From Geomonas silvestris (GTDB taxonomy: Bacteria > Desulfobacterota > Desulfuromonadia > Geobacterales > Geobacteraceae), in the NCBI RefSeq assembly GCF_014193515.1, contig NZ_BLXX01000002.1, forward strand, positions 496,001-560,000: 64,000 nt of DNA. Direction: 5' to 3'. Made by a program: the position numbers and the translations under genes. The notes beneath the pieces are model-generated. The model ran no database searches, had not been told where the DNA came from, and saw only the letters and a list, made by a program, of their open reading frames with translations. Shown here piece after piece: positions 1-64,000 of this stretch; positions within the stretch are counted from its first letter, which is position 1, and the number at the start of each line of letters is the position of its first letter.

Positions 1-437
1 TGATGTTCGGCGGCACCGGTTTCGCCTTCTTCGCCGCCGCCCACTACTGGCTCCCCAAGTTCTTCGGGCGCCGCTACAAGGAGAAGCCGGCCATCGTCGG
101 CTGGGCGTTCATGTTCGTCGGGTTCAACGTCCTCTACTGGACCATGCAGGTCCTGGGGATGCACGGGATGCCCAGGCGCTACTACGACTACCTCCCCGAG
201 TTCGCCCCGCTCAACTTCGTGGCCACCGTGGGGAGCTGGATCCTGGCGACCGGCCTCGTGATCGTGCTGGTGAACCTGGTGAAGGGGCTCAAGAGCGGCG
301 AGCCGGTGGGTGAAAATCCCTGGGGCGGCGCCACCCTGGAGTGGCAGATCGCCACCCCGCCCCCCACGGAAAACTTCGAGGGGGACCCGGTAGTGACGCA
401 CGGACCCTACGACTTCAAGGGGGTCGTCAAGCCATGA
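1..437 (+). CDS. ctaD: Cytochrome c oxidase subunit I, C-terminal part (5' end outside window)
   Basis: C-terminal 144 residues or so of a haem-copper oxidase subunit I, the catalytic membrane subunit that reduces oxygen at a haem-CuB centre and pumps protons. The reading frame is open to the window edge, so the start lies outside. The piece begins in the segment HYWLPKFFGR, characteristic of the last helices of subunit I, followed by two hydrophobic helices and a polar tail with the usual NPWGG-x-TLEW motif. The stop overlaps the start of subunit III by four bases (ATGA), showing translational coupling in an operon ctaD-ctaE-ctaF-ctaC-ctaB. The haem and copper ligands are in the missing part and cannot be checked. 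Identification is secure from motif and neighbours. Confidence 0.95.
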   Translation, partial: MFGGTGFAFFAAAHYWLPKFFGRRYKEKPAIVGWAFMFVGFNVLYWTMQVLGMHGMPRRYYDYLPEFAPLNFVATVGSWILATGLVIVLVNLVKGLKSGEPVGENPWGGATLEWQIATPPPTENFEGDPVVTHGPYDFKGVVKP

Positions 438-1033
438 GCCACGAGCACAAGGACAACGTCGGCGCCAAGCTGGGGATGTGGCTCTTCCTCTTCACGGAAC
501 TGCTTCTTTTCGGCGGGCTCTTCATCCTCTACTCGGTCTACCTAAGCCGCTACCCGCACGAGTTCACCTCGGCAGGCAAGGAGCTCAACGTGGTGTTCGG
601 GACGACCAACACCGTGGTGCTCTTGACCTCGAGCCTCTTCGCCGCCATGGCGGTCACCTCGATCAAGCGCGGCGAAAAGAAAACCACCCTGTCGCTTCTG
701 GTGGCGACGCTCGCCTGCGCGGCCACCTTCATGGTGATCAAGTACTTCGAGTGGACCGCCAAGATCCACCACGGCATCTACCCGGGCTCCCCCAAGCTCG
801 CCGCGGGACCTCCGGGGGAATCGGTCTTCTTCAGCCTGTACTACATCACGACCGGCCTGCACGGCATCCACGTCCTGATCGGCGGGGCGCTTTTGGCCTG
901 GATCGGCACCAAGGTGCAAGGCGGCAGGCTGAACGCCGGCAACAACGTCATGCTCGAGAACGGCACCCTGTACTGGCACCTGGTGGACCTGGTCTGGATC
1001 TTCATCTTCCCGCTCTACTACCTGATCCTCTAG
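434..1033 (+). CDS. ctaE: Cytochrome c oxidase subunit III
   Basis: Integral membrane subunit III of a caa3-type oxidase, 199 residues. It binds no metal and stabilises subunit I and proton uptake. The protein starts with MSHEHKD, then has five hydrophobic segments, consistent with the short bacterial five-helix form. Family motifs seen are KLGMWLFLFTELLLFGG near residue 12, the central FFSLYYITTGLHGIHVLIG and the C-terminal YWHLVDLVWIFIFPLYYL. The start ATG overlaps the stop of ctaD (ATGA); a longer in-frame start at 341 lies inside ctaD and is rejected. Next in the operon is the small subunit IV. Confidence 0.95.
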   Translation: MSHEHKDNVGAKLGMWLFLFTELLLFGGLFILYSVYLSRYPHEFTSAGKELNVVFGTTNTVVLLTSSLFAAMAVTSIKRGEKKTTLSLLVATLACAATFMVIKYFEWTAKIHHGIYPGSPKLAAGPPGESVFFSLYYITTGLHGIHVLIGGALLAWIGTKVQGGRLNAGNNVMLENGTLYWHLVDLVWIFIFPLYYLIL

Positions 1034-1124
1034 AAAGAGCTGCCGGCTGGGTATCGCGCGCCGGGAAAGGGCGCGCACGACATGTACATGAGAAATGATC
1101 GGGCAGTGGTCAAGGAGCATCCCT

Positions 1125-1421
1125 ATGAGTCAGGAAAGCGCAGAACATGCGGAACATATCGTAAGCTACAAGACCCTGGTGGGGGTCTGGGTCGCCCTCT
1201 TGGTCCTCACGGTGATCACCGTGGCCATCACCCGGGCGGAGCTGGGAGCCCTCAAGGTCTGGTCGGCGCTGGCGGTGGCCTCGGTGAAGTCGGCACTGGT
1301 GATCGCCGTCTTCATGCACATGAAGTACGAGGCGCGCCTGTTCCGCATCATCCTGCTCGTCGCACTGGTTACCCTGGCGACGTTCATCGGGTTTACCTTC
1401 TTCGACGTACTCTACCGCTAA
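1125..1421 (+). CDS. ctaF: Cytochrome c oxidase subunit IV (small, prokaryotic type)
   Basis: A 98-residue membrane protein of the prokaryotic cytochrome oxidase subunit IV family (COX4_pro). It has three hydrophobic helices and the family signature of a helix ending in KSALVIAVFMHMKYE near residues 55-70. It is thought to assist assembly or stability of the subunit I CuB centre. The start at 1125 is chosen because AAGGAG lies at 1112-1117, eight bases upstream; an in-frame ATG at 1095 has no ribosome site. It lies 91 bases after ctaE, and 10 bases before ctaC, within the same operon. Confidence 0.9.
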   Translation: MSQESAEHAEHIVSYKTLVGVWVALLVLTVITVAITRAELGALKVWSALAVASVKSALVIAVFMHMKYEARLFRIILLVALVTLATFIGFTFFDVLYR

Positions 1422-1431
1422 AGGGGCCACC

Positions 1432-2640
1432 GTGGAAAAGCATCTCATGACGACAACTGAAGCGATCGACCCGGTCTTCATGTTCATCCTGGGCTCCTGC
1501 CTGGTGCTGCTCATCGGCATCACCGCGGCCATGGTGCTCTTCGTGGTGCGCTACCACCGAAGCCGTGCCCCGGAGCCGACCTCACAGGTTGATGGCAGCC
1601 TCTGGCTCGAGGTGGTCTGGACCGCCTTCCCGACCCTGTTGGTGCTGGGCATGTTCTACTACGGCTGGTCGAGCTACCTCACCCTGCGCGACGTGCCGCC
1701 CAATGCCCTGCAGGTGACCGCGGTGGGGCGCATGTGGTCCTGGAACTTCCTGTACCAAAACGGCAAGAACAGTCCGAAGCTCTACGTCCCGGTGGGGAAA
1801 CCGGTGCAGGTGGCACTCGAGTCCAAGGACGTACTGCACGGCTTCTACGTGCCCGCCTTCCGCGTCAAGCGCGACGTGGTGCCGGGGATGAAGAACCACG
1901 TCTGGTTCGTGGCTCCCAAGCCCGGCTCCTACGACATCTTCTGCTCGCAGTACTGCGGCACCAGCCATTCGGCGATGATCGCCACCATCGAGGCGGTCCC
2001 CGCCGAGCAGTTCGAGGCCTGGCTCAAGGAGACCAAGGCGACCGGCGCGCAGCACCCGGCCCTTGCGCTTTTGGAAAAGCATGGCTGCCTGGGGTGCCAT
2101 TCGCTGGACGGCTCGCAGAAGGTCGGGCCGACCTTCCAGGGGATCTGGGGGCGCAAGACCGACGTGAAGACCGCCGGCAAGGAGCACGAGATCGTCGTCG
2201 ACGAGGCCTACCTGAAGCGCTCCATCGTGGAGCCCAACGCCGACGTGGTGGAGCACTTCCCGCCGGTCATGCCGGCCTTCGCCGGGGTGCTCACCGAGGA
2301 GGAGATCCGACTCATCATCGATTACTTCAAGACCAGCGCAGGGGGCGCCAAGCTGGACGGTGCCAAGCTCGCCAGGGAGAAGGGGTGCCTGGCCTGCCAC
2401 TCGCTGGACGGCTCCAAGGGTGTGGGCCCCAGCTTCAAGGCGATCTTCGGCACCAAGGTGAAGGTGGTGCGTAACGGCAAGCCCGAGATGGCGACCGTCG
2501 ACGAGACCTACCTGAAGGAGTCGATCCTGAAACCCTCGGCCGCCGTGGTGGACGGCTTCCCGCCCGTGATGCCGGTGGAGGATGATCTCTCCCCCGACGA
2601 GGTCTCGGCGCTGGTGCAGTTCATCAAGGAGCTTAAGTGA
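1432..2640 (+). CDS. ctaC: Cytochrome c oxidase subunit II with two fused cytochrome c domains
   Basis: Subunit II of a caa3-type oxidase, 402 residues, the electron entry subunit. Two N-terminal membrane helices are followed by a cupredoxin domain with a complete CuA site: C171-x3-C175-x3-H179-x2-M182, with an upstream ligand His in VLHGFYVPAF. The C-terminus carries two cytochrome c domains with haem motifs CLGCH (C219) and CLACH (C319), exactly 100 residues apart. The two domains share CHSLDGS, VGP-x-F, a central EAYLK/ETYLK and FPPVMP, so they look like an internal duplication. Most caa3 subunits II carry one such domain. Start is GTG at 1432 with AAGGGG five bases upstream; ATG at 1447 is an alternative. 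The stop overlaps ctaB by four bases. Confidence 0.93.
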   Translation: MEKHLMTTTEAIDPVFMFILGSCLVLLIGITAAMVLFVVRYHRSRAPEPTSQVDGSLWLEVVWTAFPTLLVLGMFYYGWSSYLTLRDVPPNALQVTAVGRMWSWNFLYQNGKNSPKLYVPVGKPVQVALESKDVLHGFYVPAFRVKRDVVPGMKNHVWFVAPKPGSYDIFCSQYCGTSHSAMIATIEAVPAEQFEAWLKETKATGAQHPALALLEKHGCLGCHSLDGSQKVGPTFQGIWGRKTDVKTAGKEHEIVVDEAYLKRSIVEPNADVVEHFPPVMPAFAGVLTEEEIRLIIDYFKTSAGGAKLDGAKLAREKGCLACHSLDGSKGVGPSFKAIFGTKVKVVRNGKPEMATVDETYLKESILKPSAAVVDGFPPVMPVEDDLSPDEVSALVQFIKELK

Positions 2641-3458
2641 TAACGACGCTGAGCCGGCTGCTGCGGATGCGGCTTGCCCTGATGAACGGGGTGGCCGCGG
2701 TGGGGGGCTCCCTGCTTTTTCCGGGGAGCGCCGAGGCCGGGGAGCTTTGCGCCCTGGGTGGCGGCGTGGCGCTTTTGGCCGGGGCCGGATCGGCGCTGAA
2801 CCAGCTCCTCGAGCGCGACCTCGACGCCCTGATGCAGCGCACCCGGCTGCGGCCGCTGCCGACCGGCGAGCTCACCCCGCTTTTGGTCCTGCTCACGGGG
2901 CTTTGGTGCCTGCTGGCCGGCTCGCTGCTTCTCTTCGCGGCGGGGGGGATGTTCCCCGTGCTGCTCGGGTGGGGGACCCTCGCCTGGTACCTCGCCGTCT
3001 ACACGCCGCTCAAGCGTTCCACCCCCTTCGCCCTGCTGCTCGGCGCCCTGTGCGGCGCCGTCACTCCGGTCATCGGTTGGAGCGCTGCCGGCGGCAGCCT
3101 TATCGATTTCCGGATCATCCTGCTTGCCGGAGTGCTCTACCTGTGGCAGATACCCCACTTCTGGCTTTTGCAGCGCCGCCACGCCGACGATTACCGGCGC
3201 GCAGGCTTCCCGCTCTTCGCCCCCCCGGCCAAAGAGAGCGGGGCGGCGCCTTTTTTCCAGCTCTGGGTGGTGGCCTTGATTGCCAGCGCGCTGATGCTCC
3301 CCGCCTTCGGGGTGATCAGCCGGTCTGCCGCTCCGTGGTGTCTGGCCTTCTGCGTCCCGCTGTTCCTGGCGGGGGTTCGCAAGCTCGAGCCGATGCTTTT
3401 TGCCAGTCTCAACCTCTTCCCCTTGCTGGTCACCGCCGCGCTCTACGCCGGCCGGTAA
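2637..3458 (+). CDS. ctaB: Protoheme IX farnesyltransferase (haem O synthase)
   Basis: UbiA-superfamily membrane prenyltransferase, 273 residues, which adds farnesyl to haem B to make haem O, the precursor of haem A in aa3-type oxidases. The first prenyl-pyrophosphate/Mg motif is N-x3-D-x3-D with its usual tail (NQLLERDLDALMQRT near residues 54-68), followed by RPLPTGEL. YTPLKR and a later LWQIPHFW are typical of CtaB/CyoE. About eight to nine hydrophobic segments are present. It starts with GTG, overlapping the ctaC stop (GTGA), and is the last gene of the oxidase operon here. No ctaA (haem A synthase) is visible; it may lie upstream of the window. Confidence 0.93.
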   Translation: MITTLSRLLRMRLALMNGVAAVGGSLLFPGSAEAGELCALGGGVALLAGAGSALNQLLERDLDALMQRTRLRPLPTGELTPLLVLLTGLWCLLAGSLLLFAAGGMFPVLLGWGTLAWYLAVYTPLKRSTPFALLLGALCGAVTPVIGWSAAGGSLIDFRIILLAGVLYLWQIPHFWLLQRRHADDYRRAGFPLFAPPAKESGAAPFFQLWVVALIASALMLPAFGVISRSAAPWCLAFCVPLFLAGVRKLEPMLFASLNLFPLLVTAALYAGR

Positions 3459-3490
3459 GTTTTTTCCTTCCGAAAGAACCCCGTTACGGC

Positions 3491-3521
3491 TAGAATGGTC
3501 CGGCGCAGTTACGCTAACTGC
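3491..3521 (+). promoter_or_regulatory. Possible promoter -10 plus palindromic operator
   Basis: A -10-like TAGAAT at 3491-3496 is followed by a perfect inverted repeat, GCAGTTA-CGC-TAACTGC, at 3505-3521. No good -35 is seen. The palindrome would sit at the transcription start of the small protein at 3553, where a repressor site would be expected. Alternatively it is a 5'-UTR hairpin. Confidence 0.4.
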
Positions 3522-3552
3522 ACGAAATACAGTCAGAAAAAAGGAGTCTTGG

Positions 3553-3732
3553 ATGGCCGACAAGGGACACGGCGCTGCGCCGGTTAAGCACAAGCTTTGC
3601 AAACTCAGTAAAGACGGGAAGTTGGAAGAGATCGAGGCGCTTTCGGTGAAGCCGATCGTGTACTGCAACAAGTGTCGTGCGAAGTCCAACGACCCGGGGA
3701 GCCTGTGCAACCCTCGGACACTCAAGGCTTGA
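3553..3732 (+). CDS. Small four-cysteine protein (zinc-ribbon-like), copy 1
   Basis: Unknown function, 59 residues. It has four cysteines at 16, 38, 41 and 52, with the central pair as CNKC, a spacing that suggests a metal (zinc) site. Start is ATG at 3553 with AAGGAG eleven bases upstream. It has no signal peptide or membrane segment, so is probably cytoplasmic. A clear paralog lies at 6759-6938 with identical spacing of the four cysteines and shared features: C-x-L, EEI, S-x-KP, CNKC-x-AK, LC-x-PR. It is followed immediately by a strong terminator and preceded by its own possible promoter, so it is probably a single-gene unit rather than part of the oxidase operon. Confidence 0.8.
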   Translation: MADKGHGAAPVKHKLCKLSKDGKLEEIEALSVKPIVYCNKCRAKSNDPGSLCNPRTLKA

Positions 3733-3809
3733 GGATAGAGGAATCAAGGTAGCGTGAGCTGCGGGTGGATGCTGCAGCGAAGAAACCGAGATTGATAACA
3801 GCAACGCAA

Positions 3810-3840
3810 AAAGGCGGCCCCCGAAAGGGCCGCCTTTTTT
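3810..3840 (+). terminator. Rho-independent terminator
   Basis: An 11-bp stem, AAGGCGGCCC paired with GGGCCGCCTT, and a short CCGAAA-type loop, followed by six Ts. It ends the small-protein gene at 3553-3732. Confidence 0.9.
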
Positions 3841-3870
3841 ATTATTGGTACCTCGGTGAAATCTCTCGCT

Positions 3871-4088
3871 CCCACGCTCCAGCGTGGGAATGCCTCAAGG
3901 GGCGCTCCCGCGTCCCGGTTTTGGGCAGTGCTCGACGCAGGAGCGTCGCTGGCTGCAAGGATTCAGCGAGTTGCGCGTCCCCTCTCCCCTTGCGGGAGAG
4001 GACAGGGTGAGGGGGAAGGTGCCAACTCATCGGAGCTTCAGGCTTCACCCACCCCCCGGCCCCCTCCCGTCAAGGGAGGGGGAGGTCC
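3871..4088. repeat. Cluster of dispersed intergenic hairpin repeats
   Basis: The gene-free stretch 3842-4121 contains three GC-rich palindromic elements. CCCACGCT-CC-AGCGTGGG is at 3871-3888. A CTCTCCCC-TTGC-GGGAGAG element at 3979-4016 has a near-identical inverted copy at about 31098-31133. A CCCCCTCCCGTCAAGGGAGG element at 4058-4088 resembles 31039-31060. These look like REP-type intergenic repeats; no open frame is supported here. Confidence 0.65.
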
Positions 4089-4121
4089 TAGGGCCGCCTG
4101 CAGTGAGGGAGGTCGTCTCGT

Positions 4122-5312
4122 TTACCCAATCACCCCGAGTTCCCTGCCGACTTTGGCGAACACCTCGAGCCCGGTATCAAGGTCCTCGCGTGAGTGGGCG
4201 GCGCTGATCATCGCACGGATGCGGGCCTTCCCCTGCGGGACCGTGGGGAAGCCGATCGGCATGGCGAAAACCCCTGGGGTCGACTCAAAGAGCCGGCGCG
4301 AGAACTGCTGGGCCAGCGTGGCGTCCCCCAGCATGATCGGCGTGATCGGCGTGATGCTGACCCCGGTATCGAAGCCGGCCTGCCGCATCCCCTCCTTGAA
4401 GTAGCGGGTGTTCTCCCAGAGCTTCTCGACCAGTTCGGTGCTCTGCTCCAAAAGATCCACCGCGGCCAGGCAGGCTGCGGTGTCGGCGGCGGTGACCGCG
4501 CTGGAGAACAGGAAGGGGCGCGCCTTCTGGCGGACCCAGTCGACGACCAGTTTGTGTCCTGCGATGACGCCACCCATGACCCCGAAAGCCTTCGAGAGCG
4601 TGCCGATCTCCAGGTCGAACTTGCCGTTCAGGCCGAAGTGGTCCACGATGCCGCGTCCGCCGTGCCCCAGCACCCCTTCGCCGTGGGCGTCGTCCACCAT
4701 GGTCATGACGCCGTGGCGCTCGCAGAGTTCGAAGAGTTGGTCCAGGGGGGCCACGTCGCCGTCCATCGAGAAGACGCCGTCGGTGATGAGGAGCGCGCGG
4801 CGGAACTTGCCGACGTTCTCGGTGATGACCCGCTCGGCATCGGTCACGTCGCAGTGCTCGTAGACCATGATGGTTGCCGAGGAGAGCCGGCAGCCGTCGA
4901 TGATGCTGGCGTGGTTCAGCCGGTCGGTGAAGATGACGTCGCCCTTGCCGACCATGGCGGGGATGGCGGCCTGGTTGGCGCAGAAGCCGGACTGCACGTA
5001 GAGCGCGTCTTCGACCCCCTTGAAGCGGGCCAGGCGTTCCTCCAGCTGGCGGTGCAGCTCGAGGGTGCCGGCGATGGAGCGCACCGCGGCGGGGCCCACG
5101 CCCCAGACGCCGACCGCCTGCTGGGCCGAGGCCTTGAGGCGTTCGTGGTTGGCGAGGCCCAGGTAGTTGTTGGTGCAGAAGTTGAGGACCTTCTTGCCGT
5201 CCACGACCATCCAGGCCCCGCAGGGCGAGCCGATGGTGCGGATGGCGGTGCGCAGCCCCTGCTTCTCCAGGTTCGCGAACTCTTCGGATATCCAGGAAAA
5301 CTTATCAGCCAT
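4122..5312 (-). CDS. kbl: Glycine C-acetyltransferase (2-amino-3-ketobutyrate CoA ligase)
   Basis: PLP enzyme of the alpha-oxoamine synthase family, 396 residues (usual 395-400). It cleaves 2-amino-3-oxobutyrate with CoA to glycine and acetyl-CoA, the second step of threonine catabolism. Seen are the N-terminal [14 protein letters not shown], the ring-stacking region [11 protein letters not shown], the PLP aspartate in [12 protein letters not shown] and the PLP lysine in [12 protein letters not shown]. The gene follows tdh by 27 bases on the minus strand, the classic tdh-kbl operon, so substrate supply by the neighbour makes the assignment firm against the related 8-amino-7-oxononanoate synthase (BioF). 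Confidence 0.95.
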
Positions 5313-5339
5313 TGCGGCACTCCTTTAAAACGTGGGGAC

Positions 5340-6377
5340 TTAGACCCAGTTCAGGATGACCTTGCCGGAGTTGCCCGAGGCCATCGCCTCGAACCCTTTC
5401 TCGAACTCGGTGTAATGCATGCGGTGGGTGATCACCGGGGTCAGGTCCAGCCCGATCTTGATGAGCGACTGCATCAGGTACCAGGTCTCGTACATCTCGC
5501 GCCCGTAGATCCCCTTCACGGTCAGCATGTTGAAGATCACCTGGTTCCAGTCGATGGCGAGCTCCTGGTCAGGGATCCCCAGCATGGCGATCTTGCCGCC
5601 GTGGCACATGTTGGCCAGCATCTCCTTGAAGGCGGCGCCGTTGCCGGACATCTCCAGCCCCACGTCGAACCCTTCCTTCATCCCCAGTTCCTTGCGCACG
5701 TCGGCGAGCGAGCGCTCCTTCACGTTGAGCGCGACGGTCGCCCCCATCTTCTTCGCCAGGTCCAGGCGATAGGGGTTCAGGTCGGTGGTGACGATGTAGC
5801 GCGCGCCGGCGTGGCGGGCGATGGCGGTGGCCATGATCCCGATGGGGCCGGCGCCGGTTATGAGGACGTCCTCGCCCAGAACCGGGAAGGCCAGCGTGGT
5901 GTGGGTCGCGTTGCCGAAGGGGTCGAAGATGCTGAGCACCTCCATCGGGATGCTGGGATCGGCATGCCAGACGTTGGTGACCGGGATGCAGATGTATTCG
6001 GCAAAGGCACCGGTGCGGTTCACGCCGATCCCGGTGGTGTCCTTGCAGAGGTGGCGCCGGCCGGCCAGGCAGTTGCGGCAGCGCCCGCAGACGATGTGCC
6101 CCTCGCCGGAGACCACGTCGCCGATGTTCAGGTCGTAGACGTTACTGCCGATGGCGGCCACGGTCCCGACGAACTCGTGCCCCACCACCATGGGAACCGG
6201 GATGGTCTTCTGGGCCCAGGCGTTCCAGTCCCAGATGTGCAGGTCGGTGCCGCAGATGGCGGTCTTGTGGACCTTTATCAGTACGTCGTTGATCCCGACC
6301 TCGGGGACCGGAACCTCGTCCAGCCACAGGCCGGGTTTCGGATATTTCTTTACCAGCGCTCGCATGGTTTTCCGCAT
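5340..6377 (-). CDS. tdh: L-threonine 3-dehydrogenase
   Basis: Zinc-dependent medium-chain dehydrogenase, 345 residues (E. coli Tdh 341). It oxidises L-threonine with NAD to 2-amino-3-oxobutyrate, which the next gene cleaves. Motifs: catalytic zinc [16 protein letters not shown], structural zinc cysteines C-x2-C-x2-C-x7-C in CGRCRNC...LC, and the nucleotide fold GAGPIGIMA. Start is ATG at 6377 ([13 protein letters not shown]) because AAAGGAG lies nine bases upstream; an in-frame start at 6455 is upstream of the predicted promoter and is rejected. It is the first gene of a tdh-kbl operon. Confidence 0.95.
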
Positions 6378-6404
6378 CAGATGGCGCTCCTTTGCGTCAG
6401 AAGG

Positions 6405-6441
6405 ATATTCATTAATATAGCAACCCGGGGGCATAAGTAAA
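6405..6441 (-). promoter_or_regulatory. Promoter of tdh-kbl
   Basis: On the minus strand, -35 TTTACT (6441-6436), 16-base spacer, -10 TATATT (6419-6414). An ATATT-N4-AATAT inverted repeat (6405-6418) overlaps the -10 and the likely start site and could bind a regulator. The leader to ATG 6377 would be about 30 bases. Confidence 0.55.
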
Positions 6442-6757
6442 CCAGGATCGCGCATGCCGGAAACCCGAAATTAACAGTGATAAACGGGAGGTATGGGATA
6501 GTACCGGAAAAGCGGGTCTATCATGAGAGTCGGGGGGGGAGGGGGATTGGCTCCGCAGGTGCCTGTCCCCCTGGCAGCCACTTTCCGGAGTCCCCACTCG
6601 AGCGTGGCGTGCGCCAGATGCGCTCCCGCCGTGTCATTTGCGTTTTCTCTGCGTGCCTCTGTGTGCCTCTGTGGTCAAGGCTTTTGGCCCGCCCGCGCAA
6701 ATCCCTGAAATCTGCTATGATAAGACATCCCCTGATTCCACATGAGAAGGAGAACGC
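6442..6757. other. Intergenic region without a supported gene
   Basis: Between the divergent tdh promoter and the small protein at 6759. It holds a G-rich run (6533-6545) and a pyrimidine-rich CTCTGCGTGCCTCTGTG segment at 6651-6673. A -10-like TATGAT at 6716-6721 lies 37 bases before the next start codon. Open frames here lack ribosome sites and are rejected. Confidence 0.5.
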
Positions 6758-6758
6758 G

Positions 6759-6938
6759 ATGAGTGAACTGAAAAGCTGCCCGATGCCCGAAGGGCATAAG
6801 GCGCATATGTGCCAGTTGAAGGCGGAAGGGCGGATGGAAGAGATCGACCAGCACTCCGCCAAACCGAAGTTCGCCTGCAACAAGTGCGGCGCAAAAGCGG
6901 ACGAGGAAGGGTATCTCTGCCAGCCGCGACCGCTGTAA
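6759..6938 (+). CDS. Small four-cysteine protein (zinc-ribbon-like), copy 2
   Basis: Unknown function, 59 residues, paralog of the protein at 3553-3732 with the same length. Conserved cysteines at 18, 40, 43 and 54 have the same spacing as the first copy (22, 3, 11). An additional Cys is at 7. Shared motifs are EEID/EEIE, S-x-KP, CNKCGAK/CNKCRAK and LCQPR/LCNPR. Start ATG 6759 has GAGAAGGAGA upstream. A terminator follows at 7069. Its separate locus and own regulation suggest an ancient duplication in which both copies are kept. A metal-binding or nucleic-acid role is possible but unproved. Confidence 0.8.
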   Translation: MSELKSCPMPEGHKAHMCQLKAEGRMEEIDQHSAKPKFACNKCGAKADEEGYLCQPRPL

Positions 6939-7068
6939 CTACCACAGACACGAGACGACAGGTAAGGCTCCGGCCGCAACATGACCCCGCGGGAAGGTAC
7001 CAACCGGAAGAGAAAGGAAACGAGGTGATCCGGGTTCCGCAGTCAACCTGAAAACCGTTTGAGATTCG

Positions 7069-7099
7069 AGGGCGGCCTTTGGGCCGCCCTTTGCTGTTT
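7069..7099 (+). terminator. Rho-independent terminator
   Basis: Stem AGGGCGGCC / GGCCGCCCT with a TTTG loop, followed by TTGCTGTTT. It separates the small Cys protein from ovoA. Confidence 0.75.
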
Positions 7100-7171
7100 C
7101 AGAATTAGCCACACTGTCAAAATGTGCTAAACTTGCGTCACCATTACTCTACTAGCCGAGGAGAGTTACTC

Positions 7172-9277
7172 ATGGATCTGCGCAAAACCCACACGACCAT
7201 ACTCAACGAAGGCGATCCGGAAGCGAAAAGAGCCGAGATTCTCCAGTACTTCCACGCCACCTTCGACATAGACGAGAAGCTGTACGAGACGCTTAAGGAG
7301 GACAGCACCTTCTATCTCAGAGCCGACCGGCTGCGCCACCCACTCATCTTCTATTTCGGGCACACGGCAACCTTCTTCGTCAACAAGCTGATCATCGCCA
7401 AGGCGATCCACGAGCGGATCAACCCGCGCTTCGAAGCGATGTTCGCGGTCGGCGTGGACGAGATGTCCTGGGACGACCTCGACGCCACCCACTACGACTG
7501 GCCCACCCGGCAGCAGGTGAAGGAGTACCGCGACAAGGTGCGCCAGATGTTGGACGGCCTGATCCGCACCCTGCCGCTTACCCTCCCCATCACCTGGGAG
7601 AACCCCTTCTGGGGCATCATGATGGGTATCGAGCACGAGCGGATCCACCTGGAGACCTCCTCGGTGCTGATCCGCCAGTTGCCTCTGGACCAGGTGCGCC
7701 CCATGGAGTTCTGGTCCATCTGCAAGGAGGCCGGCGAGCCCCCGGAAAACGAGCTGGTCTACGTGCCGGGAGGAAAAGTAGTCTTGGGGAAGGACGACAG
7801 CCATCCCCTCTACGGCTGGGACAACGAGTACGGCCGCCACGAGGCGGAGGTCGCCGGCTTCGCCGCCTCCAAGTACCTGGTCTCCAACCGCGAGTTCCTC
7901 GCCTTCGTCGAGGACGGCGGCTACCGCGAAGAGAAGTGGTGGACCGAGGAGGGGTGGAACTGGCGCAGCTTCAAGGAGGCGGAATTCCCGCTCTTCTGGC
8001 GGCGCCGCGACAACGGCTGGGCCTTACGCACCATGCTCGAGGAGATCGACCTCCCCTGGAACTGGCCGGTCGAGGTGAACTGCCTGGAGGCCAAGGCCTT
8101 CTGCAACTGGCTCGCCGCCAAGACCGGCAAGGCGATCCGGCTCCCGACCGAGGACCAGTGGAACCGGCTGCGCGACGAGGCCCAGATCCCCGACCCCCCG
8201 GCCTGGGATACGGCGCCGGGCAACGTGAACCTCGAGTACTGGTCCTCGTCCTGCCCGGTGGACCGCTTCGCCGTGGGGAACTTCTACGACGTCCTGGGGA
8301 ACGTCTGGCAGTGGACCGAGACCGCCATCTACCCGTTCCACGGCTTCCAGGTGCACCCCTGGTACGACGACTTCTCGACCCCGACCTTCGACACCCGGCA
8401 CAACCTGATCAAGGGGGGCTCCTGGATCTCCACCGGCAACGAGGCGACCCGCGAAGCGCGCTACGCCTTTAGGCGCCACTTCTTCCAGCACGCCGGCCTG
8501 CGCTACGTGGAGAGCACGGCCGCGGTCGAGGTGCAGCAGGACCCCTACGAGACCGACGCCCTCACCGCCCAGTACTGCGACGCCCACTACGGCCCGGAGC
8601 ACTTCGGGGTGCGCAACTTCCCGGTCTCGCTCGCGAAGATCTGCCTGGAACTCTCCCAGGGGCGCAAGCGCGGCCACGCGCTGGATATCGGCTGCGCCGT
8701 GGGGCGTGGCAGCTTCGAGCTGGCCCGCGGCTTCGACAAGGTCACCGGCCTCGACTTCTCCGCGCGTTTCTTCCACCTGGCGGCCCGCATGCAGGAGGGT
8801 GGTTATCTGCGCTACGCGCTCCCCGAGGAGGGCGAGATCCTCTCCTTCCACGAGATCGCCCTGTCCGACCTGGGGCTTGAGGAATCGCGCGAGAAGGTGC
8901 AGTTCTTCCAGGCCGACGCCTGCAACCTGCCGGATAAATTCACCGGCTACGACCTGGTGCTGGCCGCCAACCTGATCGACCGGCTCTACTCCCCGCGCCG
9001 CTTCCTCTCCATGATCCACGAAAGGATGAACCCGGGCGCCCTCTTGGTGATAGTCTCCCCCTACACCTGGCTGGAGAGCTTCACCAAGAAGGAAGAGTGG
9101 CTGGGCGGCTACCGGGCGGCCGGCGAGCCGGTCTACACCCTCGAGGGGCTCAACGAGGTACTCGCGCCGCACTTCGCCATGCTGGGCGAGCCGCGCGACG
9201 TGCCGTTCGTTATCCGCGAGACGCGCCGCAAGTTCCAGCACACCGTGGCCGAACTCACCGTATGGGAGCTTAAGTGA
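7172..9277 (+). CDS. ovoA: 5-histidylcysteine sulfoxide synthase / mercaptohistidine methyltransferase (ovothiol biosynthesis)
   Basis: Large fused enzyme of 701 residues. It has an N-terminal DinB-like iron domain, a middle FGE-sulfatase (SUMF1-like) domain, and a C-terminal SAM methyltransferase. OvoA joins cysteine and histidine with oxygen to the 5-histidyl-cysteine sulfoxide, and its C-terminal part N-methylates the imidazole in ovothiol synthesis. The iron motif H-x3-H-x-E is at H155, H159, E161. The FGE part shows EVNCLEAKAFCNWLA and GNVWQWTE. The methyltransferase P-loop is ALDIGCAVGRGS near residues 502-513. Length and domain order match OvoA rather than EgtB, which lacks the C-terminal methyltransferase in this form. 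Start ATG 7172 follows GAGGAG. The next gene is a PLP C-S lyase, the expected partner. Confidence 0.9.
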   Translation: MDLRKTHTTILNEGDPEAKRAEILQYFHATFDIDEKLYETLKEDSTFYLRADRLRHPLIFYFGHTATFFVNKLIIAKAIHERINPRFEAMFAVGVDEMSWDDLDATHYDWPTRQQVKEYRDKVRQMLDGLIRTLPLTLPITWENPFWGIMMGIEHERIHLETSSVLIRQLPLDQVRPMEFWSICKEAGEPPENELVYVPGGKVVLGKDDSHPLYGWDNEYGRHEAEVAGFAASKYLVSNREFLAFVEDGGYREEKWWTEEGWNWRSFKEAEFPLFWRRRDNGWALRTMLEEIDLPWNWPVEVNCLEAKAFCNWLAAKTGKAIRLPTEDQWNRLRDEAQIPDPPAWDTAPGNVNLEYWSSSCPVDRFAVGNFYDVLGNVWQWTETAIYPFHGFQVHPWYDDFSTPTFDTRHNLIKGGSWISTGNEATREARYAFRRHFFQHAGLRYVESTAAVEVQQDPYETDALTAQYCDAHYGPEHFGVRNFPVSLAKICLELSQGRKRGHALDIGCAVGRGSFELARGFDKVTGLDFSARFFHLAARMQEGGYLRYALPEEGEILSFHEIALSDLGLEESREKVQFFQADACNLPDKFTGYDLVLAANLIDRLYSPRRFLSMIHERMNPGALLVIVSPYTWLESFTKKEEWLGGYRAAGEPVYTLEGLNEVLAPHFAMLGEPRDVPFVIRETRRKFQHTVAELTVWELK

Positions 9278-10428
9278 TGGAGGAAACCTTCGATTTCGAC
9301 GAGATCATCGACCGGCGTGGCACATCCTGCGAAAAGTGGGACAAGTACCGGGGGCGGGACATCATCCCGCTCTGGGTGGCGGATATGGATTTCCGCTCCC
9401 CGCCGGCCGTCATCGAGGCCCTAAAGGAGCGGGTGAGCCACGGCATCTTCGGCTATACCCACGCGCCGGACACCCTGTACGAGGCGGTGCTCACCGCGCT
9501 CAAGGAGGAGTACGGCTGGGAGGTGAAGCACGAGTGGATCACCTGGCTCCCCGGACTGGTCACCGGGTTGAACGTTGCCTGCCGCGCGGTGGGAGAGCCG
9601 GGCGACGACGTCATCACCTTCACCCCGGTGTACCCGCCGTTTCTGTCGGCGCCGCCGCTTTCGGGCCGGCAGACCGTGAAGGTGCCGCTCGCCTGCCGGG
9701 ACGGGCGTTGGGGGCTCGACCTGGAGGCCCTGGAGGCGGCGCTCACCCCGCGCACCAAGCTGCTGTTGCTCTGCAGCCCGCACAACCCGGTCGGCAGGCT
9801 TTGGAACCGCGAGGAACTGGCAAGCCTCGCCGCCTTTGCCGAGCACCACGACCTCGTCATCTGCAGCGACGAGATCCACGCGGGGCTCGTGCTGGAGGAG
9901 TCGCAGCGCCACCTCCCCATCGCCACCCTCGCGCCGGCGATCGACCGGCGCACCATCACGCTTTTGGCGCCCAGCAAGACCTTCAACGTCCCGGGGCTCG
10001 GCTGCTCCTTCGCGGTCATCTCGGACGATGCGCTGCGCCGCGCCTTTAGAAAGGCGATGGGGCGCGTGGTGCCGCACGTGAACCTCCTGGGTTTCACCGC
10101 AGCCGAAGCGGCCTACCGGCACGGCGAGCCCTGGCGGCGCGGGCTCATCCGCTACCTGCGCGGCAACCGCGACCTGGTGGCCCGGGAACTGGAAGGGATG
10201 GGGCTTACCGTGGCCCACGTCGAGGCGACCTACCTCTCCTGGATCGACGTCCGGCACCTGGGGATCGAGGATCCGGTGGCGTTCTTCGAGGAGGCGGGGG
10301 TGGGGCTCTCCTGTGGGTCCGACTTCGGCCTCCCCGGCTACCTGAGGCTCAACTTCGGCTGCCCGCGCCCGCTCTTGGCCGAGGCGCTTGGGCGTATGAA
10401 GGCGGCGCTGAACAGCTTATCCGTCTAG
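9277..10428 (+). CDS. ovoB: PLP-dependent C-S lyase, MalY/PatB family; probable ovothiol sulfoxide lyase
   Basis: Fold-type I aminotransferase-like enzyme, 383 residues, MalY/PatB class. N-terminal motifs IPLWVADMDF and GIFGYTHAP are typical, as are LCSPHNPVGR, the PLP aspartate in ICSDEIHAGLV and the PLP lysine K234 in APSKTFNVPGL. Family members beta-eliminate cysteine C-S bonds. The start overlaps the ovoA stop (TGATG), so the two are co-translated; that context supports the OvoB role, cleaving the histidylcysteine sulfoxide to 5-thiohistidine. A general cystathionine beta-lyase is the alternative. GTG at 9274 is an equally possible start. Confidence 0.8.
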   Translation: MEETFDFDEIIDRRGTSCEKWDKYRGRDIIPLWVADMDFRSPPAVIEALKERVSHGIFGYTHAPDTLYEAVLTALKEEYGWEVKHEWITWLPGLVTGLNVACRAVGEPGDDVITFTPVYPPFLSAPPLSGRQTVKVPLACRDGRWGLDLEALEAALTPRTKLLLLCSPHNPVGRLWNREELASLAAFAEHHDLVICSDEIHAGLVLEESQRHLPIATLAPAIDRRTITLLAPSKTFNVPGLGCSFAVISDDALRRAFRKAMGRVVPHVNLLGFTAAEAAYRHGEPWRRGLIRYLRGNRDLVARELEGMGLTVAHVEATYLSWIDVRHLGIEDPVAFFEEAGVGLSCGSDFGLPGYLRLNFGCPRPLLAEALGRMKAALNSLSV

Positions 10429-10521
10429 CCTGGAGGTGGGGAGTCCTGCCGAGTTTTCGCGGCTCCTCCTCCTAGCCGAGGCACGCCAGTCGCAACACGT
10501 TTCATTCCCGGGAGATCAAGC

Positions 10522-11838
10522 GTGACATCGAAACACAAATCCCCCAAAAACCTCGCCGAATCGGTCTGCGCCGAACTTCGGAAGCGGCACGTCGCCTTTC
10601 CCGATGAGCGGATCATCGCCGATCTGTTCGAGACCACCTACTACTCGAGCCTGCGCACCGAGGAGTCCGAGCCGGTCACCTTCCACCTGGTCTTTCTGGA
10701 CCCGGCCCAGCCGGACCCCAAACCGCCCAAGAACCCGGTGAAGGACCGCTGGAGCTTCATCCCCTTCGCGGAACCGATCGAATTCTCCATCCTGAACGTG
10801 GTGAAGATCGCCAAGTCCTCGGGGCTCACCACCTCGTCGCTGGTGGTCTGGCCCGACGCCGAGGGAAAGCTCTTCATCTGGGGGCTGGTGGACCAGCAAA
10901 ACCGCTTCCACAAGTTCCTGAACCGCAGCGCGGAGGTGGAGGCCGAGCGGCCCGGGCTTTTCCAGGTGAGCGTGGAAGGAATCGGCGTGGTCGTCGTTTA
11001 CCTGCGCTACGAGAAGGTGGCCGAGTTGAGGGTGAACGAGCTGATCCGCAACTCTTTGGACGTCTTCGGCGAGAGCCCGATCCGCGACCTCCTGGCGCCG
11101 GGCATAGCGGACCACATCGCCTCCCTGTACGGCAACCTCCCCGAGGACCTCCCCTGCAGCTGCTTCAGCGAGGAGATCCACGTGCAGCAGTGGCTCTCGG
11201 TACTCTGCCGGATCCTCCTGCGGGTGCAGAAGCTGAAGCACGGGGGCGCCATCCTGATCACCCCGGAGCTCGCCAGGCAGGGGCTGAACGTCAAATACCG
11301 GATCGATTACGAGCGCCTGCAAAGCGCCCTCGCCACCAACGCCGTCCTCAAAAGCCGCTTCGACTGCATGGAGCTAAGCCTGCTCGAGCAGGACGAGTCG
11401 AAGGCGAGCGACATCCCCGCGTCGCGCTTTCTCCGGCTCCGGCGCCTGGAGAAGGAGTTAAGATCCAGCAAGAACGAGATCGACGGCGTCATCTGGTTCA
11501 TGGCGCTGCTCACCCGGGTGGACGGGCTGGTTCTCATGGACAGGAACCTCGCGGTGCGCGGCTACGGCGTCGAGATCACCACCGCGGCGGAGCCGGAGAA
11601 CCTCTTCATCGCCGGCGATCGGATGGCCAGCGAGGCGAAGCTGCGCGCGGCGAGCTACAACCACTTCGGCACCCGGCACCGCTCGATGATGCGCTACTGC
11701 TTCGAAAACCCGGGGAGCATAGGCTTCGTCATCTCGCAGGACGGCGAGGTGCGGGTCATCTCCAAGATCGGGGAGCGGCTCATCATGTGGGAAAACATCA
11801 AGCTGAAGTACTACAGTTACGTCTCCAAGAAAAAGTGA
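10522..11838 (+). CDS. Diadenylate-cyclase-like (DAC-domain) protein with N-terminal sensor-like region
   Basis: 438 residues, soluble, no membrane helix seen. The last 120 residues resemble a DisA/CdaA diadenylate cyclase domain. They show the core strand VDGLVLMDRN (D334-G335), then GTRHRSMMRYC with R385-H386-R387, then a strand IGFVISQDGEVRVIS like the VSEE-x-G-x-IS of DAC enzymes. Known DACs read DGA and GTRHRAA, so Ala is replaced by Leu and the family call is moderate. The N-terminal 300 residues are unlike CdaA membrane helices or DisA helix-hairpin regions and may be a ligand or sensor domain (the DACNV family is a candidate). Start GTG 10522 follows GGGAGATCAAGC. It lies 93 bases after ovoB; co-transcription is possible. 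Confidence 0.6.
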   Translation: MTSKHKSPKNLAESVCAELRKRHVAFPDERIIADLFETTYYSSLRTEESEPVTFHLVFLDPAQPDPKPPKNPVKDRWSFIPFAEPIEFSILNVVKIAKSSGLTTSSLVVWPDAEGKLFIWGLVDQQNRFHKFLNRSAEVEAERPGLFQVSVEGIGVVVVYLRYEKVAELRVNELIRNSLDVFGESPIRDLLAPGIADHIASLYGNLPEDLPCSCFSEEIHVQQWLSVLCRILLRVQKLKHGGAILITPELARQGLNVKYRIDYERLQSALATNAVLKSRFDCMELSLLEQDESKASDIPASRFLRLRRLEKELRSSKNEIDGVIWFMALLTRVDGLVLMDRNLAVRGYGVEITTAAEPENLFIAGDRMASEAKLRAASYNHFGTRHRSMMRYCFENPGSIGFVISQDGEVRVISKIGERLIMWENIKLKYYSYVSKKK

Positions 11839-11879
11839 TACCATGGCGCCCTGACCCGATCCCCCAGGAGGTACATCTG

Positions 11880-12089
11880 ATGACGCGAGTGCTGCTGACC
11901 GTTATGCTGGGCCTGGCCCTTTCCGGGTGCACCCGGCAGGCGTGGTACGAGGGGTTCAAGTCGCAACAGCGCCTGCAGTGCGAACACCTGACGCAGGACT
12001 ACGAGCGTCAGCGCTGCCTCGAGCGGGTGAACGGCATGACCTACGACCAGTACCAGCGGGAGACCGAAGCGTTAAAAGAGCGGCCGTGA
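11880..12089 (+). CDS. Small lipoprotein, unknown function
   Basis: 69 residues. A hydrophobic N-terminus ends in a lipobox LALSGC with Cys17, so it is predicted to be exported and lipid-anchored. The mature part is short, charged and Tyr/Gln-rich with two further cysteines (34 and 46) that could form a disulfide. Start ATG 11880 is preceded by CAGGAGG at 11865-11871. It follows the DAC-like gene by 41 bases and may be the last gene of that unit. No family recognised. Confidence 0.75.
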   Translation: MTRVLLTVMLGLALSGCTRQAWYEGFKSQQRLQCEHLTQDYERQRCLERVNGMTYDQYQRETEALKERP

Positions 12090-12447
12090 CCCGGTCCCAG
12101 CCAGCCGTTTCCGGTCCGCACCTGGTATCCCACAAAATCTAGCAGCCCCTGTCCCTCCCTTTCGGTTCTTCCGGGAATCGTGGAAAGTTCCAGTGCAGAC
12201 GATCTCACGTTCCTCCTTTGGAAAAGGGGGGGAGGGGGGATTCGCCTTTCCCTGCCAGATAGTGGCGAACATCATCTGTCCGCAGCCTTCTCGCACTTCC
12301 CCGGAATTTCTCGATGAACCTACCCTTTCCTTACTATTGGTAACGACGCACTAGCAAATTGCTCCAGCTTGTCGTAGAATGCCCGGCGCGCTGCCGGCCC
12401 CGCCCGGCGCGATCCCATCCCGGCTGCTGCCGGAGAAGGAGACCCAC
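12090..12447. other. Gene-free stretch with a dispersed G-rich repeat
   Basis: No supported open frame. The segment around 12210-12250, CCTCCTTTGGAAAAGGGGG and following, resembles elements at about 31165 and 31330 and appears to be a dispersed intergenic repeat. No clear promoter was found. Confidence 0.5.
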
Positions 12448-12981
12448 GTGCCCGACGCTCCCCTCACCAAGGACGCTATCGCCGCTCTTCCGCCGGTGCT
12501 CGGCCGCTGGCCCGGTACCTGTTTCGTCTGCTCGCCAGGACACCCGCACGGACTCGGTCTGCGCTTCCACCACACCGAGGACGGCGTGGTCTGCACGACC
12601 GCGATCTCCGCGCACTACTGCGGTTTCGACGGCATGGTGCACGGCGGGATCATCTCGACCCTCATGGACGAAACCGCCGCCTACGCCCTCTTCGCGCGCT
12701 ACGGCAAGCTCGGCGTGACCCGTGAGCTGACCACCCGATTCCTGAAACCGGTGCCGACCGGTGCCGAGCTCACGGTGCAGGGGCGGGTGGCAAGCTACAC
12801 ACCACCGACGGCCGAGGTGACCATGGCGATCTACGACCAGTCGGGCGAGGTTTTGGCCGAGGCGAAAAGCTCCTGGTCCTTCCCGCGCCTGTCGCGCATC
12901 GCCGCGCTGGCCGGGGTGAAGGAGGAGGTCCTCCAGCAGTTTCTGGACGACTGCCAGAGGATGGACGCAGAACACGCCTAA
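12448..12981 (+). CDS. Hotdog-fold acyl-CoA thioesterase (PaaI-like)
   Basis: 177 residues, single hotdog domain. The family signature is the central helix with its preceding glycine-rich turn, MVHGGIISTLMDETAAYA, where the Asp/Glu and His contribute to thioester hydrolysis. CFVC at the N-terminus occurs in many 4HBT proteins. It probably hydrolyses an acyl-CoA; the substrate cannot be read from sequence. Start GTG 12448 is chosen because GAAGGAG lies just upstream; an ATG at 12379 has no ribosome site. The acyl-CoA ligase 36 bases downstream suggests one acyl-CoA-related operon, where the pair could scavenge or recycle fatty acyl groups. Confidence 0.8.
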   Translation: MPDAPLTKDAIAALPPVLGRWPGTCFVCSPGHPHGLGLRFHHTEDGVVCTTAISAHYCGFDGMVHGGIISTLMDETAAYALFARYGKLGVTRELTTRFLKPVPTGAELTVQGRVASYTPPTAEVTMAIYDQSGEVLAEAKSSWSFPRLSRIAALAGVKEEVLQQFLDDCQRMDAEHA

Positions 12982-13016
12982 CTGCTTTACGGAATCATTT
13001 TTGTGGAGGCTCAACG

Positions 13017-14666
13017 ATGAGTGACTTTTTGATACCGCGTACCCCCTCGGCGTACGACTACCAGCTCTTGATCAAGAACCTGCTCTTCTGCCCCGCGGTG
13101 GACAACCCGGACCAGGAGATCGTCTACCGCGACCAGTACCGCGGCAGCTACCGCCAGCTGCGCGAAAGGGTGCGGCGCCTGGCGCGCCTTTTGACCGACC
13201 TCGGCGTGAAGCCGGGGCAGACTGTGGCGGTGATGGACTGGGACAGCCACCGCTACCTCGAGCTCTTCTTCGCAGTCCCGATGATCGGCGCAGTGCTGCA
13301 CACCATCAACGTGCGCCTCTCCCCCGAGCAGATCCTCTTCACCATCGACCACGCCGAGGACGACGTGCTCCTGGTGAACAGCGAGTTCCTCCCCATCCTG
13401 GACCAGATCCGCGGCAGGATCGACACGGTGCGCACCTACATCCTGATCTCCGACGAGGAAACCGGCGCCAAGAGCAGCATGGTCCCCTTCGTCGGCGAAT
13501 ACGAGGAACTGCTGGCCCAGGCCGCACCGGAGTTCGAGTTCGCCGACTTCGACGAGAACACCCGCGCCACCACCTTCTACACCACCGGCACCACCGGCCT
13601 CCCCAAAGGGGTCTACTTCAGCCACCGCCAGCTGGTGCTGCACACCTTCGGCGTCCTCTCCATGCTGAGCACGGTCTCCGACCACGGCAGCTTCAGGCGC
13701 GACGACGTCTACATGCCGATCACCCCGATGTTCCACGTGCACGCCTGGGGCATGCCCTACGTGGCGACCATGCTGGGGGTGAAGCAGGTCTACCCGGGAC
13801 GCTACCTCCCGGAGGTCCTCCTGGAGCTCAAGGAGAAAGAAGGGGTGACCTTCTCGCACTGCGTCCCCACCATCCTGCACATGATGCTGAAGCACCCGCA
13901 CGCCGAGCGGATCGACCTTAAGGGGTGGAAGCTCATCATTGGCGGCGCCGCCATGTCGCGCAACCTCTGCGTTGACGCTCTGAAGCGCGGCATCGACGTC
14001 TTCACCGGCTACGGCATGTCCGAGACCTGCCCGATCCTCACCTTCTCGCAGCTCACCCCGGAGATGCTGGAACTCCCCCCCGAGGAGCAGGCGGCCATCC
14101 GCTGCAAGACGGGGCTCGCCATTCCGCTCGTCGACCTGAGGGTGGTGGATGCCGACCTGAAAGAGGTGCCGCGTGACGGCGTGACCACGGGGGAAGTGGT
14201 GGCCCGCGCCCCCTGGCTCACCCAGGGGTACCTCAAGGATCACAAGACCTCCGAGCGGCTCTGGGAGGGGGGCTTCCTGCACACCGGCGACGTGGCGGTG
14301 CGCGACGAGCGCGGCTACCTGCGCATCACCGACCGCTCGAAGGACGTCATCAAGGTGGCCGGCGAGTGGGTCTCGTCCCTGGAACTCGAGGACCTGATCG
14401 CCCACCACCCGGCGGTCGCTGAAGTGGCGGTCATCGGCCAGCCCGACGAGAAGTGGGGCGAGCGCCCGCTGGCCCTGGTGGTGCTGAAACCGGCGGCCGT
14501 CGGCAAGTCGAGCGAAAAGGAGATCTCCCACTACATCCGCGAGACCGCGGACCGCGGCACCATCAGCAAGCAGGTGGTGCTCGCCAAGGTGAAGCTGGTG
14601 CAGGCGATCGACAAGACCTCGGTCGGCAAGATCAACAAGGTCGCCCTGCGCGAGAAGTACCTGTAG
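13017..14666 (+). CDS. AMP-dependent acyl-CoA synthetase (fatty acid CoA ligase)
   Basis: ANL superfamily adenylating enzyme, 549 residues. It activates a carboxylic acid, most likely a medium or long chain fatty acid, to the acyl-AMP and then acyl-CoA. Visible motifs are the AMP/phosphate loop FYTTGTTGLPKGV near residue 185, PMFHVHAWG, GYGMSET, TGD in FLHTGDVAV, the hinge DRSKDVIKVAGEWVSS and the C-terminal catalytic lysine region KTSVGKINK. Start ATG 13017 has GTGGAGG upstream. It is transcribed with the hotdog thioesterase before it. The exact chain length cannot be judged. Cytoplasmic. Confidence 0.88.
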   Translation: MSDFLIPRTPSAYDYQLLIKNLLFCPAVDNPDQEIVYRDQYRGSYRQLRERVRRLARLLTDLGVKPGQTVAVMDWDSHRYLELFFAVPMIGAVLHTINVRLSPEQILFTIDHAEDDVLLVNSEFLPILDQIRGRIDTVRTYILISDEETGAKSSMVPFVGEYEELLAQAAPEFEFADFDENTRATTFYTTGTTGLPKGVYFSHRQLVLHTFGVLSMLSTVSDHGSFRRDDVYMPITPMFHVHAWGMPYVATMLGVKQVYPGRYLPEVLLELKEKEGVTFSHCVPTILHMMLKHPHAERIDLKGWKLIIGGAAMSRNLCVDALKRGIDVFTGYGMSETCPILTFSQLTPEMLELPPEEQAAIRCKTGLAIPLVDLRVVDADLKEVPRDGVTTGEVVARAPWLTQGYLKDHKTSERLWEGGFLHTGDVAVRDERGYLRITDRSKDVIKVAGEWVSSLELEDLIAHHPAVAEVAVIGQPDEKWGERPLALVVLKPAAVGKSSEKEISHYIRETADRGTISKQVVLAKVKLVQAIDKTSVGKINKVALREKYL

Positions 14667-14862
14667 CCGCAGGGGCAGAGTCCAGGTCGCGCAACAGCTA
14701 AGGCCCCAAGGGGGTGCGCGCGCGGGGTGCGCGCCGGGCCGCTACAGGCTCAACCATCCTCACTGTTTGCGCTAAGCCGGGGGGATTGGTAACATTGAGC
14801 CTGATTTTCCGCATGCCACAGTTTTTTTATGCACGTGACAGTTACCGATAGGAGATAGATAC

Positions 14863-15834
14863 ATGGAAAAGAACGCGAAGATCTTCCTGGCCGGCTCAAA
14901 GGGCCTGGTCGGTTCGGCGCTCAAGCGCTGCCTCACCAAGAGCGGCTATACCAACCTGATCACCCCCGAGATCGACGAGCTGGATCTCACCAACCAGCAG
15001 GCCGTTGCCGATTTCTTCGCGGCCCAACGCCCGGAGTACGTGATGCTGGCCGCGGCCAAGGTGGGAGGGATCCACGCCAACAACACCTATCCCGCCGAGT
15101 TCATCTACATCAACCTGGTGATCCAGAACAACGTGGTGCACAACTCCTGGAAGTACGGGGTCAAGCGCCTGCTTTTCCTGGGATCCTCGTGCATCTACCC
15201 GAAACTCGCCCCGCAGCCGATGAAGGAAGAGCACCTTTTGACCGGGCTTCTGGAACCGACCAACGAGCCCTACGCCTTGGCCAAGATCGCCGGCATCAAG
15301 ATGTGCGAGTCCTATAACCGCCAGTACGGCACCAAGTTCATCGCCGTGATGCCGACCAACCTGTACGGCCCCGGCGACAACTTCCACCCGGAGAACAGCC
15401 ACGTGCTCCCCGCCCTGATCCGCCGCTTCCACGAGGCGAAGCTCGCCGGCTCTCCCGAGGTGGTGGTCTGGGGGAGCGGCACCCCGCGCCGCGAGCTCCT
15501 CTACGTCGAGGACATGGCGGCCGGCTGCCTGCACCTCATGGAGCTCTCCGACGAGCAGATCGCGCCGGAACTGCTGAGCTACCCCAAGCCCTGCTTCGTG
15601 AACCTGGGGACCGGAGAGGACGTCACCATCCGCGAGCTGGCCGAGACCGTGGCCCGGGTAGTGGGCTTCAAGGGGAGGCTGGCGTTCGACGCCAGCAAGC
15701 CCGACGGCACGCCGCGCAAGCTCGAGGACGTAAGCCGCGCCCACTCCTTGGGGTGGCGCCATACCGTGAGCCTCGAAGACGGCATCGCGGCCACCTACCG
15801 CTGGTACCTGGAGAATCCCGAGTACAAGCGCTAG
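14863..15834 (+). CDS. fcl: GDP-L-fucose synthase
   Basis: Extended short-chain dehydrogenase/epimerase, 323 residues. It converts GDP-4-keto-6-deoxymannose to GDP-L-fucose with NADPH for surface polysaccharide. The Rossmann motif is GSKGLVGSA (family GxxGxxG), the catalytic set includes GSSCIYP and Y-x3-K in YALAK, and [13 protein letters not shown] and [16 protein letters not shown] are specific to the fucose synthase branch. Start ATG 14863 follows AGGAGATAGATAC. The partner Gmd (GDP-mannose dehydratase) is not adjacent, which is unusual, and no glycosyltransferases are nearby. The upstream 196 bases (14667-14862) hold no gene; a GCGCGC-rich palindromic patch lies at 14715-14735. Confidence 0.92.
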
Positions 15835-15872
15835 ACCTGTCGTATTTCGCGCGACGGCGTCAGGTCGCCGCA

Positions 15873-15914
15873 CAAAAAAAGACGAGCCCGGTGGAGAGAT
15901 CCACCGGGCTCGTC
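15873..15914 (-). terminator. Terminator of guaC
   Basis: A perfect 14-bp stem GACGAGCCCGGTGG / CCACCGGGCTCGTC (15881-15894 and 15901-15914) with a run of As before it on the plus strand, so it has the T-tract for minus-strand transcripts. It may also slow plus-strand transcription leaving fcl. Confidence 0.88.
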
Positions 15915-15946
15915 TGCGTTTGGGCCGGAACGCTGTGGGAGCGGAA

Positions 15947-16984
15947 TTACCCGAAGATGCGGTTCTCCTGCTCCTGCACCCGGATGAAGGTGGTGCGCTT
16001 GGTGAGCTCCTTCAGCGAGGCCGCACCCACGTAGGTGCAGGCCGAGCGGACCCCTCCCAGGATGTCGCGCACGGTCTCCTCGATCGGTCCGCGGTAGGGG
16101 ACCTCGACGGTCTTCCCTTCCGAGGCCCGGTAGGAGGCGACCCCGCCGGAGTGCTTGTCCATGGCGGTGGTCGAGCTCATCCCGTAGAAGAGCTTGAACT
16201 GCTGGCCGTTGCGCTCCACGATCTGGCCGCCGCTCTCGTCGTGGCCGGCGAGCATGCCGCCCAGCATCACGAAGTCGGCGCCGCCGCCGAAGGCCTTGGC
16301 GATGTCGCCCGGGCAGGTGCAGCCGCCATCCGAGATGATGCGCCCGCCCAGACCGTGGGCCGCGTCGGCGCACTCGATCACCGCGGAGAGCTGCGGGTAC
16401 CCTACGCCCGCCTTGACGCGGGTGGTGCAGACCGAACCCGGGCCGATGCCGACCTTGACCACGTCGGCGCCGGCCAGAAGCAGCTCCTCGACCATCTCAC
16501 CGGTGACCACGTTCCCCGCGATGATGGTCTTGTCCTCGAAGCTGTCACGCACCCTGCGCACGAACTCGACGAAGCTCTCGGCGTAGCCGTTGGCGACGTC
16601 GATGCAGATGAAATGCAGTTTGGGGTGGTTCTTCATGATGGTGGTGAGCTTCTCGAAGTCGGCCTCGGAGGAACCGGTACTCACCATGATGTGGGAGTAG
16701 ATCACCTCGTCCTTTCCCTCCAGGAACTCGTCCCACTGCACCGGGGAGTAGTGCTTGTGCACGGCGGTCAGCATGGCGTGCTTGGCCAGCACCTCGGCAA
16801 CCTCGAAGGTGCCGGTGGTGTCCATGTTGGCGGAGATGACCGGGACGCCGGTCCACTCGCGCTTGCTGTGCAGGAACTTGAAGGTGCGCACGAGGTCGAC
16901 CTGCGAGCGGCTTTTCAGGTTGGAGCGTTTGGGGCGGATCAGAACGTCGGAAAAACCGAGCTTTACATCGTTGTCTACGAACAT
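15947..16984 (-). CDS. guaC: GMP reductase
   Basis: TIM-barrel enzyme of the IMPDH/GMPR family, 345 residues. It reduces GMP to IMP with NADPH and ammonia release, linking guanine to adenine nucleotide pools. No CBS domains are present, which separates it from IMP dehydrogenase. The catalytic loop is [18 protein letters not shown], with the active Cys after [18 protein letters not shown] and [12 protein letters not shown] match the E. coli-type GMP reductase. Start ATG 16984 ([11 protein letters not shown]) has GAAGGAG upstream; the longer frame to 17074 crosses the promoter and is rejected. Monocistronic, with its own terminator. Confidence 0.93.
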
Positions 16985-17005
16985 GTGTGCATCTCCTTCG
17001 TGGCA

Positions 17006-17035
17006 AATGTAGCTTACAGTCGTGTCTTTCGACAA
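17006..17035 (-). promoter_or_regulatory. Possible promoter of guaC
   Basis: Minus-strand TTGTCG (17035-17030), 18-base spacer, TACATT (17011-17006). Each box matches consensus at four of six. The short leader to ATG 16984 still fits the ribosome site. Confidence 0.4.
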
Positions 17036-17085
17036 GCGGGATCGGAGAGTAGCGTTAATCCCGGGGTTGTACAAGCGTTAAATTG

Positions 17086-17114
17086 TTGAAAAGAGTATCT
17101 TTACCGCGTATACG
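17086..17114 (+). promoter_or_regulatory. Promoter of the MFS gene
   Basis: TTGAAA (17086-17091), 17-base spacer, TATACG (17109-17114). It is divergent from the guaC promoter and 32 bases before the MFS start codon. Confidence 0.5.
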
Positions 17115-17145
17115 GCCTGTGCTAGAGTGCGCGCGGAGGTTCCGC

Positions 17146-18393
17146 ATGCACGAGATCCGGATGCGCCGCCAGCGCTGGGTCATCTTCGCCGTCCTGGCGC
17201 TGGTCTACATCCTCGTCTACTTCTACCGGGTCTCGCTGGCGGTGGTGGCACGCGACGTCGCGCGCGAACTCGACCTCTCGCCGGCCCAGCTCGGTTCGCT
17301 CTCCAGCATCCTCTTCTACGTCTACGCCGCAGCCCAGCTCCCCCTGGGACCGATGATCGACCGCCTGGGGAGCCGGGTGGTGATCGGCGCCAGCGGCGTC
17401 CTCACCGCCATCGGCGGCATCCTCTTCTCCCAGGCGTCCACCCTGGCCCAGGCCATGGCCGGCCGCATCCTCCTCGGCCTGGGGACCGCCTGCGTCCTCA
17501 TGGCCACCTTCACCATCTTCAGCCACTGGTTTTCCAAGCAGGAGTTCGGCCGGGTCTCCGGCCTCATGATCGCCATCGGGAACCTGGGGAACCTGGGGGG
17601 GACGGCGCCCCTGGCGGTCGCGGTGGCGTGGGTGGGGTGGCGCAGCTCGTTCCTGGCGGTGGGGGTGCTGCAGGGAGTCCTGACGCTGTTCGTGTTCCTT
17701 TTGGTGCGCGACCGGCCGCCGCAGGATCCGGAGCGCAAGGGGGAGCCGGCGGCAACGCCCATGGGGCTCCTCGAGGCCTGGAAGCAGATCTTCGGCAACC
17801 GGGATTTTCTCTGCCTGGGTGCGCTCGCCTTCACCTGGTACGGCAACTACCTGGCCGTGCAGGGGCTCTGGGGCGGCCCGTACCTCATGGAGGTGCTCAA
17901 GCTAAGCCGGGAGGCCGCGGGCCGCATGCTCATGTGCACCTCGCTCGGCTTCATCTGCGGCAGCCTGGTGATCGACACCGTAGCCCGAAAGCTCATGCAC
18001 TCCCATAAGCGGACCCTCTGGCTCGGGCAGTTGGTACTGCTCGTGCTGATGACCGCCTTCCAGGGGGTGGCTGAGACCCTGCCGATGGCGCTTCTCGCGG
18101 CGTTCTTCTTCGCCCTGGGACTGGCGGTCTCCAGCGGGACCACCATCTACCCGATCGTCCGGTCCATGTTCCCGGTACGCATGGTGGGGACCGCGCTCAC
18201 CTCGCTCAACTTCTTCGTGCTGATGGGGGCGGCCTCGATGCAGCAGATCATGGGGGTGATCCTGAATTCCTTCGGGAAACTCACCCCCGGCGCTACCGGC
18301 CAGGCCTTCCACGCGGCCTTCCAGTTTCCGGTGGCCGCCCAGGCCGTGGCGCTCGCCTTGTTCTTCTTCGCCAAGGACTATTACGAAACCTAG
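17146..18393 (+). CDS. Major facilitator superfamily transporter
   Basis: 415 residues with about twelve hydrophobic segments in two halves, as in MFS carriers. The loop between helices 2 and 3 reads PLGPMIDRLGSRVVIG, a good match to the MFS motif G-x3-D-R-x-G-R-R. The N-terminal helix contains YFYRVSLAVVARDVARELDLS, seen in the organic-anion/phthalate-glycerol-3-phosphate-like branch, but the substrate cannot be assigned. Start ATG 17146 has GGAGGT five bases upstream; the longer frame from 17083 starts before the promoter -35 box. The stop is followed directly by heptamer repeats. Confidence 0.8.
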   Translation: MHEIRMRRQRWVIFAVLALVYILVYFYRVSLAVVARDVARELDLSPAQLGSLSSILFYVYAAAQLPLGPMIDRLGSRVVIGASGVLTAIGGILFSQASTLAQAMAGRILLGLGTACVLMATFTIFSHWFSKQEFGRVSGLMIAIGNLGNLGGTAPLAVAVAWVGWRSSFLAVGVLQGVLTLFVFLLVRDRPPQDPERKGEPAATPMGLLEAWKQIFGNRDFLCLGALAFTWYGNYLAVQGLWGGPYLMEVLKLSREAAGRMLMCTSLGFICGSLVIDTVARKLMHSHKRTLWLGQLVLLVLMTAFQGVAETLPMALLAAFFFALGLAVSSGTTIYPIVRSMFPVRMVGTALTSLNFFVLMGAASMQQIMGVILNSFGKLTPGATGQAFHAAFQFPVAAQAVALALFFFAKDYYET

Positions 18394-18399
18394 AACCCG

Positions 18400-18617
18400 T
18401 TCTACGTTCTAGGTTCTAGGTTCTAGGTTGCAGGTTAAAACCGGAAAGCTGTTCTTTGGGAAGTGGTGTCGGCCTTACAGGGAACCAAACGAGGCATCTC
18501 GCCCCTACCACCCCCTGGAACCCGAAACCATAGTGCCTGCTACGCAGAAAACCCAGGCACGTCGCTGGTTCTCTTTTGGCAGTTAACCTAGAACGTAGAA
18601 CATAGAACCTAGAACAG
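18400..18617. repeat. Two inverted clusters of a GTTCTAG heptamer flanking ~150 bp
   Basis: At 18402-18435 the plus strand carries GTTCTAC, three GTTCTAG, then GTTGCAG in tandem. At 18585-18615 the minus strand carries GTTCTAG, GTTCTAT, GTTCTAC and GTTCTAG. The two arrays face each other around 150 bases of noncoding DNA between the MFS gene and the 3' end of the dihydrouridine synthase gene. No open frame lies between them. Confidence 0.75.
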
Positions 18618-18626
18618 CTTCTGGTT

Positions 18627-19637
18627 TTACAGCTCTCCGAGCACCGATTTGAAGTCGCCGAGGGTCTTGGCGCGCTTCAGGCGCTTGAGTTCTTGGTCCA
18701 GTTCCGGGTCCTCGACGTTGGAGACCACACCCTTCACCTTGGCGAGCACCTGGGCGTCGCCGCAGAAGAGCTTGCCGTAGAGCGGCAACAGGCCGTCCAG
18801 GTAGCGGCGCAGCATGGCCCGGCGCTCGGCACGTTCCGGCTCCGCGCTCGCCCGGCCGCGCAGCCTTTCGAAGAGCATCGGCTCGCCGATGCCGCCGCGT
18901 CCCAGCATGAGGCCGGCAGCCCCCGTCTCCTTCAGGATCCCAAGCCCCTTTTTGGCGCTGCGGATGTCGCCGTTGGCGATGACGGGAAGGTTGGTCTGCC
19001 GGATCACTTCCGCGGTGATGGCATGGTCCGCAAAGCCGTTGTAGGCCTGGCGCACGGTGCGCGGATGCAACACCAGGAAGTCGACACCGGAGTGCTCCAA
19101 AAGCGGCAAGAGGGAGAAGATCTGGCGCGGATCGTCGTAACCGGCGCGCAGCTTCACCGAGAAGGTCCCGGTGATGGTCTCGCGCAGGGCGGGGAGGATC
19201 TCCTCCAGAAGCTCGGGGCGCTTCAGCATCCCGCCGCCGGTCAGCCCGCTGGTCATGCGCCCGTAGGGGCACCCCATGTTCAGGTTCAGGTGTACCGCGC
19301 CGGCGTCCTGGGCGACCTGGGCCGCCGAGACCAGTGCCTCGCGGCCGTGGCCGATCAGCTGCACCACCAAAGGGACGCCCCCTTCCTCGGCGGCGATCTC
19401 GCGCAGGTCGCTCGGCATCAGGCGCTTTTTCGAGGAGACCGGGTTCACCCGCATGAATTCGGTCCAGACCACGTCGGGGCGCACCCAGGAGACGAAGAGC
19501 GCGCGGAGCGCGCGGTTGGTGAGCCCCTGCATCGGCGCCAGCATGAGCGGCGTTTCGCCGGGAGCCCAGGGGAGTCGTCGGGCGCCGGGCGCAGTGCTGC
19601 CCGGGCAGCGATCATTGTCAGTTACGGATTTGGTCAT
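18627..19637 (-). CDS. tRNA-dihydrouridine synthase (DUS family)
   Basis: FMN TIM-barrel enzyme, 336 residues, which reduces uridines in tRNA D-loops. It opens with the family strand LMLAPMQGLTNRALRALF. The catalytic cysteine is in LNMGCPYGRMTSGLTGG, which resembles the usual N-x-GCP with a divergent tail. FSVKLRAGYDD, HPRTVRQAYNG and VIANGDIRSAKKG bind FMN and substrate. The HPRT and GRGGIG motifs confirm the family; the subgroup (DusA/B/C) is uncertain, and DusC-like is possible. The start at 19637 has no strong ribosome site, so the true start may be a little downstream. No partner genes. Minus strand. Confidence 0.82.
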   Translation of the reverse strand: MTKSVTDNDRCPGSTAPGARRLPWAPGETPLMLAPMQGLTNRALRALFVSWVRPDVVWTEFMRVNPVSSKKRLMPSDLREIAAEEGGVPLVVQLIGHGREALVSAAQVAQDAGAVHLNLNMGCPYGRMTSGLTGGGMLKRPELLEEILPALRETITGTFSVKLRAGYDDPRQIFSLLPLLEHSGVDFLVLHPRTVRQAYNGFADHAITAEVIRQTNLPVIANGDIRSAKKGLGILKETGAAGLMLGRGGIGEPMLFERLRGRASAEPERAERRAMLRRYLDGLLPLYGKLFCGDAQVLAKVKGVVSNVEDPELDQELKRLKRAKTLGDFKSVLGEL

Positions 19638-19677
19638 GTTCTGGTAAGGGGACGAAGCTGAAAGGGTGCTGAGGTGC

Positions 19678-19700
19678 GGGGAGGCGGCGGCCGCCTCCCC
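19678..19700 (-). terminator. Strong GC hairpin after the FKBP gene
   Basis: GGGGAGGCGG-CGG-CCGCCTCCCC forms a 10-bp stem 30 bases beyond the FKBP stop. No T-tract follows, so it is either a weak terminator or an RNA end-stabilising hairpin. Confidence 0.45.
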
Positions 19701-19729
19701 GGCTTCGTGCGGGCTAACAGGCCTAAGGC

Positions 19730-20233
19730 CTAGAGGATTTCCAGCAGTTCGATCTCGTAGGTGATGTCTTCGCCGGCCAGCGGGTGGTTGGCGTCGACGG
19801 TGATGGCCTCTTCGGTCACTTCGACCACCACGACTTCGACCGGCTCGTCGTCGTCGCCGGTCAGCTCCAGTTCCATGCCGACTTCCGGGACGATGTCGCC
19901 GGTGAGCTGGGCGCGGCTGATGGCGAAGACCTCGTCCTCGTCGTACTCGCCGAAGGCGTCTTCAGCAGGAATCACGATGGTTTTCTTCTCGCCGGGAGCC
20001 ATGCCGACCAAGGCTTCCTCGATCTGCGGGAAGAAGTCCTCGTTGCCGATGGTCAGCTCCATGGGGCCGGTTTCGCAGCCGCACCCTTCGTCATCGCAGC
20101 CGTCATCGTTGCAGCCGCAGGCGTCGTCCTCGCAGCAGCCTTCTTCCTTCAGGGTGCTGTCGAAGACCGAACCGTCTTCCAGGGTGCCGGTGTAGTTGAT
20201 GCGTACTTTGTCGCCTTGTTTCGCAGTTGCCAT
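19730..20233 (-). CDS. FKBP-type peptidyl-prolyl isomerase, SlyD-like, with Cys-rich acidic insert
   Basis: 167 residues, cytoplasmic SlyD-type prolyl isomerase/chaperone. The FKBP core is seen as VRINYTGTLEDGSVFDST and GPMELTIG...FFPQIEEALVGM, followed by an insert-in-flap domain (EKKTIVIPAEDAFGEYD) and the closing NHPLAGE. Unusually, residues 29-55 between the first strands form an insert with seven cysteines (33, 34, 39, 41, 46, 51, 53) among Asp/Glu. SlyD of E. coli has its metal-binding His/Cys tail at the C-terminus; here there is no tail and the metal-binding-like segment is internal. The ribosome site GAAGGACG precedes ATG 20233. Single gene. Confidence 0.88.
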   Translation of the reverse strand: MATAKQGDKVRINYTGTLEDGSVFDSTLKEEGCCEDDACGCNDDGCDDEGCGCETGPMELTIGNEDFFPQIEEALVGMAPGEKKTIVIPAEDAFGEYDEDEVFAISRAQLTGDIVPEVGMELELTGDDDEPVEVVVVEVTEEAITVDANHPLAGEDITYEIELLEIL

Positions 20234-20452
20234 GTCGTATCGTCCTTCTCTTTGGTGTAGTGAGTCTGGTTCTCTTCGCTGAATGTACGTGCGAGCGAGC
20301 CGGTTAGTCCAGAAAAATCGTGTTCAGTGCCAAAAAACCGCGCCGGCACGCAGGAGTGCTCCCGCGGCAGCAACCCGGGCATACCAGCTTGCCCTTTACA
20401 GTTGTCGCACGGTTATGGAACAATGTCATGCGGTTGACACAAGGAGGCGGTC

Positions 20453-20644
20453 ATGGAGAAGAGGATCAACGCGGAAGAGTGGACGGCCCGGTTTCGTGCC
20501 GTAGGCCTGGATGACGACGCCCAGGGGCATTGGCACTCCCTTTTCGAACGCGAAAACCCCAGCGGGCACCAGAGTTTCCTGGAGTGGCTGGGGCTTCCCG
20601 AAGAGCGAATCGTCCAGATCAGGGACCGCTCCTCGATCCGGTAG
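20453..20644 (+). CDS. Small conserved-looking protein, unknown function
   Basis: 63 residues, soluble, charged, rich in Glu and Arg, with two Trp-containing amphipathic stretches (EEWTARFRAVGLDDDA and HQSFLEWLGLPEERI). The second half resembles a short helix-turn-helix-like LPEERIVQIR segment. An excellent ribosome site AAGGAGG lies five bases before ATG 20453, which is the main reason to accept it. No family recognised and no clear operon partner; the downstream gene is on the opposite strand. Confidence 0.65.
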   Translation: MEKRINAEEWTARFRAVGLDDDAQGHWHSLFERENPSGHQSFLEWLGLPEERIVQIRDRSSIR

Positions 20645-20711
20645 ACGCCGCACTTCCCGCCCCTTGCGGCGGCACGGCATCCGGAACGTGGCAGCCAGGC
20701 TTTTCCCGCCT

Positions 20712-21173
20712 TTACTGGCGCATCAGTTTCTTCGCCGCGAAGTTGTAGCACTGCAGGTAGCTCAACACGGTGAGCACGAAGCTGAAGTACAAGACACACA
20801 GGACGATCGGGGTGTTCGGGGCCTGCAGGATGAACATCCCGAAGAAGAAGAACACCGACGCCTTCACGATGTCTCCCATCCGCTTCTTCTTGGTGACGGC
20901 CTTGAGTTCCTCACTGCTCAGGTTGCTGGTGCTCAGGGTCAGGTCGCGCTCGGCTTCCTTCGCGGCAAAGCGGTAGATCGGGTAGAAGAGCAGCATCTGG
21001 ATCACGAAGCTCGCCACCACGCCGTTCATGAACCTCCCCGGCATGCCGATGGCCTGGAACTTTGCCTGGAACTGTACCGCCATGTAGCCGAGCATCAGGA
21101 CGAGGGCAACCTGGGCCACCGCGAATATCTTGATGGTTTTGCCGATCTTCTGGTATCTTGTGGTGTCCGCCAT
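20712..21173 (-). CDS. Membrane protein, unknown function
   Basis: 153 residues with four hydrophobic segments (about residues 12-31, 45-62, 98-114 and 118-135) and a positively charged loop KAVTKKKRMGD between the second and third. The N-terminus is cytoplasmic-like and the C-terminus ends in basic residues. Start ATG 21173 has GGGAG upstream; the longer frame lacks one. No family is recognised. The gene stands alone between a small plus-strand gene and the EamA carrier. The region 21174-21461 upstream has no supported gene. Confidence 0.75.
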   Translation of the reverse strand: MADTTRYQKIGKTIKIFAVAQVALVLMLGYMAVQFQAKFQAIGMPGRFMNGVVASFVIQMLLFYPIYRFAAKEAERDLTLSTSNLSSEELKAVTKKKRMGDIVKASVFFFFGMFILQAPNTPIVLCVLYFSFVLTVLSYLQCYNFAAKKLMRQ

Positions 21174-21461
21174 CGCAGCTCCCTCCGGGTGGTTGTGGTG
21201 TGCTCCGCACAGCAAGCGGCGTCACCATAACAAATGTAACGCTGGTATACAATAAAAAGACGCTCCGGTTTCGGCCGGTTCGCTGCACGGCGCGAAAGAC
21301 CGGGGTCCCCTGGCGCTGGGACGGGCTTTCACAAGCGAAACCAGGATGTTGTGCCTCGGTACTCCCGAAGTGGCGCAACCGCCGGGCGGGTTTTGCGTTG
21401 ATCGCCGACAGCGAATCGGGTAACGTGATCGGGTTGCCTCGACAAAAGGGCGGAACCCCGC

Positions 21462-22319
21462 ATGAAACAGACCCGCCTCGCCTACGCCGCACTGGTCTTG
21501 GGCATCCTTTGCATAGGCTGTTCGGCGTTGTTCGTAAAGATTGCCGCACTCCCCGGCACCGTTTCGGCCTTCTACCGGCTGGCGCTGGCGGCTCCCCCGC
21601 TGTTGGTCGCCTGGGCGGTGGCCAGAAAACCGATGCCGGCGCGTCACGACCTGGGGCTCATGGCGGCCGGCGGCGCGCTCTTTGCCGCGGACCTGGTCTT
21701 CTGGAACTCCGGCTTGCTGCTCACCTCGGCTGCGACCGCGACCCTTTTGGCCAACAACGCCCCGATCTGGGTCGGCCTGGGCGCGCTCTTCTTCTTCCGC
21801 GAGCGCCTGGCACCGCGCTTCTGGTTCGGGCTCACCCTCTCCCTGGTCGGGATGACGCTCATCGTGGGGGCCGTGGGGATCCGGCAGCTGCAGTTCAACC
21901 ATGGCGACCTCCTGAGCATCGCCGCCAGCATGTTCTACGCGGCCTACCTCCTCACCACCCAGAAGGCGCGGGTCGCCAACGACACCCTGACCTTCATGAC
22001 GGTGTCGGTGGTTGCCGGGGCGGCGCTCCTGTGGGTGGTAAACCTGGCCCTCGGGGTGCCGCTCACCGGCTTCAGCGCCAGGACCTGGTGGGCCCTCACC
22101 GGGCTCGCGCTCCTCTCGCACCTGGTCGGCTGGCTCGCCATCAACTACGCGCTGGGGCACCTGAAGGCCTCGGCGGTCTCGGTCTCGCTCCTGGGACAGG
22201 CCGTGGTGACGGCGCTCCTCTCCATCCCGATCCTGGGGGAGACCCTGGGATGGTCGCAGACCGTGGGCGGTCTCCTGGTCTTAAGCGGCATCTACCTGGT
22301 GAACAGCAGAAAGAAGTAA
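21462..22319 (+). CDS. EamA/DMT family transporter
   Basis: 285 residues with about ten membrane helices in two EamA repeats, as in the drug/metabolite exporter family. Motifs: FYRLALAAPPLL in the first repeat, the helix 3-4 pattern TSAATATLLANNAPIWVGLGALFFFRE split across the membrane, and in the second repeat SVSLLGQAVVTALLSIPILGE, the typical E-at-the-end signature. Function is inner-membrane export of a small metabolite, substrate unknown. A terminator-like hairpin follows before the next carrier gene, so the two transporters are probably not simply co-transcribed. Confidence 0.82.
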   Translation: MKQTRLAYAALVLGILCIGCSALFVKIAALPGTVSAFYRLALAAPPLLVAWAVARKPMPARHDLGLMAAGGALFAADLVFWNSGLLLTSAATATLLANNAPIWVGLGALFFFRERLAPRFWFGLTLSLVGMTLIVGAVGIRQLQFNHGDLLSIAASMFYAAYLLTTQKARVANDTLTFMTVSVVAGAALLWVVNLALGVPLTGFSARTWWALTGLALLSHLVGWLAINYALGHLKASAVSVSLLGQAVVTALLSIPILGETLGWSQTVGGLLVLSGIYLVNSRKK

Positions 22320-22399
22320 TCGGCAGCAAAAGAACCACCCTAAACACGCACCGATGAGCGAACCGCGCTTTTTGCCACCTGCGGCACGCTCCATCCAGC

Positions 22400-22426
22400 A
22401 GGCGCACCAACGTGGGCGCCTTTTTC
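22400..22426 (+). terminator. Terminator-like hairpin just before the RhtB-type gene
   Basis: AGGCGC...GCGCCT with an imperfect middle and a run of five Ts, only 15 bases before the next start codon. It could terminate the EamA transcript or act as an attenuator for the downstream exporter. Confidence 0.55.
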
Positions 22427-22440
22427 GAGGAACTACTCTA

Positions 22441-23067
22441 ATGGAAGGAATCGTCAATCTCCCGCTGTTCCTGGTCTCCTGCGTGGCGCTCAACGTCATG
22501 CCCGGGCCGGACACCATCTATCTGGTTACCCGCAGCATCGCGCAGGGGCGCCGCGCCGGGCTGCTCTCCTCCTGGGGGCTTTGCACCGGCGCCTTGGTGC
22601 ACACCTTCGCCGCGGCCCTGGGACTCTCCGCGGTCCTCTCCGCCTCGGCGCACGCCTTCAGCGCCGTTAAGTACGCCGGTGCCGTCTACCTCATCTACCT
22701 CGGGGTCAAGACCTTCTTCGACAAAAGCGGTCCGCTCCCCACCGACAACGAGCCGGCGGCACCGGTCAGCGGTTGCCGGATCTTCTTCCAGGGGATCCTG
22801 GTCGATGTCCTCAACCCGAAGGTCGCCCTGTTTTTTCTCGCCTTCCTGCCGCAGTTCATCGACCACCGCGCACCCAACAAGTTCGCGACCTTCCTGCTTC
22901 TGGGCGCCATCCTGGTGCTCTTCTCGCTGGTCTGGGAGGGGATCCTGGTCTTGGGGAGCTCCCGGCTTTCCGGGTACTTCACCAGGAACGAGAACTCCGG
23001 TCGCCGGGTGAACCGGGTCGCCGGGTCGATCTTCGTCAGCCTCGGGGTCCGGATGGGGCTGGTCTGA
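22441..23067 (+). CDS. LysE/RhtB family amino acid exporter
   Basis: 208 residues, six hydrophobic helices. The hallmark N-terminal motif NVMPGPDTIYLVTRSIAQGRRAG matches the RhtB family G-P-x-P-D/N pattern and SWGLCTGALVHTFAAALGLSA is typical of helix 2. DVLNPKVALFFLAFLPQF is the second family signature. It exports amino acids such as threonine or homoserine; the specific substrate is unknown. Start ATG 22441 is chosen for alignment with the family N-terminus. An ATG at 22354 would put the hairpin inside the coding region and is rejected. Confidence 0.88.
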   Translation: MEGIVNLPLFLVSCVALNVMPGPDTIYLVTRSIAQGRRAGLLSSWGLCTGALVHTFAAALGLSAVLSASAHAFSAVKYAGAVYLIYLGVKTFFDKSGPLPTDNEPAAPVSGCRIFFQGILVDVLNPKVALFFLAFLPQFIDHRAPNKFATFLLLGAILVLFSLVWEGILVLGSSRLSGYFTRNENSGRRVNRVAGSIFVSLGVRMGLV

Positions 23068-23181
23068 CCGAAAGACGCACCGCTTCCGCTGTCTCACTCC
23101 CCGGCTGGGTGTCGGGAAGGTACCGGCCGGCTGGCGCGTGCTCGGCAGGCTTTTTAACTTTACTGACAACGGAGGGGCTTC

Positions 23182-23835
23182 ATGGACGTCGTTCTCAACC
23201 CCACGGAGGTTCGGGTGCTCGGTTCGCTCATCGAGAAAGAGCTCACCACCCCGGAGTACTATCCGCTCTCGCTCAACGCGCTGGTCAACGCCTGCAACCA
23301 GAAGTCGAACCGCGACCCGGTGACCAGTCTCGCCGAGGCGGAGGTGGTCCAGGCCCTCGATTCCCTGAGGTTCAAGCAGTACGCGCTCCTCTCCGGGGCC
23401 GGCGGCCGGGTCTCCAAGTACCGCCACGCCCTGGTGGAGAAGTTCCGCCTCTCTCCTGCCGAGCTCGCGCTTATCTGCGAGCTTTTGGTGCGCGGTCCGC
23501 AGACCGTGGGCGAGCTGCGGACGCGCTGCGAGCGGATGCACCCCTTCGCCGACCTGGCCGAGGTAGAGGCGACGCTGGAGGAGCTCATGAACCGCACGCC
23601 GCCCATCGTGACGCGGCTGCCGCGCCAGCCCGGGCGCAAGGAGTCCCGCTTCTGCCAGCTCTTCGCCGGCGAGCCGGATCTCGCCGCCCTGGAGGCGGCC
23701 GGCGAGGGGGGCGCGCGCGGCAGGGGCGCCGACGGCGCTCAGCTTGAGAAACTCGAGGAAGAGGTGGCCGCGCTGCGTCAGGAGGTCGACGACCTGCGCC
23801 AGATGCTCGCCGAATTCCGCAGGACCTTTGAATAG
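23182..23835 (+). CDS. YceH family protein (DUF480)
   Basis: 217 residues. Matches the YceH/DUF480 family: N-terminal LNPTEVRVLGSLIEKELTTPE, then PLSLNALVNACNQKSNRDPV and, in the second winged-helix, LSPAELALICELLVRGPQT. Two winged-helix modules and a C-terminal coiled-coil-like segment (EKLEEEVAALRQEVDDLRQML, about residues 185-210). The family role is not established; DNA binding is inferred from the fold. Ribosome site ACGGAGG is before ATG 23182. The next two genes follow within 20 bases and may be co-transcribed. Confidence 0.88.
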   Translation: MDVVLNPTEVRVLGSLIEKELTTPEYYPLSLNALVNACNQKSNRDPVTSLAEAEVVQALDSLRFKQYALLSGAGGRVSKYRHALVEKFRLSPAELALICELLVRGPQTVGELRTRCERMHPFADLAEVEATLEELMNRTPPIVTRLPRQPGRKESRFCQLFAGEPDLAALEAAGEGGARGRGADGAQLEKLEEEVAALRQEVDDLRQMLAEFRRTFE

Positions 23836-23854
23836 ATTTGGTGGGGAGGATTGA

Positions 23855-24166
23855 GTGACTGAACACCGGGAGTCGCGGCTGGAACTGGCCGCAAAGATCG
23901 ATGTTACCGACTGGTTCAGCCTGCGGGCGCACCTGGAGCGCGGCGGGGTGATCCTGGTGGATCGCATGCTGGATCTAACCGAGGTGGGTGTCGCCGTGGC
24001 GGGGGACGAGGTGAAGCTCCTCGAGCGCTGGATCGCGGGGGGGCTGGTGGGGAAGCCGAGCGCCGAGCAGGTCGCGGGCTGGGATGCCCAGACGATGAAA
24101 GTCTTCAACTGCCTGATCGTGTCGCCTTTCGTTCTGGTGCAAGAAGTGCCGGAAGAAAAGGCCTAG
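23855..24166 (+). CDS. DUF2288 family protein
   Basis: 103 residues, soluble. The pattern LAAKIDVTDWFSLRAHLERG, VILVDRMLDLTEVGVAVA, a short W-containing helix (LLERWIAGGLV) and the C-terminal CLIVSPFVLVQE matches DUF2288 proteins. Function unknown. Start is GTG 23855 with GGGGAGGA six to seven bases upstream. It is in a tight cluster with yceH-like (19 bases before) and the DUF1847 gene (13 bases after), so these three are likely one transcript. Confidence 0.78.
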   Translation: MTEHRESRLELAAKIDVTDWFSLRAHLERGGVILVDRMLDLTEVGVAVAGDEVKLLERWIAGGLVGKPSAEQVAGWDAQTMKVFNCLIVSPFVLVQEVPEEKA

Positions 24167-24179
24167 TCAAGGAGGTTTC

Positions 24180-24902
24180 ATGGGAGAGGAGAACCCCGCA
24201 GTATCCTGTTCGCGCTGCAGTGCCGTGATCCAGAAAAGCGGCACCACCAACTGCTGGAGCGGCGATCCCGCCCAGGCGCCCCCCAAGCCGGGCAACTGCC
24301 CGAGTACCACCCACGCCGCCACGGTCGACGAGGCGATGGCGCTCATGAAGGGGGAGGGAGAGGATGCCCGCATCGCCTTCGTGGCCGCCCGGGTCGAAGG
24401 GCTCTGCTACCAGCGCATGCCGGGAAGCGACGCGGTGAACGCGCGCTGGACCCGGGTGGAGGACACCATCGCCTTCGCGAAGCTCATGGGGTACCAGAAG
24501 ATCGGCATCGCCACCTGCATCGGGCTTCTCGACGAGTGCGAGCGCCTGAGCGCCATCCTGCGTGCGCAGGGGCTTACCCCCTTGAGTGTCTGCTGCAAGG
24601 CCGGGAGCATCGAAAAGCTGGAGCTGGGGCTCAAGGAGGAGGACAAGGTGCGCCCCGGGACCTTCGAGCCGGCCTGCAACCCGATCGCCCAGGCGGAGAT
24701 CTGCAACGCGCTCGAGACCGACATGAACGTGATCCTGGGGCTGTGCGTCGGGCACGACATGCTCTTCAACAAGCACTCCAAGGCGCCGGTCACCACCCTG
24801 GTGGTCAAGGACCGGGTCACCGGCCACAACCCGATCGCGGTGCTCTACGGTCAGAATTTCTACTATAAACGGCTCCAGAAGCAGCAGCTGGTCGTGGAGT
24901 GA
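24180..24902 (+). CDS. DUF1847 family cysteine-rich protein
   Basis: 240 residues. The N-terminus has CSRC (C10, C13), C25 and C40 in a G-x-NC context, followed by a core of glycine-rich and cysteine-containing segments: LMGYQKIGIATCIGLLDE, VCCKAGSIEKLEL, FEPACNPIAQAEICN and ILGLCVGHDMLF. This is the DUF1847 pattern, seen in anaerobes with a proposed metal or Fe-S site. Function is unknown. It is the last gene of the yceH-DUF2288-DUF1847 cluster and is followed by a terminator at 24964. Confidence 0.85.
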   Translation: MGEENPAVSCSRCSAVIQKSGTTNCWSGDPAQAPPKPGNCPSTTHAATVDEAMALMKGEGEDARIAFVAARVEGLCYQRMPGSDAVNARWTRVEDTIAFAKLMGYQKIGIATCIGLLDECERLSAILRAQGLTPLSVCCKAGSIEKLELGLKEEDKVRPGTFEPACNPIAQAEICNALETDMNVILGLCVGHDMLFNKHSKAPVTTLVVKDRVTGHNPIAVLYGQNFYYKRLQKQQLVVE

Positions 24903-24963
24903 TCCGTTCCCACTGCGGATAAGGTACACCCGGTAGTGCTGACCGATTTTGCAGCGACACGAC

Positions 24964-24997
24964 AGCCCGCCATCCTTCCGGATGTGCGGGCTTTTTT
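24964..24997 (+). terminator. Rho-independent terminator
   Basis: Stem AGCCCGC / GCGGGCT with an inner ATCC-TTCC-GGAT helix and six Ts. Ends the DUF1847 transcript. Confidence 0.85.
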
Positions 24998-25161
24998 GCG
25001 GCCGCAGCACCCTTTTGGCGGGGCTCGATTCAGCCGCAAAAACTTCCCCGAAAACGCTTCAGATTCGCGGCCTGTTACCGATACTACTGTTACGCAAAGA
25101 GACAGCGGGTCTCCAGTGGGAATCGAGCAGCCGGCGAGGCAGAAAGGTGGGGGGCTTGAAC

Positions 25162-25329
25162 ATGATCAGCGCGGTGTGGAACACTATCCGTGGTTTCTCG
25201 TTACTGGCGGTTCTGACGGTGGTTTTTACGGGCGTCGTGGTTGTCTCCTGCGTGCTGCGCTTGGCGCTGGGCAACGGCTTCGCCAATGCCGCGGGGAAGC
25301 TGCACCTCGGCTCCGGCGGCTGGTCCTGA
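25162..25329 (+). CDS. Possible small membrane protein
   Basis: 55 residues with a single central hydrophobic segment (about residues 11-33) and a short glycine-rich tail. ATG 25162 has an AAAGGTGGGG purine stretch upstream, but the spacing is loose. It is an open frame with plausible composition and no recognised family. A longer frame from 24949 overlaps the terminator and is rejected. Confidence 0.4.
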   Translation: MISAVWNTIRGFSLLAVLTVVFTGVVVVSCVLRLALGNGFANAAGKLHLGSGGWS

Positions 25330-25371
25330 TCCACTAGGCGCAAGCTCTCCTCCCTGCGCAGGGGACTCTCC

Positions 25372-25911
25372 TTAAGCTGCGGGCACGACGAGTTCTTTAC
25401 GGTGGATGGCCCCTTTGGGCGTCAGCACGCTGGAAAAGAGGATGGCCTGCTTAACCTCGAAGGGGGGGTAGGCGAGATCGCGGTGGCGCTGCTCGAAGGC
25501 TGAGACGGCGGCGCCGTGCGGCTCTTTCAGGCGGGCGAGGGTGAGGTGGGGGGAGAAGGGGCGCTCTTCGGGGGCGATGCCGGCCTGCTGCACCGCCGAC
25601 TCGACCGCTTGCTGCAGTCGGAGCAACTGAGCATTCTCTCCGATGCCGACCCAGAGTACCCGGGGCGGGCGCTTCCCCGGCGGGAAGTGGCCGACGCCAC
25701 GCAGTTCCAGCTGAAAGGGCGCGAAGCTCAGCCCGGAGAGGGCAGTTTTTAGGGCGGAGACCGTCGGCGGCTGGACGTCGCCGATAAAGCGCAGGGTCAG
25801 GTGGTTCTGGTCCGGTGGGACCCAGCGTGCCTCGGGGACGTCCGCGCTGAAACGGCTCAGATCCTCCCTGATGGCGTCGGGAATGTCGATGGCGATGAAG
25901 AGTCTCGGCAT
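25372..25911 (-). CDS. thpR: RNA 2',3'-cyclic phosphodiesterase
   Basis: 2H phosphoesterase family, 179 residues (usual about 180). Two catalytic H-x-T motifs are present: HLTLRFIG near residue 37 and HLTLARLK near residue 121. The opening RLFIAIDIP and the ending AILFSSVLTPKGAIHRKEL are typical of ThpR/LigT. It opens 2',3'-cyclic phosphates on RNA and can join tRNA half molecules in vitro. Transcribed divergently from serS; the intervening 126 bases (25912-26037) hold the serS promoter. Confidence 0.92.
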   Translation of the reverse strand: MPRLFIAIDIPDAIREDLSRFSADVPEARWVPPDQNHLTLRFIGDVQPPTVSALKTALSGLSFAPFQLELRGVGHFPPGKRPPRVLWVGIGENAQLLRLQQAVESAVQQAGIAPEERPFSPHLTLARLKEPHGAAVSAFEQRHRDLAYPPFEVKQAILFSSVLTPKGAIHRKELVVPAA

Positions 25912-25932
25912 AAAAAGGTCCCTTCTGTATGA

Positions 25933-27306
<1,374 letters not shown>

Positions 27307-27311
27307 CGATT

Positions 27312-27397
27312 GGAGGAATGGCCGAGTGGTTGAAGGCGGCGGTCTTGAAAACCGTTGAACGAAAGTTCCGTGGGTTCGAATCCTACTTCCTCCGCCA
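27312..27397 (+). tRNA. tRNA-Ser (anticodon TGA)
   Basis: Acceptor stem GGAGGAA / TTCCTCC, anticodon loop CTTGAAA with anticodon TGA, long variable arm typical of Ser, T-loop GGTTCGAATCC, discriminator G and encoded CCA at 27395-27397. Confidence 0.97.
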
Positions 27398-27443
27398 TTT
27401 AGAACATCTTGTTGGATGCAGTACCGCAGTTGGTAGGTAGAAC

Positions 27444-27538
27444 GGAGAGTTGGCCGAGTAGGTCGAAGGCGCTCGCCTGCTAAGCGAGTATACTGGCTAA
27501 AACCGGTATCGAGGGTTCGAATCCCTCACTCTCCGCCA
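27444..27538 (+). tRNA. tRNA-Ser (anticodon GCT)
   Basis: Acceptor stem GGAGAGT / ACTCTCC, anticodon loop CTGCTAA with anticodon GCT, long extra arm (about 27486-27512), T-loop GGTTCGAATCC and encoded CCA at 27536-27538. Confidence 0.97.
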
Positions 27539-27588
27539 CTTTTGCACCGGGAAGTTCAGGTGCAGGCAGGGCAGCTGTGGAGGTCTTT

Positions 27589-28065
27589 TTGACGCGATTG
27601 ATGAAACTGCTGGTTTTGTCTCTGGTCGCTACGGTTGCAATCGCAGGGTGTAACGAGAAAGAGCGGAAGTCGTCAAAAGTAGCGCAGCAACAGCCGGCAC
27701 GAGCTTCCTCAGTGGTAGTCGTACCGGACAGCGTCAAGGGTAAGTGGAAGGCGGTCAAAGTAGCGGTCGCCGACAAGAACGCCAAGCAGCAGAATGTGTA
27801 CGAGCTGGAACTGGGTAAGGATTTCAAGTTGCCAGACTCGGATCTCACCCTTACCGTTGAGAACTTCCTCCCGAACTTCGTGATGGAAGGAACCACGCTG
27901 ACCTCGATCTCCAACGAGTTAAAGAATCCGGCCGCCCAGCTGGTGATTCACGAGGGTAAAAAAGAGATCTTCAAAGGCTGGCTGTTCACGCTGTACCCGA
28001 CGACCCACGCCTTTCAGCACCCGCAGTACGGTTTCACGCTGGTCGATTACGTACCGGCACATTGA
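27589..28065 (+). CDS. DUF2155 family lipoprotein
   Basis: About 158 residues with a signal peptide ending in a lipobox (AIAGC, Cys near position 20), so a predicted lipid-anchored envelope protein. The mature part fits DUF2155: GKWKAVKVAV, a beta-rich LGKDFKLPDSDLTLTVENFLP, then GTTLTSISNELKNPA, a GWLF strand and the closing AFQHPQYGFTLVDY. Function unknown; it is probably a periplasmic beta-sandwich. Start is uncertain: TTG 27589 sits six bases after TGGAGG; ATG 27601 is an alternative. It lies between tRNA-Ser and tRNA-Arg genes and may be read from the serS transcript. Confidence 0.8.
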   Translation: MTRLMKLLVLSLVATVAIAGCNEKERKSSKVAQQQPARASSVVVVPDSVKGKWKAVKVAVADKNAKQQNVYELELGKDFKLPDSDLTLTVENFLPNFVMEGTTLTSISNELKNPAAQLVIHEGKKEIFKGWLFTLYPTTHAFQHPQYGFTLVDYVPAH

Positions 28066-28073
28066 TACAGCTT

Positions 28074-28150
28074 GCGCTCGTAGCTCAGCTGGATAGAGCA
28101 ACGGACTACGAATCCGTAGGTCGGGAGTTCGAATCTCTCCGAGCGCGCCA
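28074..28150 (+). tRNA. tRNA-Arg (anticodon ACG), copy 1
   Basis: Acceptor GCGCTCG / CGAGCGC, anticodon stem ACGGA/TCCGT with loop CTACGAA (anticodon ACG), T-arm GGGAGTTCGAATCTCTC, discriminator G and encoded CCA. It starts nine bases after the DUF2155 stop. Confidence 0.96.
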
Positions 28151-28209
28151 CCAAAAAAGAGGGTACCGGCAGCAAGGTCACCTCGAATGTTTCACGCAGC
28201 ACAAAGTTT

Positions 28210-28286
28210 GCGCCCGTAGCTCAGCTGGATAGAGCACAAGACTACGAATCTTGGGGCCGGGCGTTCGAATCGCTCCGGGCGCGCCA
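28210..28286 (+). tRNA. tRNA-Arg (anticodon ACG), copy 2
   Basis: Acceptor GCGCCCG / CGGGCGC, anticodon stem CAAGA/TCTTG with loop CTACGAA (ACG), T-arm GGGCGTTCGAATCGCTC, encoded CCA. It has the same anticodon as the upstream tRNA but clearly different stems. Confidence 0.95.
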
Positions 28287-28289
28287 TCT

Positions 28290-28330
28290 AAAGCGGCTTC
28301 TCCACATGTTGGAGGAGCCGCTTTACTTTT
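28290..28330 (+). terminator. Rho-independent terminator after the tRNA cluster
   Basis: Stem AAAGCGGCTTCTCC / GGAGGAGCCGCTTT with an ACATGTT loop, then a T-rich tail. It probably ends the serS-tRNA transcript. Confidence 0.9.
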
Positions 28331-28900
28331 TTTGGACCAGCAGGAATCTTTCGGGCACCGGCGAAAACAACGCGGCTGCCCGTTTTTTTTCCTGGAGCGA
28401 CCACTGGCTACATTGCTGTCTGGTGCAGGGTTTGGAAACCGCAAAAAACTGAGATGCAGGGAGCTTTTCTTTTTTGCCACGGCCAAAAACAACGATGCCG
28501 GAACGGCAAAATGCAATCATCTAGTCCTACATTTGCATTTTGGAGCTCCAAAAAACGATCATGCCGCGCCACTTTTTTTGGGGAGCTACCTCGCGCAATT
28601 TTGCTATGCCGAAAAACAATTAAGGATAACCGCGCGCAATCGTCTCCCTACAAAATTGCACGGGGGTGTCTTGAAGAACACGTTGCGGCCTCTGTTTTGC
28701 TGCGTTGCGGCCATATTTGAAAAAAAGCTCGGCAGTCCCCTGGATGTAAAGGGGCGCACCGCCACCGATCTCGAAAAGGATCCTGCCAAGAGTCCTTTTT
28801 TGTGTCACAAGGCTGGCCCGTTACTATCTGAGGTTCCTGTCCTGATGAGGCGTTCGACACAAATCCGGGGTGTTTGACTTCCGGCGTGGTTTAATATCCT
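28331..28900. other. Noncoding AT-richer stretch with homopolymer runs and overlapping palindromes
   Basis: No supported gene. Composition differs from neighbours: many runs of A or T of six to eight bases, and a second terminator-like hairpin (CGGGCA...TGCCCG then eight Ts, 28352-28390). A 10-bp inverted repeat CAAAATGCAA / TTGCATTTTG (28507-28516, 28533-28542) overlaps a perfect 16-bp palindrome TTTTGGAGCTCCAAAA (28538-28553). Short AAAACAACG motifs recur at about 28364 and 28483. An open frame 28251-28877 crosses a tRNA gene and has no ribosome site. Confidence 0.6.
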
Positions 28901-28949
28901 CTAAGCCTGAGTGGATGATACAGCGAACTCGTGGGAAAGGAGCCTGTCT

Positions 28950-29741
28950 ATGCGCTATCCGGGAAGGATCATCAGGAAGGGAGAAAAGGACGCCCAGTTG
29001 GTGAGAGCGATCAAGACGAAGCTCAATGAGGCGCTTGGCTTCATGGACCAGCCAGAGCTCATGCTCGACCCTAAGGACGGTAACTTCGGGCCGAAAATGG
29101 AGTCGGCGATCCGGTTCTACCAGTCGCGCCACGTGGATGCCGAAGGGATGCTGCTGCGCCAGGACGGGGAGCTCGGCCCGAATACCTGGGGTGCGCTCTT
29201 CGGGGACGATACGGTCAACGCCTCCACGACCCCGCGCGACCCGCTGCTGGCCAAGGTGCTGCAGGTGGCGGCAGACGAGGAGGCCAAGAAGGTGCGGGAG
29301 AAACCCAAGAACTCCAACCGCGGGCCGGAAGTGGACCGCTATGTAGCAAGTACCGGTGCGCCGATGGGGAGTTCGTGGTGCTGTGCGTTCGTCTACTGGT
29401 GCTTCGAGCAGGGAGCCAAAGCCATGGGGCGCACGAATCCGATGGTACGGACCGCCGGGTGCCTCAACCATTGGGAAGAGGCGAGGAAGAAGGGGACCAG
29501 GTCTATCACGGCTGATGCGGCGCAGGAGAACCCCGCGTTGGTGGAGTCGGGCATGGTTTTCATCATGGACCACGGCTCGGGGATGGGGCATACCGGCCTG
29601 GTCGAGAAGGTGACCGGGGGAGTCGTCACCACCATCGAGGGGAACACCGACGCCAGCAAGACCCGCGAGGGGGGCGGTGTGTACCGCCTGGTCCGCAAGA
29701 TCGGAGACATCAACAAAGGGTTCATCGACTACACCGGCTAA
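28950..29741 (+). CDS. Peptidoglycan-binding CHAP-type cell-wall hydrolase
   Basis: 263 residues. The N-terminal third is a peptidoglycan-binding domain (helical, with NFGPKMESAIRFYQSRH and DGELGPNTWGALF, about residues 25-90). The C-terminal half is a CHAP/NlpC-P60-like papain-fold amidase: the catalytic Cys region SSWCCAFVYWCFEQ, the His region GMGHTGLVEKV and the polar EGNTDASKTREGGGV. No signal peptide is seen, as in phage endolysins, so secretion may need a holin or lysis. Start ATG 28950 has GGAAAGGAG upstream. No phage genes surround it. A terminator follows. Confidence 0.85.
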   Translation: MRYPGRIIRKGEKDAQLVRAIKTKLNEALGFMDQPELMLDPKDGNFGPKMESAIRFYQSRHVDAEGMLLRQDGELGPNTWGALFGDDTVNASTTPRDPLLAKVLQVAADEEAKKVREKPKNSNRGPEVDRYVASTGAPMGSSWCCAFVYWCFEQGAKAMGRTNPMVRTAGCLNHWEEARKKGTRSITADAAQENPALVESGMVFIMDHGSGMGHTGLVEKVTGGVVTTIEGNTDASKTREGGGVYRLVRKIGDINKGFIDYTG

Positions 29742-29778
29742 CCGGTGCCGGAGGGTAGAGAAATAGAGCTGCAGGATC

Positions 29779-29804
29779 AGGCCTCGATACATCGAGGCCT
29801 TTTT
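29779..29804 (+). terminator. Rho-independent terminator
   Basis: A perfect 10-bp stem AGGCCTCGAT / ATCGAGGCCT with a two-base apex and five Ts. Ends the hydrolase gene. Confidence 0.9.
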
Positions 29805-29846
29805 CGTGCCTGCTTGGGAACACGGCGCAGAGAAAACACCCTTCGC

Positions 29847-29875
29847 TTGACGCGAGGGGGATAGCGATGTATATT
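29847..29875 (+). promoter_or_regulatory. Promoter of the haem-binding protein gene
   Basis: TTGACG (29847-29852), 17-base spacer, TATATT (29870-29875); five of six in both boxes. Leader of about 70 bases to ATG 29953. Confidence 0.65.
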
Positions 29876-29952
29876 AGGTCGTGCTTAATTCTAATGAAGT
29901 AATGTGCTGTGTTTCACTAATCCTGTGACGGACCCGAAGGAGGTAGCGAGGG

Positions 29953-30402
29953 ATGTCGAAACTGACCAACAACGTCCTGGTGGTGGTCCTGCCAGTTATC
30001 GCACTCCTTTTCCTGATCCAGGTGGTTCCCTACGGGAAAAGCCTGGGGAACCCGCCGGTCATCAGCGAGCCGATCTGGGACAGCGCCGAGACCCGGGCCC
30101 TCGCCAAGCGCGCCTGCTTCGATTGCCACAGCCATGAGACGGTCCGCCCGCGTTACTCGAAGTTCGCGCCGCTATCCTGGCTGGTCCAGTGGGATGTCGA
30201 GCGGGGACGCAACGAGTTGAACTTCTCGGACTGGCGTAACGGCGCCCGGGAGGCCGAGCGTGCGGACAAGATGCGCGAAGAGATCTCCGGCGGCGAGATG
30301 CCGCCGCTCCCCTACCGCATGGCGCATCCGGACGCGCGGCTCAGCGAGAGCGAGCGGCAGCAACTCATCAAGGGGTTGGGCAAGACCGCCACCGGCCGGT
30401 GA
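29953..30402 (+). CDS. Periplasmic single-haem c-type protein (haem-binding domain family)
   Basis: 149 residues. A single N-terminal membrane helix (about residues 8-24) anchors a periplasmic domain with one haem c site CFDCH (C55, C58, H59) in the pattern KRACFDCHSHET, followed by RPRYSKFAPLSWLVQWDVERGR and GGEMPPLPYRMAHPDARLS, typical of the Haem_bd family (PF14376). It is probably an electron carrier or haem-linked sensor. Ribosome site GGAGG is upstream of ATG 29953. It has its own strong promoter and no operon partner; the next gene is convergent. Confidence 0.87.
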   Translation: MSKLTNNVLVVVLPVIALLFLIQVVPYGKSLGNPPVISEPIWDSAETRALAKRACFDCHSHETVRPRYSKFAPLSWLVQWDVERGRNELNFSDWRNGAREAERADKMREEISGGEMPPLPYRMAHPDARLSESERQQLIKGLGKTATGR

Positions 30403-30430
30403 GCAGTGTTGGCCGCCCACCGGCGCGAGG

Positions 30431-30955
30431 CTATGGGCGGTAGCCGCTGCCGATGGCCGAGAAGGGGAGGGAAAGCTTGAGTTGCGGTACCTGCCTGGCG
30501 ATCCAGGCGGTAAAGGTATTGCTGTTGGGGCCCGGGAACGCCTTGTAAGTCTCGGACCACGGGTAGGAGCGGGCGGCCTTGTCGACCGCATCGATCATCT
30601 CATCCACACCTGCGCCGCGGTGTTCGACCAAAAGCCGCGGCCTCTCACCGAACCAGTAACGATCCGGAGCATCCTTTTCGATCCGCACCAGCGGAAGCCC
30701 GCCATACAATCGCCAGCCGATCACCTCGTACACCGTATAGTGGGACTCCCCGGTATGTTTAGCCGACACCCAGGTATGGATGGCGAACCAGCCGCGCCAC
30801 CCCCAGGTCGGGGCGCCGTACACCTGCAGCACCGCCTCGCGGGTTACCTTGGGGTCCGGTGCGATGCCGGCCGGTTCGCGGCTCGCCGTGCGCCAGTCCT
30901 TGGCGGCACAGCCGGAGAGAAAGAGGATAAGAAATCCTAGGGTTAGTTGTCTCAC
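30431..30955 (-). CDS. DUF3750 family lipoprotein
   Basis: 174 residues. A short signal peptide with lipobox FLSGC (Cys near 16) precedes a domain with the pattern FAIHTWVSAKHTGESHYTVYEVIGW, RIEKDAPDRYWFGERP, VDEMIDAVDKAARSYPWS and FPGPNSNTFTAWIARQVPQL, which fits DUF3750. The last stretch carries a His/Ser/Asn set like NlpC-type peptidases, but catalysis is not established. Start GTG 30955 is supported by GGAGG eight bases upstream; the longer frame to 31024 lacks a lipobox position. Monocistronic. Confidence 0.8.
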   Translation of the reverse strand: MRQLTLGFLILFLSGCAAKDWRTASREPAGIAPDPKVTREAVLQVYGAPTWGWRGWFAIHTWVSAKHTGESHYTVYEVIGWRLYGGLPLVRIEKDAPDRYWFGERPRLLVEHRGAGVDEMIDAVDKAARSYPWSETYKAFPGPNSNTFTAWIARQVPQLKLSLPFSAIGSGYRP

Positions 30956-31038
30956 GCGTGGTTCCTCCGAAGAGTTGTGCTCACTGATGTCAGGTGCCCC
31001 CCGTTGGAAAGGTTCTTCTGACAATTTCGAGAAGACCG

Positions 31039-31360
31039 CCTACCCCCTCCCTTGACGGGTGGGTGAAGCTGCCATATGCCATGAGATGGCGCCTTCCTCC
31101 TCACCCTGACCCTCTCCCGCAAGGGGAGAGGGGACCCAATTGGACGCCTTTCCCGAAAATCCCAGATGAGCCTTTGGAAAAGGGGGCAGAGGTATTCACT
31201 CTTGCTTTGCCCCTTACGCCTTAGCCATCAAACCGGGAAGAGTTCAAAATCCCCTCTGTCTCCCCTTCACAAATGGGAGGACGTAGGCCACCAGCGGTGC
31301 GGTAGAGCTAGCTTTTGCACGAGCCGGAATTCTCCAACCTTTCCAAAGGGGGGATTTGAA
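31039..31360. repeat. Cluster of dispersed G/C-rich intergenic repeats
   Basis: A gene-free stretch (30956-31417) filled with mosaic elements. CCCCCTCCCTTGACGGG (31041-31057) and CTCTCCCGCAAGGGGAGAG (31111-31129) match inverted copies near 4058 and 3979. AAAAGGGGGCAGAGG (31174-31188) and CTTTCCAAAGGGGGGATTT (31339-31357) resemble 12213-12240. Frames here are not supported. Confidence 0.6.
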
Positions 31361-31417
31361 AGCACACGTGCCGGTTAGAGATCGCGCTTCCCGGAAAATT
31401 CCGAGCGAACTCAATGA

Positions 31418-33583
31418 TTATGCAACCTTTGCGGAAGAGGAGTCAACACTACGAGGTGGGGGATCCAAGGGGCGTGAGGGAGGGACCGCTTGGGGAGGTA
31501 CTGCGGGGAAACCGTCTACCTGGTCCGGGAACCGGCTGATGCGCAGGGAGTTGCCGAGCACGGTGAGGCTGGAAAGCACCATGGCGAGGGCGGCCAGCAG
31601 CGGGTGCAGCAGTCCGGCGACCGCGGCCGCGATCGCCAGCGTGTTGTACAGAAAACTCCAGGCCAGGTTCTGCCGGATGATCCGGCCGGTGGCCCTGCTC
31701 AGCTGGACCAGCCAGGGAACCTGTTCGAGGCGGTCGGAAAGGATCACCACGTTTCCCGCCTGACGAGCGAGATCGGTCCCCGAGCCGAAGGCGATGCCGA
31801 CGTCCGCCGCCGCCAGGGCAGGCGCGTCGTTTACCCCGTCCCCCACCATGGCGACCGTCCGCCCCGAAGCCGCCTCCTTGCGCAGTTCTGCGATCTTCTG
31901 GGTCGGGGTGCACGGCGCCTGGACGCGGTCGATGTCGAGTTCGGCGGCCAGCGCTGCGGCAGCCGGGGCGCGGTCACCGGAAAGGAGAGCGGCGGGTATG
32001 CCGAGAGTGCGTAGGCCGGCCAGACAGGTGCCGGCACCCGGACGCACGGCATCTTCGAAGACCAGGCGTGCGACCAAGAGCGCATCGAAGGCAACGTCGG
32101 CCACGCTGGCCGCATCGGGGAGGGAGGAGGCACGGGCCTCTGCGGTGCCGGGGACCAGAAAGGCGGGGCTTCCAACCGTGACCCGCTTCACTACCTGCTG
32201 CCAGGTGGTGAGCCCGCTCAGGCCGCACCCCGGAACGACCTCGACGAAGCTGGCCGCAGCGGGGGCGAGGTCACGCGCCCGAGCCTCCCGGACCAGGGCC
32301 CGGGCCAGCAGGTGCTCGCTTGCCGTCTCCAACCCCGCAACCCTCGCCAGGATCTCCCCCTCATCCAGATCGGCCGAAAGGACCCGCACCTCGCGCAGCA
32401 CTGGCTCTCCAGCGGTGAGCGTACCCGTCTTGTCGAAGAAGAAGAGGTTCACGCCGGCGAGGCGCTCCAGGACGGCCCCGCCGCGAACCACGATGCCGGC
32501 GCGTGCGGCGCGTGCCATGGCGAGTGCGGTGGCGAGCGGCGTGGCGATACCTACGGTGCAGGGGCAGGCGACCACCAGCACCGACAGGGCGCTCAGCAGG
32601 CCGCGCGAGGGGTATCCGGCGAGCTGCCAGCCAAGCAGGGATGAAAACGCCACGGCCAGTATCGCAGGAGTGAACCAGGCGGCGATGCGCTCGGCGAGCC
32701 GTTGGGCCCGGCTGGGCCGCGACCAGGCGTCCTGGATCTGGGAGACGATCCCGCGCAAGAGCAGGTCGTTGCCGGTCCGCTCCGCCTGCACCAGCAGGGT
32801 GCCGATACCGTTCACCGTACCGGCGATGACCGATTCGCCGGGGCGGCAGACCCGCGGCAGGAACTCGCCGGTGAAGGCGGCCTCCTCTATGGTGCTCATC
32901 CCCTCGACGATCTTGCCATCAACCGCGATTCGTTCCCCCGGGCGGACCCGGATCACATCGCCGGGTTCGAGCGAATCAGTGGGGACTTCGGCGACCGAGT
33001 TCCAGGAGACCCTCAGGGCGTTGGCCGGGAGCAGGGTCAGCATGCTGTTCAAGAGATCGGAAGCCTTGGCCTTGGCGGTGGATTCCAGGAGTTTTCCGGC
33101 GGTCACCAGGACCGGAAGCATGGTGGCGGTATCGAAATAGACCTCGCCGGAACCGTGCACTACGGCGAGGGCGCTCACGGTGTAGGCGCTTAAGGAGCCG
33201 AGGGCGATCAGGGCGTCGAGGCTCAACCTGCGGCCGGCGAGTTCGCGTCGTGCGCCTGCCAGAAACGGGGGGAGCAGGATGGCCAGCGCAGGGGTCGCCA
33301 GGCTCAAAAGGATCAGGCGAAAGGTAAAAACCAGGTGCGGCGCCACGCTGTCGGTGTAGAGAAGCAGCGAGATCATCATGACGTTCATGGCGAGCAGTGA
33401 GCCGAGACCCAGCCGCAGGAGGTGCCAGTTCTGCTCACCCCGCTCGGTACCAACGATGCGCGCCACCAGCCGGCAGGCCGAGCAGCAGTAGAGGGAAGCG
33501 GCGCCGCGGGCAAGCTGGGAGGGAACCGGGAGCCCGCAGTGTGCGCAGGTGCCGGGGAGGGTACTAGTTGCCGTGCTGTACAT
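31418..33583 (-). CDS. ccoI: P1B-type copper-transporting ATPase (CcoI/FixI-like)
   Basis: 721 residues. P1B heavy-metal ATPase with a Cys-rich N-terminus (C13, C16, C33, C34, C37), which may bind copper, eight membrane helices and the transport motif CPC (340-342). Phosphorylation motif DKTGT is at 384-388, and the hinge GDGVNDAP starts at 581. It probably moves copper for assembly of the cbb3-type oxidase in the same cluster. Two deviations are seen: the actuator motif is TGEF (238-241) instead of TGES, and the N-domain motif reads SEHL where HP is usual. It overlaps the TauE/SafE gene by 20 bases and is the last gene of the train. Ends near a repeat cluster. Confidence 0.9.
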   Translation of the reverse strand: MYSTATSTLPGTCAHCGLPVPSQLARGAASLYCCSACRLVARIVGTERGEQNWHLLRLGLGSLLAMNVMMISLLLYTDSVAPHLVFTFRLILLSLATPALAILLPPFLAGARRELAGRRLSLDALIALGSLSAYTVSALAVVHGSGEVYFDTATMLPVLVTAGKLLESTAKAKASDLLNSMLTLLPANALRVSWNSVAEVPTDSLEPGDVIRVRPGERIAVDGKIVEGMSTIEEAAFTGEFLPRVCRPGESVIAGTVNGIGTLLVQAERTGNDLLLRGIVSQIQDAWSRPSRAQRLAERIAAWFTPAILAVAFSSLLGWQLAGYPSRGLLSALSVLVVACPCTVGIATPLATALAMARAARAGIVVRGGAVLERLAGVNLFFFDKTGTLTAGEPVLREVRVLSADLDEGEILARVAGLETASEHLLARALVREARARDLAPAAASFVEVVPGCGLSGLTTWQQVVKRVTVGSPAFLVPGTAEARASSLPDAASVADVAFDALLVARLVFEDAVRPGAGTCLAGLRTLGIPAALLSGDRAPAAAALAAELDIDRVQAPCTPTQKIAELRKEAASGRTVAMVGDGVNDAPALAAADVGIAFGSGTDLARQAGNVVILSDRLEQVPWLVQLSRATGRIIRQNLAWSFLYNTLAIAAAVAGLLHPLLAALAMVLSSLTVLGNSLRISRFPDQVDGFPAVPPQAVPPSRPLDPPPRSVDSSSAKVA

Positions 33584-34325
33584 GAGGATCCTTCGGGCAG
33601 CAGTCCGACTCTGGAAGGGCCGGAGCGTGAGGTGCGCTTTGGGAAGTGGTGCAGCCGAACAGGTGGTGGAAGATGGTGCTGCCGCGCAAAAGCGTCATGA
33701 TCCCCAGGAGAACCAGCAAGACTGCGCCGGTCTTGGGGCGCCACAGGCGGCGCAGGACGGGGCCGCGGGCGAGTCCCCCCAGCAAAACGAGCGGCAGCGA
33801 GGTGCCGAGCCCCAGCCCGCCCAGGGTCGCCATCCCGACCGTTACCGAGCCCGAGTGCAGGGCGTAGGCGAGAAAGGCAAGAACGATGGGGCAGGGGAGA
33901 AAGCCGGAACAGACCCCGAGCAAGAGCGCGCCGGTGGGGCCGGGGGTGACCAGGAATTTCCCGGCGACGCTGCTGAAGATCTCGTGCAGCAACCCGCCGT
34001 GGGGCTGACACCCCGGCTTGAGGCCGAGCAGGTGCAACCCGGCAGCCAGGAACGCCGCACCGGTCAGGTAGCCGAGCAGGCGCTGCAGCAGGGAGAGCTC
34101 GGGGTGGAAGGCGACCAGGAAAAATCCGGCAAAACCGGCGGCGGCTCCGAGGAACAGGTAGCTGAACAGCTTGCCGAGTAACCAGAAGAGCGGCCGGTAG
34201 CTGCGCTGCTGGTCCGGCGCGGAGAGCTGCAGCAGGAAGGGGCCGCACATGCCGAGACAGTGGGCGAACCCGGCAAGGCCGCCGACCAGGCCGATCAGGA
34301 GGTGCTGGGAGAGCGTGTCGGTCAT
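33564..34325 (-). CDS. TauE/SafE-like (UreH_2) membrane protein of oxidase cluster
   Basis: 253 residues with about six to seven hydrophobic segments. The opening helix GLVGGLAGFAHCLGMCGPFLLQLS, with HC-x3-C, and FLPCPIVLAFLAYA in the second half are typical of the TauE/SafE-like UreH_2 group that is often next to ccoI in cbb3 clusters and linked to copper delivery or cytochrome biogenesis. The C-terminal tail carries Cys and His (FGCTTSQ, DCCPKDPH) that could bind metal. It overlaps the ActE gene by four bases (ATGA) and the downstream P-ATPase gene by 20 bases, so it is translationally coupled to both. Confidence 0.85.
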   Translation of the reverse strand: MTDTLSQHLLIGLVGGLAGFAHCLGMCGPFLLQLSAPDQQRSYRPLFWLLGKLFSYLFLGAAAGFAGFFLVAFHPELSLLQRLLGYLTGAAFLAAGLHLLGLKPGCQPHGGLLHEIFSSVAGKFLVTPGPTGALLLGVCSGFLPCPIVLAFLAYALHSGSVTVGMATLGGLGLGTSLPLVLLGGLARGPVLRRLWRPKTGAVLLVLLGIMTLLRGSTIFHHLFGCTTSQSAPHAPALPESDCCPKDPHVQHGN

Positions 34326-34813
34326 GGTCGAGCCAGGGAGCGCACCAGGAGTGCCAGGTACCAGCGATGCTCGGGAGGTACCACGTGCTGCAGCACCGGC
34401 TCGTGGCCGATACCGGTCAGCATGGCGCGCAGCACCTCGCCGTCGCGCAACGAGGCGGTGTGGGTGTTGCGCAGGTCCGCGGGGCGGGGGATGTAGCTCT
34501 GCCCGACCGGGCCGTCACCGGCACCGCTGTCGCCGTGGCAGAAGACGCAGTAGTAGGTGTAGTAGACCCGGGCGCGGTCCAGGTTGTCGGCAGTAGCCGG
34601 CAGCGGGTTCGTGAGGCGGGCCGTCTCCGCGGGGGTGGGGAGCCGGTCCACGAAAAGTGCCGGCTGGGTGCCGGCCGGGACGCTCGGCAGGTTCATCTGG
34701 AATTCCCGGATATGGTGCTGCGAGCGCATGCGGGGGCCCTCGTAGAGCACGAAGAACATGAGCCCGGCCACCAGAAGGGGGGGGAGCAGTAACAGGGGGA
34801 TAAGCTTTTTCAT
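34322..34813 (-). CDS. actE: Monohaem cytochrome c, ActE-like subunit of Alternative Complex III
   Basis: 163 residues. An N-terminal signal/anchor helix is followed by one cytochrome c domain with CVFCH (C89, C92, H93) in YYTYYCVFCHGDSGAGDGPV and a distal stretch with possible Met/His ligand (MLTGIGHEPVLQH). This resembles ActE, the small cytochrome c of ACIII that passes electrons to the oxidase. Here it is placed after the oxidase genes instead of among act genes, so a role as the link between ACIII and the cbb3-type oxidase is plausible. ATG 34813 overlaps the previous stop (TGATG). A soluble c-type donor is the alternative. Confidence 0.78.
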   Translation of the reverse strand: MKKLIPLLLLPPLLVAGLMFFVLYEGPRMRSQHHIREFQMNLPSVPAGTQPALFVDRLPTPAETARLTNPLPATADNLDRARVYYTYYCVFCHGDSGAGDGPVGQSYIPRPADLRNTHTASLRDGEVLRAMLTGIGHEPVLQHVVPPEHRWYLALLVRSLARP

Positions 34814-35106
34814 CACGAGGCTCCCCCGCCGGAGTGCTGCGGATTGGCAGGCAGCGGCTGCGCTTCGGGAAGCCGCGGCAGTTGGCGCCGCGGGGTTTCC
34901 GGAACGCGCGGCTCTTCGGTCGAGAAGATCGATTCGGCGGGGGTGTCGGGGAGCTGCCCGAAGTCCCACTGGCGGCCGCCGTCAGGGACGATGCAGTACA
35001 CCAGCCACCCGAACCCCATGATGGAGGCGCTGAACAGCAGGATAACCACCCAGCTCCAGGGAGGCGGCATTTCGTGATCTTCGGCGTACCATTTGGTTCC
35101 GGGCAT
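34813..35106 (-). CDS. Small membrane protein of oxidase cluster (FixP-N-like?)
   Basis: 97 residues with one hydrophobic segment (about residues 18-40) between a short polar N-terminus (MPGTKWYAEDHE) and a long Pro-rich tail. The N-terminal pattern of acidic residues, PPPWSWVVILLF and an aromatic helix recalls the FixP/CcoP N-terminal domain that anchors the dihaem subunit, but there is no haem motif. Function unproved. Its stop overlaps the start of actE (TGATG), and it follows the 92-residue protein by eight bases, so it belongs to the oxidase transcript. Confidence 0.65.
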   Translation of the reverse strand: MPGTKWYAEDHEMPPPWSWVVILLFSASIMGFGWLVYCIVPDGGRQWDFGQLPDTPAESIFSTEEPRVPETPRRQLPRLPEAQPLPANPQHSGGGAS

Positions 35107-35114
35107 GGGTCACC

Positions 35115-35393
35115 TCACCAGTTGGGGGGCATCAGAGAGCGCAGGACCAGGGACGTGATGGTGTAGGCGGCGCTGGCCAGCGACACCAGGATGATGGCCC
35201 AGGGGACGACGGCGATGAAGGCACGCAGGAAGGAGCCAGCGCCCTTGACCTCGATTTCCTCGGCCTTTTTCTCCTCTTCCTTCGGGCGCCACATGGCAGA
35301 ATAGGTGAGGCAGAACAGGAGCATGAGCGCGATCCCGGCCAAAAGCGTGGCCACGATCCACTGGTTCTGCAGCACGTACAGGTTGAAGGTCAT
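35115..35393 (-). CDS. Small two-helix membrane protein of oxidase cluster
   Basis: 92 residues with two hydrophobic segments (about residues 13-33 and 58-83) separated by a highly charged loop (RPKEEEKKAEEIEVK). No haem or metal motif and no family recognised. It starts two bases after the CcoS-like gene stop and ends eight bases before the next gene, so it is within the operon. Likely an accessory or assembly subunit of the quinol-to-oxygen system. Confidence 0.65.
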   Translation of the reverse strand: MTFNLYVLQNQWIVATLLAGIALMLLFCLTYSAMWRPKEEEKKAEEIEVKGAGSFLRAFIAVVPWAIILVSLASAAYTITSLVLRSLMPPNW

Positions 35394-35395
35394 GG

Positions 35396-35602
35396 TCAGG
35401 TTCTCCCGTGAGGCGCCGGGTCCCCATCCGGTTCGGCAGGCGGAATAGCGCTCATCAGGGGGAGGTAGCGCGCCCGGTCCTGGTCGGCGAACTGGTTCCG
35501 GTGGATCGCCCAGACAAAGAAACTGGCGATGCAGAGCAGCATCAGCACCAGAAAGCCGAGCCACATGAAGAGAAAGGCTGTTCCCTCCCAAGGACTATCC
35601 AT
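35396..35602 (-). CDS. Small membrane protein, CcoS-like
   Basis: 68 residues with one hydrophobic N-terminal segment (about 8-31) followed by FFVWAIHRNQFADQDRARYLPL. The pattern aromatic-W-A-x3-x-QF-D matches the CcoS family, a short protein needed to mature cbb3 oxidases, although the tail (EPDGDPAPH) is longer. It follows ccoO-type gene by a 162-base gap holding a GC hairpin repeat, and is closely linked to the small membrane genes that follow. The call is moderate because the protein is short. Confidence 0.6.
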   Translation of the reverse strand: MDSPWEGTAFLFMWLGFLVLMLLCIASFFVWAIHRNQFADQDRARYLPLMSAIPPAEPDGDPAPHGRT

Positions 35603-35764
35603 ACACGATCCTCCGCCAATTTCTTACACCCTCAACGCCTTCCCATCCTTCGGCTATTCCCGCTCTCACAACGCTCCCCCGCCCCTTGCGGGAGGGGGGA
35701 TCCCTAGGCTTCGGCACTTGGCGTTAGTGCTATGCCTCGGAAGCTGGGAGCCCGGCCGACCCGC
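35603..35764 (-). repeat. Short intergenic gap with GC-rich hairpin within the oxidase cluster
   Basis: No gene. An imperfect hairpin CCCCCGCCCC-TT-GCGGGAGGGGG at about 35674-35699 belongs to the same G-rich repeat family as 3979 and 31111. It could reduce transcription between the oxidase genes and the accessory genes that follow. Confidence 0.5.
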
Positions 35765-36763
35765 CTATTTCCCCGTCACCGCCCCTTCCTGTCCCGGCTG
35801 CGGATAGCGGTTTTGCCACGGTTCCTCGTAGGAGGCGTCGATGCCGCGCGGCTCGATGTTCGCGTCGGTGTACCCCACGAAGCTCACGCCCAGGTAGTTG
35901 GCAAGATCCCAGATCTTCTCCGACTCGAGGTGCTTCTTGAAGTAGGGCATCCCGGTGCCGGTGATGCCGTTCATGATCTGGTAGTAGAAGATCCCGCCGA
36001 TGTAGCGGTTCTCCACCAGGTGCCGGCGCAGCGTGGTGAAATTGAGCGGCGGCGGGTTCATGTAGCGAAAGGCCGGACCTTTGCCGTCTCCCACCGGCCC
36101 GTGGCAGTTGATGCAGAACTCCTGGTAGATCCTCTTGCCGCGCTGCAGGGAGGCCTCGGTCGCCGGGTAGGGGTTCGGCATGCGGCGCCAGACCTCGGGG
36201 ACCTGGCTGTGCAGCCACTCGACGTTCGCGTCGAGACCGCCGGCATAGGCCGCGACTGCCGGCGCCTTCCAGTGCTGTTGCCGCGCCACGCGCGCATCGG
36301 CCGCCTTGAGCCCCAGGGCCTGGACGTAAGCGGTGAGCTGGCGGATCTCCACCGGGCCCAGGAACTCCCAGGAGGGCATCAGCGAAATCGGGCTCGTGAA
36401 GCGGGGATTGACGAAGTGCGCGAGGTGCCAGTCGTCGGGGTGCTCGCCCCCTTCCTGGGAGAGGTCCGGACCGGTGCGCTCGCTCCCCAGGATCGCCGGT
36501 TCCTGCCCGACGTAGTCGCCACTCTTGGCGATCCGCTCGGCGCCGATATCCCAGTCGTTGATCCGGATGAAGAGCGAGTGGCAGTAGCTGCAGCCATTAC
36601 GCACGTAGAGCTTGTGCCCCGCCTCTTCCTCCGCGGTCATCGGCCGCCAGATCTCGGAGGGGGTCTCCTTCATGGTGAGTGCAGGGATCCCGACGATGAT
36701 GAAGGCGGACGCCCAGAAGACCAGGAGCGCACCGATGATGAGCAGGGCAGGGGTCATCTTCAT
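35765..36763 (-). CDS. ccoO: Dihaem cytochrome c oxidase subunit: CcoO-like domain fused to a cytochrome c domain
   Basis: 332 residues. An N-terminal membrane helix (about 6-28) is followed by a CcoO-type domain with haem site NGCSYCH (C58, C61, H62) in a context KLYVRNGCSYCHSLFIRI that fits the cbb3 monohaem subunit. A second cytochrome c domain follows with haem site CINCH (C217, C220, H221) in EFCINCHGPVGDGKGPAFR. Normal cbb3 oxidases have CcoO with one haem and a separate dihaem CcoP. Here a single dihaem protein may take both roles. The start overlaps the end of ccoN by four bases (ATGA), and the gene is co-translated with it. Functional equivalence is inferred. Confidence 0.85.
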   Translation of the reverse strand: MKMTPALLIIGALLVFWASAFIIVGIPALTMKETPSEIWRPMTAEEEAGHKLYVRNGCSYCHSLFIRINDWDIGAERIAKSGDYVGQEPAILGSERTGPDLSQEGGEHPDDWHLAHFVNPRFTSPISLMPSWEFLGPVEIRQLTAYVQALGLKAADARVARQQHWKAPAVAAYAGGLDANVEWLHSQVPEVWRRMPNPYPATEASLQRGKRIYQEFCINCHGPVGDGKGPAFRYMNPPPLNFTTLRRHLVENRYIGGIFYYQIMNGITGTGMPYFKKHLESEKIWDLANYLGVSFVGYTDANIEPRGIDASYEEPWQNRYPQPGQEGAVTGK

Positions 36764-38151
36764 GAGGCATCCTCCGCCCGCAGCAGCTCGACCGGCTGCA
36801 GCTCACGCCCCTGGCGCAGGGTCAGGTACAGGTTGTAGAGGCCGATGAGCGAACCGGTCAGGATGAAGATCCCGGAAGCGGCGCGGGAGATCATGAAAGG
36901 GGCGATCTCGGGGAGCACGCGGTACACGGTCTCACCGTTGTTCCAGGCGCTCCCCTGGATGAGGCCTGCCGTGGTGAGCACCAGGAAGAACGCGGTCAGC
37001 CCGAAGGTGATCAGGCCGAACTGCAGGCTGACCAGGCGCTGCGAATAGATCTCGCGCCCGCTCACCAGCGGCAGGATGTGCCACATGGCGCCGAGCGCGA
37101 TGTAGCCGCCGAAGCCGAGCATGGCGATGTGCGCGTGCCCGACGGTCCAGTTGTTGAAGTGGGTGACCCGCTGCAGGTAGGGGAGCGACTGCAGGGGGCC
37201 CTGGATGCAGGTGATCAGGTACCAGACGATCCCCCCCATGACCAGCCGGCCCGCCGGATCCCCCCAGACCCGCCTCCCCTCCTGCCGCGCCGTCATCCAG
37301 AGGTTCAACACGACGATGGAGACGGGGACGACCATGGCGATGGAATCGACCACCGAGACGGTCTTCAGCCAGTTGGGGATCGGGGACTGCAGCACGTGGT
37401 GCCCGCCGATGTGGGTGTAGAGGGCGACCAGGAACCAGAAACCGGCCAGCGACAGGGTATGCGAGTTGAGCGGCGTCCTGGTGATGCGCGGGATGACGAA
37501 GTAGGCGGCGCCGGTCGCCAGCGGGGTGATCAACAGGCCCGGGAGGTTGTGCCCCCAGAACCAGAGGAAGATCGAGTCGATGAGCCCCGGCATGGCGCCG
37601 GTCGAGGGATGCCAGACCACGTTGGAGATCGGGTAGTTCCCTGCGGTCCAGAGAAAGGAGGCCACGAAGTACCAGACCGAGACGTAGAGCTGCTGCTCGG
37701 TGCGCTGGACGATGGTCATGATCAGGTTGTAGATCAGGAGCACCACCGCGAGGATGAGGGAGATGTCGGCGATCCAGATGTACTCGTTGTACTCGCGCCC
37801 CTGGGTATAGGCGAAGGAGAACCCGAGCGGCCCGCTGGCCACGGTAAGGTTCCAGAAGAGAAAGCTGAGCCAGGCCAGCGGTTCGGAATAGAGCCGGGTC
37901 CGCAAGAGGGCCGGGAGGTAGTAGAGACCGCAGCCGGTGAGCATGGTGCCGGTGAAGCCGTAGAGCATGGTGTTGACGTGGATGGGGCGCTCGCGCCCGA
38001 AGACGAGGAAGGGGATGTTGGAGAAGAACTCCGGCGCGACCAGGTGGATGGCCGAGACCATCCCGTAGAGCGCCCCCACCACGAACCAGACGGCTCCGGC
38101 GATCAGAAAGGCGAGTGCGGCACTTTGCGGTTTTTTTACGAAGCTGAACAT
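36760..38151 (-). CDS. ccoN: cbb3-type cytochrome c oxidase subunit I (haem-copper oxidase)
   Basis: 463 residues, twelve or so membrane helices. It is the catalytic subunit of a C-family haem-copper oxidase. Sequence shows a His region RPIHVNTMLYGFTG, WFWGHNLPGLLITP, ALYTHIGGHHVLQSPIP with paired His that fit the CuB site, and TVGHAHIAMLGFGGYIALG for the haem ligands. CcoN-type features and the absence of a CuA subunit II argue for cbb3 rather than aa3. It is placed directly after the ACIII genes on the same strand; the expected electron input would be ActE or the dihaem subunit. The starting MFSFVKKPQ is supported by CGGTCTCCAAAG? weak ribosome site, so the start is likely but not certain. 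Confidence 0.9.
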   Translation of the reverse strand: MFSFVKKPQSAALAFLIAGAVWFVVGALYGMVSAIHLVAPEFFSNIPFLVFGRERPIHVNTMLYGFTGTMLTGCGLYYLPALLRTRLYSEPLAWLSFLFWNLTVASGPLGFSFAYTQGREYNEYIWIADISLILAVVLLIYNLIMTIVQRTEQQLYVSVWYFVASFLWTAGNYPISNVVWHPSTGAMPGLIDSIFLWFWGHNLPGLLITPLATGAAYFVIPRITRTPLNSHTLSLAGFWFLVALYTHIGGHHVLQSPIPNWLKTVSVVDSIAMVVPVSIVVLNLWMTARQEGRRVWGDPAGRLVMGGIVWYLITCIQGPLQSLPYLQRVTHFNNWTVGHAHIAMLGFGGYIALGAMWHILPLVSGREIYSQRLVSLQFGLITFGLTAFFLVLTTAGLIQGSAWNNGETVYRVLPEIAPFMISRAASGIFILTGSLIGLYNLYLTLRQGRELQPVELLRAEDAS

Positions 38152-38196
38152 GCGGTCTCCAAAGGGAGCTTTCGGCGCCGGGTTCCCTACGTCTGG

Positions 38197-38445
38197 TTAC
38201 TTGGTGCAGACCACGCCGCACGCGGGATCGTCGGAAGAGCAGCTGTACTTGCCGCCGGGAGTCTTGGCGGTCCAGCTGAGCGAGGTTCCGTTGCGTTTCA
38301 CGTCTGAGACCTTGACCTGGTCCGGCGTCCACCCCGCGCCGATCGCCTGGGCCGACTCCTGCTGCAGGTTCCGGGTCGCGGTGCTGGTGCAGCCGAGGGC
38401 AACCGACACGCCGATGAGTGCTGCTGTGAACAGATATCTCTTCAT
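38197..38445 (-). CDS. Small lipoprotein in the ACIII-oxidase cluster, unknown function
   Basis: 82 residues. A signal peptide ends in a lipobox VALGC (Cys about residue 19). The mature part has three more cysteines near the C-terminus in YSCSSDDPACGVVC, which could form a disulfide or bind metal. No family recognised. It follows actA by 25 bases and precedes ccoN by 45, so it belongs to the same transcript. A copper- or haem-related accessory role is suggested only by context. The ribosome site GGAAGGAGAC is upstream of ATG 38445. Confidence 0.7.
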   Translation of the reverse strand: MKRYLFTAALIGVSVALGCTSTATRNLQQESAQAIGAGWTPDQVKVSDVKRNGTSLSWTAKTPGGKYSCSSDDPACGVVCTK

Positions 38446-38470
38446 ATGCCGTCTCCTTCCGTGAGCACCG

Positions 38471-39028
38471 TCACCTGTGGCAGGTGAAACAGTCGTGGGT
38501 CGCCTTGTTCCTCTTGTGGCAGCCGATGCAGAAACCCATCTCGAACTTGTGCGCCGTCACCACCCGGTCCATCCGCTCCACGTCTCCGTGGCAGATGCTG
38601 CAGTCGATACCGCGCCGGATGTGCATCGAGTGGGTGAAGTAGACGAACTCGGGGACCCAGTTGACCCGCTGCCAGACCACCGGCCGGTTCTCCCGGAAGT
38701 ACTGGCGCAGCTTCTCGATGTAGGGAAAGGTCCTGATGATGCGCTGGTGGCACAAGAGACAGGTCTCAAGCGGCGGGATCCCGGCCCGCGAGGAGCGCGC
38801 CACCTCGGTGTGGCACATGAGGCAGCTGATCCTTTTGGTGTGCGCGTGGACCCGGTGGCTGAAGGGAATGGGCTGGCGCGGCCCCAACCCCGCCGGGTAG
38901 GGGAGGTTGAAGAGCACGAGCACCGCAACGAAGGCGAGCAGTATCACAGCCAGTGCGGCGAGCGTGGGCCAGAGGGGGCCGCGGGCTCTCCCTTTATTTG
39001 TCTCTGCTGCATCGTCGCGCGGTCTCAT
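38471..39028 (-). CDS. actA: Pentahaem cytochrome c, ActA subunit of Alternative Complex III
   Basis: 185 residues. An N-terminal helix (about 22-42) anchors a periplasmic domain with five CxxCH sites at residues 69, 90, 143, 167 and 180 (CLMCH, CLLCH, CSICH, CIGCH, CFTCH). The FSHRVHAHTKRISCLMCHTEVAR pattern and the late HSMHIRRGIDCSICHGD agree with the ActA pentahaem subunit that takes part in electron transfer in ACIII. ATG 39028 overlaps actF by four bases (ATGA), so the start is fixed. Relative to typical act operons it has moved behind actF. Confidence 0.88.
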   Translation of the reverse strand: MRPRDDAAETNKGRARGPLWPTLAALAVILLAFVAVLVLFNLPYPAGLGPRQPIPFSHRVHAHTKRISCLMCHTEVARSSRAGIPPLETCLLCHQRIIRTFPYIEKLRQYFRENRPVVWQRVNWVPEFVYFTHSMHIRRGIDCSICHGDVERMDRVVTAHKFEMGFCIGCHKRNKATHDCFTCHR

Positions 39029-40098
39029 TGTGGCTCTCCTGGCTGCTGCGCGGCCCTGCGGCTGTACTGCTGCATGCCGAGCCCCAGCATCCCCAGGAAT
39101 CCCGCCGCCAGGGAGAGTTCGCTCACGCCGAGCCGCAAGCCGGCGTCGAAGGTCGGAGCCACCAGCCACCAGCGCTCGATCCAGAGCCCGACCAGGAGGG
39201 TTAGCGAGATCCACCCCAGGGCGGCTCGGCTCCGCTTGGCGGAGATGGTGAGGAGCAGCACCAGCGGCCCGAAGTAGACCAGCCCGACCAGGAAGAAGCT
39301 CACCCCCTGCCAGGGGCGGTAGTTCATGCGCGGCACCAGGAAGCGGACCTCGTGCGGCAGGTTCTCGTACCAGAAGGGGAGCAGGTGCGCGAACATGAGG
39401 TAGGTGGTCATCATGCTGAAGGCGACGATCAGCTTCCCGAGGTCCTGCAGCTGGTCCGGGGTCGCCTCGGGCTCACGGGTGGCCAGAAGGGCCCAGCCGG
39501 TGATGGCGATGTAGAGCCCGGACATGAAGAAGTAGCCGCCGGCCAGGTTGGTGACCCACTCCGGGTCGAGCGCCATGACCAGGTCGAAGCCGATGAGGGA
39601 GAAGACCAGGCAGTAGACGAGCAGCAGCACCGGGGCGAGCACCCGGCCTGCGGGGGTGCCGCGCCGGCGCAGGTACCAGAAGGCCACGAGCCAGAACAGG
39701 AGCGTCGCCCCCAGGTCCCGGCCGAAGAGCAGGTTGTTGTCGAGCCAGGCCCCCTGGTGCAGCCTGACGCCATACCACGGCGCCCAGTCGGCGCTCCCGA
39801 CCCAGAGCAGCACCAGGGCGGCCAGGGAGGGGAGTGCGAAGCCGATGGCGGCGAAGGCGCAGCGCTCGAGCGTCAGGTGCCAGGTTCCGTTGCAGGACCT
39901 GACCAGCGCCGGCCAGACGACGAGCCCTCCGGAGAGCGAGCTGAAATAGAGGAAGTTGACCAGCAGCGAGCGCCAGGCCCGGCTGTGGTCGCCGGCCTGC
40001 AGCACCAAAAGCCAGGCGAGCGACCCACCCACCGCGAGCAGCAGCCAGACCAGGGTCCAGACCGAAAAACGTGCGCTTCCCGCGTCACTGGTGGACAT
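39025..40098 (-). CDS. actF: ActF subunit of Alternative Complex III
   Basis: 357 residues with about ten hydrophobic helices and no haem motif. It is an integral membrane subunit, consistent with ActF. Characteristic stretches are NFLYFSSLSGGLVVWPAL, the FGRDLGATLLFW segment and the long central ALDPEWVTNLAGGYFFMSGL with the acidic pair, followed by LIVAFSMMTTYLMFAHLLPFWYENLPHEVRFLVPR. The start overlaps actCD by 14 bases and its stop overlaps actA by four, showing coupled translation. It is a relative of NrfD/PsrC-like membrane proteins, but shorter in conserved content than ActC. Confidence 0.85.
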   Translation of the reverse strand: MSTSDAGSARFSVWTLVWLLLAVGGSLAWLLVLQAGDHSRAWRSLLVNFLYFSSLSGGLVVWPALVRSCNGTWHLTLERCAFAAIGFALPSLAALVLLWVGSADWAPWYGVRLHQGAWLDNNLLFGRDLGATLLFWLVAFWYLRRRGTPAGRVLAPVLLLVYCLVFSLIGFDLVMALDPEWVTNLAGGYFFMSGLYIAITGWALLATREPEATPDQLQDLGKLIVAFSMMTTYLMFAHLLPFWYENLPHEVRFLVPRMNYRPWQGVSFFLVGLVYFGPLVLLLTISAKRSRAALGWISLTLLVGLWIERWWLVAPTFDAGLRLGVSELSLAAGFLGMLGLGMQQYSRRAAQQPGEPQ

Positions 40099-41959
40099 GG
40101 ATCTCCTCCGCGTCGGTCGGCTTCAGGAGTTCCCTGAGTCGGCTCTCCTGTCCCGGTTCGCACCCCACCAAGAGACCGAACTTGTCCCTGCTGAACCTGG
40201 GGTCGTAGTACGCTACCGTCCGGCGGCGGTACAGGCGCGCCAGGACGATGAGCCCGAAGAGGTTGGCGAGGCTGCCGATCAGGATGGTCCCCTCGAAGGC
40301 GATCACGCAAAAGGGGATGAAGGAAATGGGCGGTTTCCCCCCCACGATGAGGTTGTTGACGTTGGCGGTCCCCCCCGCGAGCCAGAAGCCGCCGATGAGA
40401 CCGGAGACCGCCCCGATGAGCGTGATCAGGCGCACCGGGCTCTTGGGCTGCTTGAGCACCGCCGGGAGTTTCTCCAGCTTCACCGGCGAGAAGGTCTCCA
40501 TCTGCTGGAATCCGGCATCGCAGGCGACCTTGGCCGCCTCGAGGAGCCTCCCGGCATTGGAGAAGATGGCGAGGACACTCGGTTTGCCGGGATCCACACT
40601 CGCCTTGACGCGGGTGTCGCAGCTGCCGGTGGAGGTGATCTCCTCGTCGGCCACCTTCTCCTTCAATTCGCTCAAGGGGACCGTGGGGAGCCCCTTGGTG
40701 AAGCAGACAAAGAAGAAGAAAAAGAACCCGAAGGAGCCCAGGGTGATGCTCGCCTCGACCCAGGTGGGCCAGTAGTGCCCCCAGTTGTGCGGCAGGAAGT
40801 CGTGGGCGAGCGAGGTGAAGATGAGCATCAGGCGCTCGCTCCACATCCCGACGTTGACCAGCAGCGAGATGACGAAGAGCGAGGCGATGGTGCGGCGCAT
40901 CTTGGGGATGACGAAGAGCGCGGGAACCAGGACGTTGCAGACCACGCAGAGCCAGTAGAGCCAGGCGGCCGGCCCCCCGACGCGCCACTTGAAGAACTGC
41001 CACTCGAAGATGTCCCCCGAGTACCAGGAGATGAAGGCCTCGACCCCGTAGGAGTAGCCGACGATGGAGCCGGTGAGGATGAGGGTCTTCGCGAGCATCT
41101 CGAAGTGGTACATCTGGATGAGGCGCTCCAGGTTCAAAAGCTTGCGCATCGGGATGAGCAGGGTGAGCACCATGGCGAGCCCGGAATGGATCGCCCCCGC
41201 GACGAAGTAGGGGGGGAAGATGGCGCTGTGCCAGCCGGGCAGGAGGCTCATGGCGAAGTCCCAGGAGACCACCGAGTGCACCGAGACCACCAGCGGGGTG
41301 GCCAGCGCGGCGAAGAAGAGGTAGGAGCGCCCGTAGTGGTGCCACTGGCTGCCGGCCCCGGACCAGCCGAGGGAGAGCGCACGGTAGAACCGGGTCTTGA
41401 AGTGCTCCGGCCCCAGCTCGGATTCGTAGCGGTCGCGGGCCGCCGCCAGGTCCGGGATCATCCCGACACTCCAGAAGATGAGGCTCACCGTGAAGTAGGT
41501 GCCGACGGCGCAGACGTCCCAGACCAGGGGGCTTACGAAGTTGGGCCAGATCTCGCGCTGCGAAGGGTAGGGGATGATGTAGTAGAAGACCCAGAGGCGT
41601 CCCAGGTGGATGAGCGGGAAGAGGCCGGCGGTCATGACCGCGAAGATGGTCATGGCCTCGGCGGAGCGGGAGACGGCGTCGCGCCAGTTGGCGCGCAAGA
41701 GGTAGAGGATGGCGGAGATGAGGGTTCCCGAGTGGGCGATACCGACCCAGAAGACGAAGTTGGTGATGTAGACCGCCCAGCCGACCGGGCGGTTCAGGCC
41801 GGTGACCCCCATGCCGAGCTGGGTCTGGTAGGTCCAGCAGAGGGCGGCCCAGCCGATGAGGGCACCCAGGAAGGCGAGCGCGAAGTAGAAGGAGGCCCGG
41901 GGCCTCCCCATCGCGTTGAGGACGTCGTCGTTGATGGCACGGTAACTGAGGTCGGACAC
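40085..41959 (-). CDS. actCD: ActC-ActD fusion subunit of Alternative Complex III
   Basis: 624 residues. The first 460 or so residues form an NrfD/PsrC-like membrane domain with about ten helices, the quinol-binding ActC part, opening with SYRAINDDVLNAMGRPRASF. The last 160 residues, after KEKVADEEI, carry a soluble SVLAIFSNAGRLLEAAKVACDAGF domain and two helices (LIGGFWLAGG, FEGTILIGSLANLFGLI), matching ActD (DUF3341). In most act operons these are two genes; here one frame. The start is GTG 41959 with AAGGGGGAGC upstream. The upstream frame continues to 42880 but runs through actB and is rejected. Its 3' end overlaps actF. Confidence 0.87.
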   Translation of the reverse strand: MSDLSYRAINDDVLNAMGRPRASFYFALAFLGALIGWAALCWTYQTQLGMGVTGLNRPVGWAVYITNFVFWVGIAHSGTLISAILYLLRANWRDAVSRSAEAMTIFAVMTAGLFPLIHLGRLWVFYYIIPYPSQREIWPNFVSPLVWDVCAVGTYFTVSLIFWSVGMIPDLAAARDRYESELGPEHFKTRFYRALSLGWSGAGSQWHHYGRSYLFFAALATPLVVSVHSVVSWDFAMSLLPGWHSAIFPPYFVAGAIHSGLAMVLTLLIPMRKLLNLERLIQMYHFEMLAKTLILTGSIVGYSYGVEAFISWYSGDIFEWQFFKWRVGGPAAWLYWLCVVCNVLVPALFVIPKMRRTIASLFVISLLVNVGMWSERLMLIFTSLAHDFLPHNWGHYWPTWVEASITLGSFGFFFFFFVCFTKGLPTVPLSELKEKVADEEITSTGSCDTRVKASVDPGKPSVLAIFSNAGRLLEAAKVACDAGFQQMETFSPVKLEKLPAVLKQPKSPVRLITLIGAVSGLIGGFWLAGGTANVNNLIVGGKPPISFIPFCVIAFEGTILIGSLANLFGLIVLARLYRRRTVAYYDPRFSRDKFGLLVGCEPGQESRLRELLKPTDAEEIHVHQ

Positions 41960-42063
41960 CGCTCCCCCTTGAGAAAAACTGCAATCTCCTTTACCTACCC
42001 TGCCCGCAGAGCGAGCGAAAACATGCAAGGTGCTGCTCTTCTTGTTGCTACCCGCCTCCCGGA

Positions 42064-44970
<2,907 letters not shown>

Positions 44971-45011
44971 TGAATTCCTCGACGGTGCGCGGTGCGTGAT
45001 TGACTGTCAAA

Positions 45012-45061
45012 ATCATTAGAAAACACCAATGATGTTTTACCAAGGCGCATCTCTTTGTCAA
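45012..45061 (-). promoter_or_regulatory. Promoter and possible operator of the act-cco cluster
   Basis: Minus strand TTGACA (45061-45056), 16-base spacer, TAAAAC (45039-45034). Directly downstream is ATCATT-N10-AATGAT (45012-45033), an inverted repeat covering the likely start site. The leader to ATG 44970 is about 60 bases. A redox or oxygen regulator binding here is a guess. Confidence 0.55.
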
Positions 45062-45091
45062 GGAACGGGGTATCTTTGGCCCAAGCGCGGT

Positions 45092-45119
45092 TGACAACGT
45101 TACCCGGTAGCCTAGACTA
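45092..45119 (+). promoter_or_regulatory. Promoter of ppk2
   Basis: TTGACA (45092-45097), 16-base spacer, TAGACT (45114-45119). It leads into the PPK2 gene with a long leader of about 200 bases, where no other gene is supported. Confidence 0.5.
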
Positions 45120-45329
45120 GCAGGTAGGGCAACGTTAAGTGCCGGAAGACGTTGAAGAAATAAGAGCTGGCTTCTGCCAAGGGCAGCGAGACGCTTTCCG
45201 CGTTGCAGCGCCTTTTTTTTACAACAGCGGTTGAAGCTTTTCCGGGGGCGGGGCGGTAATCCAATGAAGCGGTACCGGGCGTCGGTAGATCTTGCGGTGG
45301 TCCGGGTCCGAGGCGCGGGGGAGGGGAGC

Positions 45330-46208
45330 ATGAAACTTGATGTGGATCAGTTCAGGGTGCGTGAAGGCGATCAGGTGACGCTGAAAAAACAGGCTACCAA
45401 GATCAAGCCGGTCTACGACTCGAAGCCGCACTACCAGGAGCTCCTGGAGGAGCACATCCTCAAGATGAGCAAGCTGCAGAGCCTGCTCTACGCCCACAAC
45501 CGGTATGCCCTGCTCCTGATCTTCCAGGCCATGGACGCCGCCGGCAAGGACAGCGCCATAAAGCACGTCATGTCCGGGATCAACCCGCAGGGGTGCGAGG
45601 TGTACAGCTTCAAGCATCCCAGTCCCGAGGAGCTCGACCACGACTTTCTCTGGCGGACCGCCCGGGTGCTGCCGCAGCGCGGGCGGATCGGCATCTTCAA
45701 CCGCTCCTACTACGAAGAGGTGCTTATCGTTCGGGTACACCCGGAGATCCTCGCGGCGGAGAACCTCCCCGAGGAGGTCGAAGACGGCAAGAACATCTGG
45801 ACCTACCGGTACCAGTCGATCAACGACCTCGAGCGGCACCTGTACCGAAACGGCACCAGGATCATCAAGTTCTTCCTGCACGTGTCCAAGGAGGAACAGC
45901 GCAAGCGCTTCCTGGAGCGCATCGACAACCCGGAAAAGAATTGGAAATTCGGCGAGGACGACATGAAGGAGCGGGCCCTTTGGAAGGAGTACCAGGCGGC
46001 CTACGAGAAGTGCCTGAATGCGACCAGCAGCAAACATGCCCCCTGGTACGTGGTGCCGGCCGACGACAAGAAAAACGCCCGGCTGATCATATCGCAGGTC
46101 ATCGTTGAGACGCTGAAGGGGCTGGACATGAAGTACCCGGAAGTTCCCGAGGAGCAGCGCAAAAAGCTGCAGGAGATACGGCAGCAGCTGGAGGAGGAAA
46201 AGGATTGA
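45330..46208 (+). CDS. ppk2: Polyphosphate kinase 2 family protein
   Basis: 292 residues, cytoplasmic, P-loop kinase fold. The Walker A loop is [15 protein letters not shown], followed by the lid region and [16 protein letters not shown], then a Walker B/lid segment [17 protein letters not shown] and [19 protein letters not shown]. These are the PPK2 signature motifs; the enzyme phosphorylates nucleotides using polyphosphate. A single PPK2 domain of this length fits class I or III. Start ATG 45330 is chosen because GAGGGGAGC is just upstream and the family begins near here; frames back to 45231 have no site. A terminator follows. Confidence 0.93.
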
Positions 46209-46237
46209 GCCGGAACGAAATACTACTGAAACGAAAA

Positions 46238-46266
46238 AAAGCGGCCTTCGTGGCCGCTTTTCAGTT
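46238..46266 (+). terminator. Rho-independent terminator of ppk2
   Basis: Perfect stem AAAAGCGGCC / GGCCGCTTTT with a TTCGT loop, followed by CAGTTTTT. Confidence 0.9.
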
Positions 46267-46314
46267 TTTCACGTTATGCAGGTGGCCCTCCTGGGCAATC
46301 GAGTTGTAACGCTG

Positions 46315-46491
46315 CTATCGGGTGATGTTTCGACCGATCGACAGCCCGACGATCAGCATGATCACAGCGCAGGCCAGGAACAGGTAGAAAAGGATTTTGG
46401 CGATGCCTGCTGCCGCGGAAGCAACACCGGCAAAACCGAATACCGCCGCGACGATTGACACGATGAAGAATATCAGAGCCCATCTTAACAT
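46315..46491 (-). CDS. DUF1328 (YtjA) small membrane protein
   Basis: 58 residues with two hydrophobic helices, MLRWALIFFIVSIVAAVFGF and ILFYLFLACAVIMLIVGLSI, connected by a short AAAGIAK loop: the DUF1328/YtjA pattern. Function unknown. ATG 46491 is chosen over GTG 46500, which would lie within the ribosome site AGGAGGT. It is the second gene on the minus strand after the Cys-rich protein, separated by 80 bases. Confidence 0.88.
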   Translation of the reverse strand: MLRWALIFFIVSIVAAVFGFAGVASAAAGIAKILFYLFLACAVIMLIVGLSIGRNITR

Positions 46492-46571
46492 CACGACCAC
46501 CTCCTACTCAGCGTCGGAGAGGTAAGGCCCCGCCTTTTGGGCGGTGGCCCGGCACTTCGACAGAGTTGCCC

Positions 46572-46733
46572 TCAGGAACTTTTCTCCTTCAGCTCCATGG
46601 GCTTTTTGCAGCAGGTCGCATCGATTTCGCAGGCCTCGCTGCAGGTTTCCGACACACACTCCTTGGTCACTGTCAGTTCTACCTTGCAATCCTTGGTGCC
46701 GCAGACCAGGACATCACCCTCATGAACTTTCAT
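46572..46733 (-). CDS. Small cysteine-rich protein, possible metal-binding (desulforedoxin-like ending)
   Basis: 53 residues, too short for the usual ORF cut-off but well supported. It has an excellent ribosome site (AAAAAGGAGGTTCTCGAG before ATG 46733) and a good promoter upstream. Seven cysteines lie at 11, 16, 26, 31, 35, 41 and 42, and the ending CC-x2-PM-x-L recalls the C-terminal half of desulforedoxin/rubredoxin-like domains. A zinc or iron site or a metallothionein-like role is likely, but no partner proves it. The N-terminal stretch is MKVHEGDVLVCG. It is followed by DUF1328 on the same strand. Confidence 0.75.
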   Translation of the reverse strand: MKVHEGDVLVCGTKDCKVELTVTKECVSETCSEACEIDATCCKKPMELKEKSS

Positions 46734-46776
46734 CTCGAGAACCTCCTTTTTAAAATTAACATCCTGTAATAATTCG

Positions 46777-46806
46777 AGTATACCCTGTTACCTGTTTCTG
46801 AAGCAA
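46777..46806 (-). promoter_or_regulatory. Promoter of the Cys-rich protein
   Basis: Minus strand TTGCTT (46806-46801), 18-base spacer, TATACT (46782-46777). The leader to ATG 46733 is about 37 bases. The strong -10 and strong ribosome site suggest high expression. Confidence 0.55.
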
Positions 46807-46863
46807 TAACCGGTGCCCGTGCCGGTGCTGCCGCTTTCAGGTGGGGCAAAAGCGGCCAGCCGG

Positions 46864-49428
46864 CTAGCGGTACGGTTTCAGCAGGTTGTCCAGACAGCGC
46901 TCCAGATCGATCCCGGGCCCCAGGACCGGCCGGAACAGATCGCCTCGTTCGGCAAGGCGCGCGGGGACCGTTTTGATCGTGAAACTGCTTGGACTGAGGC
47001 CGATGCGCACCTCGTCCCAGGTCAGGGGGGTGGAAACGGTAGCCCCGGGTCGGGGACGTACGCTGTAGGGTGCGGCCAAGGTTTGCCCTCCGCGATTTTG
47101 CAGGTAATCCAGGTAGACCCGCTGCTGCCTCTTGCGCGGGTCGCGCACCAGGCTGGTGAAGTCGGGTACCAGCTGGTGCGCAAGGGTTGCCACTACCTGG
47201 GCGAATTTTACGGCGGCGTCGTAGTCGTACCGGGCCCCCAGCGGGATGTAGATGTGGATGCCGGTGGCTCCGGAGGTCTTGGGATAGCCGGGCGCACCGG
47301 CCCGTTCCAGTATCTGGTGCACCGCCTGGGCGGCTTCCACGACCCGATCGAAGGAGATATCCTCGGGGTCGAGATCGATGACGAAGTAGTCGGGGTTGTC
47401 GAGGCTGGCAAGGCGCGACAGCCAGGGATTGATCTCGATGCAGCCCAAGTTTGCCAGGTAGACCAGGGTGGCCTCCTCCTGGCAGATGAAGTACTTGATG
47501 TTTTTCTGGTTCGACTCGGAGTAGATCTCTTTGGTCGGCATCCACTCCGGCGGGAGCTCGCCCGCTTCCTTCTGAAAGAACCCCTTTTCGTTGATGCCGT
47601 TGGGGGTGCGGTAGAGCGACTCGGGCCGATCCTCGAGGTACGGGAGCATCACCGGCGCTACCTGCCGGTAGTAGTCGATGAGGTCTCCCTTGGTGTACCC
47701 CTCGTCGGGCCAGAAGACCTTGTCCAGATTGCTCAGTTTGAGCCTGCGCCCGCCGATGGTTACCTCGAGGTCCTTGCCGGTTCCTGCCAGTCGGGCTGGC
47801 GCGGCCGAGGCTGCCTGGTGATCGGTCGGCGGGGCCGCTGCAGCCACCTCTCCGCTCCCCGCCTCCGCTTCGGCAAGTTGGATCGGTACCGGCAGCTCGC
47901 GCACCACGCTTTCCGGATCCTTGTCCTCCCTAAGCCCCAGGAAGATGGGCTGGCGCATCACCCCTTCGTCGGTCCACTCGGAGAAGGAGACCTCGCAGAC
48001 CAGCACCGGGCTCACCCAGGTGATCGGCATCTCCGACTTGACCCTGCTTGAGAAGGGCGATTCCGGCTGCACCAGCTCTGTGAGCTTTGCGTGGATTTCC
48101 CGGAGCATCCGCTCGTCGAACCCGCCGCCGCTGAATCCGATGTGCACCAGCTCGCCACCCTGAAAGGCACCCAGCAGCAGCGACCCGAAGTAGCCCCTTC
48201 CGCCGCGGGGCTGGGTGAAGCCGCAGATGACGGCCTCCTGCTCGTGGCGGATCTTGATCTTGAGCCAGTCCCGGCTCCGCCTGCCGATTTGGTAGCTGCT
48301 GTCGGCTCGTTTGGCGACGATCCCCTCCAGGTTGTTCTGGCGGGCCAGCTCGAAGAACTCTTTTCCGGTTTCGGCGATGTGATCGTTGAATCTCACTTCC
48401 GGCAGGTCGGGGAGCAGCCCGCGCAGCTGCTCCTTGCGGGCGAGCAGGGGAAGGCTGCGCAGGTCATTGGCATCCCGGTAAAGCAGGTCGAAGACGAAGT
48501 AGCAGAGCGGGCCCTGACCAGTCTTCAGGTGGTTCTGAAGCAGCTGGAAATTGGATCTCCCTTGCTCGTCGAGTGCCACAACCTCGCCGTCGAGCACCAG
48601 GTTTCCCGGTAGAGTCTCCAGTGCACGAACGATAGCGGTGAAGTTGCGGTTGAAGGAGAGGTTGTTGCGGGAATAGAGTTCGACGTGCCCGTTTTCGATC
48701 TCGGCGATGGCGCGATAGCCGTCCTGCTTGATCTCGAAGATCCAGCCAGCGTTGTCGAAGGGTTCGTCGACCAGCGTGGCCAGCATCGGCTTGACGCCAC
48801 GCGGCAGCGGATCCGAAGGAGGGGCAGCGGGAGCAGCCGTGGCGAATAGGATTTCGGTCTGTCCCGAATCGTTCAGGCGCAGGTCGCTCAGCACCGAGCG
48901 GTCGTCGAGGGTGACCTCTTCGGCCGTGGCCCAGGGGTCCTTCTTCTTGATGAGCAGCCAGGTGTTCTCTTTCTCGGAGCGCATCTTGACCAGCGCGAAC
49001 TCGCCGTTCAGCTTATGCCCGCGCAGCACGAACTTCAGATCGCCCTTGGCAAGCCCGGCCCGCAAGAGCCGCTCGCTTTCCTTAAGGTCGCTCACCCCCG
49101 GCGCGGCGTAGGTCCCCTCGTCCCAAACAATCACCTCGCCGGCGCCGTAGTTACCCTTGGGGATGGTTCCTTCAAAGCTGCGGTAATCGAAGGGATGGTC
49201 CTCGACCATCATGGCGAGGCGCTTCAGGGAGGGATCGAGCGAGGGGCCTTTGGGAACCGCCCAGCTCTTCAAGACGCCGTCCAATTCCAGGCGAAAGTCG
49301 TAATGCAGGTGTGAGGCGGCGTGCTTCTGGACTACGAACCGCAAGCCCTGATCTTCACTGGGGAAGGTAGCATCCGGTTCCGGGGTGCTGCTGAAGTTGC
49401 GCTTTTTCTGATAATCCTCCAGCCCCAT
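46864..49428 (-). CDS. ligD: ATP-dependent DNA ligase D, three-domain form
   Basis: About 854 residues in the order phosphoesterase, ligase, polymerase. The N-terminal domain (about 25-170) has VVQKHAASHLHYDFRLE and DHPFDYRSFEGTIPKGNYG, the LigD 3'-phosphoesterase signature. The ligase domain has the nucleotidyl lysine in FEIKQDGYRAIAE and later VLDGEVVALDEQGRSNF and EGIVAKRADSSY. The C-terminal primase-like polymerase domain has LSNLDKVFWPDEGYTKGDLIDYY, FVIDLDPEDISFDRV and KTSGATGIHIYIPL. It repairs double-strand breaks in non-homologous end joining, normally with Ku, which is not in view. Start ATG 49428 (MGLEDYQKKRNF) is the best guess. Confidence 0.93.
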   Translation of the reverse strand: MGLEDYQKKRNFSSTPEPDATFPSEDQGLRFVVQKHAASHLHYDFRLELDGVLKSWAVPKGPSLDPSLKRLAMMVEDHPFDYRSFEGTIPKGNYGAGEVIVWDEGTYAAPGVSDLKESERLLRAGLAKGDLKFVLRGHKLNGEFALVKMRSEKENTWLLIKKKDPWATAEEVTLDDRSVLSDLRLNDSGQTEILFATAAPAAPPSDPLPRGVKPMLATLVDEPFDNAGWIFEIKQDGYRAIAEIENGHVELYSRNNLSFNRNFTAIVRALETLPGNLVLDGEVVALDEQGRSNFQLLQNHLKTGQGPLCYFVFDLLYRDANDLRSLPLLARKEQLRGLLPDLPEVRFNDHIAETGKEFFELARQNNLEGIVAKRADSSYQIGRRSRDWLKIKIRHEQEAVICGFTQPRGGRGYFGSLLLGAFQGGELVHIGFSGGGFDERMLREIHAKLTELVQPESPFSSRVKSEMPITWVSPVLVCEVSFSEWTDEGVMRQPIFLGLREDKDPESVVRELPVPIQLAEAEAGSGEVAAAAPPTDHQAASAAPARLAGTGKDLEVTIGGRRLKLSNLDKVFWPDEGYTKGDLIDYYRQVAPVMLPYLEDRPESLYRTPNGINEKGFFQKEAGELPPEWMPTKEIYSESNQKNIKYFICQEEATLVYLANLGCIEINPWLSRLASLDNPDYFVIDLDPEDISFDRVVEAAQAVHQILERAGAPGYPKTSGATGIHIYIPLGARYDYDAAVKFAQVVATLAHQLVPDFTSLVRDPRKRQQRVYLDYLQNRGGQTLAAPYSVRPRPGATVSTPLTWDEVRIGLSPSSFTIKTVPARLAERGDLFRPVLGPGIDLERCLDNLLKPYR

Positions 49429-49553
49429 GGTGAGTGCCCCCGTGGCCAACCGTCCCGACAGGCGCCGGCGAACGGCTGGGCACTAAGGGCATTGTAGCAT
49501 GAGCAGGGTTCCCGAAGACAAGACTCTGGAAGGCAAACCATGTCGGTGCTCCA

Positions 49554-49581
49554 TTGACAACGGTATTCCGTATCCTATGAT
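49554..49581 (+). promoter_or_regulatory. Promoter of the SAP-like gene
   Basis: TTGACA (49554-49559), 16-base spacer, TATGAT (49576-49581): near-consensus. Leader about 70 bases. The divergent ligD start is 126 bases away, so control could be shared. Confidence 0.65.
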
Positions 49582-49658
49582 TGTTAGCCGTTAACAAAAC
49601 CTTGCACAGGCCAACATTGCCGCTGCCGGCGTACTACGAAACGGAAAGGAGAGATGCT

Positions 49659-49838
49659 GTGAAAGTTCAAGAGATCAAGGCAATCGCTCAGAGAATGGGG
49701 ATATCGGTACGCAAAGCCACCAAGACGGAGCTGGTTCGAGCCGTGCAGGCCCGGGAAGGAAACAGCCAATGTTTCGACACCGGAAGTGCACGTGATTGCG
49801 GGCAGGACAACTGCCTGTGGCGCGAGGACTGCAAGTAG
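49659..49838 (+). CDS. Small SAP-like protein with Cys tail
   Basis: 59 residues. The first 32 residues VKVQEIKAIAQRMGISVR... resemble a SAP/Rho-N type helix-extended-helix motif, which binds DNA or RNA. The second half has cysteines at 38, 47, 52 and 58 in a CFDTGSARDCGQDNCLWREDC pattern, suggesting a metal site. Start is GTG 49659 with AAAGGAGAG eight bases upstream; the longer frame from 49581 would overlap the promoter. A nucleic-acid-binding role is inferred. It is divergent from ligD and convergent with the CDF gene. Confidence 0.72.
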   Translation: MKVQEIKAIAQRMGISVRKATKTELVRAVQAREGNSQCFDTGSARDCGQDNCLWREDCK

Positions 49839-49866
49839 CGCTACGATCGGCAAACCGGCGCCGGAG

Positions 49867-50808
49867 TCAGCGGTGGGGGGATGACGCCCTCAACCTGGGC
49901 CGGCGCCACGCTTCCGCTTCGATGAACACCTTCTTCACCTCCGGCACCCGCGCCTTTATTTCCCGCTCCAGCACGACCACCGTCCGTTCGATCTCCCCTG
50001 CCGGCACCTCGTCGGCAAAGTCCAGGCTGATGTTCGCCACGATGTATTCCGGCCCCATGTGCAAGGTGAGGACTTCGTTGACATGTTCGACGTGTTCTCC
50101 GTGCGCCACGGCTTCCCGGATGGCCTGGACGACCTCCCTCTGGGCCGCCTCTCCCACCAGAAGGCCCTTGGTTTCCGATGCGATAACGACAGCGGTTCCC
50201 CCCAGGATGAGGGCGATCACGATCGAGGCACTCCCGTCGTAGACCGGGCTGCCGGTCCAGCTGGTTAACGCGATGCCGGCCAAGGCGACCGCGAGCCCCA
50301 GGAGGGCAGCGGAATCCTCCAGCACCACCAGGAACATGGTCGGATCCTTCCCCTTGCGGATCGCCTTGAGAAACCCGTAGTGCGCCGGCTTCTCACGGGC
50401 AAACTCCCGCGCCGAAATGACCCAGGAAATCCCCTCGAAGAGCATCGACGCCGCGATGACCAGGTAGCTGACCCGGACCTTACTGATCAGGTTGGGGTGC
50501 AGCAGATGGGAGACCCCCTCGAAAAAGGAGAGGCCGGCCCCCAGGGAGAAGACCAGGATGGCGACCACGAAGCTCCAGAAGTAGATTTCCTTGCCATGCC
50601 CGAAGGGGAACTCGTCGTCAGCCGGCAGCGCTGCCCGCCGCTGCCCGTAGAACATCAGGATCTGGTTGCCGGTGTCCACCAGCGAGTGGATCCCCTCGGA
50701 GAGGAGCGCGGAACTCCCGGTCCACCAGGCTGCCAGGAATTTAACGGTGGCGATCATCAGGTTCGCGGCGAGGGCGGCCAGGATCACTTTTTTCGCGGAA
50801 GCTTTCAT
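49867..50808 (-). CDS. Cation diffusion facilitator family transporter
   Basis: 313 residues with five to six hydrophobic helices and a C-terminal cytoplasmic domain. The CDF metal site is seen in LLSEGIHSLVDTGNQIL (H-x3-D type) and again in FLVVLEDSAALLGLAVA, and the FGHGKEIYFWSFV segment is typical. The C-terminal VIASETKGLLVGEAA and EVLTLHMGPEYIVANISLDF match the CDF dimerisation domain. It exports divalent metals such as zinc or iron; the metal cannot be fixed from sequence. ATG 50808 is preceded by a weak GGGGAAC ribosome site. Confidence 0.9.
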   Translation of the reverse strand: MKASAKKVILAALAANLMIATVKFLAAWWTGSSALLSEGIHSLVDTGNQILMFYGQRRAALPADDEFPFGHGKEIYFWSFVVAILVFSLGAGLSFFEGVSHLLHPNLISKVRVSYLVIAASMLFEGISWVISAREFAREKPAHYGFLKAIRKGKDPTMFLVVLEDSAALLGLAVALAGIALTSWTGSPVYDGSASIVIALILGGTAVVIASETKGLLVGEAAQREVVQAIREAVAHGEHVEHVNEVLTLHMGPEYIVANISLDFADEVPAGEIERTVVVLEREIKARVPEVKKVFIEAEAWRRPRLRASSPHR

Positions 50809-50854
50809 GGCAACAGTTCCCCGTCGCTGACCCGGAGCACCCGGGGCCAGAGAC

Positions 50855-50882
50855 CAGATAACACACACCGTTTCCTTGTCAA
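50855..50882 (-). promoter_or_regulatory. Possible promoter of the CDF gene
   Basis: Minus strand TTGACA (50882-50877), 16-base spacer, TATCTG (50860-50855). The -35 is perfect and the -10 is weak. An AT-rich imperfect palindrome overlaps its upstream side; a metal regulator is possible but speculative. Confidence 0.4.
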
Positions 50883-51005
50883 TGAGAATTTCAATCCGAA
50901 ATGGGAGCGGCAACGCCCGAGCCGACGGACTTAAGTGCTAATAAATACGTTGTTTTTGTGCAAAGGACGATTTTGTGCAGATCTGTGCCAATTAGCTTTG
51001 ATTAA

Positions 51006-51033
51006 TTGACAAGAAATAATCGTTGAGTATGTT
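51006..51033 (+). promoter_or_regulatory. Promoter of the trehalose/glucan operon
   Basis: TTGACA (51006-51011), 16-base spacer, TATGTT (51028-51033) in an AT-rich pocket (50935-51035) that contrasts with the GC-rich surroundings. The leader to treZ is about 50 bases. Confidence 0.6.
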
Positions 51034-51092
51034 TAGTAATGCTTTTGAGCGGGAGGCGGCTCGGCGCCAGCCGGGTGCGGGGGAGGATCACG

Positions 51093-52961
51093 ATGGAACA
51101 AACCACCTGGCAGTTTGACCTGGGAGCGACAGCGCTCCCTGATGGCTCAGGAACCAGGTTCAGGGTGTGGGCACCCAAGGTGGACAGCGTGGCGGTGCAT
51201 GTGGTCTCGGGGAAGGGTGCGGGAACCTTCCCCATGCAGAAAGAGGAGCGCGGCTACTACTCGGTAACCATTCCGGGAGTGGTGGATGGCGACCGTTACT
51301 TCCTCAGGCCCGGCAACGGTGAGCTGCGGCCGGATCCGGTATCCCGCTACCAGCCGGGCGGTGTCGACGATGCCTCGCAGGTGGTCGACCCGAAACTCTT
51401 CTGCTGGCAGGACGAAGGGTGGAGCGGGATCCCGCTCGAGAAGTACGTGATCTACGAGCTGCACGTCGGCACCTTCACAAAGGAAGGGACCTTCGCCGCG
51501 GTCATTCCGCATCTCGACTACCTGGTCGAGTTGGGAGTCTCCGCGATCGAGATCATGCCGGTTTCCCAGTTCGGCGGGGACCGGGGTTGGGGGTACGACG
51601 GGGTCGGCCACTACGCTCCCCACAACGCCTACGGCGGCCCCGACGGGCTGAAACAGCTGATCAACGCCTGCCACCGCAAGGGGCTCGCCTTCATCCTCGA
51701 CGTGGTCTACAACCACCTGGGCCCCGAGGGAAACCATGTCGGCGATTTTGGGCACTACTTCACCGAGCGCTACCACACCCCCTGGGGACGCGCGCTGAAC
51801 TTCGACGGGGCCGGGAGCGATGCGGTTCGCGAGTACTTCATCGGCAACGCGCTCTACTGGCTGGACGAGTTCCACGTGGACGCCCTGCGCATGGACGCCG
51901 TGGACTGGATCCTCGACAACCGGGCCCAGCACTTTCTGCAGCAGGTCGCCGAGGAAGTACACCGCTACCGCGTCAAGCAGCAGCGCCAGATCCATCTCTT
52001 CGCCGAAAACGACACCAACGACATGAGGCTGATAAATCCGATGCAGTACGGGGGGTACGGGCTGGACGCGCAGTGGTGCGACAACTTCCACCATGCCCTG
52101 CGGGCGCTGCTTACCGGCGAGACGACCGGCTACTATGAAGACTTCGGGCAGTTCAACCACCTCCTGAAGGCGTACACGGACGGCTACGTCTACACCGGTG
52201 AATATTCCCACTACCGGCAGCGTGGTCACGGTGGCCCGGTGGGCGACCGCCGCACCTCGCAGTTCGTGGTGTTCTGCCAGAACCACGACCAGGTGGGCAA
52301 CCGCAAGTGCGGCGACCGCCTGAGCGCCGTCCAGACCCTGGACCGGCTGTTGCTCGCCGCGGCCGTGGTGCACCTGTCGCCCTACCTGCCGCTCATCTTC
52401 ATGGGAGAGGAGTACGGGGAGCGGGCCCCCTTCCACTATTTCGTAGGCTTTTCCGACCAGGAGCTTCTGGCGGCGATCCGACGCGGGAAACACGAGGAAC
52501 ACGCTTCCGGGATCTGCGAGGGAGATATTCCCGACCCGGCTGCGGAACAGACCTTCCTGGAATGCAAGATCGACGTGAGCCTGCCGCGCGAGGGTGAACA
52601 GGCACTGATCCAGGAGTTCTACCGCCTGCTGCTGGGACTCAGGAAAAAACTGTCTGCGTTCCGGGTCTTCGAGCGCAGCCGCATGGAGATCACCGGCCTT
52701 CCCCAACAAAAGGTCCTGATTTTCAGGCGCGACGGGGACGAGGACTCGCTGGTGAGCATCTTCAGTTTCAGTAACCTCCAGGAGCAGATCGACCCGAGGC
52801 TGAGCGCCGGCAGCTGGGAGAAGCTGCTCGACTCATCGGCACGTCACTGGCGTGGGCCCGGCGAGGCCGCACCCGCGACCCTCAAGATCGCCCAAAATGA
52901 AAGCCCCCCCTCCATCACGATCAACCCCTTCAGCGCGCTGGTCTACGCCAGCAACAGATAA
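51093..52961 (+). CDS. treZ: Malto-oligosyltrehalose trehalohydrolase
   Basis: GH13 enzyme, 622 residues, which releases trehalose from malto-oligosyl trehalose. An N-terminal E-set domain (VAPKVDSVAVHV) precedes the barrel. Motifs: FILDVVYNHLGPEGNH, the nucleophile region DALRMDAVDWI, the acid/base glutamate in HLFAENDTND, and the third acid in FCQNHDQVGNRKCGDR, as well as IFMGEEYGERAPFHYF, a TreZ signature. Start ATG 51093 has GGGGGAGGATC upstream; a frame from 51039 begins too near the promoter. It is the first gene of the operon and precedes a GH57 gene by 11 bases. Product would be trehalose in the cytoplasm. Confidence 0.92.
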   Translation: MEQTTWQFDLGATALPDGSGTRFRVWAPKVDSVAVHVVSGKGAGTFPMQKEERGYYSVTIPGVVDGDRYFLRPGNGELRPDPVSRYQPGGVDDASQVVDPKLFCWQDEGWSGIPLEKYVIYELHVGTFTKEGTFAAVIPHLDYLVELGVSAIEIMPVSQFGGDRGWGYDGVGHYAPHNAYGGPDGLKQLINACHRKGLAFILDVVYNHLGPEGNHVGDFGHYFTERYHTPWGRALNFDGAGSDAVREYFIGNALYWLDEFHVDALRMDAVDWILDNRAQHFLQQVAEEVHRYRVKQQRQIHLFAENDTNDMRLINPMQYGGYGLDAQWCDNFHHALRALLTGETTGYYEDFGQFNHLLKAYTDGYVYTGEYSHYRQRGHGGPVGDRRTSQFVVFCQNHDQVGNRKCGDRLSAVQTLDRLLLAAAVVHLSPYLPLIFMGEEYGERAPFHYFVGFSDQELLAAIRRGKHEEHASGICEGDIPDPAAEQTFLECKIDVSLPREGEQALIQEFYRLLLGLRKKLSAFRVFERSRMEITGLPQQKVLIFRRDGDEDSLVSIFSFSNLQEQIDPRLSAGSWEKLLDSSARHWRGPGEAAPATLKIAQNESPPSITINPFSALVYASNR

Positions 52962-52972
52962 CGGAGGCAACC

Positions 52973-55417
52973 ATGGCACAGGAGCGCTACATCTGCGTGC
53001 ACGGACACTTCTATCAACCGCCCCGGGAAAACCCCTGGCTGGAAGCGGTGGAGATCCAGGATTCGGCGGCACCCTACCACGACTGGAACGAGCGGATCAC
53101 CGCGGAGTGCTACGCCTCGAACTCGGCCTCGCGGGTACTGGACGGCGAGGGGAGGGTGATGGATATCGTCAGTAACTACGCGAAGATGAGCTTCAACTTC
53201 GGGCCCACGGTGCTCTCCTGGATGGAGCACGGGGCGCCTGACGTCTACCAGGCGATCCTCGATGCCGACCGCCAGAGCCTCGAGTGGCGCTCCGGGCATG
53301 GTGCAGCCATCGCCCAGGTCTACAATCACATCATCATGCCGCTTGCCAACCGCCGCGACAAGGTCACCTCAGTCATCTGGGGGGTGAAGGACTTCGAGTT
53401 CCGCTTCAAGCGCAAACCCGAGGCGATGTGGCTCGCCGAGACGGCGGTGGACCTGGAGTCGCTGGAGATCATGGCGGAAAAGGGGTTGAAGTACGCCCTC
53501 CTGGCCCCGCACCAGGCGGCGCGCTACCGCAGGATCGGCGACCCCGACTGGATCGAGGCGGCGGTCGACCCCTCGCGCCCCTACCGCTGCACGCTCCCCT
53601 CCGGGCGCAGCATCGACCTGTTCTTCTACGACGGCCCGATCTCCCAGGCGATCGCCTTCCAGAACCTGCTCTCCTCGGGGGACGTACTGGCGGAGCGGCT
53701 CATGGGAGGCTTTTCCGAGGACCGCGAGGGGGCGCAACTGGTGCATATCGCCACCGACGGCGAGACCTACGGCCACCATCAGAAGTTCGGGGACATGGCG
53801 CTCGCCTCGGCGTTGGCCAAGATCGAATCGAACGACATGGCCCGCATCACCAACTACGGCGAGTTCCTCGAGCTGCACCCCCCCACCTGGGAGGCCGAGA
53901 TACACGAGCGGACCTCCTGGAGCTGCGCCCACGGGGTGGAGCGCTGGAACAACGACTGTGGCTGCAACTCGGGCGGGCACGGCGATTGGAACCAGCAGTG
54001 GCGCGCCCCCTTGCGCGCGGCGCTCGACTGGCTGCGCGACCGCTTGGCCGTTGCCTTCGAGCAGAAGGGCGCCTCCTTCTTCAAGGACCCCTGGCAGGCG
54101 CGCGACGCGTACATCGAGGTGATCCTGGACCGCGACATGGAAAATGCCGAGCGTTTCCTGGCGGCCCACTCCCTGCGCCCGCTCGATGCGGGGGAGAAGA
54201 TCAGCGCCCTGAAGCTTTTGGAGATGCAGCGCCACGCCCTGCTCATGTACACAAGCTGCGGCTGGTTCTTTGACGAACTCTCGGGACTGGAGACGGTACA
54301 GGTCATCGAGTACGCCTCGCGGGCCATCCAGCTCTCCCAGGGGATCGTCGAGCAGGGTGTGGAGGAGGCGTTTTTGAAGCGGCTGCAGTCGGCCAAGTGC
54401 AACGTGAAGGAGCACGAGGACGGAGCCTGGATCTACAAAAACTTCGTGCTCCCCACCCGGCTCGACCTGGTGAAGGTCGGGGCGCACTACGCCTTCAGCT
54501 CGCTCTTCGAGGAGTACGAGGAGCACGCCAACATCTTCTGCTACGCGGTCGGCAAGGAGGACTACCGCAGGATCGTCACGGACGACGCCTCGATCGCCAT
54601 GGGGAGGATCCACGTCGCCTCGGAGATTACCGAGGAGTCGCAGACCATGACCTTCTGCGTGGTGCGCATCGGCAGCCACGATTTCAAGGGGGGCGTGGTG
54701 GCGGTAGGGCAGGACCCGGAGGCCTACAACCAGATGAAGGAGGAGATGAGCACCGCCTTCGACAAGGGGCTCTACACCGAGCTCATCCTCCTGATGGACA
54801 AGCACTTCGGCACCCACAGTTACTCGCTCTCCAATCTCTTCTGGGACGAGCGGCGCAAGATAATCAACCTGATCATCACCGAGAACATGGCGCAGAGCCT
54901 GGCGAACTACGAAACCCTCTACGAGCACGGCAGGCCGCTCATGGAGTTCATCCAGGACACCGGCATGCCCATGCCCAGGGTGTTCTTCGTGGCAGCCGAG
55001 CCGGCCTTGAACGACCTCTTGAAGAACGCCCTGACCCAGGAGGCGGTCGACGAGGATGCGGTGCGCAGGATCATCGACCAGATCAGGAAGTGGCAGGTCC
55101 AGATCGACGTCACCAATACCGAGTACTTCATCCGCCAGCACATGGAGAAGCTCACCCATGCCATGGTGGAAAACCCGCAGAACGTGGAGCTCATCACGAA
55201 GATCGACAAGCTGATGGGGCTGATCCGCTCGGTCCCGCTCGATATCGTGCTCTGGAAGGTGCAAAACGACTACTACGTGCTCGCGAAGACCGTGTACCCG
55301 GAGTTCCTGAAACGGGAGCGCGACGGAGAGGCCGGTGCCGGCATCTGGCTGGAAGTATTCAGGAAGCTGGGAGAGAGCTTCCGCTTCAACCTCGGCACAG
55401 TCCTGCCGGCCGAGTAG
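52973..55417 (+). CDS. GH57-family glycosidase with DUF3536
   Basis: 814 residues. The N-terminal third has the GH57 opening RYICVHGHFYQPPRENPW, then SFNFGPTVLSWMEHG, HNIIMPLANRRDKVTSVIWG (split) and the catalytic segment VHIATDGETYGHHQKFGD. The middle and C-terminal parts match DUF3536 (ARDAYIEVILDRDMEN; FCVVRIGSHDFKGGV; HSYSLSNLFWDERRK). Family members act on alpha-glucans; the exact reaction is unknown and may be an alpha-amylase or branching-type step on malto-oligosaccharides. It is wedged between treZ and treY with 11 and 10 bases spacing, so it belongs to the pathway. Confidence 0.85.
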   Translation: MAQERYICVHGHFYQPPRENPWLEAVEIQDSAAPYHDWNERITAECYASNSASRVLDGEGRVMDIVSNYAKMSFNFGPTVLSWMEHGAPDVYQAILDADRQSLEWRSGHGAAIAQVYNHIIMPLANRRDKVTSVIWGVKDFEFRFKRKPEAMWLAETAVDLESLEIMAEKGLKYALLAPHQAARYRRIGDPDWIEAAVDPSRPYRCTLPSGRSIDLFFYDGPISQAIAFQNLLSSGDVLAERLMGGFSEDREGAQLVHIATDGETYGHHQKFGDMALASALAKIESNDMARITNYGEFLELHPPTWEAEIHERTSWSCAHGVERWNNDCGCNSGGHGDWNQQWRAPLRAALDWLRDRLAVAFEQKGASFFKDPWQARDAYIEVILDRDMENAERFLAAHSLRPLDAGEKISALKLLEMQRHALLMYTSCGWFFDELSGLETVQVIEYASRAIQLSQGIVEQGVEEAFLKRLQSAKCNVKEHEDGAWIYKNFVLPTRLDLVKVGAHYAFSSLFEEYEEHANIFCYAVGKEDYRRIVTDDASIAMGRIHVASEITEESQTMTFCVVRIGSHDFKGGVVAVGQDPEAYNQMKEEMSTAFDKGLYTELILLMDKHFGTHSYSLSNLFWDERRKIINLIITENMAQSLANYETLYEHGRPLMEFIQDTGMPMPRVFFVAAEPALNDLLKNALTQEAVDEDAVRRIIDQIRKWQVQIDVTNTEYFIRQHMEKLTHAMVENPQNVELITKIDKLMGLIRSVPLDIVLWKVQNDYYVLAKTVYPEFLKRERDGEAGAGIWLEVFRKLGESFRFNLGTVLPAE

Positions 55418-55427
55418 CGGGGAAACC

Positions 55428-58352
55428 ATGAGACAGCGCGCCTTGCCCAAGCCGCGGATACCGTCCGCCACCTACCGGCTGCAGTTCAACGCCCAGTTCA
55501 GCTTCGACCAGGCCCGGGAGATCGTAGGGTACCTCTCCGAGCTGGGGATCAGCGACCTCTACGCCTCGTCGTACCTGCAGGCCAAGCCCGGGAGCATCCA
55601 CGGCTACGACGTTGTGAACCAGACGCTTTTGAACCGCGAGGTGGGGGGCGAGCAGAGCTACCAGGCGCTCATGGACGAGCTCAAGCGGCACGGCATGGGG
55701 CACATCCTCGACTTCGTCCCCAACCACATGTGCGTCGAGAGCGAGGAGAACCTCTGGTGGATGGACGTCCTGGAGAACGGGCCGAGCTCTCTTAATGCCC
55801 ACTTCTTCGACATCGACTGGGCGCCGGTGAAAAAGGAGCTGACCGACAAGGTGCTGCTCCCCTTTCTGGGGGACCAGTATGGCAGGGTGCTGGAGCGTGG
55901 CGAGCTGAAGCTCAGCTACCGGGAAGGGGCCTTCAGCATCGATTACTACGGGATGCACATCCCCATCGAGCCCAAGTCGACCCTGGAGATCCTCTCTTTG
56001 AACCAGGAACGGCTCCAGGAGCAGTTCTCCGACGACGCCCCGGCCCTTTTGGAGTACTTCAGCATCGTCACCTCACTGCTGCACCTCCCGGTAGCGACGG
56101 AGCGGGACCCGGAGCTCAAGGAGGAGCGTCACCGCGAGAAGGAGATCATCAAGAAGAGGCTGGACCGGCTCTGCCGCGAAGAGCCCAGGGTGGCCCGCCA
56201 CCTCGAGGAGAGCATCGCGGTCTTCAACGGCACGCTGGGGGACCGGCACAGCTTCGACCTGCTGGACCGGCTGCTGCAGAACCAGTGCTACCGGCTCTCC
56301 TTCTGGCGGGTCGCCACCGAGGAGATCAACTACCGGCGCTTCTTCGACATCAATGCCCTTGCCGCCATCAGGATGGAGGATCCCGCCGTCTTCAACCAGA
56401 CCCACCAGCTCCTTTTCCGGCTGATCCGGGAGGGGAAGGTGACCGGGGTGCGCATCGACCACGTGGACGGGCTCTACGACCCCCTGGGGTACCTGGAAAA
56501 GCTGCAGGAGAGCTGCTTCAAGGAGCTGGCCGGGGAACAGGCTGACTACCGGGGCACCGTGGAAGAAAATCCGGGCTACCGCCCGTTCTACGTCGCCGTC
56601 GAGAAGATCCTGATGAAGGGGGAGCAGCTCCCCAAGGAGTGGCCGGTCTTCGGGAGCACCGGCTACGACTTCCTGAACCAGGTTAACGGTATCTTCGTGG
56701 ATGCCGAGCAGGGGAAGGCCTTCGAGCGCATCTACGACCATTTCCTGGGGTATCACTCTGACTTCACCGAGCTTATGTACGAAAAGAAGAAGCTGGTCCT
56801 GCAGGTCTCCCTCTCCGGGGAGGCCAACATGCTGGGGCACCGGCTGAACAACATCTCGGAGCGCGACCGGCTCACCCGGGATTTCACCCTGAACAGCCTG
56901 GTGCGCGTGATCTCCGAGGTGATCGCCTGTTTCCCGGTGTACCGGACCTACGTGGTTCCCGGTACGGTGCGGGAGCGCGATGTCCAGTACATCGAGGCGG
57001 CGGTCGGCAAGGCCCAGCGCAAGAATCCGGCGCTGAACGCCTCGATCTTCGAGTTCCTGCGCGACGTGCTGCTCCTCAGATTTCCGGAGACCGCCGACGA
57101 AGCCGACCGCGTCGCCTGGCTCGACTTCGCCATGCATTTCCAGCAGATCACCGGGCCGGTGATGGCCAAGGGGCTCGAGGACACCACCTTCTACGTCTAC
57201 AACCGCCTCGCCTCGCTGAACGAGGTGGGGGGGATGCCGGGGCGCTTCGGCACCACGCTCGCGGCGTTCCACGGCCAGAGCATGGAGCGGCTCAAGAACA
57301 CTCCCCACGCCATGATCACCACCGCGACCCACGATACCAAGCGAGGCGAGGATGTGAGAACGCGCATCGACGCCCTCTCCGAGATGCCCGACGAGTGGGA
57401 GGAGACGCTCAAGCGCTGGAGCCGGCTCAACCGCGACAAGGAGGTCCAGGTCGAGGGACAGCGGATCCCCACCCACCACAAGGAGTACCTGCTCTACCAG
57501 ACGCTGTTGGGGGCCTGGCCTTTGGGTGAGATGGACCCGCAGCAGTACGAGAGCTTCCTGGGGAGGATCCGCGAGTACCTCATCAAGGCCTCCCGGGAAG
57601 CGAAGACCCACACCAGCTGGATCAGCCCGAACCAGCCCTACGAGGAGGCGCTCCTGCGCTTCGTGGACGCCATCCTCGCCCGGGGCGGCCCCAACGAGTT
57701 CCTCGACGACTTCATCCCGTTCCAGAAGCGGATCGCCCGCTTCGGCCTCTTCAACTCGCTCTCCCAGCTGCTCCTCAAGATGGTGTCCCCAGGGTGTCCC
57801 GACTTCTACCAGGGGACGGAGCTTTGGGACTTAACGCTGGTGGATCCCGACAACCGCCGGCCGGTGGACTACCAGGTGCGGCTCAAGGCTCTGGCCGGGC
57901 TCAAGGCGCGCGAGCGCGACCTGGGGCCCCGGGAGCTGGTGCGCCAGCTGGTGGAGAGCCGGGAGAACGGCTGGATCAAGCTGTACACCATCTACCGGGT
58001 GCTCAACTTCCGCAAGGCCAACCGCGAGACCCTCGAGTTCGGCGAGTACCTGCCGCTGGAGGCCCAGGGGGCCCGCGCAGGGAACATCTGCGCCTTCCTG
58101 CGCCGCGGCGCGGGGAAAACCGTTGTGGCAGCGGTCCCCAGGATGCTCTCCTCCCTGGCCCCCGAGCCGGGCCAGCTGCCGCTTGGCGAGGTCTGGCTGG
58201 ATAGCCTGCTGGTGCTCGACGGTGCGGCGGGGCACTACCGCAACGTGATAACGGACGAGGAACTTGAGACCGTGGACCACGCCGGCAGGACCGCGTTATC
58301 CCTGGCCCAGCTCTTCGCCACCGCGCCTGTTGCCTTGCTGGAAAAGAGGTAG
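55428..58352 (+). CDS. treY: Malto-oligosyltrehalose synthase
   Basis: GH13 enzyme, 974 residues, which rearranges the reducing-end bond of malto-oligosaccharide to an alpha-1,1 link. Motifs are [19 protein letters not shown] at the start, [37 protein letters not shown] (nucleophile Asp region) and [18 protein letters not shown] (acid/base Glu) and [17 protein letters not shown]. These are the TreY set; length fits the large bacterial form. Start ATG 55428 gives a normal N-terminus; a frame from 55335 would overlap the GH57 gene. It works directly with treZ. The 161 bases after its stop (58353-58513) hold no gene. Confidence 0.93.
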
Positions 58353-58513
58353 CCGGGCGGGTGGGGCGGGAAGTGCGCCCCATGTGAAATCGAAGGTTCA
58401 AGCTGCACAGCGATGGGGGGAAGGGCGCCGGAGTCGCCGGGCTTTCCCGCAGCACCGTCGGGGCGTTGGATGATCTCCTGGAAGTGACCGTGGAAAAAGG
58501 ATAGAGGTACGCC

Positions 58514-60490
58514 ATGGAAGGAAGGGAACGCGTCGTCATCGAATCCATCACCCCGCAGATCGACTGCGGGCGCTACCCGGTGAAGCGGGTGGTTGGAGAC
58601 GAGCTGGTGGTCGAGGCGGACATCTTCAGCGACGGCCACGACGAGGTCGCCGGGGTCCTGCTCTACCGGCAGCAGCACGAGAAGGGGTGGCAGGAGGTCC
58701 CGCTCAGCCGGCTGGAGAACGACCGCTGGCAGGGGAGCTTCACCCTCTCTGAGCTCGGCTCCTACCACTACACCATCCTGGGCTGGGTCGACCACTTCCT
58801 GACCTGGCAGAAGGACCTCAAGAAGCGGCACGCTGCGGGACAGGATATCGCCGTCGACATCCTGATCGGGGTGCAGCACATAGAGAGGGCCGCCGAGCTC
58901 GCCGGTCCCGAACTGGCCGAGAAGCTGCACGAAACCGCTCAGGCGCTCGCCCACGCCCCGAACCGCCAGCGCGCCGTCGCCATCGGCCTCGCCCCCCAGC
59001 TCTCTACAACTATCAGCGGCTGCTGCGCCCGCGACTTGGCGACCCGCTACCCCGACGAGTTGTGCGTGACGGTGGACCGGGAGCGGGCGGTGTTCAGCAG
59101 CTGGTACGAGCTCTTCCCCCGCTCCTGCGGCCGGGACAGGCGGCACGGCAGCTTCAAGGACGTCCAGTCCCTGCTCCCGGAGCTGGCCGAGCTCGGGTTC
59201 GATGTCCTCTACCTGCCGCCAATCCACCCGATCGGGATGACCAAGCGCAAGGGGAGGGCGAACGCGGCCAACGCCGAGCCGGGGGATCCGGGGAGCCCCT
59301 GGGCCATCGGCTCCCCCGAGGGGGGGCACAAGGCGGTGCACCCGGAGCTGGGGACCCTTGAAGAGTTCCGGGAACTGGTGCGCGAGGCGGGGAAAAAGGG
59401 GATGGAGATCGCCCTCGACATCGCCTTCCAGTGCTCGCCGGACCACCCCTACCTGGCGGAGCACCCGGAGTGGTTCCTCTGGCGGCCGGACGGCACGGTG
59501 CAGTACGCGGAGAATCCCCCCAAGAAGTACCAGGACATCGTCCCCTTCAACTTCGAAACTGCCTCCTGGCGTGAGCTCTGGGAGGAGCTCAGAAGCGTGC
59601 TCTTTTTCTGGATGGACCAGGGGGTGCGCATCTTCCGGGTGGACAACCCGCACACCAAGCCGTTTCCGCTGTGGGAGTGGCTGATCCGGGAGGCGAAGCA
59701 GCGCTCGCCGGAGGTGCTCTTCCTGGCCGAGGCCTTCACCCGGCAAAAACTCATGTTCCGCCTGGCGAAGCTCGGCTTCGACCAGTCCTATACCTACTTC
59801 ACCTGGCGCAACAGCAAGCAGGAGCTGGTCGATTACCTGGAAGAGCTGACCCGCGGCGCGGCCCGCGAGTTCCTGCGCCCCAACTTCTGGCCCAACACCC
59901 CGGACATCCTGAACCAGTACCTGCAGGTCGGCGGGCGCCCCGCCTTCATCGTCAGGCTGGTGCTCGCCGCCACCCTCTCCTCGAACTACGGCATCTACGG
60001 CCCGGTGTACGATCTCTGCCTCGCCGCGGCGGAACCGGCCAGCGAAGAGTACCAGCACGCCGAAAAATACCAGCTCCAGGAATGGGACCGGGACGCGCCG
60101 GGGAACCTCAAGGCGGTAATCGCTGCCCTGAACCGGGTGCGCCGCGAGAATCCCGCCCTGCAGCGCACCAACAACGTCGCCTTCTACCCGGCCGAGGACG
60201 ACGGCGTGCTCTTCTACGGCAAGAGCACCCCGGACGGCTCCAACACGGTGCTCGGCCTCGTGAACCTGGATCCCTTCCACGCGAAGCAGGTGCGCATCCA
60301 GGTCCCGCTCGAGGAACTGGGGATCAAGCCGGGGCAGTCCTACCTGGTGCAGGACCTGTTAAACGGCGACCACTTCATCTGGCAGGGGGCCTGGAACAGC
60401 ATCCTGCTCGACCCCGCCCAGACCCCGGCGCGGCTCTTCCGGATCAGGAGCTGGCTGCGCCGCGAGCGGGACTTCGATTACTACCTGTAA
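58514..60490 (+). CDS. glgE: Alpha-1,4-glucan:maltose-1-phosphate maltosyltransferase
   Basis: GH13 enzyme, 658 residues (usual about 660), which extends alpha-glucan using maltose 1-phosphate. Visible: YELFPRSCGRD with GSFKD, the FDVLYLPPIHPIGMTKRKGRAN signature, SPWAIGSPEGGHKAVHPELGT, FRVDNPHTKPFPLWEW with the nucleophile D377, and FLAEAFTRQKLMFRLAK with the acid E406. These match GlgE closely. Maltose 1-phosphate would come from the maltokinase half of the next gene, which lies 14 bases downstream. Start ATG 58514 has GGATAGAGG upstream. Confidence 0.95.
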   Translation: MEGRERVVIESITPQIDCGRYPVKRVVGDELVVEADIFSDGHDEVAGVLLYRQQHEKGWQEVPLSRLENDRWQGSFTLSELGSYHYTILGWVDHFLTWQKDLKKRHAAGQDIAVDILIGVQHIERAAELAGPELAEKLHETAQALAHAPNRQRAVAIGLAPQLSTTISGCCARDLATRYPDELCVTVDRERAVFSSWYELFPRSCGRDRRHGSFKDVQSLLPELAELGFDVLYLPPIHPIGMTKRKGRANAANAEPGDPGSPWAIGSPEGGHKAVHPELGTLEEFRELVREAGKKGMEIALDIAFQCSPDHPYLAEHPEWFLWRPDGTVQYAENPPKKYQDIVPFNFETASWRELWEELRSVLFFWMDQGVRIFRVDNPHTKPFPLWEWLIREAKQRSPEVLFLAEAFTRQKLMFRLAKLGFDQSYTYFTWRNSKQELVDYLEELTRGAAREFLRPNFWPNTPDILNQYLQVGGRPAFIVRLVLAATLSSNYGIYGPVYDLCLAAAEPASEEYQHAEKYQLQEWDRDAPGNLKAVIAALNRVRRENPALQRTNNVAFYPAEDDGVLFYGKSTPDGSNTVLGLVNLDPFHAKQVRIQVPLEELGIKPGQSYLVQDLLNGDHFIWQGAWNSILLDPAQTPARLFRIRSWLRRERDFDYYL

Positions 60491-60504
60491 GAAAGGACCT
60501 GGAC

Positions 60505-63885
<3,381 letters not shown>

Positions 63886-63912
63886 GCGGCTCCCGCCGCC
63901 AGGAGGTAGATC

Positions 63913-64000
63913 ATGAAAAAGCTGCTGCCACTGCTGCTGTTTGCCGCCATGCTCTCCGCCGCGCTGCCGGCGTTCGCCGAGCGGAACCGCTACTCCGCGG
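63913..64000 (+). CDS. Secreted protein, 5' end only
   Basis: Starts ATG 63913 after AGGAGGT. The 29 visible codons form a typical signal peptide: KK, a Leu-rich core and a likely AFA-type cleavage site. It runs off the window end. It lies 27 bases after the treS-maltokinase stop and may share its transcript. Nothing else can be said about function. Confidence 0.75.
   Translation, partial: MKKLLPLLLFAAMLSAALPAFAERNRYSA

What the first reader, a model, noticed from the sequence alone, without database searches (positions are those of the whole stretch)
31418..44970. Alternative Complex III, a cbb3-type oxidase and copper-delivery genes in one 13.5 kb gene train
All act components (ActB, ActC+D, ActF, ActA, an ActE-like protein) are followed on the same strand by ccoN, a dihaem CcoO-like subunit, small membrane proteins, a TauE/SafE-like protein and a CcoI-type P-ATPase. 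Many stops and starts overlap. Known act clusters are often followed by caa3-type genes, so a cbb3-type partner is less usual. The arrangement predicts a quinol:oxygen supercomplex in which ActA/ActE hand electrons straight to the cbb3-type oxidase. The sequence also has a separate caa3 operon (1-3458). This may be a dedicated low-oxygen defence or respiration module in a mostly anaerobic lineage.
Basis: partly seen in the sequence, partly recalled or inferred. Interest (0 to 1): 0.75.

Follow-up and report, generated by a model that had tools for sequence, protein, structure and literature searches.

The report
Quinol-to-oxygen ACIII–cbb3 respiratory operon
In this Geomonas-like iron reducer one gene train encodes both a quinol-oxidising complex and a cbb3-like oxygen reductase, and the same gene order recurs in many other, mostly anaerobic, bacteria, so the two complexes very probably work as one quinol-to-oxygen machine.

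Summary
Window 31418-44970 (- strand) holds 13 genes: actB, fused actC::actD, actF, actA (five haem motifs), a small gene, ccoN, a dihaem ccoO::c fusion, three small membrane genes (q1-q3), actE (one haem), a DsbD_2 gene and a CcoI-like P-ATPase. The genome is a Geomonas relative (CcoN 98% identical to G. limicola).

The linkage is not a local accident. A ten-gene core is intact and in order in 23 of 24 class-sample genomes carrying this CcoN. In 80 loci fetched by CcoN alone, actA lies directly upstream in 70 of 72 with enough sequence, and q1-q2-q3-actE downstream in 62 of 64. Carriers include Desulfosarcina, Desulfatitalea, Syntrophobacteraceae MAGs, and MAGs labelled Armatimonadota, Hydrogenedentes and Phycisphaerales. 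The copper genes are optional.

New details: q2 resembles the detached membrane anchor of CcoP; ActE sits behind the oxidase genes; ActA and ActE bracket the oxidase. In 20 other ACIII clusters fetched for comparison ActA comes first, and 8 of 20 are followed by aa3/caa3-type genes. No paper that I could search describes an ACIII-cbb3 operon; the key ACIII reviews were not readable here. Direct electron transfer is likely but unproven; a stable supercomplex is plausible.

The parts
42064..44970 (-). actB: fused B1 (molybdopterin-enzyme-like, Fe4S4 Cys motif kept) and B2 (Fe-S) domains, 968 aa
   Evidence: PDB 6f0k_B; Pfam Molybdop_Fe4S4, Fer4_7, Fer4_11; Cys4 motif aligned in 56 of 57 relatives
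40085..41959 (-). actC::actD fusion, NrfD-like quinol-site subunit plus ActD, 624 aa (GTG start chosen; other starts possible)
   Evidence: PF03916, PF11821; 6f0k_C 446 bits, 6lod_D and 6f0k_D
39025..40098 (-). actF, second NrfD-like subunit, 357 aa
   Evidence: 6f0k_F, 8k9e_F, 6btm_F; no Pfam match
38471..39028 (-). actA, membrane-anchored pentahaem cytochrome, 185 aa
   Evidence: 8k9e_A, 6f0k_A, 6btm_A, 6lod_A; five CxxCH
38197..38445 (-). small lipoprotein-like ORF, 82 aa; not part of the conserved core
   Evidence: among the 24 class loci found only here and in L080; no Pfam match up to E 10
36760..38151 (-). ccoN, divergent C-family haem-copper oxidase catalytic subunit, 463 aa
   Evidence: PF00115; 9g6b_A; His ligand positions and helix-VII Tyr kept in 81 of 81
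35765..36763 (-). ccoO::c, FixO domain fused to a second monohaem c domain, 332 aa
   Evidence: PF02433, PF13442; two CxxCH in 79 of 79 full-length relatives
35396..35602 (-). q1, CcoS/FixS-like small membrane protein, 68 aa
   Evidence: PF03597 21.5 bits, below the cut-off of 23.1; relative L123 24.0 bits, above it
35115..35393 (-). q2, two-helix protein, proposed detached CcoP (FixP) membrane anchor, 92 aa
   Evidence: relative in Desulfosarcina widdelii L170 matches FixP_N 33.0 bits (cut-off 24.9), three others 15.0-20.6 bits; the window copy itself has no FixP_N match
34813..35106 (-). q3, one-helix protein with a conserved tail, 97 aa, function unknown
   Evidence: in the same place in 62 of 62 loci with a separate ActE; no Pfam match
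34322..34813 (-). actE, monohaem cytochrome, 163 aa
   Evidence: best PDB match 6f0k_E, 41 bits
33564..34325 (-). DsbD_2 membrane protein; optional neighbour
   Evidence: PF13386 106 bits
31418..33583 (-). CcoI-like copper P-type ATPase; optional neighbour
   Evidence: TIGR01525 519 bits, TIGR01511 436 bits
44971..45140 (-). upstream region with a conserved TTGACA-containing block, probable promoter of the operon
   Evidence: alignment of upstream regions: block present in 10 of 14 usable rows

Best explanation
The locus is one operon for a menaquinol:oxygen electron-transfer module made of alternative complex III plus a three-part C-family (cbb3-like) oxidase. SHOWN by sequence: the genes, their compact order, and conservation of the order across several lineages. 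INFERRED: menaquinol is oxidised at ActC; electrons pass to the first Fe-S cluster of ActB, down the five haems of ActA, to the haem of ActE, then to the extra haem domain on CcoO, the CcoO haem, haem b, and the haem b3-CuB site of CcoN, where O2 becomes water. q2 supplies the membrane anchor that CcoP normally brings; its haem part has been replaced by the c domain fused to CcoO and by ActE. No separate mobile cytochrome is needed if the complexes touch; I give a stable supercomplex about 0.55 and direct functional coupling about 0.75. The copper ATPase and DsbD_2 protein, where present, would help mature the CuB site. Likely use: respiring or removing low oxygen in organisms that are otherwise anaerobic.
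For: Core actB-C::D-F-A-ccoN-ccoO::c-q1-q2-q3-actE complete and in order in 23 of 24 class-sample genomes with this CcoN. In 80 loci fetched by CcoN alone: actA directly upstream in 70 of 72 with at least 1.5 kb upstream; whole act block in order in 55 of 59 with at least 8.5 kb upstream; separate actE downstream in 62 of 64 with at least 3 kb downstream, with q1, q2, q3 between in 62 of 62. Phylum sample of 395 genomes: 21 carry this CcoN and 20 of the 21 have an ActD match within 5 kb (compared by eye). Act and oxidase trees agree: distance correlation ActB-CcoN 0.90 (n 57, largest of 200 permutations 0.13), as high as ActB-ActF 0.90. Catalytic His and Tyr positions kept in 81 of 81, both CcoO::c haem motifs in 79 of 79, five haem motifs (CX2-4CH) in ActA in 75 of 75. 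Known precedent for direct transfer: ACIII-aa3/caa3 supercomplexes (PMC5928083, PMC8552683, passages).
Against: No transcript, protein or activity data. The tree agreement has no outside control gene, so plain vertical descent would give it too. ActB of module carriers is not one clade: clusters without this oxidase nest among them (3 label changes, at least 2 forced by well supported branches), so the pairing was lost, swapped or gained more than once. Exceptions: Geomonas propionica lost actB, actD, actF and actA but keeps ccoN to actE; in L173 the act genes lie far from ccoN (a MAG record, possibly mis-joined); G234 has the CcoN and no ActC match (650 contigs, 85% complete); L126 and L141 lack actE downstream. 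The gap ccoO::c to q1 is 162 nt. F. johnsoniae does not need ActE for transfer to aa3 (PMC8552683). The own genome has other cytochrome b and other oxidase genes. An ACIII subunit gene of G. metallireducens is needed for extracellular electron transfer (PMC12285248, passages), so ACIII may also feed other acceptors.
Confidence: 0.72

Rival explanations
1. Co-regulated but separate complexes: ACIII reduces a diffusible periplasmic cytochrome pool and the oxidase draws from that pool; the operon only ensures joint expression.
For: Geobacter relatives are rich in periplasmic cytochromes (recalled; PMC2996986 passages list many); in G. propionica the oxidase half persists without the quinol half, so it might be fed otherwise; the own genome has further oxidases and cytochrome b proteins.
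Against: ActE and three small membrane genes are placed between or behind oxidase genes in 62 of 64 loci, and ActA directly before ccoN in 70 of 72; canonical CcoN in the class sample is never near ActD (closest on one contig about 135 kb, by eye).
Confidence: 0.2
2. The oxidase mainly reduces nitric oxide or another small oxidant rather than O2.
For: cbb3 enzymes can reduce NO slowly (recalled); CcoN scores far below the ccoN equivalog cut-off.
Against: The helix-VII Tyr and the His ligand positions of O2-reducing C-family enzymes are kept in 81 of 81; CcoO-type donor and CcoS/CcoI-like maturation genes are beside it.
Confidence: 0.05
3. The pairing is neutral gene clustering or horizontal hitch-hiking without functional coupling.
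For: Some carriers in distant phyla are MAG contigs close to the Geobacterales branch (L109, L111, L112, L113, L164), which fits transfer or mis-binning of a block.
Against: The order is kept where proteins have diverged to 36-44% identity in ActB and 47-54% in CcoN, while the copper genes beside it are freely lost or moved.
Confidence: 0.03

Closest known systems
ACIII-caa3 of Rhodothermus marinus (PDB 6F0K; PMC5928083, passages)
   Same: ActA, B, C, D, E, F homologues; act genes followed by oxygen reductase genes; direct transfer through ActE to the oxidase was proposed there
   Different: partner is a CuA-containing caa3 oxidase; ActA first in the clusters of that type that I fetched; ActB1 of R. 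marinus lacks the Fe4S4 Cys motif that the window keeps
ACIII-aa3 supercomplex of Flavobacterium johnsoniae (PDB 6BTM; PMC8552683, passages)
   Same: same act subunits, quinol to O2 without soluble cytochrome
   Different: aa3 oxidase; sixth haem on a mobile ActA domain, whereas the window ActA has five haem motifs and the extra c domain sits on CcoO
ACIII-A2 caa3 superoperon of Acidobacteria (PMC8407424, passages)
   Same: complex III and IV genes in one superoperon
   Different: A2-type oxidase; there the cbb3 operons are described apart from ACIII
Canonical cbb3 oxidase CcoNOP (e.g. PDB 3MK7, 9G6B)
   Same: CcoN fold and ligand positions, CcoO domain, CcoS/CcoI-like maturation genes
   Different: no dihaem CcoP found in the train; proposed split into anchor q2 and a c domain fused to CcoO; CcoN about 30% identical to the canonical ones
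cbb3 operon Gbem_0121-0120 of Geobacter bemidjiensis (PMC2996986, passages)

Membership tests
Alternative complex III | ActB, ActC, ActD, ActF, ActA and ActE homologues together | tested here: met
Alternative complex III | pentahaem ActA with membrane anchor | tested here: met
   five CxxCH in the window; five CX2-4CH in 75 of 75 relatives
Alternative complex III | menaquinol:acceptor oxidoreductase activity | not testable with these tools
   needs biochemistry
QRC (menaquinone reductase QrcABCD) | curated QrcA/B/C model cut-offs and absence of a second NrfD-like subunit | tested here: not met
   QrcC 214.5 of 400, QrcB 201.3 of 440, QrcA 79.9 of 180 bits; actF and actD present
C-family haem-copper oxidase | CcoN with haem and CuB His positions and the helix-VII Tyr | tested here: met
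   alignment to 9g6b_A; 81 of 81 conserved; roles of these residues recalled
Canonical cbb3 oxidase (CcoNOP) | dihaem CcoP subunit | tested here: not met
   no CcoP gene in the train; only a FixP_N-like anchor family q2 without haem motif and a c domain fused to CcoO
Canonical cbb3 oxidase (CcoNOP) | TIGR00780 ccoN equivalog cut-off 583 bits | tested here: not met
   258.7 bits
ACIII-oxidase superoperon | act genes directly followed by oxygen reductase genes on one strand, conserved between genomes | tested here: met
ACIII-oxidase supercomplex | physical association of the two complexes | not testable with these tools
   needs blue-native gels, cross-linking or cryo-EM

The most novel reading that the evidence does not exclude
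This is the founding description of a distinct respirasome type: an ACIII-C-family oxidase with a split CcoP, in which ActA and ActE dock on either side of a CcoN-CcoO::c core and q2/q3 clamp the two halves, giving obligate anaerobes, sulfate reducers included, a one-piece proton-pumping quinol oxidase for trace oxygen.
Probability: 0.4. Interest if true: 0.8.

Novelty: new variant of a known kind. Interest (0 to 1): 0.6.

Why it matters
ACIII is known in supercomplexes with aa3/caa3 oxidases. A conserved pairing with a cbb3-like enzyme would show that the same quinol-oxidising machine can be wired to either main oxidase class, and would explain how some metal and sulfate reducers could draw energy from, or detoxify, trace oxygen. 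It also suggests that ActE is not simply absent in this group of Geobacter relatives (a review statement about Geobacter sp. M21 quoted in PMC8552683) but is encoded further down the operon; M21 itself was not examined here. Culturable carriers (Geomonas, Citrifermentans, Desulfosarcina) make the idea testable.

Tried and rejected
Glu-to-Gln change in the CcoN 'FEGP' motif as a signature of the module: rejected, because the five canonical CcoN of the class that I checked (L034-L038) also have Gln.

Fe4S4 Cys motif of ActB1 as a module trait: rejected as specific. It is kept in 56 of 57 module ActB (one gap) but also in 13 of 20 non-module ACIII; it is missing in 7 of 20, among them all five R. 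marinus-like clusters L188-L192.

Second PF11821 match 4.9 kb beyond the window as a second ACIII: rejected; it is a YflT-like small protein with no act neighbours recognised by the window proteins.

A single clade of module ActB: not supported. The first ActE count of 80 of 80 includes 13 rows in which the hit was the CcoO::c domain itself (seen); I used the stricter count instead. In one search the row L104 had a wrongly set start and was dropped (14 of 15 rows used). An FNR-type site upstream of actB was looked for in the window with a recalled consensus; the best match had 4 mismatches, so none is claimed. Internal terminators: 16 minus-strand pattern matches, 15 inside genes and one upstream of actB, none in the gaps of the operon; such matches are weak evidence either way. 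No structure prediction or fold search was run.

The 20 non-module clusters were chosen by me, ten from the list and ten from that (59 genomes with a match in each). Papers: 15 opened, each by passages only, none read whole; Refojo 2010 and 2012 were not seen.

Full report
What is there. The - strand from 44970 to 31418 carries 13 genes whose spacing runs from a 20-nt overlap to a 162-nt gap, with six overlaps in twelve junctions. ActB, ActC::ActD, ActF, ActA and ActE match the corresponding chains of solved ACIII structures; the ActE match is the weakest (41 bits). CcoN is a C-family oxidase subunit that scores 259 bits on the ccoN equivalog model against a cut-off of 583 and aligns with solved cbb3 chains. 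CcoO is fused to a second c-type domain. The train is preceded by a divergent PPK2 gene at 45231-46208 on the + strand.

Which organism. The window lies in a 5.1 Mb genome. The nearest named record is Geomonas limicola Red745, 98% identical in CcoN and 91% in ActB.

Is the linkage conserved? In a sample of 195 genomes of the class, 24 including the own one carry a CcoN at least 75% identical, and 23 of these have an ActD match about 3 kb away. All 24 loci were then examined: the core actB-C::D-F-A-ccoN-ccoO::c-q1-q2-q3-actE is complete and in order in 23. In the own genus 18 of 19 sampled genomes carry it. No other C-family match listed lies near a listed ActD match (closest on one contig about 135 kb; searches compared by eye). 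In a sample of 395 genomes of the phylum, 21 have this CcoN type and 20 of these have ActD within 5 kb (by eye); the exception G234 has no ActC match either and is an 85% complete genome in 650 contigs.

Wider search. A scan of genome contigs with a CcoN alignment gave 100 relatives, of which the best 80 were kept. Because it asked only for CcoN, the neighbours are an independent test. actA lies directly upstream in 70 of 72 loci with at least 1.5 kb of upstream sequence; the act block is complete and in order in 55 of 59 with at least 8.5 kb; a separate actE lies downstream in 62 of 64 with at least 3 kb, and q1, q2 and q3 lie between in all 62; a CcoI-like gene follows in 32 of 59. Carriers are Geobacterales isolates, Desulfosarcina widdelii and D. 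alkanivorans (complete genomes), Desulfatitalea alkaliphila, Syntrophobacteraceae and Desulfobacterales MAGs, and MAGs labelled Armatimonadota, Hydrogenedentes, Bacteroidetes and Phycisphaerales. MAG labels may be wrong; the last three labels sit next to the Geobacterales in the CcoN tree. In most Desulfobacterales loci ActC and ActD matches are split, in Geobacterales they are one frame.

Exceptions. L099, Geomonas propionica, keeps ccoN to actE but has lost actB, actD, actF and actA; ActC runs in frame into CcoN. In L173 the act genes are megabases away in a MAG 'chromosome' whose own act genes are also scattered, so mis-joining is likely. L126 and L141 show no actE downstream.

The small genes. 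q1 is weakly FixS/CcoS-like: the window copy is just under the Pfam cut-off, the L123 copy just over. q2 in Desulfosarcina widdelii matches FixP_N, the membrane anchor of CcoP, at 33.0 bits against a cut-off of 24.9; three other relatives score 15.0 to 20.6 and the window copy has no match. The families were collected by iterated profile search in a small set of open frames, so their unity is good but not beyond doubt. I read q2 as a CcoP anchor that has lost its haem part, with the c domain on CcoO, and ActE, doing the electron work. q3 has no known relative.

Comparison with other ACIII clusters. Of 20 non-module clusters that I picked, ActA precedes ActB in 20, aa3/caa3-type COX genes follow in 8 (L188-L195), and none has this CcoN (weak 22-24% CcoN hits in L190, L191 and L193 fall on COX1). 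In the module actA has moved to the end of the act block beside ccoN and actE to behind the oxidase, so the two electron-exit subunits bracket the oxidase genes.

Evolution. Trees of act and oxidase proteins agree (Spearman 0.90 for ActB-CcoN, n 57; 0.90 for ActB-ActF; 0.92 for CcoN-CcoO::c, n 79; largest of 200 permutations below 0.16). I had no outside gene as control. The 81 module CcoN form a group with SH-aLRT 87 against the outgroups used. ActB of the carriers is not one clade; clusters without this oxidase nest inside. The pairing was therefore lost or replaced, or gained, more than once.

How it most likely works. Shown: gene content, order, conservation of ligand positions. Inferred from known ACIII and cbb3 biochemistry: menaquinol oxidation at ActC, electrons through ActB and the five haems of ActA to ActE, then to CcoO::c and CcoN, where O2 is reduced. 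Direct contact is likely because the exit subunits travel with the oxidase genes, and because ACIII-aa3/caa3 supercomplexes exist (PMC5928083, PMC8552683; passages). Against certainty: ActE is dispensable for this transfer in F. johnsoniae (PMC8552683), and an ACIII subunit of G. metallireducens is needed for extracellular electron transfer (PMC12285248, passages), so ACIII may serve more than one acceptor.

Literature. Searches listed no paper whose title or abstract start describes ACIII paired with a cbb3 operon; 'ACIII-cbb3' had no occurrence in the 20 of 97 papers listed. PMC8407424 (passages) describes ACIII-A2 caa3 superoperons and separate cbb3 operons. PMC2996986 (passages) lists Gbem_0121-0120 as a second cbb3 operon without mention of ACIII. 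PMC8552683 (passages) reports from an earlier survey that Geobacter sp. M21 lacks ActE in its ACIII cluster. The two halves thus seem to have been reported apart. The reviews most likely to hold an earlier mention were not available.

Verdict. A real, conserved ACIII-C-family oxidase operon: a new variant of a known kind.

Noticed in passing
L070 and L099 (Geomonas propionica Red259): ActC runs in frame into CcoN (open frame of 883 aa) while actB, actD, actF and actA are gone; q1 to actE remain.
   Followed up: partly
   Followed up: partly
window 42064-44970: ActB1 keeps a Fe4S4 Cys motif that R. marinus and 8k9e ActB lack; it divides ACIII clusters into two sorts.
   Followed up: yes
L079 4855-5421 + (4.9 kb past the window): Weak PF11821 ActD match that is a YflT-like stress protein, a likely false lead for annotation.
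   Followed up: yes
window 7124-9277 +: DinB_2, FGE-sulfatase and methyltransferase domains in one protein, the layout that I recall for OvoA-type ovothiol enzymes.
   Followed up: no
window 1-3458 +: caa3 operon end: COX3, COX4_pro, COX2 with two c-type domains, UbiA.
   Followed up: partly
window 44971-45140: Upstream block with TTGACA conserved in 10 of 14 usable Geobacterales rows, and a TTGACA/TAGACT pair on the + strand towards PPK2.
   Followed up: partly
window 38197-38445 -: 82-aa lipoprotein-like ORF inserted between actA and ccoN; of 24 class loci only here and in L080.
   Followed up: no
L173 (CP070697, MAG): ccoN to actE intact but ActC/D/F at 2.99 Mb and ActB at 5.64 Mb of the record, perhaps mis-joined.
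   Followed up: partly
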